Assembly (NCBI RefSeq): GCF_022814725.1
Contig: NZ_CP093442.1
Span: 558,001-622,000 of the forward strand
Direction of reading: 5' to 3'
Source: Bdellovibrio reynosensis
GTDB lineage: Bacteria; Bdellovibrionota; Bdellovibrionia; Bdellovibrionales; Bdellovibrionaceae
Length of the DNA: 64,000 nt
Shown here: positions 1 through 64,000 of the stretch, one piece after another
Position numbering within the stretch: position 1 is the stretch's first letter
Layout: every line of letters starts with the position of its first letter
Program-made: the position numbers and the translations under genes
The notes under the pieces: generated by a model
What the model saw: only the letters and a program-made list of their open reading frames with translations
The model's database searches: none
What the model was told of the DNA's origin: nothing

Positions 1-876
1 AAAATCGTGAATGCCAACGGGCAGACAGTGATTTTAAAAGGTGTAAATATTGCTGATCCAGAACATTTAAATTTAAAAACGTGGGAGCGTCCCGGAGTTT
101 CTGCTCGCAGTGTTGCGAACTTAGCGACTGATACTTTCAAAGCTAAAGTGATTCGCCTGCCGATTCTTCCAGGGGATCCAGCCTATCCGAACGAGGGTTT
201 CTTCAGTGCTACGAATGGTTGGGATAAATATTTTAACAATCATATCGCTCCGCTTGTAACTGAACTTACAAACAAAGGCATTTACGTCATTATTGATCTT
301 CACTACGTCAGCAATTACGACACGCTTTATTCTAAAGTGGAATCCTTCTGGAAATACATGGCGCCGAAGTTTGCGAACAATCCATACGTGATTTATGAAA
401 TGTTCAATGAGCCCATCTATCCAGACAACTGGTCTACTTGGCGTACGACTATTGCACAACCCATCGCAAATTTGATCCGCAGCTATGCTCCAAACAACCT
501 GCTTCTTGTTGGGGGTCCGTACTGGTCATCACATATTGCTGGTGCTGCAACAGATCCAGTTCTTGGTAAGAACATCGTTTACGTAGCCCACGTATATTCA
601 AATCAAACAGTGTCTATGTGGGAATCGCGTTACGGCGCGGTTGCTGATAAATATCCTTTATTCATCACAGAGTGGGGATTTGAATCAGGCGGTACAGAAG
701 GTGGCGACATCACTTACGGTCAAAACTTCGAAACATGGATGAAAAACCGTGGATTAAGTTGGACAGTATGGAGCTTCGATATCCAATGGGGACCCCGAAT
801 GTTTAACTCCGATTGGACATTAAAATCAGGGCCCGGAGGAATGGGCGAGTTCGTCAGAGATCTACTCGCCCAATAA
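1..876 (+). CDS. Glycoside hydrolase family 5 (cellulase-like), 5' end cut by window edge
   Basis: GH5 retaining endo-beta-glycanase, expected to cleave beta-1,4-glucan or related glycans outside the cytoplasm. The frame is open from base 1, and the first visible residues already match the GH5 N-terminal strand (NANGQTVILKGVNI), so the start and any signal peptide lie upstream; the GTG at position 7 is probably internal. Counting from that GTG, R50, H99 (IDLHY), acid/base E135 (FNEP), H195 and nucleophile E222 (ITEWGF) are all present, so the enzyme looks active. It ends with a complete barrel and no carbohydrate-binding module. It converges on the GH44-like gene with a 10-base gap. Family assignment is firm; the exact substrate is not readable. 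Confidence 0.9.
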   Translation, partial: KIVNANGQTVILKGVNIADPEHLNLKTWERPGVSARSVANLATDTFKAKVIRLPILPGDPAYPNEGFFSATNGWDKYFNNHIAPLVTELTNKGIYVIIDLHYVSNYDTLYSKVESFWKYMAPKFANNPYVIYEMFNEPIYPDNWSTWRTTIAQPIANLIRSYAPNNLLLVGGPYWSSHIAGAATDPVLGKNIVYVAHVYSNQTVSMWESRYGAVADKYPLFITEWGFESGGTEGGDITYGQNFETWMKNRGLSWTVWSFDIQWGPRMFNSDWTLKSGPGGMGEFVRDLLAQ

Positions 877-886
877 GGGTCGGTTA

Positions 887-2476
887 TTAATTCCCGTATT
901 CAGGCGATACGGGAATATTCATTTCAGCAGCGCCGAAAGTTTGAATAGTCGGTGCGCCACCGTTGTCAGGAATACTTGCCACAGTCAAAGACCAAGCCGG
1001 CAGATTCAGAGCCAAGCCACGTTGACCAGCGCGAGTTACCAAAGTAAGCGCTGGAGTATGAGCTACAACGTCTTTATTAACTAGCATCACGTTCGTGCCT
1101 TGAGCTGTTTTCACAGAGTACACATTCACATGATCACCATAATTATCGTTAGATTGGATAACCTGTCCAAGATAGTTATTAGAGAACATGCTAAAGATGC
1201 GGTAAAGATTTGTTCTTTTTCCGTCGTTGATCATCGCCCAAGAGTCATTGCTATGGAAACCTTGAAGGAATGAATTCACGAATGTATTCACGCCAGTTTC
1301 ACCGATACGAGCAATAAGATCCGCAAGATACAAGGGACGAACGATAGGGTGATAACCGATATCATTGATGGAATCGATACCAAATTCAGTGCATGCTAAT
1401 TTCACATTTGGATAGTAAGCGTTTTTCCAAGCGTGGTATTTAGGTACGATGCTTGGAGCTACATTTTTTGGTGAGGCAGAGTCATACTTATTGATGTAGT
1501 TCACATCTGTCCAAAGATTAACTGACTCAAGCATGCCCGCCACGTTTTGTACGCCCGCAGGTGTATTGATGATGCTTTTCTTGTCGTTAAATTGATTTCT
1601 GAAAAGTGGGTAGTAATGCCATGTTAAAACATCAAGAAGCTTATAACCTTTTGGATTTAAAGTTCTGTCGTTTTCAAATGAAGCGATTTTGAATAAGAAG
1701 TAAGGAATAAATTCGCTGAACTGACCATTGCCGTAAGAGCAAGTCACGCCACCCGGGACTGGAGCTTTAGCGCAGTCTGAAGGATGATTGGTTTGCCAAC
1801 CTGTCCAACCTGTTGCGATCTCTGGACCCCACAATTTAACATCGTTCGGGTTGCCACTGATAGCGCTTTGAGCATCACGCAAAGCCACCGCGTACTCGAT
1901 GTATTTAGCGATATATTCATCCGCAGATGGAATTGCCACTTTGTGAGTCAAATCCGCATCGAAAGGCTCATTGCCCATAACGATGTGTTTGATGCCTAAG
2001 CCGCGTGTTGCATTAAGGAACTGAAGTTCCGCCGCTGCGTGGGCAGCAGTCGCTGTTTCCATACCAACAAGATTGCCGTTAGAGTCATAGTCCGGCTGCC
2101 AGCCCAACATATTAACTTGAACCATTGGTGTTGCGTTGTATGAATTCTTAGCAAATGAAATACGTGAATCAAACGGAGATTCGATTTCGTGAATACGACC
2201 TTTAGAGTCGATATAACGATTCAATTTCCAGTTGAATACAGAGTGAAGATTCCCGCCGAATTTTACGTAACCTAAGTGAAGAGGTGTTACGTGTTCAGAA
2301 GCTGGAAGTTTGGCAAAACCGTTTGTATCCGCGCCGTAAAATTCCTTTTTAATCACAACGCCATTAGTAGCTGTTGCATCAACTGTGATTTGCCCATCTA
2401 AAGCGACCGAAACTTGAGCATGAGCTGATGATAGAACTGCGAACAAAGAAATCAATAATGCAATTGTATGTTTCAT
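887..2476 (-). CDS. Secreted GH44-like glycoside hydrolase (paralogue 1)
   Basis: A 529-residue exported protein with a clear signal peptide (residues 1-20, ending SSAHA). The body resembles GH44 endoglucanases/xyloglucanases: a GGN-x-FNW segment near residues 74-83, acid/base E170 in GNEP followed by a TH motif, a GPEI strand near 217-220, HYYP at 287-290, and a likely nucleophile E364 in CTEF. GH44 enzymes have an NEP acid/base and a TE nucleophile in this order. A short beta-type tail follows the barrel. It is a clear paralogue of the gene at 4166-5848; an unknown secreted protein lies between them on the same strand, 27 bases upstream. Family placement is by motif and fold logic; a divergent GH-A clan member is the alternative. 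Confidence 0.7.
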   Translation of the reverse strand: MKHTIALLISLFAVLSSAHAQVSVALDGQITVDATATNGVVIKKEFYGADTNGFAKLPASEHVTPLHLGYVKFGGNLHSVFNWKLNRYIDSKGRIHEIESPFDSRISFAKNSYNATPMVQVNMLGWQPDYDSNGNLVGMETATAAHAAAELQFLNATRGLGIKHIVMGNEPFDADLTHKVAIPSADEYIAKYIEYAVALRDAQSAISGNPNDVKLWGPEIATGWTGWQTNHPSDCAKAPVPGGVTCSYGNGQFSEFIPYFLFKIASFENDRTLNPKGYKLLDVLTWHYYPLFRNQFNDKKSIINTPAGVQNVAGMLESVNLWTDVNYINKYDSASPKNVAPSIVPKYHAWKNAYYPNVKLACTEFGIDSINDIGYHPIVRPLYLADLIARIGETGVNTFVNSFLQGFHSNDSWAMINDGKRTNLYRIFSMFSNNYLGQVIQSNDNYGDHVNVYSVKTAQGTNVMLVNKDVVAHTPALTLVTRAGQRGLALNLPAWSLTVASIPDNGGAPTIQTFGAAEMNIPVSPEYGN

Positions 2477-2503
2477 TTCTATTTGCCTTTCTTAGTTGAG
2501 AGC

Positions 2504-4108
2504 TTAGTTGAGAACACAAGAGTCGTTATAGTTGTATTTTTTTGCCTTATGGAAACGAGTCAGACGTTGGCCGGAAACTTCAAAGCTTAATTCAACACCG
2601 CAACGTTTTCCGCGCTCAAAGAAAGCTCTGAAGACGTTTGGATTAGACCAAACAGCTTTACCGAAGTTCGCCATACCGCGAGAGAAGTCACTTCCGTTAA
2701 CGCCCATTGAATCTCTCATCAAACGAACGTTTTTTCTGATTGTATCAAAAGCACCGTCAACCGAAGAACAAACGCCGTCGCAACCAAGTTGGTTGTTCAA
2801 TGCATGAGCTCTTGTTTCGATGTCTCTTAAAAGATAGCTGCCTGTAGCGCCCATGCCTAAGATTTCGCGCATGAATTTGTCGTCATAGTTAACTGCAAGA
2901 ATAACCTGGTTATAACCAAGAGTCTTTTTAAGTTTCGGCACGTAAACGCACGTTTCAGGTTCGTTGGCCAAGCCCGAAATACGCAGAGCATGTTCAACTT
3001 GCGAACCTAGACGACCTTCTTGACCCCAGTCAGATTGGTAAGCGAATTTGAATTGACCATACAGTTTATTTTCAACTTGGTTTGTCGCGCCGATTTCAGT
3101 CTTAGTAATGCCACCTTTGAATGAAGTCGCTTTGTTTGCGTGAAGTCCCAATAAACGGCTAGAGCTTTTCTTAGTGTAAACGCCATAGTCTTTAACGATG
3201 GATTCATCCCACACAGAAATTTCTTCTTCGTGGTTATAGTCTTTACCCGTAGAAGTTTTTAAAGAAATAACCGGAATGTACGGAGTAGAAATGCTTAAGC
3301 CCGCAGACTTACTAAACTTGTACATAGAAGTGTCAGCGTATTTCGTAACACCCGAATTTGGGGTTTTAGAAAGTTGGTAAGCAAGAGTCGTATCACCCGC
3401 CATGAAGCGTTCGAAAGCTTCTTGGTTTTCAGGCGTATCTAATTTGAATTCATAGTTGAAACCGTTGCCAGATTCATAGGCAGCTTCGATAGCAGCAGAA
3501 GCGTAGAAGATTCCGGCGCCCAAACTGATGCTTTTGATATATTTTTTTGATCTTTCAACATAAACAGCGTTTGCACCCGTTTTTTCTAGGTAGTTAGCCC
3601 AACCACCAGAAACCACACCAAACGCGCCCACGTGAACGGGGTCAATACCAGAACCAAGATAGAAAGAAACTCCACCTTGGGACTCCCAATAAGCGGAATC
3701 CTTCACAGCCCACTCAGCCAAACGTGCCGCAGTCAGAGGTAATTTTCTTGCTTCAATTTTTGCAATTTCAGCACGTTTATTCACAGTACTTGAAATGATA
3801 CCGAATTTATTCACCATCGGACCGATCGCTAAAGAAGACCAGATTTCTTCTTTAGGGAACCATTTTGAAATGGATCCAGAAACGCTTCCGTAGAAGCTCG
3901 TTTGTACAGAGACTTTGTAGCCGCCGCCGTAAACGTCAACACCTAAAGTAGGGCAGTGACCCGCAGCAACTGGGGTTCTGTTTACGATTTGATTAAGCCA
4001 GTCGTAGTTCAAACTCCAGCCGTAACCGTTAGAGTAGCTGTCGTTCGCATGTGCTTTAGAGAATGAAATCATTCCTAAGCAAAGGAACAGGATCGATGTT
4101 ATTTTCAT
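2504..4108 (-). CDS. Secreted protein of unknown function between two GH44-like genes
   Basis: I do not recognise this 534-residue protein. It has a signal peptide (about residues 1-21, ending SKAHA), then a Gly/Tyr/Ser-rich region with alternating polar-hydrophobic stretches suggestive of beta structure, and a C-terminal third with several Cys (for example a CDGVC pair and a final Cys near the stop). There are no obvious enzyme motifs. It lies between two glycosidase paralogues on one strand (27 bases to the downstream one, 57 bases from the upstream one), so it is probably co-expressed with them. It could be an outer-membrane or surface glycan-handling protein; that is guilt by association only. 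A glycosidase without recognisable motifs is not excluded. Confidence 0.75.
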   Translation of the reverse strand: MKITSILFLCLGMISFSKAHANDSYSNGYGWSLNYDWLNQIVNRTPVAAGHCPTLGVDVYGGGYKVSVQTSFYGSVSGSISKWFPKEEIWSSLAIGPMVNKFGIISSTVNKRAEIAKIEARKLPLTAARLAEWAVKDSAYWESQGGVSFYLGSGIDPVHVGAFGVVSGGWANYLEKTGANAVYVERSKKYIKSISLGAGIFYASAAIEAAYESGNGFNYEFKLDTPENQEAFERFMAGDTTLAYQLSKTPNSGVTKYADTSMYKFSKSAGLSISTPYIPVISLKTSTGKDYNHEEEISVWDESIVKDYGVYTKKSSSRLLGLHANKATSFKGGITKTEIGATNQVENKLYGQFKFAYQSDWGQEGRLGSQVEHALRISGLANEPETCVYVPKLKKTLGYNQVILAVNYDDKFMREILGMGATGSYLLRDIETRAHALNNQLGCDGVCSSVDGAFDTIRKNVRLMRDSMGVNGSDFSRGMANFGKAVWSNPNVFRAFFERGKRCGVELSFEVSGQRLTRFHKAKKYNYNDSCVLN

Positions 4109-4165
4109 AAATGTTCCAGTCTTTCGTTGTTGTTGTTCAAAATAAAATTAAAAATTAATGCAGCA

Positions 4166-5848
4166 CTATTTCAGATAGTTCTTATCTAGTGCGATTCCCA
4201 TTTCTTTAGCGCCGTATGTGATCACTTCGAAATTGCGATCCAAAAATCCTGGGGATTTTTTCAGCTTAAGAATGGAAGTAGACCAGCCTGGCACATCATA
4301 AGAAGCAAGCTTTTTAGCTGTTCCGTTTTTGAGATAGATTTGCACTGTTTGCGTTACCGGCGTTTTGTTGATCAAAAGCAAGTTCACATCTGTAGCGGTT
4401 TCTGTAGCGTAAGAATTGACTTTGTCTGCCAAGTTATCTTCAGCAGCCACAACCGTTCCTTTGAAGTTATTGCTGATTAAAGAATAGGTGTGAAAGATCG
4501 TCGTTTTGTTTCCACCTTCGATCATGGACCAAGGAATGTTGCTTCCACCAGCGCTATTTAGAATAAAGTTATTAAAGAAGGCAACGCCCTCTTTAGCTGC
4601 GATTGCAACAGAGTCCGCAATATACAGTGGACGAACGATAGGATGATAGTGAGTCGTTCTGTAATCAGAATCCACTGCGAATTCATTGATCGCAAGTTTC
4701 GCATTTGGATAATACGACTTAAGCCAACTCTTCATTCTTGGGATGATGTTAGGGCTTACATTTCTATAGGAACTTCTGTCGATGGTGTTTACATAGTTCG
4801 GGTCATGCAGAACGCGTGTTGCCTCTAGCATTTTTGTAACAGCTTGAAGACCGTCAGCTTCTTTGATGATGGAATCAAGGTTTTTATTATCTTGTCTGAA
4901 CATCGGGTAGTAATGGAAAGCGAAATAATCTAAAAGTTTATAGCCCTTCGGATTGATCGATTTATCTTTTTCAGCCTTTGCAAGGCGATTTAAGAAATAA
5001 GGGATGAAATGAGTAAATGCGCCATCGCCATACGAACAAGTCACTTGGCCTCTGATGGTATGGTGATATTCGCAGTCGGTTGTGAAGTTGCCGGTATTCC
5101 AGTCTAACCAAGAAGCGGAAATTTCAGGGCCCCAGATTTTAATGCTGTTTGGATTGCCATTTACTTCTTCCTGAGCCTGGCGAATAGCAACAGCATATTC
5201 AATATACCTTGCGATGTATTCATCAGCAGAAATCCCACTATCTTCAGGGAACTCTTTAGTGTGAGCGTGGGTTTCATGCCACTGTTCAAACTCATTGCCT
5301 AAGCTGAAGTTCACTAGGCCCAGATTCAAGTCGCCATTCAGGGTTTTAATTAATTCGTAGGCAGATTCTGCCGTGAAAGATTTTTTCAAGCCAACGGACT
5401 TAATGCTGACTGAGTCGTTTGAAATTTCTGGCTGATAGCCATGAAGGTTGATTTGATAGATGCCTGTCACTTTGTAAGTGTTCAAGGCAGTGACGATTGC
5501 TGGAATTCCTAGGATGTTTTTTACGCCGTGTTTTGTGTAAGTAAGATTGTTTTTCCAGTTGAATACATCGTACTCGTTTCCGCCGATACGGATGGCCCCG
5601 ATACCTAATTCAGAAACCAATGCCGGTGAGGGAAGTTTTGAAAAAGAGTCTAAGTGAGATCCATAGAAAGAGCGGTCGATTGTCTGCCCTTTTGTTCCTA
5701 GGTCGATGGTCACTTTCCCAGTGACGGCTTTATTTTCAGTCGTATTGTAGGGTTGTTGCGTGCGATCGACCCCAGCGCAACACGCTAGAGTTGAGGATAA
5801 AAGAATGCAGGCAAAGATCGACCCTTTGAGCGCAAAAGTACTTTTCAC
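4166..5848 (-). CDS. Exported GH44-like glycoside hydrolase (paralogue 2), possible lipoprotein
   Basis: A 560-residue paralogue of the protein at 887-2476. It shares GGN-x-FNW (near 89-98), IKIWGPEIS, FHYYPMFR and the C-terminal layout. The start is GTG, preceded by AGGAC. The N-terminus is a hydrophobic signal ending in LACC near residues 21-24, which could be a lipobox, though the -3 position is not ideal. The acid/base motif reads GNEF (E186) instead of GNEP, and the nucleophile motif reads INEF (E389) instead of TEF; both glutamates are kept, so activity is plausible with altered specificity. It is probably the first gene of a three-gene minus-strand unit of exported proteins. Confidence 0.68.
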   Translation of the reverse strand: MKSTFALKGSIFACILLSSTLACCAGVDRTQQPYNTTENKAVTGKVTIDLGTKGQTIDRSFYGSHLDSFSKLPSPALVSELGIGAIRIGGNEYDVFNWKNNLTYTKHGVKNILGIPAIVTALNTYKVTGIYQINLHGYQPEISNDSVSIKSVGLKKSFTAESAYELIKTLNGDLNLGLVNFSLGNEFEQWHETHAHTKEFPEDSGISADEYIARYIEYAVAIRQAQEEVNGNPNSIKIWGPEISASWLDWNTGNFTTDCEYHHTIRGQVTCSYGDGAFTHFIPYFLNRLAKAEKDKSINPKGYKLLDYFAFHYYPMFRQDNKNLDSIIKEADGLQAVTKMLEATRVLHDPNYVNTIDRSSYRNVSPNIIPRMKSWLKSYYPNAKLAINEFAVDSDYRTTHYHPIVRPLYIADSVAIAAKEGVAFFNNFILNSAGGSNIPWSMIEGGNKTTIFHTYSLISNNFKGTVVAAEDNLADKVNSYATETATDVNLLLINKTPVTQTVQIYLKNGTAKKLASYDVPGWSTSILKLKKSPGFLDRNFEVITYGAKEMGIALDKNYLK

Positions 5849-5984
5849 AAAAACGTCCTAGATAAAATTTTGGTAAAAATTTTTTTACAATTAGCGCCGG
5901 ATTAATAGAGGGGGCCGAAGAGAAGGGCAAGGACGAAAAAGAATTTACAAAAAATTAACAATTGATAAACAATGTATGAAGAAA

Positions 5985-6014
5985 TTTCACGGCCCCTATT
6001 AAAAGTCCGTGAAA
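5985..6014 (-). terminator. Hairpin downstream of the 6033-6866 gene
   Basis: TTTCACGG (5985-5992) pairs perfectly with CCGTGAAA (6007-6014) across a 14-base loop, 18 bases past the stop codon of the minus-strand gene. On the minus strand it is followed by TTTCTTC, a weak U-tract. It is probably a terminator that separates this gene from the glycosidase operon. Confidence 0.45.
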
Positions 6015-6032
6015 CTGCAGTGAGCTAATTAA

Positions 6033-6866
6033 TTACAACCAAAAACAAGTTGTTAAGACGTAAGCTGATTCGGAATCCTTATAGAGCTGCAATGATTTTG
6101 CAAAAGGATGCTCTTGGGTGATTCCCAACGATACGGTTCCATGGTCTCCAATATCTAAGTTCACAAGAGTTTCAAGAGTCGAAAAATCGGTGCGCTTTTC
6201 TTGTTCAGAAGTCTGCGCATTATAGAACATGTTCTTTAAACCTAAACCTTGAGATATCGAAACCTTATCACCAAAATATTTATTCAAACGAAGCCACTGT
6301 TCAAGCTGTGCAAGTTGAGTCGGTTTGCTTTCATATGATGTTTTACTTTGAACCAAAACAAAGGCCTTTGGAAAGTATCCGAAAGAAAAATGGGGGCTGA
6401 GTTGTTTTGTAAATTCATAGCTCGCGCCAAGTCCACCAACCGTGTTTTCTTTTATCCACGCAGGATCTGTGTGTAATAAAAAACGATAAACTGCCTTGGA
6501 TCTTACCGATTCGAAATCAAAGGGTTTTCGATCCACAAGGTCAATACTTGAATCGCCCCAACGCGTCTGCGCTGGCATCATCGCGCCGTACCGCAGACCT
6601 TTTGAGTCGTAAGTGAAAGTGGGGCGCAGGGCTGCTGTGAAGCGGGAATCAAGACGGTATCCTAAGGCAATCAAGTTGTAAGAATAAATGCTAGCTTCAC
6701 CTTCTTTAACATCTGAAGCCTGACTTGAGATGTATCCGAAGTAGCTAAGAGCGATTTTATCAGTGGAAAAATCACTGGTCAGGGATGCCGACAACGCGGA
6801 TGTGTTTACAGAAGCTGAGGCGGAAACTGAAAATATTAATAGTGCGAGAGAGATTAAGTATTTCAC
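6033..6866 (-). CDS. Exported protein, probably an outer-membrane beta-barrel or surface protein
   Basis: I chose GTG at 6866 because GGAG lies six bases upstream; an in-frame TTG at 6878 would add four residues and overlap that Shine-Dalgarno. The 277-residue product starts with a short hydrophobic signal ending ASAS. The mature part has many alternating aromatic/polar strands (LSYFGYISSQ, AALRPTFTYDS, SPHFSFGYFPKAF, VSLGITQEHPF) and ends in a hydrophobic segment finishing with Trp-Leu, typical of outer-membrane barrels that end in an aromatic residue. No known family recognised. It is monocistronic, with a hairpin behind it, and divergent from the LRR gene. Confidence 0.65.
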   Translation of the reverse strand: MKYLISLALLIFSVSASASVNTSALSASLTSDFSTDKIALSYFGYISSQASDVKEGEASIYSYNLIALGYRLDSRFTAALRPTFTYDSKGLRYGAMMPAQTRWGDSSIDLVDRKPFDFESVRSKAVYRFLLHTDPAWIKENTVGGLGASYEFTKQLSPHFSFGYFPKAFVLVQSKTSYESKPTQLAQLEQWLRLNKYFGDKVSISQGLGLKNMFYNAQTSEQEKRTDFSTLETLVNLDIGDHGTVSLGITQEHPFAKSLQLYKDSESAYVLTTCFWL

Positions 6867-7074
6867 TGCATTCTCCAAAGGATCCGATTTGATTGTGGAA
6901 ATTTACCTTGTTCGGGCGAGGACTTATAGAGGTCTGAATGTAAGCTGTAAAGTTTTTAAAAACTGTGTCCAGAGTTTAGACACCTCAGTCATTTTTCTTA
7001 AAGCGCATTCTGCCTCTTTCTATTTCGCCCGAGCTATGTAAGTATCTGCCATTCTTGAACGTCCGAGGAATTTT

Positions 7075-7980
7075 TTGAAGCAGTTGCTTATTCATTTCAT
7101 TTTTCTAATCATCTTGTCTCCTGCGTTGGCAGAAGTGCGCATTGATATTTGCGATCGTGGAGTCATTGGCGCTGCTATTGTAAAGGCTGTTTCAGAGGTG
7201 AATTGCAAAGAAGTTTCCGTTCAAAAAATGCGCGCGCTTGAAAGTCTTGTAGTTGCTAATCAAAATATTGATACATTACCCCCAGGCGTTTTTGCAGGAT
7301 TAGACTCTTTAAAGTCACTAAATTTAGAATCAAATCAGATCAAGATTCTCGACAGAAATGCTTTTCAAGGACTGTCGCAATTAAAAGTTCTGCGTTTAGA
7401 TCACAATCATCTGACTTCGATTGATGCTCCGGTTTTTGCTAGATTAATTTCTTTGGAAGTGCTTGATGTTTCTTTTAATCGTTTGCACAGGATTTCAGAC
7501 GATGGTTTTTCAGGATTAAATTCTTTGATTGAGTTGCGAGCCAATCAAAATCAGATTTCAGAAATTCCTAGCCTGTCGGGGTTATCTTCTTTAAGAAGTT
7601 TGAACCTTGAGCGTAACTCATTAACCCAGATTCGCAGTTTAAAAAGGCTATCAAGCTTGGCGTCAGTGAAGCTTTCGCACAATCAAATTCAAAGAATCGC
7701 AGTAGGGGCGTTTCAAGATCTTCCCTCACTGATCTTTATGGATTTACGTTTTAATCAAATTTCTAAGGTTCAGCCGTGGTTTTTAAGAACAGAAAATTTA
7801 AAAACTTTAGCCTTGGATAATAATAAGATCTCTGCGATTGAGCGTGATTCTTTTTTAGGTCTTCCAAACTTAGAGGAGATTTCTTTTTACGAAAACCAAA
7901 TCACTGAATTGTGTCGTCATTATGTGGGGCTTAATGACTCTGTCCATATTGGTGGAGTCACCCTAAAGGATTGCCCGTGA
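7075..7980 (+). CDS. Exported leucine-rich repeat protein
   Basis: The start is TTG, chosen because GAGGA lies about five bases upstream and the next residues form a signal peptide (KQLLIHFIFLIILSPALA). The 301-residue product then has Cys-flanked ends around roughly eight LRR units of the L-x-x-L-x-L-x-x-N-x-I/L type (for example LKSLNLESNQIKIL and LKVLRLDHNHLTSI), covering about residues 55-275. The repeats look like the 24-residue extracellular class with G-L in the F-x-G-L position. Such proteins are protein- or glycan-binding surface scaffolds. Its stop codon overlaps the GTG start of the flippase gene (GTGA), which ties it by translation to the polysaccharide locus. Confidence 0.88.
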   Translation: MKQLLIHFIFLIILSPALAEVRIDICDRGVIGAAIVKAVSEVNCKEVSVQKMRALESLVVANQNIDTLPPGVFAGLDSLKSLNLESNQIKILDRNAFQGLSQLKVLRLDHNHLTSIDAPVFARLISLEVLDVSFNRLHRISDDGFSGLNSLIELRANQNQISEIPSLSGLSSLRSLNLERNSLTQIRSLKRLSSLASVKLSHNQIQRIAVGAFQDLPSLIFMDLRFNQISKVQPWFLRTENLKTLALDNNKISAIERDSFLGLPNLEEISFYENQITELCRHYVGLNDSVHIGGVTLKDCP

Positions 7981-9491
7981 TTCAGAACGAAGGTAAATCC
8001 CCAGAAAGATTAATATTCTTGGCGGGTGCAAGAATCTTTGGTTTGATTTTTTCTTTCCTTATTCCCATGTATTTGGGGCGCCACTTAGAAGTAGAAACCT
8101 ACGGGACCTATAAGCAAGTGATGCTGATTTTCTGGTTTTCGCAGGTTGCCCTTAACTTCGGGTTCGACGATTCGGTGAACTACTTCCTTCGTTGGGATCG
8201 TAAGAACTTTTCCTTATATGCCTTCAATGCACTGATCTTTAACTTCGTCGTGACTTCGCTGTTAGCATTAGGTCTTTCCATTTATCGTGTTGAAATTGCT
8301 GGTCTGCTAAACAACCCTGATCTTGCCCAATACATACCGCTTCTGGGTTTATTAATCGTTGTTTCTATTTCCTCAGCCCAAGTCGAAGGATTTTTAATTA
8401 ACTTAAACCGCTTTAAAGCAAGATTGTATCTTGACGCGGGTACAGAGTTTCTAAAGTCCGTCGCCATCCTGTCGGGTTTTTTATTCTTTCATTCCATCAC
8501 AGTGGCTTTGATCTTCCTAGTGTTCTTAATGGTCCTTCGCTTTGTTTGGATGTTGTCTATCCTACACAGCCATAAAGTAGAGCAAGGCCTGCGTTACAAG
8601 GACGCGGGCGGGTTCTTTAAGGCCCAAGCCAGGTTTGGTGTGCCTCTAGGGATCTCTCGCATTATTCAGAACATTCTGAATATGGAAAATCTATTTGTCT
8701 CATCGTTCTTTAGTGTCGTCCAATTTACTTACTATTCAGTAGGTTGCTTTGAAAATCCCCTGATCAACTCCGTAAGGGCCTCGCTATACGAATTAGTGAA
8801 TATTGATCTGGTTGATAATGTGAAATCAAAGGACTTTGATAAAGCGGCACAGACGTGGCGCCAGATGAATCGCACTCTTTTTTTAATCGTAATTCCGTTC
8901 ACGGTTTATATGACCTTCTTTGCTAAAGAAATCATCGTCTTCATCTTTTCGGATAAGTATCTAGCCAGTGTTCCGTTCTTTATGCTGTTTAATCTGTACG
9001 TGGTCGTAACCTGTTTAAATCCAGAGCCTTTATTTAGAGCCACCTCCAATACCGGCACCGCTCTTAAGATTAAAGTCTTTGGAGTGGTTATGGGCTTAAT
9101 ATTAATTATCGGTGGTGCTTATTGGTTTGGGCCCATGGCCGTACTGGTTGGTAAAATCATCGCCGTGGCATTTATAAATATCTCGGGACTTATTATCGGA
9201 GCGAGATTTATTCAAAGCAAAGCTAGAAACTTATTTGTATGGCGTGATCTGGCTTTGGCGCTGGCTTTATCAACAGTGCTGTCAGCTTTGATCAAGTATA
9301 TTTTCTTGGAATATCAATGGTACCCATTCTGGATACTTGCAGCTTCCTTCAGTCTTTATTTCTTAGGGATGTTTGTTTCAGGGGTAAAAACAAATTTGAT
9401 TAAGACCCAAGAAGTTGAATACGTGCAAAAGTTTGTATTTAAGATAGTTCACAAATTAAATCCTCTCAAAGGAAGGGCCTACAATGGTTAA
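7977..9491 (+). CDS. Polysaccharide flippase, Wzx/MATE-like
   Basis: An integral membrane protein of about 504 residues with 12 or more hydrophobic segments, typical of the oligosaccharide flippase family that moves lipid-linked repeat units across the inner membrane. GTG at 7977 is preferred: AAAGGA lies six bases upstream and the start overlaps the LRR stop as GTGA. A TTG at 7971 is in frame but leaves no room for a ribosome site. N-terminal motifs (GARIFGLIFSFLIPMYLGRHL, then YGTYKQ) are family-typical. It overlaps the next gene by eight bases. Confidence 0.88.
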   Translation: MIQNEGKSPERLIFLAGARIFGLIFSFLIPMYLGRHLEVETYGTYKQVMLIFWFSQVALNFGFDDSVNYFLRWDRKNFSLYAFNALIFNFVVTSLLALGLSIYRVEIAGLLNNPDLAQYIPLLGLLIVVSISSAQVEGFLINLNRFKARLYLDAGTEFLKSVAILSGFLFFHSITVALIFLVFLMVLRFVWMLSILHSHKVEQGLRYKDAGGFFKAQARFGVPLGISRIIQNILNMENLFVSSFFSVVQFTYYSVGCFENPLINSVRASLYELVNIDLVDNVKSKDFDKAAQTWRQMNRTLFLIVIPFTVYMTFFAKEIIVFIFSDKYLASVPFFMLFNLYVVVTCLNPEPLFRATSNTGTALKIKVFGVVMGLILIIGGAYWFGPMAVLVGKIIAVAFINISGLIIGARFIQSKARNLFVWRDLALALALSTVLSALIKYIFLEYQWYPFWILAASFSLYFLGMFVSGVKTNLIKTQEVEYVQKFVFKIVHKLNPLKGRAYNG

Positions 9492-10638
9492 AAAAATTCT
9501 GATTGTAGCTCTTGCTGAAAAATGGACTGGCATCAGTCGCTTGCCTGGGGGGTTGAAGCGCGCGGGATTTGATGTCTATGCCTATGCGCCTAAAAACAGC
9601 TATCTTGCTAAAACAAGTTTTCTAAATGGAAGAATGCTTTATCCGACATTTACTTATGCTCGTTCAAAAGTCGTCTATCTGGGCATAATCCTATCGATCC
9701 TTCGGTTACGTCCTGACTTGGTCGTCCCCGGCGATGAAGATGCTCTTCTAGCGCTACAAGCATTAGCGAAATTCCCATTGATAGGAAAGAAAATCACTTC
9801 TTCTTTACCTGGTTATACAGATCCCTCGGTGCTTTTAAGTAAATCCAAGTTCGTTGCAAAGTGTGCAAAATGGGGCGTACGCGTCCCTAAAAATATCGAA
9901 GTTAAAAATTTGCAGGAAGCTTTAACCGCAGCACCACGTTTAGGGTTTCCTCTGGTGGTCAAGTATGACTTTGGTTATGGCGCTTCGGGCGTGGAAGTGG
10001 TCCATAACGAAGAACAACTTATAAAATCACTGTCATCAACGCAGAAGGTATCGCTTGTCACAAAAATAAAAAGAGTCATCAAAACTCTTCTATTTGTCGT
10101 GCCCAAGGACGATGAAAACGGTCTGTCGTTGCAACAATACATCTCAGGTCAGGTGGGTTTAGCTCCGTTTTGCGCCCAGAATGGTGCTGTTTTTGCCGCA
10201 AATCCGATGCTGAAGCATAAGACCTACCCTGGGGCTACGGGTCCATCTAGTGTTGTTGTGGGCGTTGATAATCAAGAGATTCACCAGGCCATTCTAACTG
10301 TGGCAAAGAATTTAAGTTATACAGGTTTTGGATCTTTGGATTTTATAGTTGAACAAAAAACCGGAGAGGCCTATGTGATTGAACTTAATCCGCGCCCGGT
10401 CCCCACTGTTCATTTTGATTCTGATTTATGCGCCCAGGATTTGTGCGCGTCTTTTTACAAAGGTTTAAATAAACAATTCAAACCACATGATTCAGGCGCA
10501 CCGTTGTATAAATCCTTCACAATCGCACTTTTTCCCAATGAGAAAAGAAGGGATCCGCAGAGCCCTTACCTTACTCAAAGTTATCACGATATTCCTAAAG
10601 ATGATGAAGTCCTGATGGAAGCTCTAGACAGGAACTAG
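9484..10638 (+). CDS. ATP-grasp ligase in polysaccharide locus
   Basis: A 384-residue ATP-grasp enzyme. The central region shows the lysine and glycine-rich loop (VKYDFGYGASGVEVV, around residues 158-172), and the C-terminal part has the Mg-ATP motif (FIVEQKTGEAYVIELNPRP, near 285-305) with Glu and Asn ligands. These enzymes join a carboxylate to an amine or similar nucleophile through an acyl phosphate. In this locus it may attach an amino acid or other carboxylate to a sugar precursor; that role is inferred. AAAGGAAGG precedes the ATG. It overlaps the flippase by eight bases and the convergent deacetylase by 15. Confidence 0.82.
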   Translation: MVKKILIVALAEKWTGISRLPGGLKRAGFDVYAYAPKNSYLAKTSFLNGRMLYPTFTYARSKVVYLGIILSILRLRPDLVVPGDEDALLALQALAKFPLIGKKITSSLPGYTDPSVLLSKSKFVAKCAKWGVRVPKNIEVKNLQEALTAAPRLGFPLVVKYDFGYGASGVEVVHNEEQLIKSLSSTQKVSLVTKIKRVIKTLLFVVPKDDENGLSLQQYISGQVGLAPFCAQNGAVFAANPMLKHKTYPGATGPSSVVVGVDNQEIHQAILTVAKNLSYTGFGSLDFIVEQKTGEAYVIELNPRPVPTVHFDSDLCAQDLCASFYKGLNKQFKPHDSGAPLYKSFTIALFPNEKRRDPQSPYLTQSYHDIPKDDEVLMEALDRN

Positions 10639-11529
10639 AGCTGGTGTGTTCGCGAAACGGTATTCTGCCACTGTGCGAGTTCTGTTTAATCTCAACAGAT
10701 TTTCCATCGTTGTGAATTCGAAATCATTCAATAATTGAACGAACTTTTCACGATTGCTATTTAAACCCACATAATGACGGAAGCGCTTTAAAGGTGGCAG
10801 TTTCACTCGTGGTTGACCTGGGTCGAACTCCCATGGATGGAAGTACATAAGGGCCGGACCTTTTTCGAGATCTTTTCTAAGAGCCGCTTTCGTCAGCGCA
10901 TATGGCAGCATTCTAAAGTATCCGCCTCCGCAGACAGGAATATTTGCTCCTAATAATAGAGGACTCTTTTTTAACGGAAGAACAGTCATTCCATTCACTT
11001 CTGTTTGTATTGTCGGAAAGTCTTGGATCCCATAATCAGGGTGGGAAGTGACGAAAATACTGCTGTCGTATTCTAAGCCACACTCTTTCATGATAGGCAA
11101 AGCCCATGAAGTTTTTTGAGTTACAGAAAAGCTAGGTGCACGAAATCCTTTGATTTTCTTACCCGTCACATTTTCAAGGTGGGTCAGGGCTTTGGTTAAG
11201 TCTTCTTTGAAACTTTCTGGCGTTAACAAGTCGATAGGAGTGTGATTGTACCCATGACAAGCAATTTCATGCCCTTGATCACTGATCCTTCTAACGACTT
11301 CTGGGTAATTATCAGCAATCCAACCTAAGACGAAGAACGTGGCTTTAATATTCTTTTTTGCAAGCTCTTCTAGAATGAAATCCACCCCGATATTCAGGCG
11401 ATTTTCTTGGTTGTGCCATTCGTTTTCATTAATAAGTTCCCGCATATTTCTGACGGTAAACCAGTCTTCAATATCAAAACTAAGCGCGATCGGATTTTTC
11501 GGTTTAGAAGTAAAGTTCAACATATTCAT
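10624..11529 (-). CDS. Polysaccharide deacetylase (NodB fold, DUF3473-type)
   Basis: Metal-dependent carbohydrate esterase-4 fold protein of 301 residues. The metal/catalytic residues are visible: D19-I-E-D22 (SFDIEDWF) and H92-x3-H96 (CHGYNHTPID). The C-terminal part has FHPWEFDPGQPR, the hallmark of the deacetylase subfamily found in exopolysaccharide loci. No signal peptide is seen, so it probably acts at the cytoplasmic face or on lipid-linked intermediates, removing N-acetyl or O-acetyl groups. Its start overlaps the end of the upstream glycosyltransferase gene by 26 bases, so the two are co-transcribed. Confidence 0.9.
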   Translation of the reverse strand: MNMLNFTSKPKNPIALSFDIEDWFTVRNMRELINENEWHNQENRLNIGVDFILEELAKKNIKATFFVLGWIADNYPEVVRRISDQGHEIACHGYNHTPIDLLTPESFKEDLTKALTHLENVTGKKIKGFRAPSFSVTQKTSWALPIMKECGLEYDSSIFVTSHPDYGIQDFPTIQTEVNGMTVLPLKKSPLLLGANIPVCGGGYFRMLPYALTKAALRKDLEKGPALMYFHPWEFDPGQPRVKLPPLKRFRHYVGLNSNREKFVQLLNDFEFTTMENLLRLNRTRTVAEYRFANTPALVPV

Positions 11530-12595
11530 CCACCATCTTTTTGAGAGAATAGTTTTTTAAGACGACATCGCGTGTTTGTCCCATTAAAATATTCAAATCC
11601 GGTTTTTGTTGCGAAAAGTTTTTTAAGAGTTCAAACAGCGCACGTTCATTAGCTAAATTGAAAAGTTCGATCACACCGTGACTTGTTTCTTTGTGAGGAG
11701 CGATATCACTGCAAATGCAAATCTTTTCAAGCGCCATGGCCTCAAGTACCGCTACCGGATGACCTTCTTGCAGTGAAGAGCTTACAAAGAAATCACCTTT
11801 TGCTAATACAGCGCGCGGATCTTCCATGAAACCATAGAAGGTCACTTCAGATTCAAGCCCGTGGTCCGTGACGTACTTTTCAAGGTTTGCTTTTGTCGAA
11901 GGTAATTTGGATGTGCCCGCGTGATGAAATTCAAATGGGATCTGATGTTCTTTTAAAAGACGACATGTGTTCAACAGATAGTCCAAATTTTTTTCATAAG
12001 AAATTCGGCAGACACTGACTAATTTCAGAGGAGAAAAGGTGATAGTTTTAGATTTGTCTGGAGTAAACAAATTCGTATCAACACCGTTTGGAATAACCCT
12101 TAACGCCTTTTTATTAACTGCAGGACAGCCCCCAATGATAGAATCTTTAACGTGTCCAGAAACACAAATAATACATTTGTAAAGGTAGCTCGCAGCCTGA
12201 AAAAAGTAGCGATAGCTTTTACGTGCAAGAAAATGGTGGACTGTATGCTGAGTATGAATGAGTCGAAGATGAGGAAAGCGCACTTTTAATAAAGTCGCAT
12301 ACTCCATGGGGCCGAAATCGTGCGTGTGAATAGTGTCGATCTGATGTTCTTTTACGACACGAATAAGTTCGCGGACTAAATTCCAATCGCGGCCAGATTT
12401 TTTTTTGAAAGTAAAAACAGGAAAGTCTCTGTCGCTGATCGCTTTGCCAATTCCACCCAGGGTTTCAGTTTCGTAAGTAAAAAAGTGCAACTGTGCTTCA
12501 TCACCCGTGTTTAATGCGAGCTGTTCAAGAAGGCGTTCGATGCCTCCTAGATACAAGTATTCGACGAGATGTAACACTTTTTTTGAAGTTTTCAT
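11504..12595 (-). CDS. Glycosyltransferase family 4
   Basis: A 363-residue GT-B glycosyltransferase. The N-terminal domain begins with a GG-I-E-R loop (LYLGGIERLLEQL), typical of GT4 acceptor domains; the C-terminal donor-sugar domain has LVSVCRISYEKN and the E-x7-E motif in LQEGHPVAVLEAM, which binds the nucleotide-sugar. It should add a sugar to the lipid-linked repeat unit at the inner face of the membrane. It is first of a two-gene minus-strand unit with the deacetylase and is divergent from the next glycosyltransferase across 154 bases that must hold both promoters. The donor sugar cannot be read. Confidence 0.88.
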   Translation of the reverse strand: MKTSKKVLHLVEYLYLGGIERLLEQLALNTGDEAQLHFFTYETETLGGIGKAISDRDFPVFTFKKKSGRDWNLVRELIRVVKEHQIDTIHTHDFGPMEYATLLKVRFPHLRLIHTQHTVHHFLARKSYRYFFQAASYLYKCIICVSGHVKDSIIGGCPAVNKKALRVIPNGVDTNLFTPDKSKTITFSPLKLVSVCRISYEKNLDYLLNTCRLLKEHQIPFEFHHAGTSKLPSTKANLEKYVTDHGLESEVTFYGFMEDPRAVLAKGDFFVSSSLQEGHPVAVLEAMALEKICICSDIAPHKETSHGVIELFNLANERALFELLKNFSQQKPDLNILMGQTRDVVLKNYSLKKMVDEYVELYF

Positions 12596-12749
12596 AAGGC
12601 GGCAAACCTACCAAACGAACTGGTTATTTAGAAATAAAAAGCCTGTAATTGTAGTTGTTCTATGGCGTCGTGTTTCGCCAAGGAATGTTTACTTTTCCTG
12701 CAAACCTTTTTGCAAGTGTTTCGGATTTCTACTAAACCTCTCTTTCACA

Positions 12750-13907
12750 ATGAAAAAGCTGGTTTTCGTATCATCCATTCAAGTATTTCCCCCAATGTCG
12801 GGGGGGCAGTTGCGAAGCGCGAATCTTTGTCGTGCGTTGGCGAAGCTTGGTTATGATGTTTCAATCTATTCTTTGACGGGCCGTAAAGAGCAGTACTTAA
12901 ACCAAACTCAAAGTTTTCAGCAAGATGTTGAACCGGGTGTTACTGAGTTTGTGAACATGAATCCCTTGTTTGGATTCGTTCAATTTTTATTTTATCGCTT
13001 GAATCTGCCGCCTCTTTGGGTGACATGGATTTTAAAAGTTTTGATTCCCATGGAATTAAGAAAACTTTTGTCTGATTCAGAACTTGTTGTTCTGGACTTT
13101 CCATTTCTTCATCCGCTGTTCAAAAAAATAAAAGCAGAAAAATGGTTGAACACCCATAACGCTGAATTTGAGCTTTGGAAGTCACCCTTTGTAGCATCTT
13201 GGGTAAAGCGGGTAGAGCTTTCAGCACTAGCTCAAGCAGATAAAGTTCTTTTTTGTAGCGAAAAGGATTTAGAGGTTTTTCTTAATCTAACTCCAGAAAT
13301 AAAAAGCAAAAGCAGCATTGTTAGTAACGGTGTAAACCTAGCTAAATACCAAACGGATCCGGCCTTACGTATTCAAGTTCGCCAACAATGGAATGCTGAA
13401 AATAAAAAAGTATTTTTGTTCACCGGTTCAAGTTATGAACCTAACCGTGAAGCCTTCGCGTTTCTAAAAAGGTTTTGCGCCGAAAATAGAAATGCATTGA
13501 AAGAGTTAAATGTCCTTGTTCTTGTTGCGGGAACAGTTAGCATAGAAAAAATAGAAGAGGATCATTTCAAAGTTCTTGGACGGGTGGAAGATCTAATTCC
13601 TTATTTTGCCGCCAGTGATTTTGGTTTAAATCCAGTCACTGAAGGGTCTGGAATGAATGTGAAGATGATTGAATATATGGCTGCGGGATTACCTTTAGTA
13701 TCCACATCTTTTGGGTGCAGAGGTTTAGATCTTACCCACGGCGAAAGTGTTTTTACATTTGAGCGCCAGAATCTTTTAGAGGCAATTAGAAATGTTACGT
13801 GCTTATCCGTAGAGAGGCGCCAACAACTGACGCTGAACGCGTTCAATCAGAATGAAAATCGAATTGATATGATGAAAGCCTTGCAGATGACAGGATTGAA
13901 ATTATGA
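12750..13907 (+). CDS. Glycosyltransferase family 4
   Basis: I start this gene at the ATG at 12750 (KKLVFVSSIQVFPPMSGG), a normal GT-B N-terminus with the glycine-rich loop. The open frame extends upstream, but that part overlaps the divergent gene and is low complexity. The 385-residue product has the C-terminal domain motif EGSGMNVKMIEYMAAGLP, where the first Glu and a downstream Glu form the usual nucleotide-sugar site. No good Shine-Dalgarno is visible before 12750. The stop overlaps the next start as ATGA, opening a five-gene overlapping chain through 18193. Confidence 0.86.
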   Translation: MKKLVFVSSIQVFPPMSGGQLRSANLCRALAKLGYDVSIYSLTGRKEQYLNQTQSFQQDVEPGVTEFVNMNPLFGFVQFLFYRLNLPPLWVTWILKVLIPMELRKLLSDSELVVLDFPFLHPLFKKIKAEKWLNTHNAEFELWKSPFVASWVKRVELSALAQADKVLFCSEKDLEVFLNLTPEIKSKSSIVSNGVNLAKYQTDPALRIQVRQQWNAENKKVFLFTGSSYEPNREAFAFLKRFCAENRNALKELNVLVLVAGTVSIEKIEEDHFKVLGRVEDLIPYFAASDFGLNPVTEGSGMNVKMIEYMAAGLPLVSTSFGCRGLDLTHGESVFTFERQNLLEAIRNVTCLSVERRQQLTLNAFNQNENRIDMMKALQMTGLKL

Positions 13908-14647
13908 AGCAGTTTTTTGTGAAACATAAAACCACAGTACTTACGACTTTGGCATTCGTGCTAGTAGCTTTGATTTATTCATTGGTAACGCCAAAGGTAT
14001 ACCAGTCGTCCAGTCGCGCGGTTGTCTTTCGTATGAAATTAGAAAGTCCTGATGGCGCAACTGAGGAATCCCGCAACCGGTGGATTTGGGTTCGCGATGG
14101 TCTTAGCATTTCAAGTGCTTTAGTTTCTGATGAAATGCTTAAAAAATTTCTTGAAGAAAATGAACCTGCTAAAGCGGCCGTTCAAGGCTTTAAGTCGCTC
14201 GGTTCGCAAATGAATTTTCTTAGACGTATGGTCAAGATCCAATACACTGGGGGCGATGAAAACAACTATATCATCGAAGTGAAGTCGTCGAATCAAGAAT
14301 TAGCGTTAGACTTGAATAAGTACGTTTTCAATAACCTTCGTTTCTTGGTCATTGAAAAAGATCAAAAAGACTATGAAGCATTGTTAGCAAAGGTGCAGGC
14401 CGAAGCCTCTGGTAATAATGCCGGCGAAAAAGCTTACTTCCAAGATAAACTTGTTAAGTTAAAATTTGAGCACCTGGTAAATCAGGCACAAAAGGAAAAC
14501 CTTTTTCAGACTATTTCCGAACCCGCTGTCAGTGATCGCCCTGTGTGGCCTAAGCCACTAGCATTAGTAGTCGTGGCGCTGCTTGCAGGAGTGGTCTTTG
14601 GGTATCTTTTAGAATTTCTTTTATTTTATTTTAAAAACCAAAGATGA
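13904..14647 (+). CDS. Polysaccharide co-polymerase (Wzz-like chain-length protein, no kinase domain)
   Basis: A 247-residue inner-membrane protein with one transmembrane segment near each end (about residues 10-30 and 217-240) and a long, mostly helical periplasmic domain between. This is the layout of Wnt/Wzz polysaccharide co-polymerases. The Pro-rich stretch before TM2 (PVWPKPLALVV) is the expected signature. No Walker motifs follow TM2, so it lacks the BY-kinase part found in many exopolysaccharide systems. It is linked by four-base overlaps to a glycosyltransferase before it and a Wzy-like polymerase after it, which supports a role in controlling chain length. Confidence 0.8.
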   Translation: MKQFFVKHKTTVLTTLAFVLVALIYSLVTPKVYQSSSRAVVFRMKLESPDGATEESRNRWIWVRDGLSISSALVSDEMLKKFLEENEPAKAAVQGFKSLGSQMNFLRRMVKIQYTGGDENNYIIEVKSSNQELALDLNKYVFNNLRFLVIEKDQKDYEALLAKVQAEASGNNAGEKAYFQDKLVKLKFEHLVNQAQKENLFQTISEPAVSDRPVWPKPLALVVVALLAGVVFGYLLEFLLFYFKNQR

Positions 14648-15888
14648 ATCTGAAAGCCTTAAGCCTGCATAACAGCGCAGTCTTTAAACCTGTATGGGCG
14701 GTGCTCCTATACATGGGGCTTGCTATTACCACTCTTCATCTTGAAGTGCCGTTGTTAGTGTCCATTCGTTTAGAACTACTTTTATTTGTTTCTGCATTAA
14801 GTTTAACGGTTTTACAACAGGTGTTGAATCGCGAAGAGACTTTTTCTTTTACGCACAGTCTAAGCATCCCGGTTTTTTTAATTGGCCTTTATGCGCTATC
14901 CCCCCTTTTCGCATCGGTATTTTCTGGCGGCGAGCTGCTGATTCTTAATGACCCTGAATATAAAACCCTACTTAAAATTTTATTTCTTGGTCCGGCAATT
15001 TATCTGGTTCTTTCTAAGCCGCGGTATCGAAACCTGATTTTGAATTCGCTGGTTCTGTCTTATTCTATTCTGGGGGTTTATTTTCTTTATCGTTATCTTG
15101 TGTTGCATGAAGCAAGGGAATTTGACTTAAGGCCTTTGCTGAATATTCGCCATGGGGACCCTAATTTTCTATGCACTTTCTTTTCAATGACTCTGCCGTT
15201 AGCCTTATTGCAGGCTTGGCAGGCTTTTTCGCGCCACAAGTCAACGCAAGGAGTGATGTTTTTAACGGCGGCATTGTTTCTTGGAGCATGTGCTATAATT
15301 ACTCAATCTAGAATGGGATTGATAGCCTTGTTGCTAGGGCTGGGAGTTTTATTCTGTCGAAGAATTACACATCACCCTAAAGAAAGCCGGTTTAAGCTTC
15401 TTGTTGCACCGTTGGTTTTCGTTTCGTTACTATTTGCTTTCTTAGCCACCGACGTTGCAAAACGCTTCACAGAAATCAAAGACAAATCAAATCTAGATCG
15501 ACTTTTGACCTACGATAACGGGTTAAAGGTTTTTTCGGATCATCCGGTCTTCGGTGCGGGAATGCATCAGGCAAAGAATTTCTTTTACCAAAATACCAAC
15601 TATCCGCACTTTCAGTCTGAAGTCAGACCCTTAGAAATTCATAACACCTATTTAAATGTTTTAGCGGAACTAGGTGTGATAGGTTTCGCAGCTTTTGCTG
15701 GTTTTTTTATTTGGTGTTTCTGGGAAATTTCGAAATGCGCAGGGCCTGTTCGACATTATTTGTTTGCCTCTTACGTTGTGTTTCTTGTTTCAGGTTTTGG
15801 TGTAGGGATGTCCTACAAAGACCTTTTTATTCTGCATTTTTTTGTGCTAGCGGCTGTGGCTAAATCATATAGGGACGTTTTGCGATGA
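14644..15888 (+). CDS. O-antigen polymerase/ligase family (Wzy/WaaL-like)
   Basis: A 414-residue multi-spanning membrane protein with about ten hydrophobic segments. The large periplasmic loop carries the Wzy_C signature: RLLTYDNGLKVFSDHPVFG with GAG after it, and IHNTYLNVLAELGVIGF, where the His-Asn pair is typical. Such proteins polymerise lipid-linked repeat units or ligate chains to an acceptor in the periplasm. Beside a flippase and a co-polymerase, polymerase is the more likely role. Four-base overlaps (ATGA) join it to both neighbours. Confidence 0.87.
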   Translation: MNLKALSLHNSAVFKPVWAVLLYMGLAITTLHLEVPLLVSIRLELLLFVSALSLTVLQQVLNREETFSFTHSLSIPVFLIGLYALSPLFASVFSGGELLILNDPEYKTLLKILFLGPAIYLVLSKPRYRNLILNSLVLSYSILGVYFLYRYLVLHEAREFDLRPLLNIRHGDPNFLCTFFSMTLPLALLQAWQAFSRHKSTQGVMFLTAALFLGACAIITQSRMGLIALLLGLGVLFCRRITHHPKESRFKLLVAPLVFVSLLFAFLATDVAKRFTEIKDKSNLDRLLTYDNGLKVFSDHPVFGAGMHQAKNFFYQNTNYPHFQSEVRPLEIHNTYLNVLAELGVIGFAAFAGFFIWCFWEISKCAGPVRHYLFASYVVFLVSGFGVGMSYKDLFILHFFVLAAVAKSYRDVLR

Positions 15889-17036
15889 TACTTATAGAGT
15901 TTTTGTTTTGGATGTTATTTGCAGCGATTTGCCTTCATTACGCTGGATTTGGATTGATAGTTCTAGGTCTGGCAAGACTTTTTCCTAAAAAGCATAAGAC
16001 CGCTGAAATCTATCCTTCTGTTTCGTTCATTATTGCCGCCTATAACGAAGAAAAAATCATTCGCGAAAAAATTCGCAACGATTTAAAGTTAGACTATCCC
16101 AAGGATAAACTAGAAATCATTGTTGTCTCTGATGGATCTTCTGACAGCACACCGCTTGTTGTAAAAGAATTCGCTGAACAGGGTGTAATTGGACTTTATG
16201 AAGCTCCTCGCAAAGGCAAAACCGCCGCGTTAAACCGTGCTGTGGCTTTAGCTCAAGGCGAGGTTCTAATATTTTCAGATGCCAATTCAATGTTTCGCCC
16301 GGACGCCATTAAAAAATTAGTTCGACATTTTGCTGACGAATCCGTTGGCGGGGTGTGTGGACGTAAAAGTGTTTTAACCCATGGGGACCGTAAAGCTTCG
16401 TTGGGGGACAATTTATATTGGCACTATGAATCGGCTTTAAAGCAGGCAGAATCGCACTTAGGTTCCATTCCGACAGCGGATGGCGAAATCTTTGCGCTTA
16501 AAAGAAGTCTTTACCAAACTGTCCCGACTGAATTTATCAACGATGACCTTGTGATTACTTTTAATATTATCGAACAGGGTAAAAGAGTTATTTACGATAA
16601 AGAAGCCATCACAGAGGAACAAGCTTCGATCACTTTGAAAGATGACTTTAATGTGAAGTCGCGCATGGTTTATGGTGGGATCCAAGTGATCATGGCGTAC
16701 AAAAAACTTTTATCGCCTTTTGCCAGTTGGTTTGGATTTCAGTTTTTCATTCACAAGACGTTGCGCTATTTTATGTGGTTGTTGTTAGCAAGTATTTATT
16801 CCTTCAGTGCGATGTTGACCCCGGCGCATTGGTTTTATGAGATTTTCTTTTTGCTTCAGACCGCGTTTTATTTTATGGCCCTTATAGGTTATGTCCTGGA
16901 TAAAAACGGAAAAAAAGCGGGACCTTTTTATCTGCCTTATTACTATTGCAATGTAAACTTCGCAGCGGCCAAAGGTTTTTTATTTTTCTTAAAACAAAGA
17001 TCCACGGTGGACATCTGGAAAAAGGCGCAACGGTGA
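15885..17036 (+). CDS. Membrane glycosyltransferase family 2
   Basis: A 383-residue processive-type GT2. It has an N-terminal membrane segment, a GT-A domain with IIAAYNEE, VVSDGSSD, GKTAALNRAV and FSDANS (the DxD-equivalent), an acceptor-side INDDLVI motif, and three or so C-terminal transmembrane helices. The usual QxxRW of processive synthases is replaced by KSRMVYGG, so processivity is uncertain. It may transfer a sugar to a lipid carrier or extend the glycan while embedded in the membrane. It is coupled to the next gene by a GTGA overlap. Confidence 0.87.
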   Translation: MILIEFLFWMLFAAICLHYAGFGLIVLGLARLFPKKHKTAEIYPSVSFIIAAYNEEKIIREKIRNDLKLDYPKDKLEIIVVSDGSSDSTPLVVKEFAEQGVIGLYEAPRKGKTAALNRAVALAQGEVLIFSDANSMFRPDAIKKLVRHFADESVGGVCGRKSVLTHGDRKASLGDNLYWHYESALKQAESHLGSIPTADGEIFALKRSLYQTVPTEFINDDLVITFNIIEQGKRVIYDKEAITEEQASITLKDDFNVKSRMVYGGIQVIMAYKKLLSPFASWFGFQFFIHKTLRYFMWLLLASIYSFSAMLTPAHWFYEIFFLLQTAFYFMALIGYVLDKNGKKAGPFYLPYYYCNVNFAAAKGFLFFLKQRSTVDIWKKAQR

Positions 17037-18193
17037 ACTTGAAAAACGATCTTTTAACAGGGCAGGACCTTATTGTTTTTGGCGAGGACTTCGCCCGCCA
17101 TCCACATTCTTTAGAACATCTTTTACGTCCTTTATTTGGCATAAATAAAATTATCTGGGTTGAAACCATCGGACTGCGCTCGCCAAGATTTTCGGTTTAT
17201 GATCTTAAGCGTATTTATGGAAAGTTAAAAGGATGGTTTGGGCCTAAAAAACCCAGCGAAGTCCGCCTTGTGCCTCAGGATTTTTGGATCGTTGCACCAT
17301 TAATGATTCCGTTTAATCAGTGGAAGTTAATTAGAAGTTTTAATACTTGGAGTGTGAAAAGAGCCGTTAATAAAGTTTTGCGCGAACAAGGTTTTAAAAA
17401 TCCCATCACAGTGACTTCGGTCCCGAACGCATGTGATTATGTCGGGGAGTTTGCGGAAAAGTTAAAGATTTATGTGTGTGTCGATGAGTTTTCATTATGG
17501 CCGGGTCTAGATTATAAAATGGTGCAAACAATGGAAGCTAAATTGCTTTCGAAAGCCGATGTCGTGTTTGCCACATCAGAGTCGTTGAAAAATAATAAAT
17601 CGAACGGTAAAAAAGAAACCATTCTTCTTACCCACGGTGTTGATTTTGAACACTTCAACATCGGTTCAAAGGCGTTTTCAGAGAATTTAAACATCTGCTA
17701 CTTTGGACTTTTAGATGAAAGAAGTGATCAAAGCATTATCCAGACTATTGCCACCCAGTCACCTGCGGTGAAAATACACATTATTGGTAATGTCGTGTGT
17801 GACGTAGAAAAACTTCGTGCATTTAAAAATATCATTTTCCATGGTCCCGTGGGCTACAGGGCACTTCCTGATGCGATCAAAGAGATGGATGTGTTCATCT
17901 TGCCTTATGTAAGAAGTGAACTGACAGAAAATTTAAACCCGTTAAAATTAAAAGAATATCTATCCACGGGAAGGCCTACGATTGCGACACCTCTGCCAGA
18001 GGTTGTGAAGTTCAGCGAGCATTTGATTTTAGCCCATGACGGAAAAGAATTCGTCTCAGCCATTAAAAATCTTAGAAAATTCGATAGCGCAAAAAGTGCT
18101 CACACCATTGAGATGTTGAAGAGCAACGAAACCTGGCAGGCTAAGGCCCGCATTTTTTCTAGACATACGTCACTGCACTTGGGTGTGAACTAG
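17033..18193 (+). CDS. Glycosyltransferase (GT-B, TuaH-like)
   Basis: I chose GTG at 17033, which overlaps the previous stop as GTGA; the frame is open 29 codons further up but only inside the preceding gene. The 386-residue protein resembles GT-B enzymes of the teichuronic-acid TuaH type: DEFSLWPGLDYK, a central TSESLK segment and THGVDFEHF before the C-terminal domain, then NPLKLKEYLSTGRPTIATPLPEV with the nucleotide-sugar glutamate. It is last in the overlapping chain. No strong terminator follows before the solute-binding gene 74 bases on. Confidence 0.83.
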   Translation: MNLKNDLLTGQDLIVFGEDFARHPHSLEHLLRPLFGINKIIWVETIGLRSPRFSVYDLKRIYGKLKGWFGPKKPSEVRLVPQDFWIVAPLMIPFNQWKLIRSFNTWSVKRAVNKVLREQGFKNPITVTSVPNACDYVGEFAEKLKIYVCVDEFSLWPGLDYKMVQTMEAKLLSKADVVFATSESLKNNKSNGKKETILLTHGVDFEHFNIGSKAFSENLNICYFGLLDERSDQSIIQTIATQSPAVKIHIIGNVVCDVEKLRAFKNIIFHGPVGYRALPDAIKEMDVFILPYVRSELTENLNPLKLKEYLSTGRPTIATPLPEVVKFSEHLILAHDGKEFVSAIKNLRKFDSAKSAHTIEMLKSNETWQAKARIFSRHTSLHLGVN

Positions 18194-18267
18194 CAGAAGA
18201 TTGCGAAAAATAAGGGAGTCTAAGAAAACAAGAGGTAAGCTTAAAGTGCGTAAGCAAGAGGCTGGGC

Positions 18268-19161
18268 ATGAAAGCAAGATACCTCCTTTTTTTCGCAGTC
18301 CTTTTATTGAGCTTAACCGGAGTGCAAAGTAAAAACTCTTCGGAAGACTCTAGTAAGAAATCTATCCCTTGGGGAGTTACAGACTGGCCGCCCTATTATA
18401 TCCTTGAGGGAGGTAACGGCGGTGAAGGTAAAATAGACCTTCTCAAAAAAATCCTGGAAAAAAATATCTCTGAATATAAATTTATCGATGTGCAATCAGA
18501 CATCCCTAAAACGATCGAACTTTGGAAGCAAAATCGCAACATCTGTGCCGGGTCCGTTTTAAAAACTCCCGAGCGTGAAAAGTGGGCCTATTTCACGGCC
18601 CTTTCGTTTATTGCGCCCCATGAATATCTAGCGGTGGTTGCTAAAAAAGATATTCTGCCTAAAGGCGATGTGATGTCGTTTAAAGAGCTAACGACACGTA
18701 AGGATCTGAAAGGTGTTGTTATTCATGATCGTTCCTATGGTCCCGTTATTGATGATTTAATCAAGAAGGCAGAGTCGAACTTAACCGCATTGAACCCTTC
18801 CGAAGGCTATATGCCACTGCTAAAAATGGTTCAAAGGGGACGTTTTGATTATACTATAGAATATGAATCTGTGGTTAAAGCGTACAATGAACGAATCAAA
18901 CCAGAAAAGCCTGTGCATTCAAAATTATTGAAAGAGACTTCTCCGTCTGCCGTCATTTGGGTGGCTTGTACAAAAAATGCCTGGGGTCGGAACGTGATAA
19001 GTCGAATCGATGAAGTCTTAAAGAAAAATGCGGGAAAGTCTGATTACCATGCGGCTGTTGAATCTTGGTCTAATCCTGAAGCATTAAAAAAACATCAGAA
19101 GGCTCTGGACGAATTTTACGAACGCAGAGCCCATTCATGGTCAACGATTAACGTCGAATAG
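18268..19161 (+). CDS. Periplasmic solute-binding protein, family 3-like
   Basis: A 297-residue exported protein with a signal peptide (KARYLLFFAVLLLSLTGVQS). The mature part has the family-3 binding-protein start, WGVTDWPPYYILEGG, and two-lobe features (SVLKTPEREKWAYF). Classical members bind amino acids for ABC import, but no cognate permease is adjacent; the neighbouring Opp genes are on the other strand. It may instead act as a sensor or belong to the orphan family-3 proteins common in proteobacteria. It converges on oppC with a 14-base overlap. Confidence 0.75.
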   Translation: MKARYLLFFAVLLLSLTGVQSKNSSEDSSKKSIPWGVTDWPPYYILEGGNGGEGKIDLLKKILEKNISEYKFIDVQSDIPKTIELWKQNRNICAGSVLKTPEREKWAYFTALSFIAPHEYLAVVAKKDILPKGDVMSFKELTTRKDLKGVVIHDRSYGPVIDDLIKKAESNLTALNPSEGYMPLLKMVQRGRFDYTIEYESVVKAYNERIKPEKPVHSKLLKETSPSAVIWVACTKNAWGRNVISRIDEVLKKNAGKSDYHAAVESWSNPEALKKHQKALDEFYERRAHSWSTINVE

Positions 19162-20368
19162 CTTTCGGATCGATAGCATCTTGAAGACCATCGCCCAAAT
19201 AGTTAAAGCTCATCGTCGTTAACAAAATCAAAATACCCGGAAGGATTGCTAGGAACGGAGCTTGATAAATTAGTTCCTGGGCATTGTTCAGCATATTTCC
19301 CCAACTTGGCGTCGGCGGCATGATACCAAGACCCAAAAAGCTTAATGCAGCTTCGAAAAGGATCGATTCGCCAACACCCAAAGTGATGGAAACAAGCATT
19401 GGTGCAATCACGTTCGGGAACATGTGACGAACAATGATCGTACTGTCTTTAGCGCCTAAGGTGCGAGCAGCTAAAACGAATTCACGCTCACGGATTGAAA
19501 GAATACTTCCGCGAACCAAACGCGCCACCGTCATCCATGAAAATAAGCAAAGGATGATGACCATCTTAAAGATACTTTGATTAGAGCTAGAAACCACGGC
19601 GTTCAGCCAAGGAAGTTTCGTCAAATCAATCGCCGCCATCACAATAAGAACGGGGATTGTCGGTAAAGACAATAAAGCATCCGTCACACGCATTAGCATC
19701 GTATCAATCAGGCCACCGTAAAAACCAGCTAGGCTTCCGATCAACAAACCAATAAGCGCTGAGGCAATAGCAACCAGAACACCCACACCCATGGAAACTT
19801 GAGTCCCATAAATCAACCGGATGAAAACATCGCGACCTAATTCGTCAGTACCAAATAAGTGGAAAGTTTCAAATTCCTTGAAAATAGAAACAAGCTCGCC
19901 GGCTTCAGGAAGATTTAAATTTTCCAAGGAAGCCGTTGCTTGTTTTACGTCTTGCGCCGCCAATTCATAAATAGAATCAGCTTCCGCAACCGCAACAACG
20001 CCTTTTTCGACCAAGGCTTTCTGAATTTTATCAGCCGCTTCCGGGGAAGCATTGATGAATTTTTCAACTTCCGTTTCGCGCACATCTTGACCCACTGTCG
20101 CCGTCGTCATTGGTGGCAAATAACGATTTGCCACGTTCTGATTGTCTGGATCTAAATCTGTGATGCTTTGAATTTGCGAAGCAAAAATCGAAACCAACAT
20201 GAAAAGCGTGATGATGCCGGCACCTACGACTGCCAATTTGTGGGTCATAAATTGCTTCAGCACCATCTTCCACATGGGTTGGGCTTTTTCAATTTCCGCT
20301 CTATCTTTGGCAGAAAGGGCAGCTGTATCAATTTCTAAATCATTCATCGTGATCTCGTTTGAACTCAT
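19148..20368 (-). CDS. oppC: Oligopeptide ABC transporter permease OppC with periplasmic insertion
   Basis: Inner-membrane permease of the Opp/Dpp importer. Six helices are expected; the EAA loop that contacts the ATPases is clear (AARTLGAKDSTIIVRHMFPN). At 406 residues it is about 100 longer than usual. The extra length is one block, residues 87-169, between the family sequence NRYLPP after TM1 and FGTDELGRDVF before TM2; these two pieces are normally almost adjacent. The block is acidic and helix-prone and lies in the periplasm. Last gene of the sohB-opp unit. The overlap with the convergent solute-binding gene is 14 bases. Confidence 0.92.
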   Translation of the reverse strand: MSSNEITMNDLEIDTAALSAKDRAEIEKAQPMWKMVLKQFMTHKLAVVGAGIITLFMLVSIFASQIQSITDLDPDNQNVANRYLPPMTTATVGQDVRETEVEKFINASPEAADKIQKALVEKGVVAVAEADSIYELAAQDVKQATASLENLNLPEAGELVSIFKEFETFHLFGTDELGRDVFIRLIYGTQVSMGVGVLVAIASALIGLLIGSLAGFYGGLIDTMLMRVTDALLSLPTIPVLIVMAAIDLTKLPWLNAVVSSSNQSIFKMVIILCLFSWMTVARLVRGSILSIREREFVLAARTLGAKDSTIIVRHMFPNVIAPMLVSITLGVGESILFEAALSFLGLGIMPPTPSWGNMLNNAQELIYQAPFLAILPGILILLTTMSFNYLGDGLQDAIDPKAIRR

Positions 20369-20383
20369 ATCTATGCCCTATAC

Positions 20384-21355
20384 TTAGCTAAAAGAGATTC
20401 TTGGATCTGCAAATCCGTAAGCGATATCTGCAACTAGGTTCATAATCAAAACCATGCTGACGGAAATAACGAAAGAAATCATCGCCACGTTGTAGTCATT
20501 ACCGATGATAGAATCGTAAACAAGTTTACCCACACCTTGATAAGCAAACACGGTTTCAGTTAAAATCGCTCCAGAGAATAATCCTGAAAAGCTTAATGCC
20601 AGGATCGTGATCAAAGGAATAAGCGCATTACGGAAACCGTGTTTCCAGATCACCGTGCTGCGAGAAAGACCTTTGGCTCTTGCGGTACGGATGAAATCAT
20701 TTCTCATGGCTTCAAGCATGGCTGAACGTGTGAAGCGTGAAAAGCGACCAATCTGTTGAATTGAAAGACTTAACACCGGTAAGATCAAGTAAATCGAGCG
20801 GTCAGCAAGGTCTGCAAAGAAACCCATTTCACCAGCACCGATGGTTTGTGTACCACCCGCAGGTAAAATCGGGAACTTCACCGCAAAAATAATGATCAAT
20901 ACGATTGCAAGCCAGAACGACGGAATTGAAATCCCGGCAAAAGAAAACAGATTCATCACATAGTCGGTACGACTTCCTGGCTTAAGCGCCGAAATAACAC
21001 CCAGTGGAATAGCGATCAAAATCGAGAAAGTTAAAGATAAGAACGAAAGAATAAAAGTATTCCATAAACGCGGACCCATCAATTCTTGCACCGGCACGCG
21101 GTAAGTACGACTGTAACCCAGGTCACCCTGAACGATGGAACCAATCCAGTTTCCATAACGTTTATAAACCGGCTGATCCAAGCCATAAAGTGACTTTAAG
21201 CGAGCCACGTCTTCAGCTGTAATTTTTGGATTTGATGCAACCATCATGTCTACGGGATCCCCGGGCATTAAGCTCATAAGATAAAAACACACGTAAGACA
21301 GCACAGCTATCACAGCAAGTGTCTGCAAAATGCGTCGGGTAATAAATGTAGTCAT
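20384..21355 (-). CDS. oppB: Oligopeptide ABC transporter permease OppB
   Basis: A 323-residue permease subunit of normal length. N-terminal family sequence MPGDPVDMM near residues 30-38, SLYGLDQPVYKRYGNWI next, and the EAA motif RTARAKGLSRSTVIWKHGFRN. AAGGAGCC lies before the ATG. It pairs with OppC to form the membrane channel. It is separated from oppA by 60 bases that contain a strong stem-loop, likely to lower permease expression relative to the binding protein. Confidence 0.93.
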   Translation of the reverse strand: MTTFITRRILQTLAVIAVLSYVCFYLMSLMPGDPVDMMVASNPKITAEDVARLKSLYGLDQPVYKRYGNWIGSIVQGDLGYSRTYRVPVQELMGPRLWNTFILSFLSLTFSILIAIPLGVISALKPGSRTDYVMNLFSFAGISIPSFWLAIVLIIIFAVKFPILPAGGTQTIGAGEMGFFADLADRSIYLILPVLSLSIQQIGRFSRFTRSAMLEAMRNDFIRTARAKGLSRSTVIWKHGFRNALIPLITILALSFSGLFSGAILTETVFAYQGVGKLVYDSIIGNDYNVAMISFVISVSMVLIMNLVADIAYGFADPRISFS

Positions 21356-21371
21356 GATGGCTCCTTCAAAC

Positions 21372-21394
21372 GCACTCCAGTCAAACTGGAGTGC
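21372..21394 (-). promoter_or_regulatory. Intercistronic stem-loop between oppA and oppB
   Basis: Perfect 10-base-pair stem, GCACTCCAGT (21372-21381) with ACTGGAGTGC (21385-21394), three-base loop. It lies 21 bases after the oppA stop and 16 before the oppB start. No U-tract follows, so it fits an mRNA-stabilising or partial attenuation hairpin rather than a full terminator. Confidence 0.6.
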
Positions 21395-21415
21395 TCAATC
21401 ACTTACAATAGAACG

Positions 21416-23110
21416 TTAGTTCAAGTTCCAGTCTTCGATATTGTTAGTCTCGTAGAACTGGTGTCCGGCCATTTTGTAATTCTTAAGATTCTTAGGAGTT
21501 ACAGAAATTTCCGAACGGTAGTAAAGAGGCAAAACAGGGATGTCTGTAGTGTACTCTTTTAAAATGTCATGCACTAATTGTGTGCGTTTACCAGCGTTGA
21601 ATTCTAAATCCAAAGCGTCCAAGTTTTTATCTACGTTTGCATTCTTCCAGCCAGTGAAGTTTTGACCAGACCAACCGTTTTTATTTGTTGGAATAGCTGA
21701 AGAAGCTAGCGTTGAACGAGGCGAGCTTTCCGGAGAAGAAACCCATGCAAACAATGCCATGCCTTCGAACTTACGTTTTGTCATAGTATCGCCAAAGAAA
21801 ACGCGGGCAGGTTCGTTCTTAACAAGAATTTCGATACCGGCTTGTTTCCATTGGTTTTGCAAATAAACCTGAACCACTTCGCGGGTTTTGTTTCCGGCAG
21901 TCGTTTGGAATACCAAAGAAAGTTTTTTGCCGTCTTTTACGCGGTAACCATCTGGTCCCATTTTCCAGCCAGCTTCATCCAACAGTTTTGTCGCTTCACG
22001 CTTAGAGTAGCGGTACAAAGAAACTTTCTTAGGATCAGCTGTATACCAAGCAGAATCTTTCGGAGAGATATTGTGGGAAGCCACTTGTTGACGGCCCTCA
22101 AAAAGCGCCTTCACAAGGTCTTCGCGGTTGATTGAATACAACAATGCTTTACGAACACGAACGTCTTTCAAGATCGGGTTGTCCAACTGAAGATCAATGT
22201 GTTCGTAAGTCACTGAAGGCACGAAGTGCACGTTGAATGGAAGACCTTCACCTTTTGCTTTTTTATCGAAAGCCAAAGCTTGGTCGAAATCCATACCCAA
22301 AGCAGAAATCATATCGATTGTGCCAGAGCGAAGATTTGCTTCCATGGTTCCTGTGTTAGGAATTACTTTTACGATGATTTTTTGGATGTTCGTTTTTTTG
22401 CCATAGAAATGAGGATTTGGTGCAAAAGAAACGTGCGACCCCAATTTCACTTCAGTGATTAAGTAAGGACCATTGTAAAGACCTGGGTTTGTTGAGTTAC
22501 GAACATAGTTAGAGTTCTTTTCGTAACCTTCCTTAGCTTTACCGTGTTTATCAAAGATAGGACCTTCAAGGTGAGTCGGCACTGGATGGAATTGTGCTAA
22601 TTGATAGAAATCCCATTTTGCTTTGTCATATTTGAAAGTACATTTTTTTGGGTTTTTTGGATCAATGTCGATTTTTTCAACTTGAGTCCATTGTTCTTTT
22701 TCACCAACGCTGACGTTTGGAGAAATAGCAATCTTGTGAGCAGTCACGAAGTCTTGGCAGACAACTGGTTTGCCGTCGCCCCATTTAGCCGCGTCGATGA
22801 TTTCCCAGTTAGCGACGATTTTCTTTTTGCCGCCTTCTTCAATAATTTTAGCAGTGCCTTTATCTAAAGAAGGAATTTCTTTAGCAAGTTGAGTCACCCA
22901 TTTACCATCTGGAGTCATAACTACCAGAGTGCGGCCCACCATACGTTGCATGTAGCTAGAAGCTGACATCGTCATGATGAGAGGATTCAAAGTCTCAAAT
23001 TCCTGAGAGATCCCGATTTTCAATTCATTATTGCTTGGAGCTGCCATGGCTTGGGAAGCAAGGCCTAAACCCGCAACAACCATCAGTCCTTTTGCAAAGT
23101 TGTTCAACAT
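21416..23110 (-). CDS. oppA: Oligopeptide-binding protein OppA
   Basis: Periplasmic family-5 solute-binding protein of 564 residues with a signal peptide ending SQAMAAPS. Typical features: the FETLNPLI start, GTAKI near the hinge, and the late segment RVRKALLYSINREDLVKALFEG that marks the family. It captures peptides and delivers them to OppBC. Shine-Dalgarno AGGAGTA before ATG. Placed between the ATPase and permease genes rather than first, and followed by a stem-loop. Confidence 0.92.
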   Translation of the reverse strand: MLNNFAKGLMVVAGLGLASQAMAAPSNNELKIGISQEFETLNPLIMTMSASSYMQRMVGRTLVVMTPDGKWVTQLAKEIPSLDKGTAKIIEEGGKKKIVANWEIIDAAKWGDGKPVVCQDFVTAHKIAISPNVSVGEKEQWTQVEKIDIDPKNPKKCTFKYDKAKWDFYQLAQFHPVPTHLEGPIFDKHGKAKEGYEKNSNYVRNSTNPGLYNGPYLITEVKLGSHVSFAPNPHFYGKKTNIQKIIVKVIPNTGTMEANLRSGTIDMISALGMDFDQALAFDKKAKGEGLPFNVHFVPSVTYEHIDLQLDNPILKDVRVRKALLYSINREDLVKALFEGRQQVASHNISPKDSAWYTADPKKVSLYRYSKREATKLLDEAGWKMGPDGYRVKDGKKLSLVFQTTAGNKTREVVQVYLQNQWKQAGIEILVKNEPARVFFGDTMTKRKFEGMALFAWVSSPESSPRSTLASSAIPTNKNGWSGQNFTGWKNANVDKNLDALDLEFNAGKRTQLVHDILKEYTTDIPVLPLYYRSEISVTPKNLKNYKMAGHQFYETNNIEDWNLN

Positions 23111-23134
23111 ACGTACTACTCCTTTATTGAAAAA

Positions 23135-24127
23135 CTAAATTCCATTTTGAGTTTGAACAGGGGCGCTGGTCAGCCAGCACGCTTTTTGGTGCTTGCCTTC
23201 ACCTTCAAGAACCGGCGTTTGCGATACGCACACATCCATCTTGTACGGGCAGCGAGTGTGAAACGAACATCCCGACGGAGGATTGATCGGACTTGGGACC
23301 TCTCCGCCTAAAGATTTTTTCATCTTCTTTTTGCCGTGACCTACGCGAGGAATAGCGCCAATCAAGGCTTGGGTATAAGGATGTTTTGGATTTTTAAAAA
23401 GTTCGTCGCGGTCTGCGATCTCTACGATCTTTCCTAGATACATAACCGCAATACGATCACAAGTGTGCTCGATCACTGAAAGATCATGGGAAATAAAAAC
23501 GTAAGTTAGTTTCAATTTTTCTTGAAGATCTTTAAGCAGGTTTAAAATCTGCGCTTGGATCGAAACGTCCAAAGCACTGACGGGCTCATCACAGATAATT
23601 AATTCCGGATTTAAAGCAATGGCGCGAGCAATACTGATACGTTGACGTTGGCCACCTGAAAATTCATGGGGGTAACGATTCACGTGGGCTTTTCTTAAAC
23701 CCACAAGTTCAATCAGTTCTAACACGCGAGCGGTGCGTTCTGCGTTTGTCCCGATATCATGGATATCCATCGGTTGGCGGATGATTTGGCCCACCGTCAT
23801 GCGTGGATCCAAAGAGGCATAGGGATCTTGAAAGATCATCTGCATGTTTTTACGTTTTTTACGAAGTGCTTCGCCCTTAAGATTTAAAAAATCTTGGCCA
23901 TCAAAGTTAATACCACCCGCTGTCGGCTCATAAAGGCGGATTAAAGTTCTACCTAGCGTAGATTTACCGCAACCGGATTCACCAACCAGGCCTAGAGTTT
24001 CACCTTTACGTACAACCAAGGAAACATCATCAACGGCTTTAACGCTTGCTACTTCACGTAACAAAAGACCTTTTTTGATCGGGAAGTGCTTCTTAATATT
24101 TTTTGCTTCAAGAATGATATCGCTCAT
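23135..24127 (-). CDS. oppF: Oligopeptide ABC transporter ATPase OppF/DppF
   Basis: A 330-residue ATPase. Walker A is GESGCGKST, the Q-loop [14 protein letters not shown] is the OppF form, the signature is SGGQRQR, Walker [13 protein letters not shown] and the switch His lies in FISHDLSV. The C-terminal extension ([12 protein letters not shown], then [14 protein letters not shown]) is the oligo/dipeptide transporter domain, whose cysteines bind an Fe-S cluster in some homologues. It forms a heterodimer with OppD. Confidence 0.93.
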
Positions 24128-24144
24128 AATCTTTCGCGTTCCTA

Positions 24145-25110
24145 TTAAAGAGGATTAAAGCACGCCACTGTATGGCCCGGTTTAACTTCGACTAGTGGTG
24201 GTTTTGTTCCTGCGCATTCAGATTTCACGCGTGAACAGCGATTCACGAACGGGCAACCCTTAGGTAACTCAAACGGGGCAGGCACGCTGCCTTCGATGGT
24301 CGTTAAGCGGCTGACGCGCTCACCGAATTTTGGACGGGAAGCAATCAAAGCAGCCGTGTAGGGATGGCGAGGATTTAAAAATAGTTCGGATGTGTCAGCT
24401 TGTTCGCAAGTTTGACCGCCGTACATCACCATCACTTTGTCAGAAATTTCTGAAATCACACCCAGGTCATGGGTAATGAATTGCACAGTCATGTTGAATT
24501 GTTCTTGCAGGTTTTGCACAAGTTCCAAGATTTGAGCTTGGATTGTTACGTCCAATGCGGTCGTTGGTTCATCGGCAATCAGAAATGTAGGATTGCAAGA
24601 AAGAGCCATGGCGATCATCGCTCTTTGTCTCATACCACCTGAAAGTTGGTGGGGGTAAGATTCATAACGTTGTTCAGGGGAAGGAATACCCACTAAGCGA
24701 AGCATTTCAATCGCACGCTCGCGGGATTCTTTTGGCGAGCACTTTTTGTGCTTCATGATTTGTTCATCCATTTGGAAGCCGATGGTTAAAACAGGGTTTA
24801 AAGCTGTCATCGGTTCTTGGAAGATCATCGCCATTTCGCCGCCACGAACTTCTTCCATGGCAGGCTCAGAAAGTTTTAAAATATCGCGTCCATTTAACAG
24901 GACTTGTCCGCCCGTGATTTTGCCGGGCTTTTCGATCAGGCGCATCAAAGAGTAGGAAGTAACGGATTTACCGCAACCAGACTCGCCCACGATTCCTAAG
25001 GTTTGGCCTTTGTTGATTTGGTAGCTGACGTTGTTAACAGCGCGAACCGGGCCGGCATTGGTATGAAAAGTAGTTTCTAAATTCTTTACTTCAAGTACTG
25101 GAGATTGCAC
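24145..25110 (-). CDS. oppD: Oligopeptide ABC transporter ATPase OppD/DppD
   Basis: A 321-residue ATPase paired with OppF. Walker [11 protein letters not shown]-loop [14 protein letters not shown] (OppD form), signature [14 protein letters not shown], Walker [14 protein letters not shown], His switch ITHDLGV and the Cys-containing C-terminal extension [14 protein letters not shown]. The start lies 13 bases after the sohB stop, so the two are co-transcribed. Confidence 0.93.
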
Positions 25111-25123
25111 CTAATGTTTTCCT

Positions 25124-26143
25124 TTAAAGAAAGCGTCTTGTTTCAAGTTCTTCTAATATCGAAAGACTGCCTTTTTTGAAAGCCTTACCGATAATTCCTG
25201 TGAGTTTTTCACTTAAACTCTCATGATGTTCAAACTTTACTTTAACAATTTGATGTTTTTCCGAAAGTCCTAAAAGGTAATCATCGCTGGTGCGAATCTC
25301 ATCCACGAGGCCTTTAGTGATAGCTTGTTCACCGTACCAGTATTCGCCGGTTGCCACCTCTGCGATATTCATATTAGGGCGGAATTTGTGAACGAAGTTC
25401 TTAAATAGAATGTGAGTATCCTCAAGTTGTTCTTTAAATTTTTCTTCGCCCTTTGGAGTGATCTCGCCCAATAGGGAGACCGTGCGCTTGTACTCTCCGG
25501 CTGTGTATTCTTTATATTCCACATCGTGTTTTTTCAAAACGCGGTGAAGATTTGGAACTTGAGCAACAACGCCAATGGAACCGACGATGGCAAAAGGGGC
25601 GCAAAGAATTTTGTTTGCGGTACAAGACATCAAGTAACCACCGCTGGCAGCGACCTTATCCACGCACACTGTAAGTGGAATATTTTTTTCGCGAACACGC
25701 AAAAGTTGAGAAGCTGCAAGGCCATAACCGTGAACCACGCCGCCCGGACTTTCCACGCGAACGACAACTTCATCTTGAGGAGTGGCAATGGTCAAAACCG
25801 CAGTCACTTCTTCCCGAAGGTTTGTAACAGCACTTGCTTTGATATCGCCTTCAAAGTCGATCACATAAATTTTCTTTTCATGATCTCGGCTTTTAGTTTC
25901 AAGGCTCTTCTTTTCTTCCTTCAATTTCTTCTTTAACTCTTTACGTTCGTTTTTAGTTAAAGTGTGGGACTTTAAAAGATTGCGGAAGTTTTTGTAGCGC
26001 TTGTGTAAAAGCTCAACGTGGATTTCTGATTTGTGTCCAGCTTTAGTTGCCACCATGGCGATGACTAAAATGATAGCGATGATCGCAAAGACGACCATAA
26101 ACGTTTGTGCTGCGAAGACTCCGATGTGTTGCAAAGCGTCCAT
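25124..26143 (-). CDS. sohB: Inner-membrane serine protease SohB (S49 family)
   Basis: A 339-residue S49 peptidase with an N-terminal membrane anchor (about residues 10-32), a charged Lys/Glu-rich linker, then the protease domain. The catalytic Ser is in DKVAASGGY, and the general-base Lys is probably in GEYKRTVSLLGE; GSIGVV is also family-typical. AGGAGC precedes the ATG. It leads a six-gene unit with the complete peptide importer. SohB degrades membrane or periplasmic peptides, so linkage to Opp suggests peptide recycling; the link is inferred from gene order. Confidence 0.92.
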   Translation of the reverse strand: MDALQHIGVFAAQTFMVVFAIIAIILVIAMVATKAGHKSEIHVELLHKRYKNFRNLLKSHTLTKNERKELKKKLKEEKKSLETKSRDHEKKIYVIDFEGDIKASAVTNLREEVTAVLTIATPQDEVVVRVESPGGVVHGYGLAASQLLRVREKNIPLTVCVDKVAASGGYLMSCTANKILCAPFAIVGSIGVVAQVPNLHRVLKKHDVEYKEYTAGEYKRTVSLLGEITPKGEEKFKEQLEDTHILFKNFVHKFRPNMNIAEVATGEYWYGEQAITKGLVDEIRTSDDYLLGLSEKHQIVKVKFEHHESLSEKLTGIIGKAFKKGSLSILEELETRRFL

Positions 26144-26254
26144 AATATTTGCTCCTAGCTAAGACGTTTTAAGTTATTCAGGAATTAGCCAAAGGTCGAG
26201 CATCTTTTTTGTTTGCTCAAAAAAAAGAATCACCCCTGTTAGACTGAGGCCAGT

Positions 26255-27004
26255 ATGTTCTTACGTTCCTATAAACTCTTTCTTGCTGCGACATTGGCGA
26301 GCTCTTTTGCGGGGGCAGCTAACGTTATTTCTGAAAAGGATCGACTGACTGGTTTTGCTGAGCATCAAAACAAGTTCAACCAGTTCGATAAAGCCCGCGA
26401 GCAAGGGGAGAGAGCTTATCTTGAAGAAGAAGAGCAGTGGGAAAATCAAAAAAACCGGGACCTAACTGAATACAAAAGAAACAAAAAAGCTGTTTCAATG
26501 TCGGAAGATGGCCCTGAAGCCCAAGCCGATGCCGCCGCTAAAAAGCGTTACGAGAAAGAACAAGAAGAGGCGATGAAATCCTATGCGCGGGACAAAGTCG
26601 TCATCGCGCCTTTGGATCGTCAGGCCTTGAATTTACCTAGTGAAGCCCGTGAATTGGGGTTGGAATCAGATCGTCCACGTTACGAGTATAAAAAGCGTGC
26701 TCTTTACGGGGCAAGTCCGCGTTATGGAAAAGTAAGTCCGACCTATGGTTCTTCTTCTGGAAGCAGCAGCCCTAGCTTTAGTGGTTCTTCTTCAAACTTC
26801 CCACCACCGCCGACCTTTGATGATTTCGGTGATGGAGGATATGTTCCAGCACCGAACATGCCAGATGATTTTGGTGACATACCACCACCTCCGCCACCTC
26901 CACCGCCACCATTTGGTGATGACTTTGGTGGGTTTGGTTCGGGCACGGATTTTCCTCCGCCGCCGCCTCCGCCGGTATTTAACGAAGATTCAGGCGACTT
27001 CTAA
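26255..27004 (+). CDS. Exported polyproline-rich protein of unknown function
   Basis: A 249-residue protein with a signal peptide (residues 1-21, ending FAGAA). Residues about 23-110 are charged and helix-forming, probably a coiled coil rich in Glu, Lys and Gln. Next comes a Tyr/Arg segment, a Ser-rich linker, and a C-terminal third of long Pro runs (up to ten in a row) separated by acidic-aromatic pieces such as FDDFGDGG, DDFGDIP and DDFGGFG. It is divergent from sohB and overlaps the VC0807-type gene by four bases at the stop. The Pro tracts could act as a stalk or bind aromatic-rich partners. I recognise no family. Confidence 0.75.
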   Translation: MFLRSYKLFLAATLASSFAGAANVISEKDRLTGFAEHQNKFNQFDKAREQGERAYLEEEEQWENQKNRDLTEYKRNKKAVSMSEDGPEAQADAAAKKRYEKEQEEAMKSYARDKVVIAPLDRQALNLPSEARELGLESDRPRYEYKKRALYGASPRYGKVSPTYGSSSGSSSPSFSGSSSNFPPPPTFDDFGDGGYVPAPNMPDDFGDIPPPPPPPPPPFGDDFGGFGSGTDFPPPPPPPVFNEDSGDF

Positions 27005-27717
27005 TTTTCTTTTAAAAGTTCGTTTGTCGTAAGTCCCGCGTGGGTTTTGATGCCATGCATGAGGTACCAGAAGATTCCTAGCAGAAAAAGAATCGAGGGC
27101 ACCATGATGACCGCCATCGACCATGTGGTCATCTGCGCGATTTGTTCATTTAACTGAAGTGACTGAGTATCTGCTGGCAAAGCGGGATCAATGTTCGTAA
27201 AGATCTTGCGCGCTAATATAAAATTCAAAAGAGCACTGAACGCGAAAGAAGCAGAAAGCCACATTGTGGCTTTTTTCATGTGCTGATGGAATTCCACCTG
27301 TTTTCCACGCTCTTTCAAGCGTTCTTCTAAAAGATCGACCTTCATGACCGATGGATTCAAAAAAAGAATTTCAACGAAGGGCTTTTTGGTAAATGCTGAA
27401 CCAAGAACGAAACAACCCACCAAAGCAGGGAAGGCCGCTTCTTTCACCGCAAACCAAAATCCATTCAGTCCCAAAAGAGCCAAGCCCCCAGTGAAAAGAA
27501 CGTTCAGTAACCCTAAAGCTGAAAACGCATTGACCTTCTTTCTTTTGATCAAGTCATAAGCGCCATAACCCAAAGGAAACGCCAAAGCCAACAGCAACGC
27601 CCATACGGGGCCGATGAATTTACTGAATTTGTTAAGGATTAATACGGGTAAAACGATATTGAAAATAAGATTTAAAAAACCGTTTTCTTTTTGCTGAGTC
27701 TCTGTCGCTGTAGTCAT
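27001..27717 (-). CDS. VC0807-type integral membrane protein
   Basis: A 238-residue membrane protein with about six hydrophobic segments. The start region (NIVLPVLILNKFSKFIGPVW, then ALAFPLGYGAYD) matches what I know of the VC0807 family, which has no settled function; some members are annotated as intracellular septation-like. The gene stands alone, divergent from the kinase at 27943 and overlapping the polyproline gene by four bases. Confidence 0.75.
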   Translation of the reverse strand: MTTATETQQKENGFLNLIFNIVLPVLILNKFSKFIGPVWALLLALAFPLGYGAYDLIKRKKVNAFSALGLLNVLFTGGLALLGLNGFWFAVKEAAFPALVGCFVLGSAFTKKPFVEILFLNPSVMKVDLLEERLKERGKQVEFHQHMKKATMWLSASFAFSALLNFILARKIFTNIDPALPADTQSLQLNEQIAQMTTWSMAVIMVPSILFLLGIFWYLMHGIKTHAGLTTNELLKEN

Positions 27718-27875
27718 TGGGAGATAATGGAAAATCTGAAGCTTCTTTTCAATCTAAATTCGTATTGAGGACCATCTATTTACTTAGCTTGTGCCACGCG
27801 TAACGTAAAAAGGACTAAAGCCATAGGCAGTGTCGAAATACCTCTTATTTCACAGGGACGAATTGTTACCAAAAG

Positions 27876-27887
27876 TTGACAATTGTC
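27876..27887 (+). promoter_or_regulatory. Possible promoter/operator upstream of the hybrid kinase
   Basis: An exact TTGACA (27876-27881) overlaps the 10-base palindrome GACAATTGTC (27878-27887), about 60 bases before the kinase ATG. A matching -10 at normal spacing is not convincing (TAAACT lies 21 bases on), so this may be an operator, or chance. Confidence 0.25.
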
Positions 27888-27942
27888 TTGTTAGAAATCC
27901 CCTAAACTAAGTGTAGGACCCATAGAGAGACAAAGGTTCGGT

Positions 27943-30900
27943 ATGAGACTGCAAGATTTAAAGACAGTGACCGCGCAAAGTAAGTTATCTGGATTTTTCT
28001 TAGGAATCTTCCTGATGCTGGTTCTTACTGCTGCTTATGCCGGAATGGCAAAGCTAGGTCTTATACTTGCGACCATCAATCATACTTCTTCCCCAGTATG
28101 GCCTGCTACGGGGTTTGCGTTTTTTGCCTTAGTTACTTTTGGAATACGATATTCGCCTGCTATTTTCTTTGGTGCTTTTTTTACTAATGCCTTAACGGAT
28201 GTGCCCTTAGCAGCGGCTTTCACCATTGCCGTCGGAAATACCTTAGAGGCTCTAGTCGGAGCCATCATTCTTGCAAAGTTTCTCCGTCATCAGAAAGCTT
28301 TGGAGAATCAATCTGAAACTGCAGGTGTGGTGCTAGCGTCTTTGGGGGCTTCTTTTATCAGTGCGACCATCGGGGTAGCATCACTTTATTATTTTAATAA
28401 TTTAAAAACAGCAGTTCTAGGCCAGGTCTGGATCACTTGGTGGGTGGGCGATGCGCTTGGCGGATTAGTCATTGCGCCAGCGCTGATTGCGTTATGGCAA
28501 TGGCGCACTCGCAGTTTAAAAATAACAAATATTCTTACGCCTGTATTTGGAGCCGCAACAGTCATGTTGTTGTGCTATGTTGTTTTTTTCACCTCTGTCG
28601 GTACGAATTTTCTTTTTCTTATCTTCCCCGCATTATTAGTGGCGCTTTTTATTTTTGGCGAATTTGGTTTAAGAATTTTTACTTTAGCTGTATCGACTTT
28701 AGCGATTTCATTAACTGTTCAAAAAATTGGTCCTTTCGTGGGTGGATCCTTAAATGACAATCTCATTAATTTGCAGTTGTTCATCGGTGCTGTTGCTGTC
28801 ACCACGTTGATGATCATCGGATTTAAACGATCAAATGCTCTAAAAACGGCCTCCATAGTTTTAATTTTAGGCTGGGCCATATCGGGCGGATTGTTTTATT
28901 CATTTCACAAAGCAGAACTTATTCGCGATGCAGCCAACTTTAAGGAAATCACCTTAGATATTCAAAGAAACATCGAAAATAGGCTTACCACATATCAAGA
29001 CGCATTATTAGGCGGGGTGGGTTTGCACTTAGCTTCTGATAAAGTAAGTAGAAACGAATGGCTTTCTTACTTTACGACTTTGCAAATTCAAGAAAGATAT
29101 CCTGGCATTAACGGTGTGGGAGTTATTCGTCCCGTTTTGGAAAAAGACGTGGTGAAGTTCCAAAACTCGATGCGCGCGGAAGGCCTAAAAAATTTCACTA
29201 TTAAACCTCTGCCATGGCAGGCCTCATTGGAAAGTTCACCTGCCGATAAAGAGCATTTTGTGATTACTTATATTGAGCCTTATAAAACAAACTGGTCGGC
29301 TCAAGGGTTGGATATCGCTTCCGAAGTAAATCGTCGCACAGCCGCGTCTTATGCTCGAGATACTGGCAAACCTGGAATTACCAAACGCCTTATTTTAGTG
29401 CAGGAACAAGAACGAGTAGGTTTTGTTCTTTACTATCCTTTTTATAAACCAGGTAAACCGTTAGCCACAGTACAGCAACGGCGAGAGGCTTTTTTAGGTT
29501 GGATTTTTGCCCCATTCGTAGCAGAGAGCTTTTTTAACGGGGTTTTTGGCAAATACGCCGAGCAAATACACCTTACTGTATTTGAGGACCCAGCGCTAAC
29601 AGAAGGAAGTCTGCTGTATCAATCGCCTGCAGAGAGCCCTAAAACCGCCGCGTTTGAACGAGTCACCAAAATGAAGTGGGCTCAAGGAACTCTTTATTTG
29701 GGATGGAATAGGGGACCGGCCTTCACGTCTGCCCATGATACGACAGCGGCCTGGGTAGGACTGTGTGGAGCTTTGGTGACACTTATGTTGGCAAGTTTGG
29801 TGGTAGGTCTGGCTAGTGTCGGTCGCCGCGCTCAAGAACTGGCCGATGAGCAAACAAAGAAGCTGGGTGAATCAGAAAAAAGATTTAAGTCAGTCACCCA
29901 ATCAGCACAAGATGCGATTGTTTCAGCGGATGAGAATGGTCTTATCATTTCCTGGAATCCTGCAGCCACGCGCATGTTCGGTCATGAAGAAAGCGAAGTT
30001 TTAGGGCAGTCGCTGACGTTGATTATGCCTGACCGCTTCCGCAACGCCCACACTAAAGGTATGGAGCGTGTTGTGGGTCAGGGAGGCGAATCGCGGGTTG
30101 TTGGTTCCACGGTTGAACTGATTGGTCTGCATAAAAACGGCAGAGAATTCCCTATCGAATTATCTATTTCCACCTGGGAAAGTGAAGAAGGAAAGTTTTT
30201 TTCAGGCATCATTCGTGATATTTCCGAACGCAAGTTGACCGAAAACTTATTAAAGGACAACGAACGCCGTTTGCGTCTGCAGTTTGAAGAAAGCACCAAA
30301 GCTCGCGAAGAAGCCGTGTCTGCGACAAAATTAAAATCCGAATTTTTAGCAAACATGAGTCATGAAATCAGAACACCCATCAATGGCGTGATTGGTATGA
30401 CGGGCCTCTTGTTGGATACAGATTTATCCGATGAGCAGCGCTCTTTTGCGGATGCAATCCGCCGGTCAGGAGAGACTCTTTTAACTGTTATTAATGACAT
30501 TCTTGATTTTTCAAAAATTGAAGCGGGGAAGCTTGAATTTGAAAATATTGATTTCAGTATTTGGGAGGCTATCGAGGATTGTCAGAAGACGTTGCACTTT
30601 ATGGCAAGCAGAAAAAATCTTTCTCTTGTGACAAGTCTTTCGTCAAATCTGCCACGCTATGTAAAAGGTGACCCAGGAAGATTTAAACAGATTCTTTTAA
30701 ATCTTTTAAGTAATGCGATTAAATTCACCACCGAAGGTTCGGTCACTTTACGAGGTCAGACTCTTCAAAATGAAAATTCCCAAGTCCGATTGCGTTTCGA
30801 AGTTGAAGATACAGGAATCGGCATTCCAGACGAGGCGTTGGGTAAAATGTTTCAAGCGTTTTCCCAAGCAGATTCCTCGACTCAACGCAAATTTGGCGGA

Positions 30901-31473
30901 ACAGGTTTGGGTTTATCTATTTGTAAAAAACTTGTTGAAAGCATGGATGGACAAATCGGAGTTCAAAGTGCTGAAGGAAAAGGTTCTCTTTTCTGGTTTG
31001 AAATTACTTTGCCGTTAGCTGAAAACAACGTGCTACCGAAGGGGCAAGGGTCTGCAAAATTCAAACAGACTTCGGAAAGAAAACTTCGCATCCTTGTGGC
31101 TGAAGATAATTCAGTCAATCAAATCATCACGCAAAAGATGTTAGAAAAGTTAGGCTTTTATGCCGATGTTGCAGCAAATGGATACGAAGTTTTAGCTGCG
31201 TTATCTAAAGCTCCCTACGACCTTATCTTAATGGATTGCCAAATGCCTGAGATGGATGGATATGAGGCCACGCAGAAAATTCGCGCCAGTAAAACCATCT
31301 ATTCATCGCAAATTCCTATTGTGGCAATGACTGCAAATGCCATGGCCGGCGATGCAGAGAAGTGTTTGGCAGCGGGTATGGACGACTATCTTGCGAAGCC
31401 CGTTTCCGATGATAAGCTGATGAGCATCTTAAAGAAGTGGCTAGAAAAGAGGCCGGCCAAGTCTTTAGGGTAG
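27943..31473 (+). CDS. Hybrid sensor histidine kinase MASE1-CHASE-PAS-HisKA-HATPase-REC
   Basis: A 1176-residue membrane sensor kinase. Residues 1-310 form about eight helices of the MASE1 sensor (SPVWPATGFAFFALV is typical). About 325-600 is a periplasmic CHASE domain (ERYPGINGVGVIRPV), followed by a helix near 600-620. A PAS domain spans about 640-765 (AQDAIVSADENGLIISWNPA). The HisKA phospho-acceptor is H807 in MSHEIRTPINGVIG. HATPase boxes are NLLSNAIKFT near 918 and GLGLSICKKL near 988. The receiver (1050-1170) has acceptor D1098 in LMDCQMPEMDG and its Lys in YLAKPV. No response-regulator gene follows; the downstream gene is mutM. Confidence 0.93.
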   Translation: MRLQDLKTVTAQSKLSGFFLGIFLMLVLTAAYAGMAKLGLILATINHTSSPVWPATGFAFFALVTFGIRYSPAIFFGAFFTNALTDVPLAAAFTIAVGNTLEALVGAIILAKFLRHQKALENQSETAGVVLASLGASFISATIGVASLYYFNNLKTAVLGQVWITWWVGDALGGLVIAPALIALWQWRTRSLKITNILTPVFGAATVMLLCYVVFFTSVGTNFLFLIFPALLVALFIFGEFGLRIFTLAVSTLAISLTVQKIGPFVGGSLNDNLINLQLFIGAVAVTTLMIIGFKRSNALKTASIVLILGWAISGGLFYSFHKAELIRDAANFKEITLDIQRNIENRLTTYQDALLGGVGLHLASDKVSRNEWLSYFTTLQIQERYPGINGVGVIRPVLEKDVVKFQNSMRAEGLKNFTIKPLPWQASLESSPADKEHFVITYIEPYKTNWSAQGLDIASEVNRRTAASYARDTGKPGITKRLILVQEQERVGFVLYYPFYKPGKPLATVQQRREAFLGWIFAPFVAESFFNGVFGKYAEQIHLTVFEDPALTEGSLLYQSPAESPKTAAFERVTKMKWAQGTLYLGWNRGPAFTSAHDTTAAWVGLCGALVTLMLASLVVGLASVGRRAQELADEQTKKLGESEKRFKSVTQSAQDAIVSADENGLIISWNPAATRMFGHEESEVLGQSLTLIMPDRFRNAHTKGMERVVGQGGESRVVGSTVELIGLHKNGREFPIELSISTWESEEGKFFSGIIRDISERKLTENLLKDNERRLRLQFEESTKAREEAVSATKLKSEFLANMSHEIRTPINGVIGMTGLLLDTDLSDEQRSFADAIRRSGETLLTVINDILDFSKIEAGKLEFENIDFSIWEAIEDCQKTLHFMASRKNLSLVTSLSSNLPRYVKGDPGRFKQILLNLLSNAIKFTTEGSVTLRGQTLQNENSQVRLRFEVEDTGIGIPDEALGKMFQAFSQADSSTQRKFGGTGLGLSICKKLVESMDGQIGVQSAEGKGSLFWFEITLPLAENNVLPKGQGSAKFKQTSERKLRILVAEDNSVNQIITQKMLEKLGFYADVAANGYEVLAALSKAPYDLILMDCQMPEMDGYEATQKIRASKTIYSSQIPIVAMTANAMAGDAEKCLAAGMDDYLAKPVSDDKLMSILKKWLEKRPAKSLG

Positions 31474-31521
31474 AAAATTGAAATTCTATTCATGACTGGG
31501 TATACTGGTTCCTCGAATATG

Positions 31522-31540
31522 GGATCTTGCGTCAAGATCC
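31522..31540 (+). terminator. Stem-loop between kinase and mutM
   Basis: Perfect 8-base-pair stem GGATCTTG (31522-31529) and CAAGATCC (31533-31540) with loop CGT. TTGAGTTTG follows, a poor U-tract. It lies 49 bases after the kinase stop and may be a weak terminator or a leader hairpin for mutM. Confidence 0.35.
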
Positions 31541-31564
31541 TTGAGTTTGTAAAGCAGGTTAGAA

Positions 31565-32377
31565 ATGCCAGAACTTCCCGAAGTCGAAGTGGTCCGTCGT
31601 GGGCTTGAAAGTATCTTAAAGGATCAACCGGTTTTAGAAAAAATCGAGCTGAAGCGGGCCGATTTACGTGATCCGATCCCGGCAAAAAAATTAAAGACAC
31701 TTTTAGGAGAAAAATTATTGTCTGTTGAAAGACGGGCAAAATATCTTCTGTTATGGACTAAGAAGGGCGCCATGCTTTCTCATCTAGGTATGACGGGGAC
31801 ATGGCGCGTGGCTCCCCCAGGTGATGAGCGTCTTCATGATCATATCTATCTTCACTTTTCGGGAAACTTACGTTTGGCCTACCGTGATCCGCGACGTTTC
31901 GGCTGCTTTGATTTTGTGCAGAAAGAAAAGACCCATCCAAAATTGGATATTCTGGGGCCTGAACCCTTGGAAAAAGCTTTCACCGGGCGTTCCCTTTGGG
32001 AAAGTCTGCGTAATAAAAATGTCGCAATCAAGGTTGCCATCATGGATCAAAAAGTAGTGGTCGGCGTCGGCAACATTTACGCGAGCGAAGCCCTTTTTGC
32101 CTCTGGAATTAAGCCGGCCTTACCTGCTTCAAAGCTGTCCCTAGAACGTGCCGAGAGGTTGGTGAAAGAGATTAAAAAAGTCTTAAATAGGTCGATAAAA
32201 AATGGTGGCTCTTCGATCAGTGATTTTGCCCAAGCTAGTGGGGAAAGTGGATACTTTCAGAATACTTTTCGTGTTTATGATCGGGCAGGTGAAGACTGTG
32301 TGGCTTGCGGGCAACAGGTGAAAGCCAAAGTCATGGGCGGTCGGAACACCTTCTGGTGTTCGGGTTGCCAAAAATAA
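31565..32377 (+). CDS. mutM: Formamidopyrimidine-DNA glycosylase
   Basis: Bifunctional base-excision repair enzyme that removes 8-oxoguanine and formamidopyrimidines and nicks the site. The 270-residue protein begins PELPEVEVVRRGLE, where Pro2 is the Schiff-base nucleophile and Glu3 is catalytic. LSHLGMTGTWR carries conserved recognition residues, and the C-terminal zinc finger C-x2-C-x16-C-x2-C (CVACG to CSGCQ) is intact. Length is normal. Conserved residues favour MutM over the Nei paralogue. Confidence 0.96.
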   Translation: MPELPEVEVVRRGLESILKDQPVLEKIELKRADLRDPIPAKKLKTLLGEKLLSVERRAKYLLLWTKKGAMLSHLGMTGTWRVAPPGDERLHDHIYLHFSGNLRLAYRDPRRFGCFDFVQKEKTHPKLDILGPEPLEKAFTGRSLWESLRNKNVAIKVAIMDQKVVVGVGNIYASEALFASGIKPALPASKLSLERAERLVKEIKKVLNRSIKNGGSSISDFAQASGESGYFQNTFRVYDRAGEDCVACGQQVKAKVMGGRNTFWCSGCQK

Positions 32378-32516
32378 TTTAAAAATTTCGATTGCTAACC
32401 CGCCGCTGTTTTTGTACCTTAGCCCTTAGTCGAGTTTAAAAACAAAATGCGGACCACCGAACTGTCATCGCGACCGAATGGGGAATGCAATAAATAAAAT
32501 GAAGGGACACACAACA

Positions 32517-32732
32517 ATGAAAGCAATCGTTATCGCGTCTTTGCTAGCACTTTCTTTCACAACTGGTTTCACTTGCTCTAAAAACCAACCTGCTGAGCAA
32601 GCTCCTGCTACTACAGAAACTGCTCCTGCAGCTACTGAAGCAGCTCCTGCTGAAGGTACTCCAGCTACTACTGAGACTGCACCTGCAGCTACTACAGAAG
32701 CAGCTCCAGCAGCTCCTGCTGAAACTAAGTAA
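32517..32732 (+). CDS. Small exported Ala/Pro/Thr-rich repeat protein, possible lipoprotein
   Basis: The ATG at 32517 has GAAGGGA nine bases upstream; a longer frame from 32478 would put that site inside the gene. The 71-residue product has a hydrophobic signal (AIVIASLLALSFTTGFTC) ending in a Cys that may be lipidated, though the lipobox is atypical. The rest is a low-complexity repeat of A-P-A-[AT]-T-E-[TA] units. Codons are biased towards GCT and ACT, unlike longer neighbours, which suggests high expression. A strong terminator follows. Confidence 0.75.
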   Translation: MKAIVIASLLALSFTTGFTCSKNQPAEQAPATTETAPAATEAAPAEGTPATTETAPAATTEAAPAAPAETK

Positions 32733-32751
32733 TCGTTTTTTACGAGAACTT

Positions 32752-32787
32752 AAAAAAGCCTATCGCGTGCGATAGGCTTTTTTTTTG
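32752..32787 (+). terminator. Rho-independent terminator
   Basis: AAGCCTATCGC (32756-32766) pairs with GCGATAGGCTT (32769-32779) and is followed by a run of T to about 32786. An A-run lies on the other side, so it may work in both directions. It ends the small repeat-protein transcript. Confidence 0.9.
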
Positions 32788-33017
32788 CCCTTTCGGTGGT
32801 GGTGAAAAGGGGCCGGCTATCGAGGGCTTGTGCCCTCGACCCCTTCGGGGCTGCGTTGTCGGGCCCTGTCCTCGCTCCGACGTGGCGCTGCCACGCCTGC
32901 GCTGTGGGAGGGCGCCTCCGCCTTGTATCCGACCCCTTTTGACCACCACCTGGCGACGAAATGGGAAAGGCTGCATTGCTTCGCAATGGGCGCCTTTTCG
33001 CCGCGCTTCGCGCGAGC
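32788..33017. repeat. GC-rich multi-hairpin element in a 600-base gap before fadE
   Basis: Seen directly: an outer inverted repeat, 32795-32816 with 32929-32950, pairs 20 of 22 positions, with further pairing of TTTCG (32791-32795) to CGAAA (32957-32961). Inside are stems CGAGGGC/GCCCTCG (32821-32838), CCCC/GGGG with loop TTC (32840-32850), GTCGG/CCGAC (32858-32862 with 32877-32881), CGTGGC/GCCACG (32881-32895) and GGCG/CGCC (32911-32922). Beyond the outer repeat lie CATTGC/GCAATG and CGCGC/GCGCG hairpins with TTC loops (about 32973-33015). Composition is much more GC-rich than neighbours. Several short open frames here on both strands are hairpin artefacts. From 33018 to 33210 I see only AT-rich sequence. 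Confidence 0.7.
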
Positions 33018-33210
33018 TGTTTTGGGAGTTTGGATACCCTTGGGAGCGCCAATTTCTTTTTTGGGTGCGGGTTTCGTTGGGATTTTAGAGTGATTGTTCT
33101 TTTGGTAAATGAGGAATGGTCAATTCAGTTTTGTTTTTGTTGATTATGTTTCTGACTTCACAATTCTAACGTTAGTTTTGCTCTTCTAATTTGTTTGTAC
33201 TTCAAATGTG

Positions 33211-33236
33211 TTCGAGGAATCTTCCTCGGGTTTTTC
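33211..33236 (+). terminator. Terminator-like hairpin upstream of fadE
   Basis: CGAGGA (33213-33218) and TCCTCG (33223-33228) around loop ATCT, then GGTTTTT. No coding region ends nearby, so it may end a non-coding transcript from the GC-rich element or insulate fadE. Confidence 0.5.
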
Positions 33237-33264
33237 CTATATATAGACTTCTTTGGTGAAGGCC

Positions 33265-33293
33265 TTGCACATCCTCACATTAAATTGTCTAAT
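33265..33293 (+). promoter_or_regulatory. Candidate fadE promoter
   Basis: TTGCAC (33265-33270), a 17-base spacer, then TCTAAT (33288-33293, five of six matches to the -10 consensus), ending 40 bases before the GTG start. It is the best promoter-like pair in this gap; the -35 match is only partial. Confidence 0.4.
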
Positions 33294-33333
33294 TATTGGG
33301 TGTGATCATTTAATGGATTAAAGGAGAAACATC

Positions 33334-35784
33334 GTGGACAACTCATTGTATGGGTATTTTCTAGAGAACAACTGTGGGCTGTGGGTATTAGCTTCAGTTT
33401 TGCTCTTGTTATTTGTGGGCTTTTTTGGCAGCCCTCTGATCGTGTGGACTATCGCGATCGCAGCTATCATGTTTGGTTTTGCAGCGCCGACTTGGTTGTG
33501 GATTGTTTTTGCTGTTGTTGCCGTGATCTTTAATATTCCGGCGATTCGTGCTGCCCTTGTTACTTCGGGTGTGTTTGCGATTTTCAAAAAGTTCGAATTC
33601 CTTCCGAAAATTTCTGATACTGAAAAAGCGGCTTTGGATGCCGGTGTTGTTTGGGTAGAAAAAGATCTTTTCTCTGGTAAACCTAACTTCACAAATCTTA
33701 TGAATGAACCTTACCCAGATTTGACTGCTGAAGAAAAAGCTTTCATGGATGGGCCGGTGAATACTCTGTGCTCGATGATCGATCACTGGACAATTTATAA
33801 AACTAAAGAAATTCCTCAAGAGATCTGGGATTACATCAGAAAAGAAAAATTCTTGGGTATGATCGTACCTAAAGAGTACGGCGGTCTTGGTTTCTCCGCT
33901 CTTTGTCACTCTGAAGTGATCATGAAGCTTTCTTCTCGTTCACTGGCTGTTGCAATTCAAGTGATGGTTCCAAATTCTCTTGGTCCTGCAGAGCTTCTTG
34001 CTCACTATGGAACTGACGAACAGAAAAAACGTTGGTTGCCTCGTTTGGCGGATGGTTCCGAGATTCCTTGCTTTGGTTTGACTGAGCCTACTGCGGGTTC
34101 TGATGCAGGTGCGATCACTTCTACGGGTGTTCTATTTAAAGGTGAAGACGGAAAGATTCAGATTCGTTTGAACTGGAATAAACGTTGGATCACTCTTGCT
34201 GCGATTTCTTCTGTGATCGGTCTTGCGTTCCGTCTTCGTGACCCAGAAAATCTTTTGGGTAAAGGTGAAGACCTAGGTATCACCTGTGCTTTGATTCCTT
34301 CTAAAACTCCAGGTGTTGTGCTTGGTCGCCGTCATGATCCTTTGAACACTCCTTTCTATAACTGTCCTACTCAAGGTAAAGACGTTGTGGTGAATGCTGA
34401 AGATGCTATCGTTGGTGGTATCGAAGGCGCGGGTCGCGGTTGGATGATGTTGATGGAATGTTTGGCTGCAGGCCGTGGTATTTCATTGCCAGCGCAAGCT
34501 ACCGGCGGAGCAAAACTTGCTACTCGCGTGACTTCCGCTCACTCTGTCGTTCGTCGTCAATTCGGTGTTTCTATCGGTAAGTTTGAAGGGGTTGAAGAGC
34601 CTCTTGCTCGTATCGGTGGCGCTACTTACGCTCTTGAAGCGATGAGAAGATATTGCTTAGGTGCTCTTGATAAAGGTATCAAGCCAGGCGTTATCACAGC
34701 GATGCAAAAATACTACTCTACTGAAATGGGCCGTCGTGTGATTAACGACTCCATGGATATCATGGGTGGTGCGGGAATCTCTATGGGACCTCGTAACGTT
34801 CTTGCTGAAATCTATGTGGCGACTCCAATCGGTATAACGGTTGAGGGTGCGAACATCATGACTCGTACTCTGATCATTTTCGGTCAAGGTGCGCTTCGTG
34901 CCCATCCGTTTGCTTACTCTGAAGTTCGTGCTTATGAAGCCAATGACTTAAAAGCGTTCGATAGAGCGTTCATGGGTCACATCGGTCACATCGTAAGAAA
35001 CACGTGCCGTGCGATCTTGTTATCACTTTCTCGTGGTTACTTGGCAGCGACTCCAGACTGTCATCCGCAAATGAAAGTTTATTTCCGTCGTTTATCTTGG
35101 ACTTCTGCGACTTTCGCGTTGTTATCTGACGTTGCGATGGGTGTGCTTGGTGGACAATTAAAACTGCGTGAGAAAATCACCGGTCGTTTTGCTGATATCT
35201 TGGCAAACATGTATATCGCAACTGCGATCTTACGCCGTTTCGAAGCGGAAGGCCGTAAAGAAGAAGATTTGGCTTTCGTTCACTACAACCTAAAACACAA
35301 CATGGCTGAAATCCAAAAAGGTTTCGATGGTCTTTTCGACAACTTGAAAATTCCAGGTCTTCGTTGGTTCTTTAAAGGTTGGATCGGTGCGTGGTCACGT
35401 ATCAACTCTATCGGTTCACAAGCCTCTGATGGTTGGTCACACGCGATTGCATCAGCGATGTTGCAAGAAGGTGGCATCCGTGATCGTTTGACGGATGGTA
35501 TCTACATGCCAACAGACCGCAACCAACAAGTGGCTCGTCTTGATTACGCGATGTCAGTTTCACTTCGCGCTGAAGCGGCTGAAAAGAAAATCAAAAAAGC
35601 GATCCGTGAAGGTGTTCTTCCTAAGAAGAAAGCTAATTTGTTGATCGACGAAGCTCGTAACAAAAACATCATCACTGCTGAAGAGCACAAGCTTATTCAA
35701 GAATCAGATGCTGTTAGATACGATGCGATTTTGGTGGATGATTTCTCTGAAGAGCAATACCACGCAAACCATGTTATTAAATAG
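33334..35784 (+). CDS. fadE: Acyl-CoA dehydrogenase FadE
   Basis: First enzyme of fatty-acid beta-oxidation, forming trans-2-enoyl-CoA; FadE-type enzymes are inner-membrane associated. The 816 residues match the usual length (E. coli FadE is 814). The start is GTG with AAAGGAG seven bases upstream. Residues 1-75 carry two membrane segments, followed by the acyl-CoA dehydrogenase N-terminal domain, a central domain with FGLTEPTAGSDAGAI (FAD/substrate loop), a helical domain with GGAGISMGPRN, and the long C-terminal extension unique to FadE. Codon use is strongly biased (GGT, CGT, CTT), suggesting high expression. A good terminator follows. Confidence 0.95.
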   Translation: MDNSLYGYFLENNCGLWVLASVLLLLFVGFFGSPLIVWTIAIAAIMFGFAAPTWLWIVFAVVAVIFNIPAIRAALVTSGVFAIFKKFEFLPKISDTEKAALDAGVVWVEKDLFSGKPNFTNLMNEPYPDLTAEEKAFMDGPVNTLCSMIDHWTIYKTKEIPQEIWDYIRKEKFLGMIVPKEYGGLGFSALCHSEVIMKLSSRSLAVAIQVMVPNSLGPAELLAHYGTDEQKKRWLPRLADGSEIPCFGLTEPTAGSDAGAITSTGVLFKGEDGKIQIRLNWNKRWITLAAISSVIGLAFRLRDPENLLGKGEDLGITCALIPSKTPGVVLGRRHDPLNTPFYNCPTQGKDVVVNAEDAIVGGIEGAGRGWMMLMECLAAGRGISLPAQATGGAKLATRVTSAHSVVRRQFGVSIGKFEGVEEPLARIGGATYALEAMRRYCLGALDKGIKPGVITAMQKYYSTEMGRRVINDSMDIMGGAGISMGPRNVLAEIYVATPIGITVEGANIMTRTLIIFGQGALRAHPFAYSEVRAYEANDLKAFDRAFMGHIGHIVRNTCRAILLSLSRGYLAATPDCHPQMKVYFRRLSWTSATFALLSDVAMGVLGGQLKLREKITGRFADILANMYIATAILRRFEAEGRKEEDLAFVHYNLKHNMAEIQKGFDGLFDNLKIPGLRWFFKGWIGAWSRINSIGSQASDGWSHAIASAMLQEGGIRDRLTDGIYMPTDRNQQVARLDYAMSVSLRAEAAEKKIKKAIREGVLPKKKANLLIDEARNKNIITAEEHKLIQESDAVRYDAILVDDFSEEQYHANHVIK

Positions 35785-35851
35785 CCTGGTTTATTACACT
35801 CTGACTCCGTCGGAGTAAGAAAGTGTGCTATCTGATTTTGCTAAAATAAAG

Positions 35852-35883
35852 AAAACCCCGGAATAAAACCCGGGGTTTTTTAT
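35852..35883 (+). terminator. Rho-independent terminator after fadE
   Basis: AAAACCCCGG (35852-35861) pairs with CCGGGGTTTT (35870-35879) across an eight-base loop and is followed by TTTATTTT. Strong and correctly placed 68 bases after the stop. Confidence 0.92.
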
Positions 35884-35945
35884 TTTCTAAATTCTTGATT
35901 AAGCAGAGTCCTTCAGGAAGGCTAAAGATATCTGGAGGAGAATTT

Positions 35946-36455
35946 ATGAAAGCATTCATTACAGCGATTCTATTAGCGTCTACAGTGGCTCAGGCAGGTG
36001 AACTAGAAATCAGTGCCAACGAATCCGTGTGGGCCATACCGACTCCAGCAATGAGCTGCCTTGCAGCGAAAAACCCAGACCCCGTCGAAGACATTTCATC
36101 AGCCCACATCCGCCTAGGAAATGTGTCATTTAATTGGACCGACACAGACAACGACTTCGTAATCACATCAATCAAAGTAAAGATGGTTGATAACATTCTA
36201 TCGGGCGGCTCTTACGAGTGCACAACATCTGGCGCAGCCCTAGAAGCACTCAGCAATGAACTCAACTGGACAACAATACCAGCCGGCACAACAAAAGAAA
36301 CCGACTGCAACCTCATCTGCGGAGGAATTTCTTTTGTCGATAACACACCAGCCACAGTAAATGGAAAAATCGAAGTGCACGGCTATAAACAAAACAAATC
36401 CGGCGAGCAAACCCAAGCGATCTACGCCTTACCAATCACTGTAGATAATCTTTAG
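35946..36455 (+). CDS. Small secreted protein of unknown function
   Basis: The ATG at 35946 has GGAGGAG five bases upstream; the open frame extends 17 codons further but without a ribosome site. The 169-residue product has a signal peptide (KAFITAILLASTVAQAG), then a compact domain with at least four Cys (SCLAAK, YECTT, DCNLICGG) probably in disulfides and beta-like strands (HIRLGNVSFNW, VNGKIEVHGYK). Codon use is rich in A and C, unlike fadE next door. I recognise no family. It sits between a fadE terminator and the palindromic element. Confidence 0.72.
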   Translation: MKAFITAILLASTVAQAGELEISANESVWAIPTPAMSCLAAKNPDPVEDISSAHIRLGNVSFNWTDTDNDFVITSIKVKMVDNILSGGSYECTTSGAALEALSNELNWTTIPAGTTKETDCNLICGGISFVDNTPATVNGKIEVHGYKQNKSGEQTQAIYALPITVDNL

Positions 36456-36529
36456 AAATTTTTTAAAGGCCCTAAATGGCATCTTATGAAAAAATCATCA
36501 AAAATCCGACCATTCGAAGTGACTGATAT

Positions 36530-36710
36530 CTATTGAACAGAATTGGAAATGCTAGCAGAGGCTGGGTATTCCACTCGGATCGAGGCTTTGCCGGCGCCAC
36601 GATGGCGCGAACCGCAGCGAAGCTGCGGCGGCAACTGAGCCCGGACGGCGTCCTCGAGGAGAGCGGAATACCCAGCCTCTGCTAGCATTTCCAATTCCCT
36701 CGTTCGATAG
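36530..36710. repeat. Long near-perfect inverted repeat with structured core
   Basis: Arms 36540-36576 and 36661-36697 pair at 36 of 37 positions; the single mismatch (36573 with 36664) is A-C on the plus strand and would be a G-U wobble in a minus-strand RNA. The pairing resumes outside: 36530-36538 with 36702-36710, eight pairs plus one T-G. The core has TTGCCG/CGGCAA (36588-36593 with 36629-36634) enclosing two hairpins, GCGCCA/TGGCGC (36594-36608) and CCGCAGC/GCTGCGG (36612-36628), a three-way junction, then GGAC/GTCC (36643-36653) and CGAGG/CCTCG. There is no open frame, transposase or flanking direct repeat. It starts eight bases past the stop of the minus-strand DUF21-CBS gene, so it could be its 3' UTR. 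Confidence 0.88.
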
Positions 36711-36718
36711 CACCAGGA

Positions 36719-37750
36719 CTACTGCCGCAAAGGACGACGAGACTTTGATGCTAGGATTTTTTTCATTAGGCCATCATCGTCTTCGTCGAAAACGTCGCCG
36801 ATAATTTCTTCGAATATACTTTCCATTGATACAAGTCCCACGACATCAAGGCGCTCGTAAATCACGGCCATGTGGGATTTATTTTCTTGCATCGCTAATA
36901 ATATTTTAAATAGCGGCTCAAAGCCTTTAAATTTTAAGATCGGTCGGATCAAGGCATTCCAGTCGGTGTTACCGTGACGAAGCATCGCTAAAAATTCTTT
37001 GGTGTTGATAAGACCAATGACTTCATTTTCGTCTAAGACCGGCAAGCGTGTGTGGCGAGAGCTAAGAATGAGATTTTCCACGTCGCTAACTGAATCCCCT
37101 TTGCGCACAAAAACGACTTCATTCCAAGGTAACATAATGTCTCTAGCGACTTTTTTATCGGCGCTGACAAGGTTTACTACATACTCTTTAGTTTGCGGTG
37201 GCAGATCTTCGACGTTGATTTCAGGAGTTTCAAATTTTTTAAGCTTTGAACCAAAGGAAAAGATGCGCACGAAAATATTCGTGGATTTTTCAAGCACAGT
37301 CACAAAAGGCGAAAGCAGGATTTCCCCGTAATATAGAAAATTCGCTGACATCATAGCGATGACCAGTGGATTTTTTAACGCCATTGTTTTCGGCACAAGT
37401 TCGCCAATGACAACGCTGAAGTAGGAAATCGGAACAACCACCATCATAATTGAAATAGCTTCCGCCGTGTTTTCACTGACAGCAAATCTTTCGATGATAT
37501 AGGGGCTTAAGGCTTCCTCAGCTCCGGCACCGCCCACAGCTGCGGCAATGGCACCGACAAAGGTTATGCCGATTTGAATCACAGATAGGGTGCGCTCTGG
37601 ATGCTCTTTTAATTTCAAAAGCATTTTAGCACTGCGAAGTTTTATTTGCCCTTTTAATTGCTGGCGATTGACCGTGACAAAAGCCATCTCCGCCCCGGAA
37701 AGAAGCATATTCACGAATAGACAAATAATGATGACTATAAGTTCAGCCAA
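36719..37750 (-). CDS. DUF21-CBS membrane protein (hemolysin C/CNNM-like), copy B
   Basis: A 343-residue inner-membrane protein: a DUF21/CNNM transmembrane domain (about 1-185; family sequence GAEMAFVTVNRQQL and VVIGELVPKTMAL) followed by a CBS pair (about 200-320) with RDIMLPWNEVVFV. Related proteins take part in Mg2+/Co2+ efflux or tolerance. The C-terminal CorC/HlyC domain found in about 430-residue relatives is absent. The start lies 11 bases after the stop of the paralogue at 37762, a clear tandem duplication and operon. Confidence 0.85.
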   Translation of the reverse strand: MAELIVIIICLFVNMLLSGAEMAFVTVNRQQLKGQIKLRSAKMLLKLKEHPERTLSVIQIGITFVGAIAAAVGGAGAEEALSPYIIERFAVSENTAEAISIMMVVVPISYFSVVIGELVPKTMALKNPLVIAMMSANFLYYGEILLSPFVTVLEKSTNIFVRIFSFGSKLKKFETPEINVEDLPPQTKEYVVNLVSADKKVARDIMLPWNEVVFVRKGDSVSDVENLILSSRHTRLPVLDENEVIGLINTKEFLAMLRHGNTDWNALIRPILKFKGFEPLFKILLAMQENKSHMAVIYERLDVVGLVSMESIFEEIIGDVFDEDDDGLMKKILASKSRRPLRQ

Positions 37751-37761
37751 AAATAAATCCT

Positions 37762-38823
37762 TTAGTTCCCGTGTTCATCGACGATATCGCCGACAAGTTC
37801 CTCTAAGACATCCTCTAATGTCACAATTCCCAGGCATTTTCTTGAAGGGAAATCTTGAACGATGGCAATATGCATTTTCTTTTCAGAAAATAGCTTCATC
37901 AACTTATCTTGGCGAATTTGAGGTTCTACATAAAGTGGTGGCTTAATGTTTTTAACGAACACATCATTACTCCACTGTTGAATGAAGCGGATGTCTTTCA
38001 TATTTAAAATACCGATAATGGAATTTAAATCATCCTGACAAATTGGAAAGCGCGTGTGACCACGGCTTAAAACGGTGTTTTTATTTTCTTCAAAGGATTT
38101 ATTCAAAGAAAGGTACTGCACCTTTTCTATTGGGATCATAATGTCGCGAGCCGTTTTATCTGCGAACTCGAAAGCTTTGTGAATGATTTGTGCTTCACTG
38201 TCGCTGATAACGCCGTCTTCTCTTGAATCCTGCATCACCAATTTTAATTCTTCTTCCGTCCAGGGTGCTTCTTTAAAGCCTGGATAACCCAAAGCTTTCA
38301 AAACTAAATTCGCCATGAAGGTGAAGGCCACGATCAAGGGTTTTGCAAGCTTGTAAAACCATTGCAGTGGCAATGCTACTTTTAATGTGATTTCTTCAGG
38401 CTCTTGAATGGCCATGCTTTTAGGAACAAGCTCGCCTAAGACCACGTGTAAAGTCGTTATGATTAAAAATGACGCTGCAAAAGAAAGAGTGTGGAAGGTT
38501 GCAGTATAAGAATCCCGCAACTGCGGCATTAATATTCCAAACAACTCATAAAAAGATTCTTCACCAATCCAACCTAAGGCAAGACTGACTAAAGTAATTC
38601 CAAGCTGAGTCGCTGAAAGGTAATCATCAAGATGATCTAAGCAGTGAAGAGCGCTGTTGGCTCCCTTCACATTTTTCGCAGCAAGTTCCCGTAAACGGGT
38701 GCTACGAACCTTAACGATAGCGAATTCTGCTGCGACGAAAAATGCGTTCAGCAAAACCAAAATCAAAGCGAGGATTATAAAAAAGGAAGTAAGATAGATA
38801 TTCGGGTAGGGGTCAGGGTCCAT
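37762..38823 (-). CDS. DUF21-CBS membrane protein (hemolysin C/CNNM-like), copy A
   Basis: A 353-residue paralogue of the downstream gene with the same order: DUF21 transmembrane domain (about 1-190; FFVAAEFAIVKVRSTRLREL, TQLGITLVSLALGWIGE, LGELVPKSMAI) and a CBS pair (about 210-345; RDIMIPIEKVQYL, HTRFPICQDDLNSIIG, LGIVTLEDVLEELVGDI). It ends right after the second CBS unit, with no C-terminal CorC/HlyC domain. Two different copies in one operon could form a heterodimer, since CBS pairs dimerise. A metal-transport role is family knowledge, not shown here. Confidence 0.87.
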   Translation of the reverse strand: MDPDPYPNIYLTSFFIILALILVLLNAFFVAAEFAIVKVRSTRLRELAAKNVKGANSALHCLDHLDDYLSATQLGITLVSLALGWIGEESFYELFGILMPQLRDSYTATFHTLSFAASFLIITTLHVVLGELVPKSMAIQEPEEITLKVALPLQWFYKLAKPLIVAFTFMANLVLKALGYPGFKEAPWTEEELKLVMQDSREDGVISDSEAQIIHKAFEFADKTARDIMIPIEKVQYLSLNKSFEENKNTVLSRGHTRFPICQDDLNSIIGILNMKDIRFIQQWSNDVFVKNIKPPLYVEPQIRQDKLMKLFSEKKMHIAIVQDFPSRKCLGIVTLEDVLEELVGDIVDEHGN

Positions 38824-38977
38824 ATAATCTTTTTATAGCAAGCTTTCGGCTGTAACTAAAGGAATGCGTATAATTGCTCCTAGTTTATGCATGCAGCGCG
38901 TTAGTCGTGAGGGCGTTTTATGTGTTGCCTCTCTGATACTTGCGCAACATAAGACTTCCAAACGCGGGGAGTCCTTA

Positions 38978-39559
38978 ATGAAATCATTGATCCTAATAAC
39001 AGTGTTTTTGTCATCTTCACTAGCAAGAGCTTCATGGGAGGAAGACTTTCAACTTCTAAAAGACTTCGCCGTTAGTTACGAAGCTTCAGGTACCATCTGC
39101 GAAGAAATCGCACGCCTTGATATGCAAGAAGAATATCCGTCGCCTCAATACTCTGTGATTAACGGAATCGCTTACGGTGACGAAGAAAGAGTGATTGGTG
39201 AATTAGACGTTGTGATCTTTGATAACAATCTTCAAGCCGTCATTAAAATCGCCGAAGTGAAATGCTGGAAAGATCCCAAAGCCGGCATTGAAAAAGCCCA
39301 CGAACAACGTGCGCGTTTTATTAAAGCCATTCGCACTGGAAAACCATTGCGTTTCTTTTCCACTTCTTCTGAAGAAGTCTTCCCGCAATCTCAATTTCAA
39401 AACGTAAAAGAATTTTTCTCAATCGCACAAAAGGGAACTAGCACCTTTGGGTTTGAAAGAGAACTTGAATACACATTGTTAGAGCTAAAGAATTATCGCT
39501 TCGAAATGATCAGATGTCAGAATCAAGGAAAATGCGCTCATCCATTTAAAAGAAAATAA
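38978..39559 (+). CDS. Exported PD-(D/E)XK nuclease-like protein
   Basis: The ATG at 38978 has GGGGAG seven bases upstream; an upstream in-frame extension is not convincing. The 192-residue product has a signal peptide (KSLILITVFLSSSLARAS). The mature part has the PD-(D/E)XK core order: a helix with Glu (ICEEIARLDMQEEY), a strand with GELDVV, and a strand with AEVKCW, followed by a helix that contains Gln-Arg (HEQRARFIKAI). The proposed residues are the helix Glu, Asp of ELD, and Glu and Lys of EVK. This is a fold-level inference from motif order. If correct, it is an exported DNase. The alternative is a chance match in an unknown exported protein. Confidence 0.6.
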   Translation: MKSLILITVFLSSSLARASWEEDFQLLKDFAVSYEASGTICEEIARLDMQEEYPSPQYSVINGIAYGDEERVIGELDVVIFDNNLQAVIKIAEVKCWKDPKAGIEKAHEQRARFIKAIRTGKPLRFFSTSSEEVFPQSQFQNVKEFFSIAQKGTSTFGFERELEYTLLELKNYRFEMIRCQNQGKCAHPFKRK

Positions 39560-39580
39560 GGGCCAGTTTTAATGGACTAA

Positions 39581-39615
39581 GAGGAAAGATGGACATTCCT
39601 TGTCCATCTTTCCTC
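39581..39615. terminator. 15-bp perfect hairpin between convergent genes
   Basis: GAGGAAAGATGGACA (39581-39595) pairs exactly with TGTCCATCTTTCCTC (39601-39615), five-base loop, between a plus-strand gene ending at 39559 and a minus-strand gene ending at 39638. No U-tract on either side, so termination would need the stem alone. It probably serves as a shared 3' end or transcript stabiliser. Confidence 0.55.
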
Positions 39616-39637
39616 TCTCGAGCGTTCCTAAGTAGCC

Positions 39638-40063
39638 TTAGATTGAACGCAAAATAAAATTAAAAGATCTCATCATTGAACTAAAAGCCTGGCGCTTATT
39701 GATAAAGCCCATGTATGTAAAGTGACGTACTAAAGGCAAATCCAATTCCTCTTCACTATGGCCAGTGTATATAACGACAGGTAAAGGGCGACGAATTTTG
39801 TGAGCTTTACGTTCACTCAAAAGACGATCCATCAATAATAAAGTGTCGCGACCGCCCATTTGTGGCATTTGCCAATCTAGAATCACCAAGTCAAATTGTC
39901 TGTTTACAAGAAGTGGAATCGCATCTTGACCATCAAAGGCCATTGTAACATCACACTTGTAGTGGTCGAGGATGTGCGACATTAGCTTTACAGAATCCAA
40001 GCTATCATCGATCACAAGAACTCGAGGCGTGTGCTGTTTTTCCAGCGACGTTTCGATCACCAT
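39638..40063 (-). CDS. Stand-alone response regulator receiver protein
   Basis: A single REC domain of 141 residues from the ATG at 40063, which has GGGAG upstream; a longer frame to 40102 lacks a ribosome site. Acidic pair in VLVIDDS, phospho-acceptor Asp in VILDWQMPQMGG, Thr in VVIYTGHS, and Lys in GFINKRQAF. There is no output domain, so it likely acts by protein contact (CheY/Spo0F-like) or as a phosphate sink. No kinase is adjacent; the hybrid kinase at 27943-31473 has its own receiver. Confidence 0.88.
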   Translation of the reverse strand: MVIETSLEKQHTPRVLVIDDSLDSVKLMSHILDHYKCDVTMAFDGQDAIPLLVNRQFDLVILDWQMPQMGGRDTLLLMDRLLSERKAHKIRRPLPVVIYTGHSEEELDLPLVRHFTYMGFINKRQAFSSMMRSFNFILRSI

Positions 40064-40180
40064 TGAAGTCTCCCTGTTGATTAAACTACCTGTCCATTTC
40101 AACTGATGTAGTTCAGAGAATCTTCTAAAAGCGCGTTAATGAACTGATTTTAATGAAAGGTCTGTTGTTATGCAGCAGAT

Positions 40181-40237
40181 CCCGCCGTCGCTAAAGCTAT
40201 GGCGGGCGAGCCCGCCTTTACTGTGAGGTAAGGGCGG
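40181..40237. repeat. Overlapping GC-rich hairpins between rny and the receiver gene
   Basis: Four blocks can pair in competing ways: CCCGCC (40181-40186) with GGCGGG (40201-40206); GGCGGGC (40201-40207) with GCCCGCC (40210-40216), two bases apart; and CCGCCTTTAC (40212-40221) with GTAAGGGCGG (40228-40237), nine pairs and one T-G. It lies 18 bases past the rny stop. It may be a terminator/attenuator or a dispersed intergenic palindrome. Confidence 0.55.
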
Positions 40238-40255
40238 AGGATATAGTAATAAGTC

Positions 40256-41839
40256 TTATGCGAGTTCTTTGCGGGTTTGTTCTGTTACAACAGTTTCGCG
40301 CACAACAACGACTTTGATTTGTCCTGGGTAATTACATTCTTCTTCGATACGAGCGGCGATCTTCTTGGAAAGATCTAGAGCTTGAGTGTCGTCTACTTTT
40401 CGTCCGTTCACTAGGACACGGCATTCGCGTCCACCACTAAGAACAAAACAATCCGTCACACCTGGGAAGCTTCGCGCGATATCTTGAAGTTCAGAAACCT
40501 TTTGATTGTAAGACTCGATCGTAGATCTGCGGGCACCAGGACGAGCTCCTGAAACCGCATCAGCTGCGATCACTAGGAAGGCGTGATCCGTTGAAGGTTG
40601 TTCATCAAAGTGATGGGCTTTAACCGCATGAACAACATCCGGTGCTTCACCGCGAGCCGCGATAAAGTCTGCACCAATCACAGCATGGCCGCCTTCAGCC
40701 ACGTGGTCCATGGATTTACCGATATCGTGAAGCATGCCCACGCGACGTGCTTTTTTGATATCAAGCTTAAGTTCGGCTGCCATCAAACCTGCAAGCCAAC
40801 CGACTTCTCCACAATGGAAGTATTGGTTTTGCGTGAATGAATAACGGTAACGAAGTGAACCCATCATCTGACGGATTTCAGAATTCAAACCTTCCAGTTT
40901 TAATTCCTTAGCTAAAGCATCACCATCGTGTTTGATGTTCTTGAAAAGTTCCTTCTTCTGATTTTCCGCAATTTTACGAATGAAATCAGGATTGATGTTT
41001 TTCTTTTCTTTAAAGATGCGTTCCAAGGTTCTGCGAGTCAGCTCTCGGCGAACCGGATCAAATCCCGCTACGCCCACCATGTCCATGCCTTCTTCAACGA
41101 TAATGTCGCAACCACAAGCCTCTTGAACGGCTTTAATGTTGTTCCCATTCGGGTCGCAGAAAAGTTTACGAATATGGGTGTCTGGGAAATTCACCGCACC
41201 GATACCACGCTCAGCGCAGTAAGGGCGGGCAAAACGATCGATAACCAAGCTTAAGATTTTCTTAGCGCGGTGTTCGGCATGTTCTTTTAAATCTTCTTCA
41301 GATTCTTGTAAGAAGCGGGCCGCACGACGGCGCTCTTCTTCTTCAAGCTTAGACTTCAGCTGATTTTTAAATTCTTCAGCAGAAGTTCCTAAACGATCCG
41401 TCAACTTTTGCACCAAATCCTTATTCAGATTTTTTTGTGCATCTTTGATTTTATTTAATTCAGCTTCCTGGCTTTTTAAACCTTGCTCTTGGGCTTTGAC
41501 TTCGCCTTCGCGCTCTTGCAGCTTTTTCTTTTCTTCTTGAACGATGGAATCGGCTTTTGATTTTTTCTCGTTGGCAAGCTCTTGCAGTTCTTCAATGCGA
41601 CCTTCGACCTTTAACATGTCAGGTTCAACTTTGGTCCACATCTCCATTTCAATTTCTTGAACACGTTCTTTTTCTTCCAGTGCTTTAAGCTCTAAAGCTT
41701 CTTTCATTTCACTGAGGATGTCTTGGGCCTCTTCACGGGCAAGTCGAACAGTGCGTTGATTCAAGAATTTGTGCAAGGCCAAGCCCAATCCGCCACCGGC
41801 GACAATACAAACTAAGGCTATAGCAATCATTGCAATCAT
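40256..41839 (-). CDS. rny: Ribonuclease Y
   Basis: Membrane-anchored endoribonuclease that starts mRNA decay. The 527-residue layout is textbook: an N-terminal membrane helix (residues 2-22), a long Glu/Lys coiled coil (about 30-190), a KH domain near 215-275 with GVAGFDPVRRELTRRTLERI, and an HD domain with MLHDIGKSMDHV as the metal site, followed by the C-terminal domain with YPGQIKVVVVRE. Length and order match the family. TAGGAG lies before the ATG. Structured sequence follows the stop. Confidence 0.95.
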   Translation of the reverse strand: MIAMIAIALVCIVAGGGLGLALHKFLNQRTVRLAREEAQDILSEMKEALELKALEEKERVQEIEMEMWTKVEPDMLKVEGRIEELQELANEKKSKADSIVQEEKKKLQEREGEVKAQEQGLKSQEAELNKIKDAQKNLNKDLVQKLTDRLGTSAEEFKNQLKSKLEEEERRRAARFLQESEEDLKEHAEHRAKKILSLVIDRFARPYCAERGIGAVNFPDTHIRKLFCDPNGNNIKAVQEACGCDIIVEEGMDMVGVAGFDPVRRELTRRTLERIFKEKKNINPDFIRKIAENQKKELFKNIKHDGDALAKELKLEGLNSEIRQMMGSLRYRYSFTQNQYFHCGEVGWLAGLMAAELKLDIKKARRVGMLHDIGKSMDHVAEGGHAVIGADFIAARGEAPDVVHAVKAHHFDEQPSTDHAFLVIAADAVSGARPGARRSTIESYNQKVSELQDIARSFPGVTDCFVLSGGRECRVLVNGRKVDDTQALDLSKKIAARIEEECNYPGQIKVVVVRETVVTEQTRKELA

Positions 41840-41968
41840 ACGGGTACTCCTAACCCTCTTAGTTTACTCTGTGAACGTGAATTGAAGCAATCAATCCCTA
41901 TACTGTGAGCTTCTCTTTACTTCTGGCGTTATGAATTGTAGCGTATCTGCTAACGCCTGGAGGCATTA

Positions 41969-42445
41969 ATGGCTCATATGCGCAGTCAGACAAAATGGTT
42001 AGGCCAAGACAGAGGGATCGCTTTTGAAGCGACTCTAAGAGGCCATAAGCTCGTTATGGACACAAGAGCAGAGGGCGGCGGGGATACAGGCCCTAGCCCA
42101 AAGGAACTCCTTTTGGCAAGCATCTGTGGATGCACGGCCATGGACGTGGTTTCGATCTTACAGAAAATGCGAGTGCACTTGGAATCCTGCGAAGTAAATA
42201 GCGAAACAGCAACCACCGCCGGATATCCGTCGATTTTTTCCGAAGTGAAATTACAGTACCTTATTAGCGGTGAGGGCATAAAGGCGGAACAAGTTATTAA
42301 AGCAGTCACCTTATCCATGACCAAATATTGCGGCGTCAGTGCGATGATAGTGAAAGCATCGCCAATGACCTACGAGATTGTTCTTAACGGAACCAAAGTA
42401 GGCGAGGGCAAAGCGGATTTCCAAGCCGCGGCTGAACACCCATGA
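41969..42445 (+). CDS. OsmC/Ohr-family protein
   Basis: A 158-residue OsmC-fold protein. Both cysteines of the thiol-peroxidase site are present: one in SICGCTAMDVV and one in TKYCGVSAMI, and GPSPKELLLAS is the usual lead-in. OsmC-type enzymes reduce organic hydroperoxides; the form without an obvious Ohr signature fits the YhfA-like branch, so the substrate is uncertain. GGAGG precedes the ATG. The stop overlaps the arfB start by four bases, so the two are translated together. Confidence 0.88.
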   Translation: MAHMRSQTKWLGQDRGIAFEATLRGHKLVMDTRAEGGGDTGPSPKELLLASICGCTAMDVVSILQKMRVHLESCEVNSETATTAGYPSIFSEVKLQYLISGEGIKAEQVIKAVTLSMTKYCGVSAMIVKASPMTYEIVLNGTKVGEGKADFQAAAEHP

Positions 42446-42846
42446 TTCATTTGCAAATTCCTTTTTCAGAAATGGAATTTACCTACGCTCGGTCCCGTGG
42501 TCCGGGCGGGCAGAACGTCAACCGCACTAATTCCGCTGCTATCCTTCGCTGGAACTTGTGGAATTCGCAAGTGGTCAGCGCTGAGCTAAAAGAAAAGTTG
42601 GCCATGAAACTGCACGGAAAACTTACGGAAGAAGGGGATCTAATCATTCGCAGCGACGTGCATCGCGATCAGGATCAAAACCGTTCTGAGTGCATCAAAA
42701 GACTTCATGAAACTTTAAGAAAAGCGCTTTTTGTACCGAAAAAACGAATTGCGACTAAGCCGACAAAAAGTTCCCAAAGAAAAAGGCTGGAAACCAAAAA
42801 AATCCATTCAGAAACCAAATCCCTAAGACAAAAAGTGCGAACCTAA
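42442..42846 (+). CDS. arfB: Alternative ribosome-rescue factor ArfB
   Basis: A 134-residue peptidyl-tRNA hydrolase of the YaeJ/ICT1 type that rescues ribosomes stalled without a stop codon. The catalytic GGQ is in RGPGGQNVNRTNSAAILRW near residue 20, and the basic C-terminal tail (KKRIATKPTKSSQRKR, then Lys/Arg-rich to the end) is the part that inserts in the mRNA channel. There is no codon-recognition domain. ATGA overlap with the OsmC gene. Confidence 0.94.
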   Translation: MIHLQIPFSEMEFTYARSRGPGGQNVNRTNSAAILRWNLWNSQVVSAELKEKLAMKLHGKLTEEGDLIIRSDVHRDQDQNRSECIKRLHETLRKALFVPKKRIATKPTKSSQRKRLETKKIHSETKSLRQKVRT

Positions 42847-42849
42847 ACC

Positions 42850-44094
42850 TTAAACTAAAGGTTCGCCCACATGATTGTCTTCCTGGGCCAAGACCGAGCC
42901 ACCTTCAATAGAATGAATTTTCTTTGAAAGATAAATAGCTACGAACGTAAAGATCACAGCAACATATCCCACCAGTTCATAGTTTTTCAAGCCACCCGTA
43001 GGTGTCGACGTCACGATCCAACCTGCAATATAGCTTGAAAGTGCGGCAGACAATTGTTGAACGCAGCTAACAATACTCATAAAGCTGCCTCGGTTGTGGG
43101 GCTGAGCTGTTCCTGAAACCAATGCCGTTGCAGGAATCATTCGTCCACCCGAGGACACAAAGAAAAACGCACAGATTCCAAGCGTAAACCACAGTGGTGA
43201 AGGTCCCAGGTGAGTGATCACCCAGTACGGCACGATGGTGATCAGTGCGCCCCAGATAAACACAGCATGTTTCCCAAAGCGGTCAGCAAGGCGGCCTACA
43301 AATGGAGAAGTGAAGATCGTACAAATACCACCGGCCATGTACATAAGCGGAAGTTGCGCTTCCGTAAGTCCAGCGTTAGCCACTAACGAAGGTGATAGGA
43401 ACGGAATGATGGCAAAGTGACCAAACATAACTGCAGCCATAAAGAACAAAGCACGGCGCTGATTTTGATTGTGCCAGATGCGAGTCAGAACAGTGTGAAT
43501 CGGTTCTTTTTCTCTTTTTTCAGCCAAGTGGACGCGCATCGGGGGGACGTAATACCAAATAACGCCACACAAAAATAGCGACACCAGTCCCAAGAATAAA
43601 AACGGCGAATGCCAGCCAAATTGATTAGCTAAAAACAAACTAAATGGCACTCCCAAAATGGATGCCATAGAGAATGAAGTCATCACCACACCCATAGCGC
43701 TGCCACGACGCTCATAGGAAATTGCATCACTGACAATCGAAAGAACTAACGAGCTTAAAACACCACCAAAGATACCCGTCAGACCGCGGGCAAAAAGAAG
43801 GAGTTCATAGGTTGGTGCCACCGCGCAGGCCAATGTTCCCAGCGAGAAGCCGATAAAAAAGAACAGCAAAGAAAGTTTGCGATCATATTTATCCATGAAA
43901 AAGGATGCTAGAAATCCGCTGATCCCCGCACTGAAGGTGTAAGATGACACAAGCAGTCCGAACTGATGGGGATTGATTGAAAACATCCTCATCAACTGCG
44001 GCCCTAATGGCATCATGATCATAAAATCAACGATCGAGCTGAACTGAATGGTAGCGAGAATGCCGAGAAGGATTTTTTCTTGTTTAGAAAACAC
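42850..44094 (-). CDS. MFS transporter, DHA1/AraJ-like
   Basis: A 414-residue major facilitator protein with about 12 transmembrane segments. N-terminal SSIVDFMIMMPLGPQLMRMF (typical of the DHA1 drug-efflux group) and the A motif FMDKYDRKLSLLF after TM2; a second A-like motif is in GRLADRFGKHAV. Substrate unknown; efflux of drugs or sugars is the usual role. It converges on arfB with a three-base gap and is divergent from the small membrane protein at 44147. Confidence 0.85.
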   Translation of the reverse strand: MFSKQEKILLGILATIQFSSIVDFMIMMPLGPQLMRMFSINPHQFGLLVSSYTFSAGISGFLASFFMDKYDRKLSLLFFFIGFSLGTLACAVAPTYELLLFARGLTGIFGGVLSSLVLSIVSDAISYERRGSAMGVVMTSFSMASILGVPFSLFLANQFGWHSPFLFLGLVSLFLCGVIWYYVPPMRVHLAEKREKEPIHTVLTRIWHNQNQRRALFFMAAVMFGHFAIIPFLSPSLVANAGLTEAQLPLMYMAGGICTIFTSPFVGRLADRFGKHAVFIWGALITIVPYWVITHLGPSPLWFTLGICAFFFVSSGGRMIPATALVSGTAQPHNRGSFMSIVSCVQQLSAALSSYIAGWIVTSTPTGGLKNYELVGYVAVIFTFVAIYLSKKIHSIEGGSVLAQEDNHVGEPLV

Positions 44095-44146
44095 TGTAAG
44101 GGTCCTTTTTGTTGACGACTCTTAAAGTACCCGATAATTCAAATCT

Positions 44147-44536
44147 ATGGCAACACTTTGGAAGTTTACGATCTTTGTTATTATTTTATGTGTTTCAATC
44201 CTCGCATTGTGGGGAGTCGCTGCGAACTACAGCATCATTTTCTCTAAGACTGTTATTGGGGAAATTACGGGGGTCGAAAGAATCGAAGTGCCTGTAGCTT
44301 TGGTTACACGCAGTGATTCTAACATCACTCCCAAAATGTTTTCATTTGCAGTGGGAATTCGCGATGAAAAGACGGGTGAAATCTACACCTCCTCAACTGA
44401 AGATCGTCAGTGGGCCGTAGCAAAAGCAGGGCAATGTGCGGAGGCAGTTTATCTTCCTTACCCGCCATGGGATTTTGAAAAGAAGGGAACCTTTCACGGT
44501 GCCCGCTTGATTCGACTTTTTGATTGTAAAAAGTAG
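44147..44536 (+). CDS. Small membrane-anchored protein of unknown function
   Basis: A 129-residue protein with one N-terminal membrane segment (about residues 7-28) followed by a soluble, probably periplasmic domain with strands (IGEITGVERIEVPVAL, MFSFAVGIRDEKTGEIY) and Cys near the C-terminus. No Shine-Dalgarno is evident before the ATG. I do not recognise a family. It leads a unit with the TauE and DUF1634 genes; the TauE start lies seven bases after its stop. Confidence 0.65.
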   Translation: MATLWKFTIFVIILCVSILALWGVAANYSIIFSKTVIGEITGVERIEVPVALVTRSDSNITPKMFSFAVGIRDEKTGEIYTSSTEDRQWAVAKAGQCAEAVYLPYPPWDFEKKGTFHGARLIRLFDCKK

Positions 44537-44543
44537 TTCAAGG

Positions 44544-45356
44544 ATGTTCGAAGTTCTTTTGTTAATCACTGCTGTGGGTGCCGGATTCCTTGGAGCTATT
44601 CTAGGTCTTGGTGGCGGCATCATCATAGTTCCTGTTCTAACCTTGGTGTATCAAGTCAATATTCGCTACGCGATCGCAGCAAGTCTCATTTCAATTGTTG
44701 CAACATCATCTGGAGCTGCGGCAGGCTACTTGAAGGATTCTTTAACGAACCTAAGACTTGCCGTACTCTTGGAAGTTGGCACAGTCACGGGTGCCATTGT
44801 TGGATTTTTAATTGCCTCTTTTATTCAGCCTCGATTGTTGTTTCTAATATTCGGTGCCTTTCTTTTGTTTTCGGCATTGATGATGTTAAGAAAACGCACC
44901 GATCATGTGGCTGTTGAAAATCACCCGTGGTCAGAGGCTCTAAAGCTTCATGGTTCTTATCCTGCAGAAAATGGCTGGCATCATTATAAAGTTCAGAATG
45001 TACCTTTCGGTCTATTTGCGATGTTTGGTGCAGGGATCTTGTCGGCGTTGTTAGGTATTGGCAGCGGGATTTTCAAAGTTCTTGCAATGGACGGAGCGAT
45101 GAAACTACCAATCAAAGTTTCTTCGGCGACATCCAACTTCATGATCGGTGTAACTGCCTCAGCCAGCGCTGGCGCTTACCTTTTGCGTGGTGATGTAAGG
45201 CCCGAGATCGCGGCACCCGTAGCCATCGGGATCATCGTTGGCTCCCTTTTCGGTGCTAGAGTTATGACTAAAATTCCATCACGCAAAATCAGACAGATTT
45301 TTGTGGTGGTGCTTTCAATCGTATCCATTCAAATGATTATCAAGGGGCTTTCATGA
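44544..45356 (+). CDS. TauE/SafE-family anion exporter
   Basis: I start at the ATG at 44544 (FEVLLLITAVGAGFLGAILG); the frame is open from a TTG at 44520, which overlaps the preceding gene. About 270 residues with roughly eight helices in two repeats: GLGGGIIIVPVL in the first half, AGILSALLGIGSGIFKVLAM in the second, the two glycine-rich motifs of TauE/SafE (DUF81) proteins. They export sulfite, sulfonates or organosulfur anions. An ATGA overlap with a DUF1634 gene supports the call, as these occur together. Confidence 0.88.
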   Translation: MFEVLLLITAVGAGFLGAILGLGGGIIIVPVLTLVYQVNIRYAIAASLISIVATSSGAAAGYLKDSLTNLRLAVLLEVGTVTGAIVGFLIASFIQPRLLFLIFGAFLLFSALMMLRKRTDHVAVENHPWSEALKLHGSYPAENGWHHYKVQNVPFGLFAMFGAGILSALLGIGSGIFKVLAMDGAMKLPIKVSSATSNFMIGVTASASAGAYLLRGDVRPEIAAPVAIGIIVGSLFGARVMTKIPSRKIRQIFVVVLSIVSIQMIIKGLS

Positions 45357-45736
45357 GTCGCGAAGCCCATTCTATACAGTTAGAAAAACTTGAACTGCGC
45401 ATCAGTCGCTTCTTAAGAAGTGGTGTTTATTTCGCGGGGTTGTTTTTATTTGTTGGTTGGTTCTGGATGTGGCTCGGATCAGAAGATATCTTTGCCCATC
45501 TTTCTGATTATCATCCACAGTCCTTCTTTGAAATGATCCAATGGGCTTTAATAATGAATGACCGCGGGATTTTAATGACCTTGGCGGGCCTGGTGATTTT
45601 AGTTTGTCTTCCCGTGATTCGAGTTTTTCTAACGGGAATCCTTTTCGTGAAGCAAAAAGAATACTCTTTAGCTTTCATGGCCTTCGGCGTGTTTCTGACT
45701 TTGATCGTTAGTTTTTTCCTGGGAATTGAACTCTAG
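45353..45736 (+). CDS. DUF1634 membrane protein
   Basis: A 127-residue protein with three hydrophobic segments (about 20-40, 70-90 and 95-120). LEKLELRISRFLRSGVYFAG at the N-terminus and DRGILMTLAGLVILVCLPVI in the middle fit DUF1634, a family of unknown role seen beside TauE-like transporters. The start overlaps tauE by four bases, so it is probably an accessory subunit. Two adjacent hairpins follow the stop. Confidence 0.82.
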   Translation: MSREAHSIQLEKLELRISRFLRSGVYFAGLFLFVGWFWMWLGSEDIFAHLSDYHPQSFFEMIQWALIMNDRGILMTLAGLVILVCLPVIRVFLTGILFVKQKEYSLAFMAFGVFLTLIVSFFLGIEL

Positions 45737-45764
45737 ACATCCTCTAGCGAACTGCAAAAAAGAA

Positions 45765-45881
45765 CCCCTTACTCGTCGGTCTTTCCTTTAGAAGACAGAG
45801 TATAGGGGCTTAAAGGGCAGGTGTTCGCGAGAAGGAGGGGAATTGGGAAAACAATGTCGAGGGAAGTTTCACGAACACCTG
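45765..45881 (+). ncRNA. Candidate small structured RNA: two adjacent hairpins
   Basis: Hairpin 1: CCCCTTACTC (45765-45774) with GAGTATAGGGG (45798-45808), ten pairs with one bulged T. Hairpin 2: CAGGTGTTCG (45818-45827) pairs exactly with CGAACACCTG (45872-45881) around a 44-base purine-rich loop that holds at least four GGA motifs (45833-45863). It follows the DUF1634 gene and precedes the hotdog gene. A 3' UTR RNA or a 5' leader is possible; strand and function are inferred. Confidence 0.4.
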
Positions 45882-45975
45882 TCTTGCCTTCCATTAAACT
45901 CCTATTATCGCGCGCAGTCAAAATCCAGAAATAAAACGCTGGTCCTTCTCTGGGCAGTGGTCCTACTATTTATGA

Positions 45976-46461
45976 ATGAATATGAAAAACCTCAAATTAA
46001 CTATGTTCGTGAATCTGTACGGATTATTAAAAATTCCTTTGGTTCTTTTCGTGAATCCCCGAGTGGTGGAAGCTGGAAAAGAACGATTTGAAATTAAGAT
46101 TCCACTGTCTTACCGCACGAAAAATCATTTGGGTTCCATGTATTTCGGAGCTTTGGGAATTGGAGCCGAGTTATCTATTGCGGCCGCAGCAGTGGTGGCC
46201 ATTTCTGAAAGCAAACAGAAGATCGATTTTATATTCAAAGACTTCACTGGGCAGTACTTAAAACGTGGCGACGGCGATGTTCATTTTATCTGCGAAGAGG
46301 TGGATCAAGTTCACGCATTGATCGAAGAATCTAAAACCACTTCCGAACGTCTTGAAAGAAAAATGAAGGGCTATGCCATCGTTCCTAAAACAAGTCCCAC
46401 CGAAAAAGTTATGACCTATGAATTAACATTGTCGGTGAGAAATAGATCATTCAAGGCCTAA
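45976..46461 (+). CDS. Hotdog-fold thioesterase-like protein, DUF4442-type
   Basis: A 161-residue single-domain protein. The sequence IPLSYRTKNHLGSMYFGALG followed by AELSIAAAAVVAI matches the hotdog helix region of DUF4442 proteins, where Asn-His-x-Gly-Ser-Met is typical. A cytoplasmic acyl-CoA thioesterase-like role is likely, but the substrate is unknown. The start is either ATG (45976 or 45982), with no strong ribosome site. It converges on the flavin oxidoreductase with a 15-base overlap. Confidence 0.72.
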   Translation: MNMKNLKLTMFVNLYGLLKIPLVLFVNPRVVEAGKERFEIKIPLSYRTKNHLGSMYFGALGIGAELSIAAAAVVAISESKQKIDFIFKDFTGQYLKRGDGDVHFICEEVDQVHALIEESKTTSERLERKMKGYAIVPKTSPTEKVMTYELTLSVRNRSFKA

Positions 46462-47445
46462 TTTATTTAGGTCTTTGACTGAGCCTGCGTATTCAGAAAT
46501 TAACTTCTGATAAATTTCCTCTACGCTTAAAATATCATCCACTAAGCCCACAGATTGACCCGCACTCCATACTGTTTTCCAAGAAGGTTTTGTGGCGGCC
46601 TGCTCTAATGACTTCATACCCATTATGTGCACAAGCGGGGTGACGTATTTTTTCGTCATCTTGTGGTCTTTTAGAGCTTTCAAAAGCCAAGGTAAGTCCG
46701 TACCAATTTTTTGCACGTAAGGAGTATTGATAACCGCCGCAGGAGTTCCTGAAACTCTTGTCGTCATGACGATATCTTCAGGCGAAGATTTGACGATGGC
46801 ATCTTTATAGGATTGGTCGACTTGTGCTTCTTTACTTGCGATAAAGCGCGTTCCAACGCTGACACCTGAAGCGCCCAAGGCCATGCAGGCTGCAATCATA
46901 GAGCCATGGGAAATGCCACCCGCAGCAATAATCGGAATTTGTAAGCGAGTTTTTAACCATGGAATTAATACGAGTGGTGACACTGGTCCTGCATGACCTC
47001 CAGCTCCCGCTCCCACGGCGATAACTCCGTCAGCACCCATGTCTTGAACTTTAAGCGCGTGCTCTAAGTTAGTCACATCACAAAGGACTTTCGCGCCATT
47101 TTTGTGGGCCTCTTGAATGACCTTCTTGGGACTACCTAAAGAAGTAATAAAAAGCTCTACGCCGTGATCTAAAGCGATCTTTAAATCCTGATCTTGGCGG
47201 GAGTTGCTTTTGTTAACGATGATGTTAACACCTACAGGCTTTTTAGTGCGGGATTTGATGTTCTTAATGGCTTCTTCGTATTTTTCTATCGGGCGATAGT
47301 TTAAAGCGGGGAATGTTCCGATGCCGCCGGATTCACTGGCAGCAACAACGATGTCTTCGTTACTCACCAAAAACATCGGTGCCGCAATGATCGGAAAATC
47401 AACTTTCATTAAATCAGAAAAAGGCGTCTGAATCTTTTTTAGCAT
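46447..47445 (-). CDS. Nitronate monooxygenase / NPD-type FMN enzyme
   Basis: A 332-residue TIM-barrel flavoprotein of the 2-nitropropane-dioxygenase family. Family sequences: FPIIAAPMFLVSN at the N-terminus, the glycine-rich GAGAGGHAGPVSP phosphate loop with its catalytic His, IIAAGGISHG, and ALGASGVSVGTRFIAS. Such enzymes oxidise nitronates, or include FabK-like enoyl reductases; the family sequence does not decide. Its ribosome site lies in the 3' arm of a stem-loop. It is 54 bases downstream of a TetR gene and may be its target. Confidence 0.85.
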   Translation of the reverse strand: MLKKIQTPFSDLMKVDFPIIAAPMFLVSNEDIVVAASESGGIGTFPALNYRPIEKYEEAIKNIKSRTKKPVGVNIIVNKSNSRQDQDLKIALDHGVELFITSLGSPKKVIQEAHKNGAKVLCDVTNLEHALKVQDMGADGVIAVGAGAGGHAGPVSPLVLIPWLKTRLQIPIIAAGGISHGSMIAACMALGASGVSVGTRFIASKEAQVDQSYKDAIVKSSPEDIVMTTRVSGTPAAVINTPYVQKIGTDLPWLLKALKDHKMTKKYVTPLVHIMGMKSLEQAATKPSWKTVWSAGQSVGLVDDILSVEEIYQKLISEYAGSVKDLNKLGLE

Positions 47446-47447
47446 GA

Positions 47448-47483
47448 TGACCTCAGACTTGATGCTAGATCATTCTGAGGTCA
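47448..47483 (-). promoter_or_regulatory. Stem-loop that masks the ribosome site of the NPD gene
   Basis: TGACCTCAG and CTGAGGTCA (47475-47483 and 47448-47456 on the minus strand) pair perfectly over nine bases, with inner TGAT/ATCA pairing. The 3' arm contains GAGGT, the only Shine-Dalgarno-like sequence, just upstream of the ATG at 47445. Alternatively the same dyad is a protein operator. Confidence 0.55.
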
Positions 47484-47499
47484 CAAGCCTAACAAAAAA

Positions 47500-48126
47500 T
47501 TACGGATTCAAGTAACGGCGAATTAAAATAAAGACTTCTTTTTTAATGGCCTCTTCGCGTTCTGGAGATTGTGGTCCTAACAGCGCCAATTGCAGAATGT
47601 TATTAAAACTGCTGACGATGAATAAAGCCATCATTTCTCTGTCGCGACCTGGGATCTGTGGCATGTGAGCCAAAACGGCTTTTTGATAGTGTTCAAAAAA
47701 CACGCGACGTGTATCCCAATAATCCAACATTCCTTGTACGCCTTGCAAAGCTGTGCGAAGCGGACGATTGTCATGGAATCTTGTAAAACCAATATCAATG
47801 AAGGCATGGATTTTAGAATCCAAATCCGTGGATTGCAGTTTAGATAAATGATCTTCAATATAGACCAAGTCTTTTTGAAGTAGATCATCAATCACCGCAG
47901 CTACAATCGCTTCCTTATTAGCAAAAAATTGATACAGAGATCCAATACTCACGCCGGCCATTTCTGCAATTTTATCAGTGGTAATTGCGTGATAAGGCTC
48001 TTGAACCAGCAAGCGCGCGCAAGACTCTACAATGCTTGCAACAGTTTCTTTCGAGCGTTTTTGAACCGGGATTTTGAGCATATATCTTTTTTCTGGATTG
48101 GTATGGCTCATAGATGGGGCTCCCAT
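47500..48126 (-). CDS. TetR-family transcriptional regulator
   Basis: Start ATG at 48126 is favoured by AAGGAGGG five bases upstream; an upstream in-frame Met at 48192 has none. The 208-residue protein has a TetR helix-turn-helix in the N-terminal part, TDKIAEMAGVSIGSLYQFFANKEAIV, followed by a helical ligand/dimer domain. It probably represses itself and possibly the NPD gene behind it. The ligand is unknown. Confidence 0.9.
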   Translation of the reverse strand: MGAPSMSHTNPEKRYMLKIPVQKRSKETVASIVESCARLLVQEPYHAITTDKIAEMAGVSIGSLYQFFANKEAIVAAVIDDLLQKDLVYIEDHLSKLQSTDLDSKIHAFIDIGFTRFHDNRPLRTALQGVQGMLDYWDTRRVFFEHYQKAVLAHMPQIPGRDREMMALFIVSSFNNILQLALLGPQSPEREEAIKKEVFILIRRYLNP

Positions 48127-48479
48127 AATTCCCTCCTTTCGAGGTGAAACTTTGCTCAGGTTCATATTCGACCCTGAGAAAGGGTTATTCAATACTGCGC
48201 GTCAAAGTATCGCATTGCGCTACGGTCGAGGGCGCTGGATAAATCTTTTCACAGCTCTTTAACATTTCTAATAGATTTTAGTCGCAATCAGGATTATTTG
48301 TACTGTTAAGGACTCAAGATTGCTGAAAAGCAATCAAGATGTTGTAAAATTCTGGCGAACGACAAGGATTTTTTACGGGATTGTGATTTCCTAAATTAGA
48401 GGCTGTTCATTAGGCCTATTAAGTTTATAGTAAGGAATCAAAGTTTCAGCATCTTTTCAGGTTCGTTTCGGAGGAAGAG
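48127..48479. other. 353-base divergent intergenic region (TetR / LuxR)
   Basis: Holds both promoters. I see a small stem ACCCT/AGGGT (48171-48185) close to the TetR start and a 7-base-pair GAAA-loop hairpin, GATTGCT/AGCAATC (48318-48335), in the LuxR leader about 145 bases before its start. No convincing -35/-10 pair and no open frame worth calling. Confidence 0.5.
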
Positions 48480-48998
48480 TTGAGCGACAAAGAAGCGCAA
48501 AAGCATTTGCAAAGCTTGAGTGATCACCTCGGAGTTTGTATTAAGGATCAGCAAAGATGCGTGATTTTTCAAAACTCACGTTCAAAAAAGCTCTGCGGTG
48601 AAATTGTCGGAGCTGTCTGTCAGAAAACTTGCTTTAAATTATTATCGGAAGTTGCCGAATGCACGCCAGTTACAGAGTGCATAAACGTTTTTAAAAAAGT
48701 TTCGGTTGAAGGCAAAACTGTCGATGTGGTGATGATCGATGATGGCGAAAAAATCACAACCCTTTTGCATGAAGTTTTTGAAGAGCCAGATTCTGACGTA
48801 AAGCGCGAAGCTTTCTATGTCAGCAAGGGGCTTACAAAGAGCGAGATCCGCATCATGAAAATGGTTCACCAAGGCAGCACCAATGCGCAAATCGCGGAAA
48901 AATTATTCATTTCCAAAGCGACGCTTAAAACTCATTTAAATAATATCTATAAGAAAATCCCACGTTCGCCCGCGCGCCAACCTGTCGGAAGAGGATAG
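48480..48998 (+). CDS. LuxR-type regulator with cysteine-rich N-terminal domain
   Basis: TTG start with GGAGGAAG just upstream. The 172-residue protein ends in a LuxR/GerE helix-turn-helix (LTKSEIRIMKMVHQGSTNAQIAEKLF then ISKATLKTHLNNIYKKI). The N-terminal part (residues 1-100) has seven Cys at about positions 20, 27, 39, 47, 51, 61 and 67, an arrangement that could hold an Fe-S cluster, zinc or a redox disulfide set. I recognise no named family for it. It converges on the universal stress protein gene, two bases apart, and has no partner kinase. Confidence 0.82.
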   Translation: MSDKEAQKHLQSLSDHLGVCIKDQQRCVIFQNSRSKKLCGEIVGAVCQKTCFKLLSEVAECTPVTECINVFKKVSVEGKTVDVVMIDDGEKITTLLHEVFEEPDSDVKREAFYVSKGLTKSEIRIMKMVHQGSTNAQIAEKLFISKATLKTHLNNIYKKIPRSPARQPVGRG

Positions 48999-49000
48999 CT

Positions 49001-49981
49001 TTAGAATGGTGGAGGCGGTTGCTCCACATATTCTTCATAGCGTTTATCATAGAAGTGTCTTGTCAGGACATAGACTGGACAAGGGGAGCGACGAACCACA
49101 TTTCTGGTGTAGCTTCCCAACAAGGCTGCTGACATAGGGCCGCTTTGCGCTTCCATCACAATCAGATCACATTGATGTTTTTCTAAGGCTTCAAGTACAA
49201 GATCATCCACGGCTTTAAATGTGCTATCGATGTTGTAGCTTGCGATAACACCTTCTTTGGCGGCCCAGTCGACCCATAGCTGGGCTCGGTGTCCCTGACT
49301 TTCAACTTGCAGTTCAATGATTTGCTCTAAGCTCATCATCTTGCCTTTGTAATTATAAACTCTTGGACGAGTATCTAGATCAAAAAGGCTTTCGATGGGA
49401 CGAGTGATCGCATGAAGCAAAGTGATTTCTGCTTTCAAGTTTTTGGCTAACTGAATAACGTGGCGAAAATTTTCTTTTGAATGATCGCCAAATTCGGTCG
49501 GGAAAAGAATTTGTTTTGGGCTTGTGGTTTTTACCGAATGCGCCCCTACAACAATCACAGGAACTTCAGATTGAAGTAATAAACTTTCAGCAAAACTTCC
49601 TAGAATAAATCTTTGAAAGCCCTGGCGACCATGGCTGCCTACGACAATTAAATCCGCTTGCACACGAGCCGCATAGTTCGACAAAGTTTCAGCAGCCCCT
49701 GCATGGGATTGGGCTGCGTGCGGAATGACTTTTGGTTCCTTTAAAAAGGGCAGACTGTAGTCAGAAAGGACTTCACGAAATAAAGATTCCGCAGTCCGAG
49801 AATGGTCAGTCACCCAGGCCGGAACTTCGTAGGTGGGAAGTACTATTTCGTTTTCTCTTAATAAGTATAAAGGCTCAATTTCTGCTTGGGTTGTTTCATG
49901 CAGATGAGTGATAAAGTCTGCCATTTTCTGGTTGAGTTCTTTATTATCTTCGAATGCATCGATGGCCCAAATTATTTTCAT
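49001..49981 (-). CDS. Tandem universal stress protein (two UspA domains)
   Basis: ATG at 49981 has AGGAGG five bases upstream; a 25-codon N-terminal extension is unlikely. The 326-residue protein has two Usp domains, about 1-148 and 155-326. The first keeps the ATP-binding G-x2-G-x9-G-S/T loop (VVGSHGRQGFQRFILGSFA). The second has a degenerate version (MEAQSGPMSAALLGSYTRN). Cytoplasmic stress protein; the ligand is likely ATP in the first domain only. Confidence 0.88.
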   Translation of the reverse strand: MKIIWAIDAFEDNKELNQKMADFITHLHETTQAEIEPLYLLRENEIVLPTYEVPAWVTDHSRTAESLFREVLSDYSLPFLKEPKVIPHAAQSHAGAAETLSNYAARVQADLIVVGSHGRQGFQRFILGSFAESLLLQSEVPVIVVGAHSVKTTSPKQILFPTEFGDHSKENFRHVIQLAKNLKAEITLLHAITRPIESLFDLDTRPRVYNYKGKMMSLEQIIELQVESQGHRAQLWVDWAAKEGVIASYNIDSTFKAVDDLVLEALEKHQCDLIVMEAQSGPMSAALLGSYTRNVVRRSPCPVYVLTRHFYDKRYEEYVEQPPPPF

Positions 49982-50078
49982 AGAGCCTCCTAAAACCATT
50001 GTGCCGGGAAGCCCATTTATTAAAAAGCGGACAAAGGAACAAATGTAATCAAACAAGAGGATAAGACCTACGATGGTC

Positions 50079-51932
50079 TTATCTGAATAGCAGCTCTTGC
50101 GATTCTTTAATGAAGCTTAAACCACGAAGATAAATATTCTCAGCTTCTGGCGGACAAGGTAATGGAAGCTGGAAATTCATATCTGTGGCCCAACGAAAAC
50201 ATTTTTTCTGACCGTACTCACGAATGTTGAAAATAACAGCCCAATCTCCTTCATACCATACGGTTTGACCTAAATGAAAAATGCTGGCGCCATCGCTGAA
50301 ATCCTGTGGATGAAGAAGGGAGCGCCCCAAGAAAGTAGGTGCTTCGTTTCCGGTCAGATCGGCAAGGGTCGCGCCCACATCTTTTTGTGAAAAAACTCCT
50401 GGTACATAGGAATGAGCGAAAGGTGCTGGTTTTTTATTGTCAGTCACAGAATGGTATTTCATTAAAAACGGAATACTATAGTGTTCAAAAATACCATTCG
50501 CGGAAAAGCTTGTATGGTCTGAAAGCAAAACCAGAACCCAATCTTTTTTCCACGGGCGTTTTTTTAAAGCTTCGTAAAAATCACGCAATTCTTTATCCGC
50601 ATGGTGAGTCACGCTTAAGTGCATTGTCGCTGCGTTTTCATCACCAAAGGCAGGTCTTACTCCTTGCGGGAGCTCTCTATCATGGGTGGTGTTTGTATTT
50701 AGCCCTATCAGCATGGGTTCTTGCATTTGGTCCATGAGTGACAAAGCAAACTTATAAAGATCCTGATCGAAAACGCCCCAGGCATTCGCATCTAATGATT
50801 CCCAATGAGGGATTTCACGCTTTCCATGGGATTCTTGAAATCCTGTTTTTAAAACTAGCAGCCCAACGCCGCTTGTGAATTGGTCAGAACCTTGGAAAAA
50901 AGCAGAGTTATATCCTTTTTTTGCTAAGAACTGCGGGAAGCACTGAAAATCTTTGTTTTCAATTTCTGAAAACATAATACTTTTGCCTGGAGGATTTGGA
51001 AGGCTGCAAAGGGTTGCAAAAAGTCCTTCCGTAGTGCGATGTCCACCAGCCAGCATAAGATCGACGTGCAAAGAATCTTTTCTTAAGTTACTAAAAAAAG
51101 GTAAAACCAAGTCTTCGCCGACTTTTTTGTCAACGTAAACCCCGGGCCATCCCTCTAGGAAAACGATAACGATATTGCCATCGAAATTCGCAAAAGGTTT
51201 TTTAATCCCGCGATGTTCTTTCCATTCGTTAAAGATTTCTGCAGTTTTGATATCCCCAGGTACGACGATGTTTTCTTTGCTAGATTTTTTTCCAGACAGG
51301 GTGGCCCACAATATTCCGTAAGCTCCATTCAGTGCTAAGGTTGCACCTTTGCTGCCGCCGCCGGACCTATAGGCCCAAGAAGGATCCTGAGGAATTCCTT
51401 CAAATCCCCGCGCACAGACCACGCCGATGATTAAAACAAAAAATACAGCAGCAGTGCGCTTTAAAAAACCTTTTAAAGGCTGATAGCGGGGTAGGAAGCG
51501 ATTAAAAAACGAGGCTGCAAGTAAGGCAATCACGGCTTGCAACCAATATTGTTTTAGCAGACTTGCTAAAGACCCTTGAATGCTAAGAAGATTATAGACC
51601 TCATAGGAAATATGTCGGCCTGATTCCTTTGCATAGATTGCATCAGTGCCGATAAACATCGTGTAAATTAAAAGTAAGACAAAGCTAATGCGGTTGTGGT
51701 TTTTTTCGCTCAAACCAAAAACGACCGATCCGCCGAATAAAATTAGGTAAATGAAACTGCCAATAGCTAAGTCAAAATGCCAACCATAAAGAAAAGGGCC
51801 TAAAGTATTATCAAAAGTCGCTGGCAGGGCGAAGTCCCAAAGACCTAGATATAAGGCCACCACTGCACGCATGATCATTCCAACCAATGTCATGCGAATT
51901 AAAAAGCGAACTGAAGAAATAATGAATTTCAT
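50079..51932 (-). CDS. LtaS-like alkaline-phosphatase-superfamily membrane protein
   Basis: A 617-residue inner-membrane protein with about five N-terminal helices (1-180) and a periplasmic sulfatase-fold domain. Motifs: VIVFLEGWPGVYVDK (metal Glu), GGHRTTEGLFATLCSLP (the Thr nucleophile region), and WVLVLLSDHTSFS (metal Asp-His). Family members transfer phosphoglycerol or phosphoethanolamine to envelope glycans or lipid A. Gram-negative use suggests envelope glycan decoration, possibly of the polysaccharide from 7-18 kb, but no link is visible. No Shine-Dalgarno is obvious; the upstream MFS transcript is closed by a terminator. Confidence 0.86.
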   Translation of the reverse strand: MKFIISSVRFLIRMTLVGMIMRAVVALYLGLWDFALPATFDNTLGPFLYGWHFDLAIGSFIYLILFGGSVVFGLSEKNHNRISFVLLLIYTMFIGTDAIYAKESGRHISYEVYNLLSIQGSLASLLKQYWLQAVIALLAASFFNRFLPRYQPLKGFLKRTAAVFFVLIIGVVCARGFEGIPQDPSWAYRSGGGSKGATLALNGAYGILWATLSGKKSSKENIVVPGDIKTAEIFNEWKEHRGIKKPFANFDGNIVIVFLEGWPGVYVDKKVGEDLVLPFFSNLRKDSLHVDLMLAGGHRTTEGLFATLCSLPNPPGKSIMFSEIENKDFQCFPQFLAKKGYNSAFFQGSDQFTSGVGLLVLKTGFQESHGKREIPHWESLDANAWGVFDQDLYKFALSLMDQMQEPMLIGLNTNTTHDRELPQGVRPAFGDENAATMHLSVTHHADKELRDFYEALKKRPWKKDWVLVLLSDHTSFSANGIFEHYSIPFLMKYHSVTDNKKPAPFAHSYVPGVFSQKDVGATLADLTGNEAPTFLGRSLLHPQDFSDGASIFHLGQTVWYEGDWAVIFNIREYGQKKCFRWATDMNFQLPLPCPPEAENIYLRGLSFIKESQELLFR

Positions 51933-51956
51933 GAAAGCAGACTAATTCATAAAAAT

Positions 51957-51986
51957 AAAAAAGCCCACTGTGAAGTGGGCTTTTTA
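51957..51986 (-). terminator. Rho-independent terminator after the GlpT-like gene
   Basis: AAGCCCACT (51961-51969) and AGTGGGCTT (51974-51982) with loop GTGA, flanked by A and T runs on both sides. On the minus strand a U-tract follows the stem. It lies 22 bases past the stop of the 52008-53555 gene. Confidence 0.9.
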
Positions 51987-52007
51987 TCAAGAATTTGCCA
52001 AGGATTA

Positions 52008-53555
52008 TTAGTTGGCTCCGGCCGGATCCGGCGTTGGTGTTGCCGCAATTCCGGCTTCTTGTTTTTTGATTTCCGCTTTTTCAACTTCCAAGATGTATTT
52101 CTTAGTAGCCGCAGGAAGTTCGTTCCACATTCTTAGTGAAAGTAAAAGACCCATCACTGCAAATGGAATTAAGAATAAGGGCCAATAGCTCCAGCTTTTC
52201 GCACTTAAAAAACCGATCGCCAAAGATTGGATACCGCTACCAAGGTATACGAAGCCGTCAACGATGCCTGATGCTGTCGCAGTCATTTTCTTACCGCCGA
52301 AGTCAGCGGCTGCTGTTCCTGACATCAATGAGTGAACACCGATAACAGTTAAAGTGATCATCACAGCTGACAATCCTAGCACAGTTGGATTTCTGAATAG
52401 CGAGAAAGCCATGATCGTTAACAATACAACCATGATGGCGTTGTTGATCGCTGCCGGAGGTCCACGACGAGAGTTGAAAACACGGTCAGAAATAATTCCC
52501 GCTAGGAATCCACCGAAGATACCAGTTAAGCAAAGTAATAGCCCCCAGTTCTCGATGAAGAATTTTGAACCTTCAAAGAAAGCAGCATCTTTGTCTTTCA
52601 TTTCTTTAGCAAAAACTAAATACCATTGCATGATACCATTACGTAAAACACCTGAAGTGAAATCCACTAAGGCGATTGTGATCATGACCGGGTTCGTGAA
52701 GATCTTCTTAAGCATGAAGCCAATAGAGATTTGCAACTTATCATCATCTTCACCTGGATTAGAAGATGCGTCGGCTGTATCAAACTCATCAAAGTTAGCA
52801 TCCTTTGGAGAGTCCTTTAAAAGAACCATGTCGATTAAAGCCCAAATCATCAACAAGAAAGCAGGAATACAGAATACCAACCAAGTGGCGTCAGTTGTTC
52901 CGGTGTCGATAGCAAAGATGTGAGCAATGAAGTTACCAAAAGCCGTTCTTTCGCCAGTAGGATTCACCTTAGAGGCGTCTACGATCGCTTGACCCCAGTC
53001 AAATGCGAAGTAAACCCCGAAAGAAATCAAAGTACCAAAGATCGCTCCGAAAACACCGCGCTCACGCACGTGGAACCAGTAAGCCTTTACTTTGATAATG
53101 GAAACGGCACCGTAACTTTGGAAGAACATGTTCAAAGCATACAAGCACGAGAACGCAACAACCATGTTCGTTTTAAGTTCACCAATAAGGTAAAGATAAG
53201 TTACACCGGCCATCAAAAGATTCACAATTGATGAACCGATAGCGGCGATAATGATACCTTTTTTACCACCGATTTTATCAACTAAAGGACCATTTAAAAG
53301 GAAGGAAAGGCCGTACGTGATTGTACCGGCTGCGAAGATCAAACCAAATTGTTCTTTGGTCATCATATCGCCCATGGCGTTCTTAGATACGTTCAGATTG
53401 TATCGAGCCATGTAAAGGAAGGCGTAAGTCATTCCTAGAGGGAACCAGTTGATGAAACGACGGATCATGAATTTTCTTGAATGACCCAAAGGGTTGTTCT
53501 TGAAATACAGCGTGATCACCGCCGCAAGACATAAGCTTACGAGCAAAAGAGCCAT
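52008..53555 (-). CDS. MFS transporter, organophosphate:phosphate antiporter (GlpT/UhpT-like)
   Basis: A 515-residue protein with about 12 helices. The N-terminal RRFINWFPLGMTYAFLYMARYNLN and the A motif GPLVDKIGGKKGIIIAAIG are typical of the organophosphate:Pi antiporter family, where Tyr-x-x-R-x-N after the first helix is the hallmark. Substrates of relatives are glycerol-3-phosphate or hexose phosphates. There is a charged central loop of about 60 residues (KDSPKDANFDEFDTADASS) and a C-terminal tail. A terminator follows. Confidence 0.84.
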   Translation of the reverse strand: MALLLVSLCLAAVITLYFKNNPLGHSRKFMIRRFINWFPLGMTYAFLYMARYNLNVSKNAMGDMMTKEQFGLIFAAGTITYGLSFLLNGPLVDKIGGKKGIIIAAIGSSIVNLLMAGVTYLYLIGELKTNMVVAFSCLYALNMFFQSYGAVSIIKVKAYWFHVRERGVFGAIFGTLISFGVYFAFDWGQAIVDASKVNPTGERTAFGNFIAHIFAIDTGTTDATWLVFCIPAFLLMIWALIDMVLLKDSPKDANFDEFDTADASSNPGEDDDKLQISIGFMLKKIFTNPVMITIALVDFTSGVLRNGIMQWYLVFAKEMKDKDAAFFEGSKFFIENWGLLLCLTGIFGGFLAGIISDRVFNSRRGPPAAINNAIMVVLLTIMAFSLFRNPTVLGLSAVMITLTVIGVHSLMSGTAAADFGGKKMTATASGIVDGFVYLGSGIQSLAIGFLSAKSWSYWPLFLIPFAVMGLLLSLRMWNELPAATKKYILEVEKAEIKKQEAGIAATPTPDPAGAN

Positions 53556-53788
53556 GGAGCCTCCAGTAAAATTTTCCCAGAAGCTAATTTAAAATATTAA
53601 GAAAGTCCAACGAAACAGCCCTTCGGAACACAGTTCATATTTTAAGATTTCGTCAAGACAACATCAGGCGGAACAGAACTCGCTTCCAGAATGAAAATAG
53701 CTAGAAGTTAAACAGTGGAACGATGCAAAAATTTCAGCTGAAGTTTCCATTTTTGGCGGCCAAAGCAATGAAAAGCTGCACCCTTTTA
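53556..53788. other. Intergenic stretch upstream of the GlpT-like gene
   Basis: Part of a 521-base gap between the GlpT-like gene and fumarase. It must hold the minus-strand promoter. I see no clear promoter, open frame or repeat in this part; the other half contains the dyad at 53789 and the leader from 53840. Confidence 0.4.
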
Positions 53789-53809
53789 TCCATAAGAAAA
53801 ACTTATGGA
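53789..53809. promoter_or_regulatory. 8-bp dyad upstream of the fumarase leader
   Basis: TCCATAAG (53789-53796) and CTTATGGA (53802-53809) around AAAAA. Perfect dyad in an AT-rich region about 270 bases upstream of fumarase and 31 before the first leader stem, so it could be an operator for the leader promoter. Confidence 0.35.
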
Positions 53810-53839
53810 AAGTACAAAAATTATGAGTTTGTGCTTATA

Positions 53840-53995
53840 GGTCTAGGGCGATAAGTTCTATTTCAAGCAGAGGATGCCACCCCGGCGAAAGCCAGAAGGG
53901 AAGCGGAAAATCCTCAAAACCTCGGTAAGGTTCTAGACCAACTCTGAACGCCAGAGACCTCGGTCGACAAAAAACCGCCGTAATCACGGCTTCTT
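53840..53995 (+). ncRNA. Multi-stem leader RNA candidate upstream of fumarase
   Basis: A closing stem GGTCTAG (53840-53846) with CTAGACC (53933-53939) encloses GAGGAT/ATCCTC (53870-53875 with 53910-53915), inside which is a GNRA-type hairpin GGC-GAAA-GCC (53884-53893), then AACCT/AGGTT (53918-53932). Outside follow CTCTG/CAGAG (53942-53956) and a terminator-like GCCGT/ACGGC hairpin (53977-53990) ending in TTCTT. CCTCGG occurs twice (53921 and 53959) and can pair with CCGAGG near 54032, giving alternative folds. The layout is riboswitch-like, but I match no known class. Confidence 0.5.
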
Positions 53996-54076
53996 AAAAA
54001 TCCCATCCCAAAGCCCACCTAAAAAAGCCGCACCGAGGCTTGCGCGCGGAACAGCGCATTTGTTATTTTATGTGCT

Positions 54077-55693
54077 ATGTCATTTAAATATTCTCCGCTT
54101 TACGAAAAACAAAAAGATACCACTCAATACAAAAAAATCTCTGGCGACCATGTTCGCGTCGAAAAATTTGGCGATAAAGAAGTTTTGGTTGTTGAACCGG
54201 CTGCCCTTGAATTCCTTGCCCAAGAGGCATTAAGCGACGTATCCCATCTGCTTCGCCCAGCGCATTTAGAAAAATTAGAAAACATTCTTAAAGATCCAGA
54301 AGCCTCACCGAACGATCGTTTCGTGGCAGTGGATTTATTGAAAAATGCCATCATCGCAGCGCAAATGGAATTTCCATCCTGCCAAGATACCGGAACAGCC
54401 ATTGTGGTGGGTAAAAAAGGTGAAAGAGTTTTCACTGGGGCTGATGATAAAGAGCATCTTTCAAAAGGTATCTTCAATACCTACCAAAAGCGCAACTTAC
54501 GTTTTTCGCAAATGGCTGCGCTTTCATTCTTTGAAGAAAAAAACACGGGTTCTAACTTGCCTGCACAGATTGATCTGTATTCAGAGCAAGGTGACGAATA
54601 TAACTTTTTGTTTTTAGCAAAAGGTGGCGGTAGTGCCAATAAATCCTACCTTTATCAAAAAACCAAAGCTGTTTTAAATCCTGAAGGTTTTGAAAAGTTT
54701 GTTAGAGAGACTTTAAACTCACTAGGTACAGCGGCATGTCCTCCGTACCATTTAGCGTTTTGCGTAGGCGGTACTTCTGCAGAGGAAACTCTGAAAATCG
54801 TAAAATACGCTTCTGCAGGTTATCTTGATGGTTTGCCAACCACAGGCAGCGACGGCGGCAGGGCCTACCGTGATCTTGAAATGGAAAAGAAGGTTGAGGA
54901 GTGGGCCCGTGAGACAGGAATTGGTGCCCAGTTCGGCGGTAAATACTTCGTGCACGATGTGCGTGTGATTCGTTTGCCTCGTCATGGGGCCAGTTGCCCG
55001 ATTGGTGTCGGTGTAAGTTGTTCCGCGGATAGAAATATCAAAGGTAAAATTACTCGCGATGGTATTTTCCTAGAGCAACTTGAACTTCATCCTGAGCAGT
55101 ATCTTCCCAATCATCTGAAAGATGCAGAAGCAAAAGCGATCGAAATTGATTTAAATAAACCCATCCAAGAAACTTTAAAAATTCTTTCGGAACAAAAAGT
55201 CGCGACACGCGTGATGCTAAATGGTCCCTTGATAGTGGCGCGCGATATCGCCCATGCGAAATTAAAAGAAAAAGTCGATCGTGGTGAAGGTGTTCCTGAA
55301 TATTTTAAAAATTATGCCGTTTATTATGCGGGACCTGCGAAAACTCCAAAAGGTTATGCTTCAGGAGCTTTCGGTCCGACGACAAGTGAACGCATGGATC
55401 CTTATGTAGGTACTTTCCAAAGCCTTGGTGCTTCGATGATCATGTTGGGTAAGGGAAACCGCAGCCCGCAGGTAACTGAAGCATGCAAGCAGTATGGTGG
55501 TTTCTATTTAGGTTCCATTGGTGGACCTGCGGCCCGCTTAGGTAAAGAGTGCATCACCAAAGTTGAAGTTTTAGATTTCCCAGAACTTGGAATGGAATCA
55601 GTTTGGAAAATCGAAGTTAAAGATTTCCCGGCCTTCATCATCGTCGATGACAAAGGCAATGATTTCTTTAAGTCCTTTATTAAAAAACTTTAG
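54077..55693 (+). CDS. fumA: Class I fumarate hydratase (4Fe-4S)
   Basis: TCA-cycle enzyme that hydrates fumarate to malate; cytoplasmic. The 538-residue protein has both class I halves. The three cluster cysteines are C102 (PSCQDTG), C221 (GTAACPPYH) and C307 (GASCPIGVG). The C-terminal beta domain has GPTTSERMD and KGNRSPQV. Length is close to E. coli FumA/FumB; the symbol stands for the class, since A and B cannot be told apart here. The 5' region is long and structured. The gene overlaps the convergent permease by four bases. Confidence 0.93.
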
Positions 55694-56733
55694 TTATCTC
55701 TAACTTTAAGTAAAAGCGGACTGATTCTTACAAATAAATTCATAATCACCGGGCCGATTAAAAGGCCCGGAATTCCCATGATGATAATGGCTCCGACCAC
55801 GCTCGTAAACGCCACCACAACAGAAATATCTTCTTCTCCACCGACCATGTAGGGTCGAAGAATATTATCAATACTTCCGGCAATAAGACCCACTACGACC
55901 AAGCCTGCTGCAGCTCCGGGGCGATTGCCCACGAAAGCAAGCACCGCCAATGCGAATGCCACAGGTGCTGCACCAATCACTGGAATAAACGACAGGAAGA
56001 ATGTCAGTGTGATCACAAGCCAGAAGTCCCCTTCACCAAAGATGACGCTGCCAAGGCCCACAACGGTTGCTTGAATAAGACCGATAACTAAAGTTGAAAA
56101 CAAAGTCAGTGAGCAGCTTTTTTTAAATATTCTGATCACGGGTTCGGTCATTTCAGGATTCAACGGACTGTATTTTAAAATCCAATCTTTCACACGGGGA
56201 GCCTTCCATAAAAGAACGGAAAGGGCCGCTATGAATACCACGCTGGATACTACAATCTGAGGCAGCTGAGCCAAAAGCTCCGTTGAAAAATTCAAAAGAA
56301 TAGTGCCGATCTTTTTTAACGAACCCTCGGCGAAGTCCCGCATCGGGGTCATCAGATCAGCACCAGTAAGATCAGAAACTCTTTGCGCACCGTTAAGCAC
56401 AAACTCTTTTAAAGATTGCACTTGTTGTAAGATCTTATCTTTTTCAATTGTCTGTGGCTGGCTAAGACTTGTAACCAAGCGATAGATCGCAAGGGAAATC
56501 GGTAACCAAAACCCAATGAAGCCGCCGATAATAAAAAACACAATCAATGTTTTGCGGTTGATCTTGGTGCGATCAGAAATTCGGTAAATCAGATCATTCA
56601 TTCCCAGTGCAAAAATTCCCGCCAGAACCAAAGGTACGACAAAAGGAATGTTGATTATAACAAATAGGACTAACAAAAATAAAAAGAGCAGCCAGTTAAC
56701 GAAAAGACCCCGGGCTTTTAAAATTTCAATCAT
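55690..56733 (-). CDS. AI-2E/PerM-family permease
   Basis: A 347-residue membrane protein with about seven helices. The family pattern is clear: [20 protein letters not shown] at the N-terminus, a soluble central domain with paired Leu/Val helices, then [24 protein letters not shown] and [14 protein letters not shown], the most conserved stretch of the AI-2E (UPF0118) family. Roles of relatives include autoinducer export, Na+/H+ exchange and cell-envelope functions, so substrate is open. It is followed (in transcription order it is preceded) by the Cys-rich gene two bases away. Confidence 0.88.
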
Positions 56734-56735
56734 GG

Positions 56736-57065
56736 CTAGTCCCTCACTTCACATTGCATGCGGCAATCAGATCGACAGTTGATCCATGTTCCATCGTGAC
56801 GAGGCGGAAGATAGTTGGGACTGCAGAAAGTATTGCAGGTAGTTGTATAAGTTATCGATCTGCCGCGTTCAGAAACTTCGCAAGTGAAACGGGCATTTCG
56901 TTGTGCTTCGGATTCAGATTGACGTTGAATATTTGAAAAACAAAGAGAACCGCTATTGGCGTTGCAGAAGGAGTATTGTTGTCCTCGTCCACTTACGTAG
57001 ATGCTTTTAGCCAAAGCCAAGCTGTGGAATGAAAAAACAAAAGCGAGAAGCAAAATAAAACGCAT
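56736..57065 (-). CDS. Small secreted cysteine-rich protein
   Basis: ATG at 57065 gives a 109-residue product with a signal peptide (RFILLLAFVFSFHSLALAKS); GGGGG lies five bases before the ATG. The mature domain has eight Cys, likely four disulfides, and many Arg, Ser and Tyr. No family recognised. The stop is two bases before the AI-2E start, so they are co-transcribed. Confidence 0.7.
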   Translation of the reverse strand: MRFILLLAFVFSFHSLALAKSIYVSGRGQQYSFCNANSGSLCFSNIQRQSESEAQRNARFTCEVSERGRSITYTTTCNTFCSPNYLPPRHDGTWINCRSDCRMQCEVRD

Positions 57066-57122
57066 AAAATCCCCCTCTGTCAATCAACGCACAGTTTAGA
57101 GGGGGAGGCAATATGTTCTATG

Positions 57123-57785
57123 TTAGCCTTGAGTCAGAAACTGCACTCCCAGCTCTTGAATTTCTTCGTTCGCATTCCATCTTGTCCACCGAACTTGGCC
57201 TTCCACTTGGACATATTCACCTTTTTTATTTTGATAGCTAAGGTTGATAAAGTCTTTCTTAGCATAAAAAGGGGCTTTGATTTTAACGCAAGATCCATTG
57301 ATCGAGATATTTTCAAAACTGCCACCAAGAATAGGTTGGAACCCTTTGTTTTCCATTCCCGCAGGCAGTAGCGAAGGACTTAGCAATGGACGGGGAGAAT
57401 GGGATTCGCGGCTGTCCTGGCGAAGTTCCAAATCTTTTCCGTTCAGATAGGCGATAATGTCCTTATGCAGATTTTCTTCTTCAGTTTTCCACAGCACGAT
57501 AAAGTCTTTGTTGCTTTTCAGGCGAATGCGCATGGGGCCTGACAATTCATTTACGATGAAAATCGTTTTTACGTTGTTAAAACTTTTTTGTAGGTAAGAG
57601 TACAAATCGAAGTGACGCACTTCTAAAAACGGCAAGTAAACTACGATGATATTTTCCCCAGAACTTTGTTGAAGGGCATTTCTTAAGTTATATGGGTTTT
57701 CAATAAGACTGCAGTTAAAGCTATTCACTTTCTTAAGCTGCGTCGGAATAGTGTTAGCGCCCGTGATATAAATATTTGTATTCAT
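57123..57785 (-). CDS. PilZ-domain protein
   Basis: ATG at 57785 has GGGGGAAC upstream. The 220-residue protein has an N-terminal domain (1-120) of Rossmann-like alternating strands (IIVVYLPFLEV, TIFIVNEL) reminiscent of a degenerate receiver, and a C-terminal PilZ domain. PilZ signs: Arg-rich segment RESHSPR near residue 130 and the ENISINGSCVKI motif (N-x-S-x-x-G). It probably binds c-di-GMP and acts on motility or export. The Arg spacing is not the exact RxxxR, so binding should be tested. Confidence 0.7.
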   Translation of the reverse strand: MNTNIYITGANTIPTQLKKVNSFNCSLIENPYNLRNALQQSSGENIIVVYLPFLEVRHFDLYSYLQKSFNNVKTIFIVNELSGPMRIRLKSNKDFIVLWKTEEENLHKDIIAYLNGKDLELRQDSRESHSPRPLLSPSLLPAGMENKGFQPILGGSFENISINGSCVKIKAPFYAKKDFINLSYQNKKGEYVQVEGQVRWTRWNANEEIQELGVQFLTQG

Positions 57786-57941
57786 CTTGTTCCCCCTGAT
57801 GTTTGTCTTTCCTAAAGCAAAGGGGAAGCCAAACTGCAGAGGAAACAAAATGCAGGAGATACTTAAATCGCTGAACACCTGTCTAAGAAAACCTAACAGC
57901 GTAACCTTTCACTGTCTCAAGATGAGACAAAAGCGTCCCAG

Positions 57942-60326
57942 CTACACTGTAGGGATCATTGGCGGCGTTCCAGGTGAAGGAGGAGGTGGAGGCAATCTTT
58001 CCCAACGGGGAAGCTCCACGCCCAAAGTTAACTTTAAAACGTCATTCACATCTTCAACGAAATGAAACTGAATGTCTTTTAAAATTTCTTTAGGGATTTC
58101 CTTAAGATCTTTTTCGTTTTTGTTACATAGAATCACTTCACGAACCCCGGCCCGGTGGGCAGCGATTACTTTTTCTTTGATTCCTCCCACGGGAAGAATG
58201 CTTCCGCGTAAAGAGATTTCGCCACTCATCGCAAGTTTGGGATCTACGGGTTTTCCAAGTAACAAGGAAGCCATTGAGGCAACCATGGTTAATCCCGCCG
58301 AGGGACCATCTTTAGGTATTGCGCCGGCAGGTACATGGACGTGTATATCTTTTTTACTAAAGTCTAATAAGGGATCAGCTAAAGGCAGGCGGGACTTCAG
58401 CAAGCTTAAGGCGATCTTAGCTGATTCTTGCATAACCTCACCCAGCTGCCCTGTTAACAAGAGCTGTCCAGTTCCAGCCATTTGCGCCGATTCTATAAAT
58501 AGGATGTCGCCACCCACTGGAGTCCACGCAAGGCCCGTAACCACACCGGGCGGAAGAAGAGTCTCTGTCATATCACTAGAGAATCGTTCGCTACCCAGGA
58601 TTTCTTCAAGGTCTTTCACATCCACAGTCAGACCTCGACCGTCGGTTTTAACTAACTTCAAACTCATGAATTTACAGATGGTCGCGATCTTTCTTTGCAG
58701 ATCCCGCACACCGGCTTCGCGGGTGTAGTGAGTCAGCAATTTTAACAGAGCCTCCTCTGTTATTTTTAAAGACTCATTATCAAGACCATGTTCTTTCAGC
58801 TGTTTAGGCCAAAGGTAACGTTGGGCAATTTGTTTTTTCTCGTCGATGGTGTAACCACTTAAATCCACTACTTCCATACGATCTAAAAGTGGTAATGGAA
58901 TTCCCTCTAAAGAGTTCGCAGTCGCAATGAAAAAGACTTTGGAAAGATCAAACGGAGTGTCCAAGTAATGATCTTGGAAACTGTTATTCTGTTCAGGATC
59001 TAACACCTCAAGCATCGCAGAAGCAGGATCGCCACCAAAGCCTTTGGTAAGTTTATCAATCTCATCTAAGACGAAGACAGGATCGTTTTCTCCTGCTTTT
59101 TTAATTGCAGAGATGATTCGGCCGGGAAGGGCGCCAATGTAAGTTCGGCGATGTCCGCGAATTTCAGCATCATCTCTGACGCCGCCCAGACTGACGCGAA
59201 CATATTTTTTACCTAGAGCTCGCGCAATACTTTTCCCCAAAGACGTCTTACCAACTCCAGGGGGCCCAATAAACATTAAAATAGAACCCTGATGGGATTT
59301 TCTTAACTTCATCACCGCCAAATGTTGCAGAATACGGCCTTTGATTTTTTCTAAGCCATAGTGATCTTCATTTAAAATTCGTTCAGCATCATCTAAATCG
59401 ATTTCTTTTTGATCGGATGATTTGCTCCACGGTAAGTCCAGCATCAATTCCAGATGAGTGCGAATCATTTGATATTCTGGTGAAGCTGAATTAATTGTTT
59501 CAAGCCTTTTTAGTTGATTGCTAGCAAGCTCGAAAGCTTCCAGGGGCATTCCGGCTTTTTCAATGCGCTCTTTGAATTTTGAAAAAAGGTCGCCATTTTC
59601 GCCTTCGCCCAGCTCTTCGCGAATGACTCGCATCTGTTCCCGCAAAATCGTTTCTTTCTGACTTTGCTGGAAGCTTTCGTTCAGTTTGTCGCGAATACCG
59701 CGCTGAACTTTCAAGCGCTCTTTCAATTCTTGCAGGCGATCTAAAAGTTTTAATGTTCGATCTTTTAAGGTTGCTGTTTCAAGAATGTCTTGTTTTTCCG
59801 TTACGGAAATATCAGCGTAGGCCGCCACCATATTGCTCAGTGTGGTCAGGTCTTCGATATCATCCAGCATTTCTTTGACTTGTTTAGCGCTTCCAGGAAG
59901 TAGGTCTAAAAGTTCATCACTTAATAAGTGAAGACTGGAAAGCAAAGCCTCTTCGGTTTTTTTATCCATCACACCGCGATCTTCATATCCTTCGCTTTGC
60001 ACTTCAAAAAAACCCTCGGTTTCCTGGGTTTGTACAACACGAACTCGTTGATGGGCTTTAACTAAAACATTGTAACTTCCGTCTGGATCGACACGAAAGG
60101 ATTCAACCTTGGCTAAAGTGCCGACGGAATAAAGGTCTTCCATTTTATTGATGTTATCATCAGGATTTTTTTGCGTAAGTAAAACGACCCAGTGATTTTC
60201 TTTTAAGGCTTTTTGCAAAGCGGAAATACTTTTTTCTCTTCCCACCCGCAACGGCATGGCGATATCAGGGAATAGCACCGAGTTTTTTAAAGGAATAACT
60301 GGTATGAATCCAGAGACATAGGACAC
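57942..60326 (-). CDS. lon: ATP-dependent protease Lon
   Basis: I prefer the GTG at 60326, with GAGG about seven bases upstream, over an in-frame ATG at 60356 with no ribosome site. The product has an N-terminal substrate domain (FIPVIPLKNSVLFP), Walker A GPPGVGKTS, Walker B VFVLDEIDKL, and the Ser-Lys protease domain: PKDGPSAGLTM contains the catalytic Ser, and GGIKEKVIAAHRAG the Lys. An odd Pro-rich tail (LPPPPPSPGTPP) extends the C-terminus. Lon degrades misfolded and regulatory proteins in the cytoplasm. At about 794 residues it is near normal length. Confidence 0.95.
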   Translation of the reverse strand: MSYVSGFIPVIPLKNSVLFPDIAMPLRVGREKSISALQKALKENHWVVLLTQKNPDDNINKMEDLYSVGTLAKVESFRVDPDGSYNVLVKAHQRVRVVQTQETEGFFEVQSEGYEDRGVMDKKTEEALLSSLHLLSDELLDLLPGSAKQVKEMLDDIEDLTTLSNMVAAYADISVTEKQDILETATLKDRTLKLLDRLQELKERLKVQRGIRDKLNESFQQSQKETILREQMRVIREELGEGENGDLFSKFKERIEKAGMPLEAFELASNQLKRLETINSASPEYQMIRTHLELMLDLPWSKSSDQKEIDLDDAERILNEDHYGLEKIKGRILQHLAVMKLRKSHQGSILMFIGPPGVGKTSLGKSIARALGKKYVRVSLGGVRDDAEIRGHRRTYIGALPGRIISAIKKAGENDPVFVLDEIDKLTKGFGGDPASAMLEVLDPEQNNSFQDHYLDTPFDLSKVFFIATANSLEGIPLPLLDRMEVVDLSGYTIDEKKQIAQRYLWPKQLKEHGLDNESLKITEEALLKLLTHYTREAGVRDLQRKIATICKFMSLKLVKTDGRGLTVDVKDLEEILGSERFSSDMTETLLPPGVVTGLAWTPVGGDILFIESAQMAGTGQLLLTGQLGEVMQESAKIALSLLKSRLPLADPLLDFSKKDIHVHVPAGAIPKDGPSAGLTMVASMASLLLGKPVDPKLAMSGEISLRGSILPVGGIKEKVIAAHRAGVREVILCNKNEKDLKEIPKEILKDIQFHFVEDVNDVLKLTLGVELPRWERLPPPPPSPGTPPMIPTV

Positions 60327-60497
60327 GGTTACCTCACTTTCCCCATCAAAAAACATGGGGATGTAACAAAGATGTGCACTAACTACGTTCCGTCAAGTCG
60401 CTTAGATATAGTCTATCATTGTAAAGAGCCGTGAGGACGCTTCACTGAACATTGTGCTGGAAAACACTTAGAGATATGATTGTCGTTTTAAACTCGA

Positions 60498-61382
60498 TTA
60501 GGATTTAAACGAATCTGCAAGCGCGATATCGCGCACGATTCCGCCGAAAGGACCGCAGTAAACGCTTTCCTCTAACCAGACCATCTCGCTAGATAGTTCG
60601 TCCTTAAAAATAATTTTTGCCCAAAAGCGATTTACATTGTCCCACGAATAACCGCGTCCCTTTAAAAATTCTTTGGATTCAAAAGGGGCACTGCTAGCAA
60701 TAACATGGGCCATTGGTCTGCGTGCATTGTGCAAAAGTTCCGCAAGGTAAGGTTGATTATTTTTACCAGGAAGGCTGATGAGATATAACAAGGCATCCAC
60801 ATCGTTGATCGCGCGATGAGAGTCGGTAAAAAAACCGTGATAGACATTTAACAACTCAAGTTTGGAACTGGTAAAACCTTGACCATTCCAGTTGACCTGT
60901 TTCACTGAACAACCCCAAATTTTTTCTTTTGATATTGATGATTTTCTATCAATGAACGGGCGATCAAAGCGCGCATTGTGGGCGATGATCAAGCTGGCTT
61001 GTTCCAAAAGTTTATTTACTTCCGCCCAATCAATATTTTTTCCTGCGACCATTTCATCAGTAATGCCTGTAAGTTCCGAAATCTCTGCAGAAATAGCCAC
61101 GCTGGGATCTTGGAAGGAACTGTAGGCGGCTCCCAATTTTAAAACTTCACCGGTGTTGCGATTAAAGAAAAATTGGCGCATTCCAATTTCAATAATCTTG
61201 TCTTCAGATTGGTTTAAGCCGGTGGTTTCCACATCAAGCACGATTCCGATTCTTACAAGGTCGGCGTTGTTCTGCATCCAAGTATCCGTTGCATAGGCCG
61301 GAGTGGCAATAGGGCAGCCCTCAAGACGCTGTAGGGTCACTGTTCTGCCATCATCTGATTTTCCTAACCAACGGAATGCCAT
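60498..61382 (-). CDS. DnaQ-like 3'-5' exonuclease (DEDDh)
   Basis: A 294-residue exonuclease-fold protein. Exo I is in VLDVETTGL (Asp, Glu), Exo II in IIAHNARFD (Asp), Exo III in HRAINDVDALL (His and Asp), so it is DEDDh. It has an N-terminal extension of about 45 residues and a C-terminal domain after residue 210 with a Trp-rich stretch (GRGYSWDNVNRFWAKI), like stand-alone DnaQ-like exonucleases of unknown pathway. Likely acts on DNA or RNA ends. Not DNA polymerase III epsilon by context. Confidence 0.85.
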   Translation of the reverse strand: MAFRWLGKSDDGRTVTLQRLEGCPIATPAYATDTWMQNNADLVRIGIVLDVETTGLNQSEDKIIEIGMRQFFFNRNTGEVLKLGAAYSSFQDPSVAISAEISELTGITDEMVAGKNIDWAEVNKLLEQASLIIAHNARFDRPFIDRKSSISKEKIWGCSVKQVNWNGQGFTSSKLELLNVYHGFFTDSHRAINDVDALLYLISLPGKNNQPYLAELLHNARRPMAHVIASSAPFESKEFLKGRGYSWDNVNRFWAKIIFKDELSSEMVWLEESVYCGPFGGIVRDIALADSFKS

Positions 61383-61532
61383 TTCTAATCTCCTTTAACA
61401 AAGCTAATAAAAGCAGAAGACGTCATCATACTCAAGTCATGAATGGCCAAAACGTAATCAATGAATCTTGATAAAAACTAGTCACAATTTACTAACAAGA
61501 GTATATATCGTTTCCGTTTGAAGAGGTTTGAT

Positions 61533-61877
61533 TTGAAAGCTCTCATGTTCATTACTATTTCTTTCCTAGGTGTTTTAGTTTCTATGCCTAGTCTTGCAGA
61601 AACTTTGCAATGTGCGCTTTGGGAAAACGTGTCAGGCGTGGATTTTAAACAATCCCTTATCCTAAGCCAGGGTCAGCAAAGAAATATTCAAACATTAACT
61701 CACACCTTCGAAGGTGCTATATCTTATCGGCGCTATCATGTTTTAGTAAAAATACGAGAGCAAGGTGGTTCCCATCACCAATATTCTATTTTCAATGTTT
61801 CGGATAAGCCAAAATCCTTTCTGCTTGCGCAAAGTAAAAATGGGGACTCTCTAAAAATGAATTGCGCGATTCAATAA
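61533..61877 (+). CDS. Small secreted protein of unknown function
   Basis: TTG at 61533 is chosen because AAGAGG lies about six bases upstream; a TTG at 61518 and an ATG at 61545 are alternatives. The 114-residue product has a signal peptide (ALMFITISFLGVLVSMPSLAE) and a small mature domain with two Cys (at each end) and beta-like strands. No family recognised. It leads a two-gene unit with the 61888 gene. Confidence 0.65.
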   Translation: MKALMFITISFLGVLVSMPSLAETLQCALWENVSGVDFKQSLILSQGQQRNIQTLTHTFEGAISYRRYHVLVKIREQGGSHHQYSIFNVSDKPKSFLLAQSKNGDSLKMNCAIQ

Positions 61878-61887
61878 GGGTAGAAAA

Positions 61888-62193
61888 ATGAAAGAACTCG
61901 CTTTAGACGCTAGTCACTTGACCGTTCGTAGTAACTTAAAAAATCAGCTTAATCAGTTGCGCGCCCTTTATACAATGGTGCTGAATGGCCGAAAATGTCC
62001 AAGGGAGTTTATCAAAGATCATTGGTTGATCGCTGGCTTTATCCAGCTTGAGCGACAACCATTAGGTGTGGAGTATTTAGAACTAACCCAGAAGTTGGAG
62101 CTCATCCTGGCAAGTACAAGTAAGAAATGTGACGTTTCAGATCTACTTACACAGATGGAAAACAAATTAAAAGAGATCATTTATTTAGCATAA
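61888..62193 (+). CDS. Small helical protein of unknown function
   Basis: A 101-residue, mostly helical, basic cytoplasmic protein with ATG preceded by AAGGG. Two Cys and no export signal. Ten bases after the previous stop, so co-transcribed; a strong terminator follows at once. I do not recognise it. Confidence 0.68.
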   Translation: MKELALDASHLTVRSNLKNQLNQLRALYTMVLNGRKCPREFIKDHWLIAGFIQLERQPLGVEYLELTQKLELILASTSKKCDVSDLLTQMENKLKEIIYLA

Positions 62194-62227
62194 AAAAGGG
62201 AAGCACTTGCTTCCCTTTTTTTTTTTT
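62192..62227 (+). terminator. Bidirectional rho-independent terminator
   Basis: GGGAAGC (62198-62204) and GCTTCCC (62209-62215) with an ACTT loop, flanked by A6 upstream and a long T run. It serves the plus-strand pair and the convergent MEDS gene. Confidence 0.93.
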
Positions 62228-63110
62228 ATTGAAGACTTCTTAGATTGCTTGAAATCGCAGCCAAGGTCCGAGCGCTCTTTTCAATTTCCAATAACGAAAT
62301 GTCATCGTTTTTTGTTGTCTTTAATTTATCAACCGAAGTTAGGATTGAAGATAAAGAAATTTTAAGCGCCCCACTAAGATTTTCTAGCAGGGTTTCATTT
62401 TGAATTTCGGCGTTGGTAGTAACCTTTAAAAGATCATTTTCGATATCACGGAGCGCTCGCTCTGTAGTTTTTCTTTGCGCAACTTCATTTTGCAATAGCA
62501 TCGTTTTGTATTGGAATTGTTGAATTAGCAACTTTTGCAAGTCTTCATTAGAATTCTCAATATCATCAGCAGAAATAATGTGATCATGACTGCAGCACAC
62601 TTGATTTAAACTTTCGCCGCCCTTGTCGCTAACGAATGCGCCGTTGTGATAGCCGCACAGAAGAGAAAAATCTCGGGTTAAAGAGAGTTCATTCCACAGT
62701 CCTTCAAGAGCCAAGGTGGCCTTAGGATTATTGCCCTTCATTAAAACGTTGACCATCTCGCCATAGGCGCGAACTGCTGGGAACTGCGCAATTTTTTGAT
62801 CAAGAAATGAACCGATGTGGTTCAGGAATAAATCTTTGTCTGGCATCCCATCAACCATAAACTTTGCAAGAGTTTCTTGGGCATCTAAGATGCAAAGCTG
62901 TGAACGTTCCAGCGCGGAAGCAGTATCAAAACCCAAGTGATTTAAGTGACTGCGGAAGGCTTCGAGATGTTCCTTGGTTGCCACGAGGATGACGGCTTCG
63001 CCGTTGAGCAGACCCGTGATGATAAAGTTAGTGACCGTCTTTACTAGTTGAGTATCGCGATCATACAAATGCAAAAAATGGCTTTTCTTTGAATTTTTGT
63101 CTTTCAACAT
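62226..63110 (-). CDS. MEDS-domain sensory protein with degenerate kinase-like tail
   Basis: A 294-residue protein. Residues about 10-170 match the MEDS (DcmR-type) sensory domain: HFLHLYDRDTQLVKTVTNFI, then EAVILVATKEHLEAF and YGEMVNVLMKGNNPKAT. The rest is a coiled coil (about 195-245) and a four-helix stretch (250-294) that looks like HisKA, but the phospho-acceptor position reads LSGALKISLSSI with Gly where His would be, and there is no HATPase domain. It may dimerise with a kinase or act as an adaptor. It is divergent from the ethylene-receptor-like kinase at 63301. Confidence 0.78.
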   Translation of the reverse strand: MLKDKNSKKSHFLHLYDRDTQLVKTVTNFIITGLLNGEAVILVATKEHLEAFRSHLNHLGFDTASALERSQLCILDAQETLAKFMVDGMPDKDLFLNHIGSFLDQKIAQFPAVRAYGEMVNVLMKGNNPKATLALEGLWNELSLTRDFSLLCGYHNGAFVSDKGGESLNQVCCSHDHIISADDIENSNEDLQKLLIQQFQYKTMLLQNEVAQRKTTERALRDIENDLLKVTTNAEIQNETLLENLSGALKISLSSILTSVDKLKTTKNDDISLLEIEKSARTLAAISSNLRSLQ

Positions 63111-63300
63111 GGGTATAAATTAGTAGACCAAACAGGTGGCAGTTGGAAGAAAGAATTCTCACATTTAACAAATGTAATATGGCGTGTTGAAGTTTTTCAG
63201 ACCGTTTATTGTTTTCTAAAGGAGCTATGTAACAATACATGAGTCCTTCTCTAAGTCCGCGCCATATAATTCCAACTTATCAAATTGCGCGGAGGCATAA

Positions 63301-64000
63301 TTGAACTCCTTTTGGGACTTTTTTTCAGAGCAAAACTTCATGCCCCATGGTCATTGTTTCTTATGGCAGCCCATTTTACTGGGCATTCATGCAATCAGTG
63401 ATCTGCTTATTGGCTTAGCATATTTAGCGATCTCACTAAGTCTATATTTTATAGTCAAACGAATACGTATCCCTTTTTCTGCGGTGATGTTGGCATTTGG
63501 TACGTTTATCGGAGCCTGTGGACTGACTCATTTTATGGAAATTTGGAATTTATGGTACACCGACTATTGGGCGAGCGGATTCGTAAAAATTGTTACTGCT
63601 GCCGCCTCGGTGATTACTAGTATTTGGCTCATAAAGCTAAGACCCCAGATTTTTACAGTAGCAGAAGCAGCTAAATTGGCAGAACAAAGAAGACTCGATT
63701 TAGAAGCCATTACAGCGGACCTTGAAACCAGAGTTGAGCAACGAACTCGAGAATTAAATTTAAGTAAAATCGAAACAGAGCAGGGTGCGCGCAGCCTTCG
63801 TGTTGTTATCGATGCCTTGCCATCACTGATGGCAGCTGTGGATCCATGGGAACGATATGAAATTGTCAACGAGGCTTATGCTAACTGGATGAATAAAGAT
63901 CAAGAATTTATTCTTGGAAAAACGTTGTCAGAGATAATGCCCTCGGACCTCTATATGAGAATTAAACCGCATTTTTTAAAGGCACTTCAGGGAGAACAGC
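63301..64000 (+). CDS. Ethylene-receptor-like sensor kinase, 3' end cut by window edge
   Basis: TTG at 63301 with GGAGG five bases upstream; the frame stays open to the window end (233 residues). Residues 1-110 form about three helices with PHGHCFLW, then AISDLLIGLAYLAISLSLYFIV, and CGLTHFMEIWNLW. These match the ethylene-binding domain of plant ETR1 and cyanobacterial SynEtr1; the C-x3-H pair (Cys and His in CGLTH) is the copper/ethylene site in ETR1 and is kept. A helix near 115-125, a coiled coil about 130-165, and a PAS domain from about 170 follow (VVIDALPSLMAAVDP). The kinase part must lie beyond the edge; calling it a kinase is inference. Confidence 0.8.
   Translation, partial: MNSFWDFFSEQNFMPHGHCFLWQPILLGIHAISDLLIGLAYLAISLSLYFIVKRIRIPFSAVMLAFGTFIGACGLTHFMEIWNLWYTDYWASGFVKIVTAAASVITSIWLIKLRPQIFTVAEAAKLAEQRRLDLEAITADLETRVEQRTRELNLSKIETEQGARSLRVVIDALPSLMAAVDPWERYEIVNEAYANWMNKDQEFILGKTLSEIMPSDLYMRIKPHFLKALQGEQ

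Follow-up and report, generated by a model that had tools for sequence, protein, structure and literature searches.

The 64,000-nucleotide stretch of DNA analyzed here (the window; C1:558001-622000 of the single-contig, 3,582,323-bp genome of Bdellovibrio reynosensis, Bdellovibrionota) ends inside a gene for a hybrid histidine kinase with an N-terminal membrane domain of the ethylene-receptor type. It belongs to a well-supported clade that lacks the proline found at position 36 of the plant receptor AtETR1. With moderate confidence, we suggest that the protein is a membrane sensor that uses Cu(I) to detect ethylene or a similar olefin, its affinity or preference being altered.

The receptor gene starts with TTG at 63301 on the plus strand and is open up to the end of the window; adjoining DNA (L002) beyond position 64000 was added to complete it. 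The complete product, obtained by extending the reading frame in the whole genome, has 814 residues and is encoded by the sole ETR1_N gene that a Pfam search detects in B. reynosensis. The relevant features of the window, all on the plus strand, are the following.

63291..63295, Shine-Dalgarno sequence GGAGG, 5 nt upstream of the TTG start, as read from the sequence
63301..64000, 5' part of the ETR1_N hybrid histidine kinase gene, 233 of 814 codons, the remainder being at L002:5001-6746
63343..63366, PHGHCFLW motif, residues 15-22, ahead of helix 1, with a single Cys (C19) as in cyanobacterial receptors (PMC6682694)
63376..63657, ethylene-binding domain ETR1_N, residues 26-119, from Pfam and the AlphaFold2 model
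63394-63432, helix ISDLLIGLAYLAI, residues 32-44, from the translation
63433..63435, Ser45 codon TCA, aligned with the essential Pro36 of AtETR1
63517-63546, CGLTHFMEIW, residues 73-82, from the translation
63517..63531, Cys73-x3-His77 (codons 63517-63519 and 63529-63531), presumed Cu(I) ligands corresponding to C65/H69 of AtETR1 (PMC6586836)
63811..64000, beginning of the first PAS domain (PAS_4, residues 171-278), from Pfam

The original prediction of an ethylene-receptor-type sensor was built on three ETR1-type peptides, PHGHCFLW, the helix ISDLLIGLAYLAI, and CGLTHFMEIW. All three are present in that order and the C-x3-H spacing is confirmed. The profile search proposed as a check bears this out: the 233 residues encoded in the window match ETR1_N (in Pfam, 'Ethylene receptor 1-like, N-terminal domain') far above chance, with E = 2.4e-29 and 101.9 bits against a curated cut-off of 27, and the 814-aa protein does so with E = 2e-28, the score being 99-102 bits over both searches. 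Extension past position 64000 yielded the HisKA and HATPase domains that were expected there, and also a receiver. The domain order is ETR1_N (26-119), PAS_4 (171-278), PAS_9 (305-402), HisKA (424-489), HATPase (538-654), and receiver (689-799), and all domains clear the Pfam cut-offs comfortably (HisKA, 2.4e-18; HATPase, 1.1e-25; Response_reg, 1.9e-25). The kinase core is intact, with SHEIRTP at 433 and the NxxGNA, DTGPGI, and GGTGLGL boxes. The protein thus has the HisKA domain with SHE[IL]RTP, the HATPase boxes, and the receiver that characterize a hybrid histidine kinase.

Seven residues of AtETR1, D25, Y32, I35, P36, I62, C65, and H69, were scored as required for ethylene binding, Y32 being reportedly among the required ones in the work of Wang et al. 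from 2006. The comparison was made with what we take to be the AtETR1 sequence, whose residue numbers match those cited in papers. By alignment, six of the seven are kept in the receptor (D34, Y41, I44, I70, C73, and H77), including both copper ligands, Cys65 and His69 of AtETR1, and so are the equivalents of K91 and S98 (K96 and S103). The seventh, P36, is replaced by S45, a change that the original prediction had not remarked on, and the alignment around it is ungapped (AYLAIS-LSL in the receptor versus AYFSIP-LEL). P36L is among the dominant receptor mutations known from plants and is also the tomato Never-ripe lesion. Against ethylene binding stand the facts that P36, together with I35, I62, C65, and H69, is among the AtETR1 residues essential for it (PMC6586836), that P36L belongs to the gain-of-function receptor mutations of squash (PMC8012379), and that the receptor has Ser at this position. 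Ser is, however, a milder change than Leu. An ETR1_N kinase with the copper pair is supported. The claim that the organism may sense ethylene is plausible, but it is qualified by the Ser at position 36 and by the absence of P36 throughout the clade. The receptor would be expected to work like an ethylene receptor; ethylene binding itself is not to be assumed, given the missing proline.

The distribution of this substitution was traced in a tree of 88 ETR1_N domains gathered from Bdellovibrionota, Verrucomicrobiota, Alpha- and Betaproteobacteria, Deinococcus, and cyanobacteria, the proteobacteria, Deinococcus, and cyanobacteria being sampled through their plasmids. The family scored over the cut-off in 60 of 369 Bdellovibrionota genomes and in 20 of 289 Verrucomicrobiota genomes. 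One branch with support 99/97 unites 25 of the sampled domains, and position 36 within it is Ser in 21, Ala in three, Thr in one, and Pro in none, whereas Pro occupies it in 59 of the 63 domains outside the branch. Leaving column 36 out does not dissolve this branch: its 25 rows stay together with support 99/92 and in 100% of 200 bootstrap trees. Further markers of the clade, given by AtETR1 position, are G at A29, G at G59, F at L70, M at I71, W at L85, and A at V97. Its members come from Bdellovibrionota (the window, G017, G224, and others) and Verrucomicrobiota (Opitutaceae), and the cyanobacterium Kovacikia and Deinococcus contribute a single domain each. Outside it lie P-type domains from Azospirillum and the other alphaproteobacteria sampled, the rest of the cyanobacterial set, and many of those from Bdellovibrionota. 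Judged by the sampled sequences, Ser at position 36 is a feature of the clade rather than an oddity of this receptor. In one member of the clade (L056, G353), Phe replaces the copper ligand Cys65; this natural site-less variant could be used as a control.

Since the receptor belongs to a distinct clade, it probably departs from AtETR1 in affinity or in the ligand it prefers. The change could go further, so that clade members retain the fold and the copper site but sense Cu(I) status or another small ligand (for instance, CO, NO, or acetylene-like compounds) and bind ethylene poorly or not at all. The loss of P36 across the whole clade, accompanied by changes at the A29, L70, I71, and V97 positions while the metal residues are retained, would fit such a shift, as would the origin of the members from lineages without an evident common link to plants. 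However, the other six essential residues are retained, and Ser is small and may still permit binding, so that we regard this alternative as possible but on the unlikely side. In its broadest form, which we consider doubtful, the clade would be a separate family of Cu(I) membrane sensors, descended from ethylene receptors, with a non-ethylene ligand, and spread horizontally over at least four phyla including bacterial predators. We think it likelier that ethylene or a similar olefin is still bound than that the ligand is another one, because Ser is the milder substitution and the other residues are conserved.

The membrane domain is the most constrained part of the protein. Between the receptor and its relative in G017, identity is 74% in the ETR1_N domain (dN 0.18, dS saturated), 58% in the linker, 42% in the first PAS domain, 64% in HisKA-HATPase, and 63% in the receiver. 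The ETR1_N domain is thus the best conserved part and is under stronger constraint than the remainder; the possibility of a decaying gene was rejected on the same grounds. An AlphaFold2 model, based on a 60-row alignment free of sequences from plasmid records and with a mean pLDDT of 93, predicts the three transmembrane helices of an ETR1-type receptor (residues 24-54, 60-85, and 89-149), the third continuing into a long linker helix. No solved structure close to the ETR1_N domain was found by sequence, and a Foldseek search with the domain model gave no match at E <= 0.001.

A kinase of G005, a member of the same genus (L050:3390-5723, minus strand), has a PAS-PAS-HK-REC transmitter about 47% identical to that of the receptor, preceded by a DUF4118 (KdpD-type) membrane sensor where the receptor has ETR1_N. 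On the sequence evidence, this is a case of sensor swapping on one chassis. Synteny of this gene with the receptor locus was considered and dismissed, as the flanks differ. Since inputs to homologous transmitters are swappable in this way, the membrane domain of the receptor could now be chiefly a structural anchor and dimerization unit, with sensing left to the PAS domains. A passive anchor would be expected to show the opposite of the observed conservation, in which the ethylene-binding domain is the best conserved between species and the first PAS domain has only 42% identity. This explanation therefore seems improbable to us.

Other Bdellovibrionota contain split systems, in which a stand-alone ethylene-binding domain of approximately 123-140 aa is encoded within a few bases of, or overlapping with, a separate histidine kinase gene. 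They were found in five genomes of one clade, with the following pairs of genes.

L134:4055-4477 and 4452-5840
L135:434-805 and 792-2732
L136:3165-3560 and 3566-4624
L137:3593-3997 and 3957-5714
L138:3625-4026 and 2185-3624 (minus strand)

The kinases of these systems carry a hydrophobic N-terminal domain of their own without a matching Pfam family. A sixth stand-alone domain, in G028 (L139:3644-4009), falls outside the clade of the other five.

The receptor locus is accessory and was probably acquired. By Pfam search, an ETR1_N gene is present in only three of 24 members of the genus, and the neighborhood of the receptor is wholly different in G017 and G224. In G018, G001, and G020, only about 1.5 kb lies between a conserved exonuclease gene and the gene for a 302-aa protein that follows it; in B. 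reynosensis, about 10 kb separates the exonuclease gene (60498-61382) from the 302-aa gene, and this interval contains small genes, the MEDS gene, the receptor gene, an SRAP gene, an M48 peptidase gene, and a gene for an OmpR-type regulator. A search for phage carriage of the receptor gave no match. The OmpR-type regulator lies approximately 3 kb downstream of the receptor (L002:9717-10457), and we make no claim of partnership, because no such gene occurs near the receptor copy of G017. The only P-type ETR1_N gene seen in the genus belongs to G004 (L047, minus strand); a TAG interrupts its frame after the PHGHC motif and ahead of helix 1, which may indicate a pseudogene, a later start, or a sequencing error.

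The MEDS gene (62226-63110, minus strand) is transcribed divergently from the receptor gene, with about 190 bp between them, and its MEDS domain is clear in Pfam (E = 1.8e-23). This arrangement underlies the suggestion that the two genes form one circuit. MEDS is lacking in all 23 other members of the genus, including G017 with the closest receptor, and adjoins no other ETR1_N locus examined; the suggestion is thus very unlikely to hold. The C-terminal part of the MEDS protein, ENLSGALKISLSSIL, gave no Pfam match; by eye, it resembles a HisKA dimerization helix without the phospho-accepting His.

A plant-associated life had been proposed from glycoside hydrolases at the other end of the window. 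The GH5 gene (E = 8.5e-37) and two GH44 genes (within 7-18193) are genuine, but this argument is weak, as the GH44 genes adjoin an exopolysaccharide cluster. Their neighbors (7971-18193) include a flippase, one or more glycosyltransferases, a polysaccharide deacetylase, and ligase-like genes, all except the deacetylase being named by eye from their translations, and one GH44 protein weakly matches EpsB of known exopolysaccharide loci. A role of these genes connected with exopolysaccharide is likelier than plant association.

Returning to the preferred reading, in which the receptor depends on Cu(I) to sense ethylene or a similar olefin, we modeled its mechanism on AtETR1 and AzoEtr1, by analogy with which the receptor should dimerize, hold Cu(I), bind its ligand, and signal through helix 3. 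In this predatory soil Bdellovibrio, it would serve as the hybrid kinase of an accessory two-component phosphorelay. In the dimeric membrane domain, each subunit would carry one Cu(I) at C73/H77, midway across the membrane, and would there bind a ligand that is small and hydrophobic, ethylene or a similar soil olefin being the likeliest. The genome encodes a copper P-type ATPase that scores over the curated family cut-off; like almost every bacterium, the organism can thus handle copper. Helix 3 (with K96) and the coiled coil would relay the change to the PAS domains and so set autophosphorylation of H434, from which phosphate would pass to D737 and then to a putative separate Hpt protein and response regulator.

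Ethylene-receptor-type sensors have been predicted for many bacteria (PMC7700396, PMC11819568), and AzoEtr1 of Azospirillum brasilense, which binds ethylene, is a proven receptor outside cyanobacteria (PMC11819568). The non-cyanobacterial sensor announced by the original prediction is thus real but not new in kind; what merits further attention is the clade without P36 and its presence in a bacterial predator. In the titles and abstracts searched, no paper ascribed an ethylene receptor to Bdellovibrio itself. A natural, constrained clade with Ser, Thr, or Ala at this position in several phyla allows one to test directly whether Pro36 is needed for binding or rather for signaling. A further question is what use a predator of bacteria would have for tracking a gas that roots, soil microbes, and decaying matter give off.

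Compared with known systems, the receptor is closest to the G017 protein of the same genus (L046:5920-8085), which belongs to the same clade, has Ser at position 36, and is 74% identical in the membrane domain and about 63% in the kinase and receiver, but has one PAS domain fewer and lies in an unrelated neighborhood without MEDS. AzoEtr1 (A. brasilense Sp7, L040) is likewise bacterial and non-cyanobacterial, with ETR1_N ahead of PAS and histidine kinase domains, the C/H copper pair, and the D, Y, I, I, and K residues. It differs in having all seven residues including the Pro that is Ser45 in the receptor, and in its single PAS domain and lack of a receiver of its own, a response-regulator gene overlapping its end, where the receptor has two PAS domains and its own receiver. 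The receptor has in common with SynEtr1 and the GeiEtr proteins a single N-terminal Cys and an N-terminal segment of about 30 residues ahead of the domain (PMC6682694), but the published GeiEtr1 and GeiEtr2 keep all seven residues (PMC6682694) and the receptor keeps six; SynEtr1 is additionally a UV-A photoreceptor. Finally, AtETR1 has the same order of membrane domain, kinase, and receiver and the same Cu(I) Cys/His site, whereas it has Pro36, a GAF domain where PAS follows the membrane domain in the receptor, and two N-terminal Cys residues forming a disulphide in place of the single C19.
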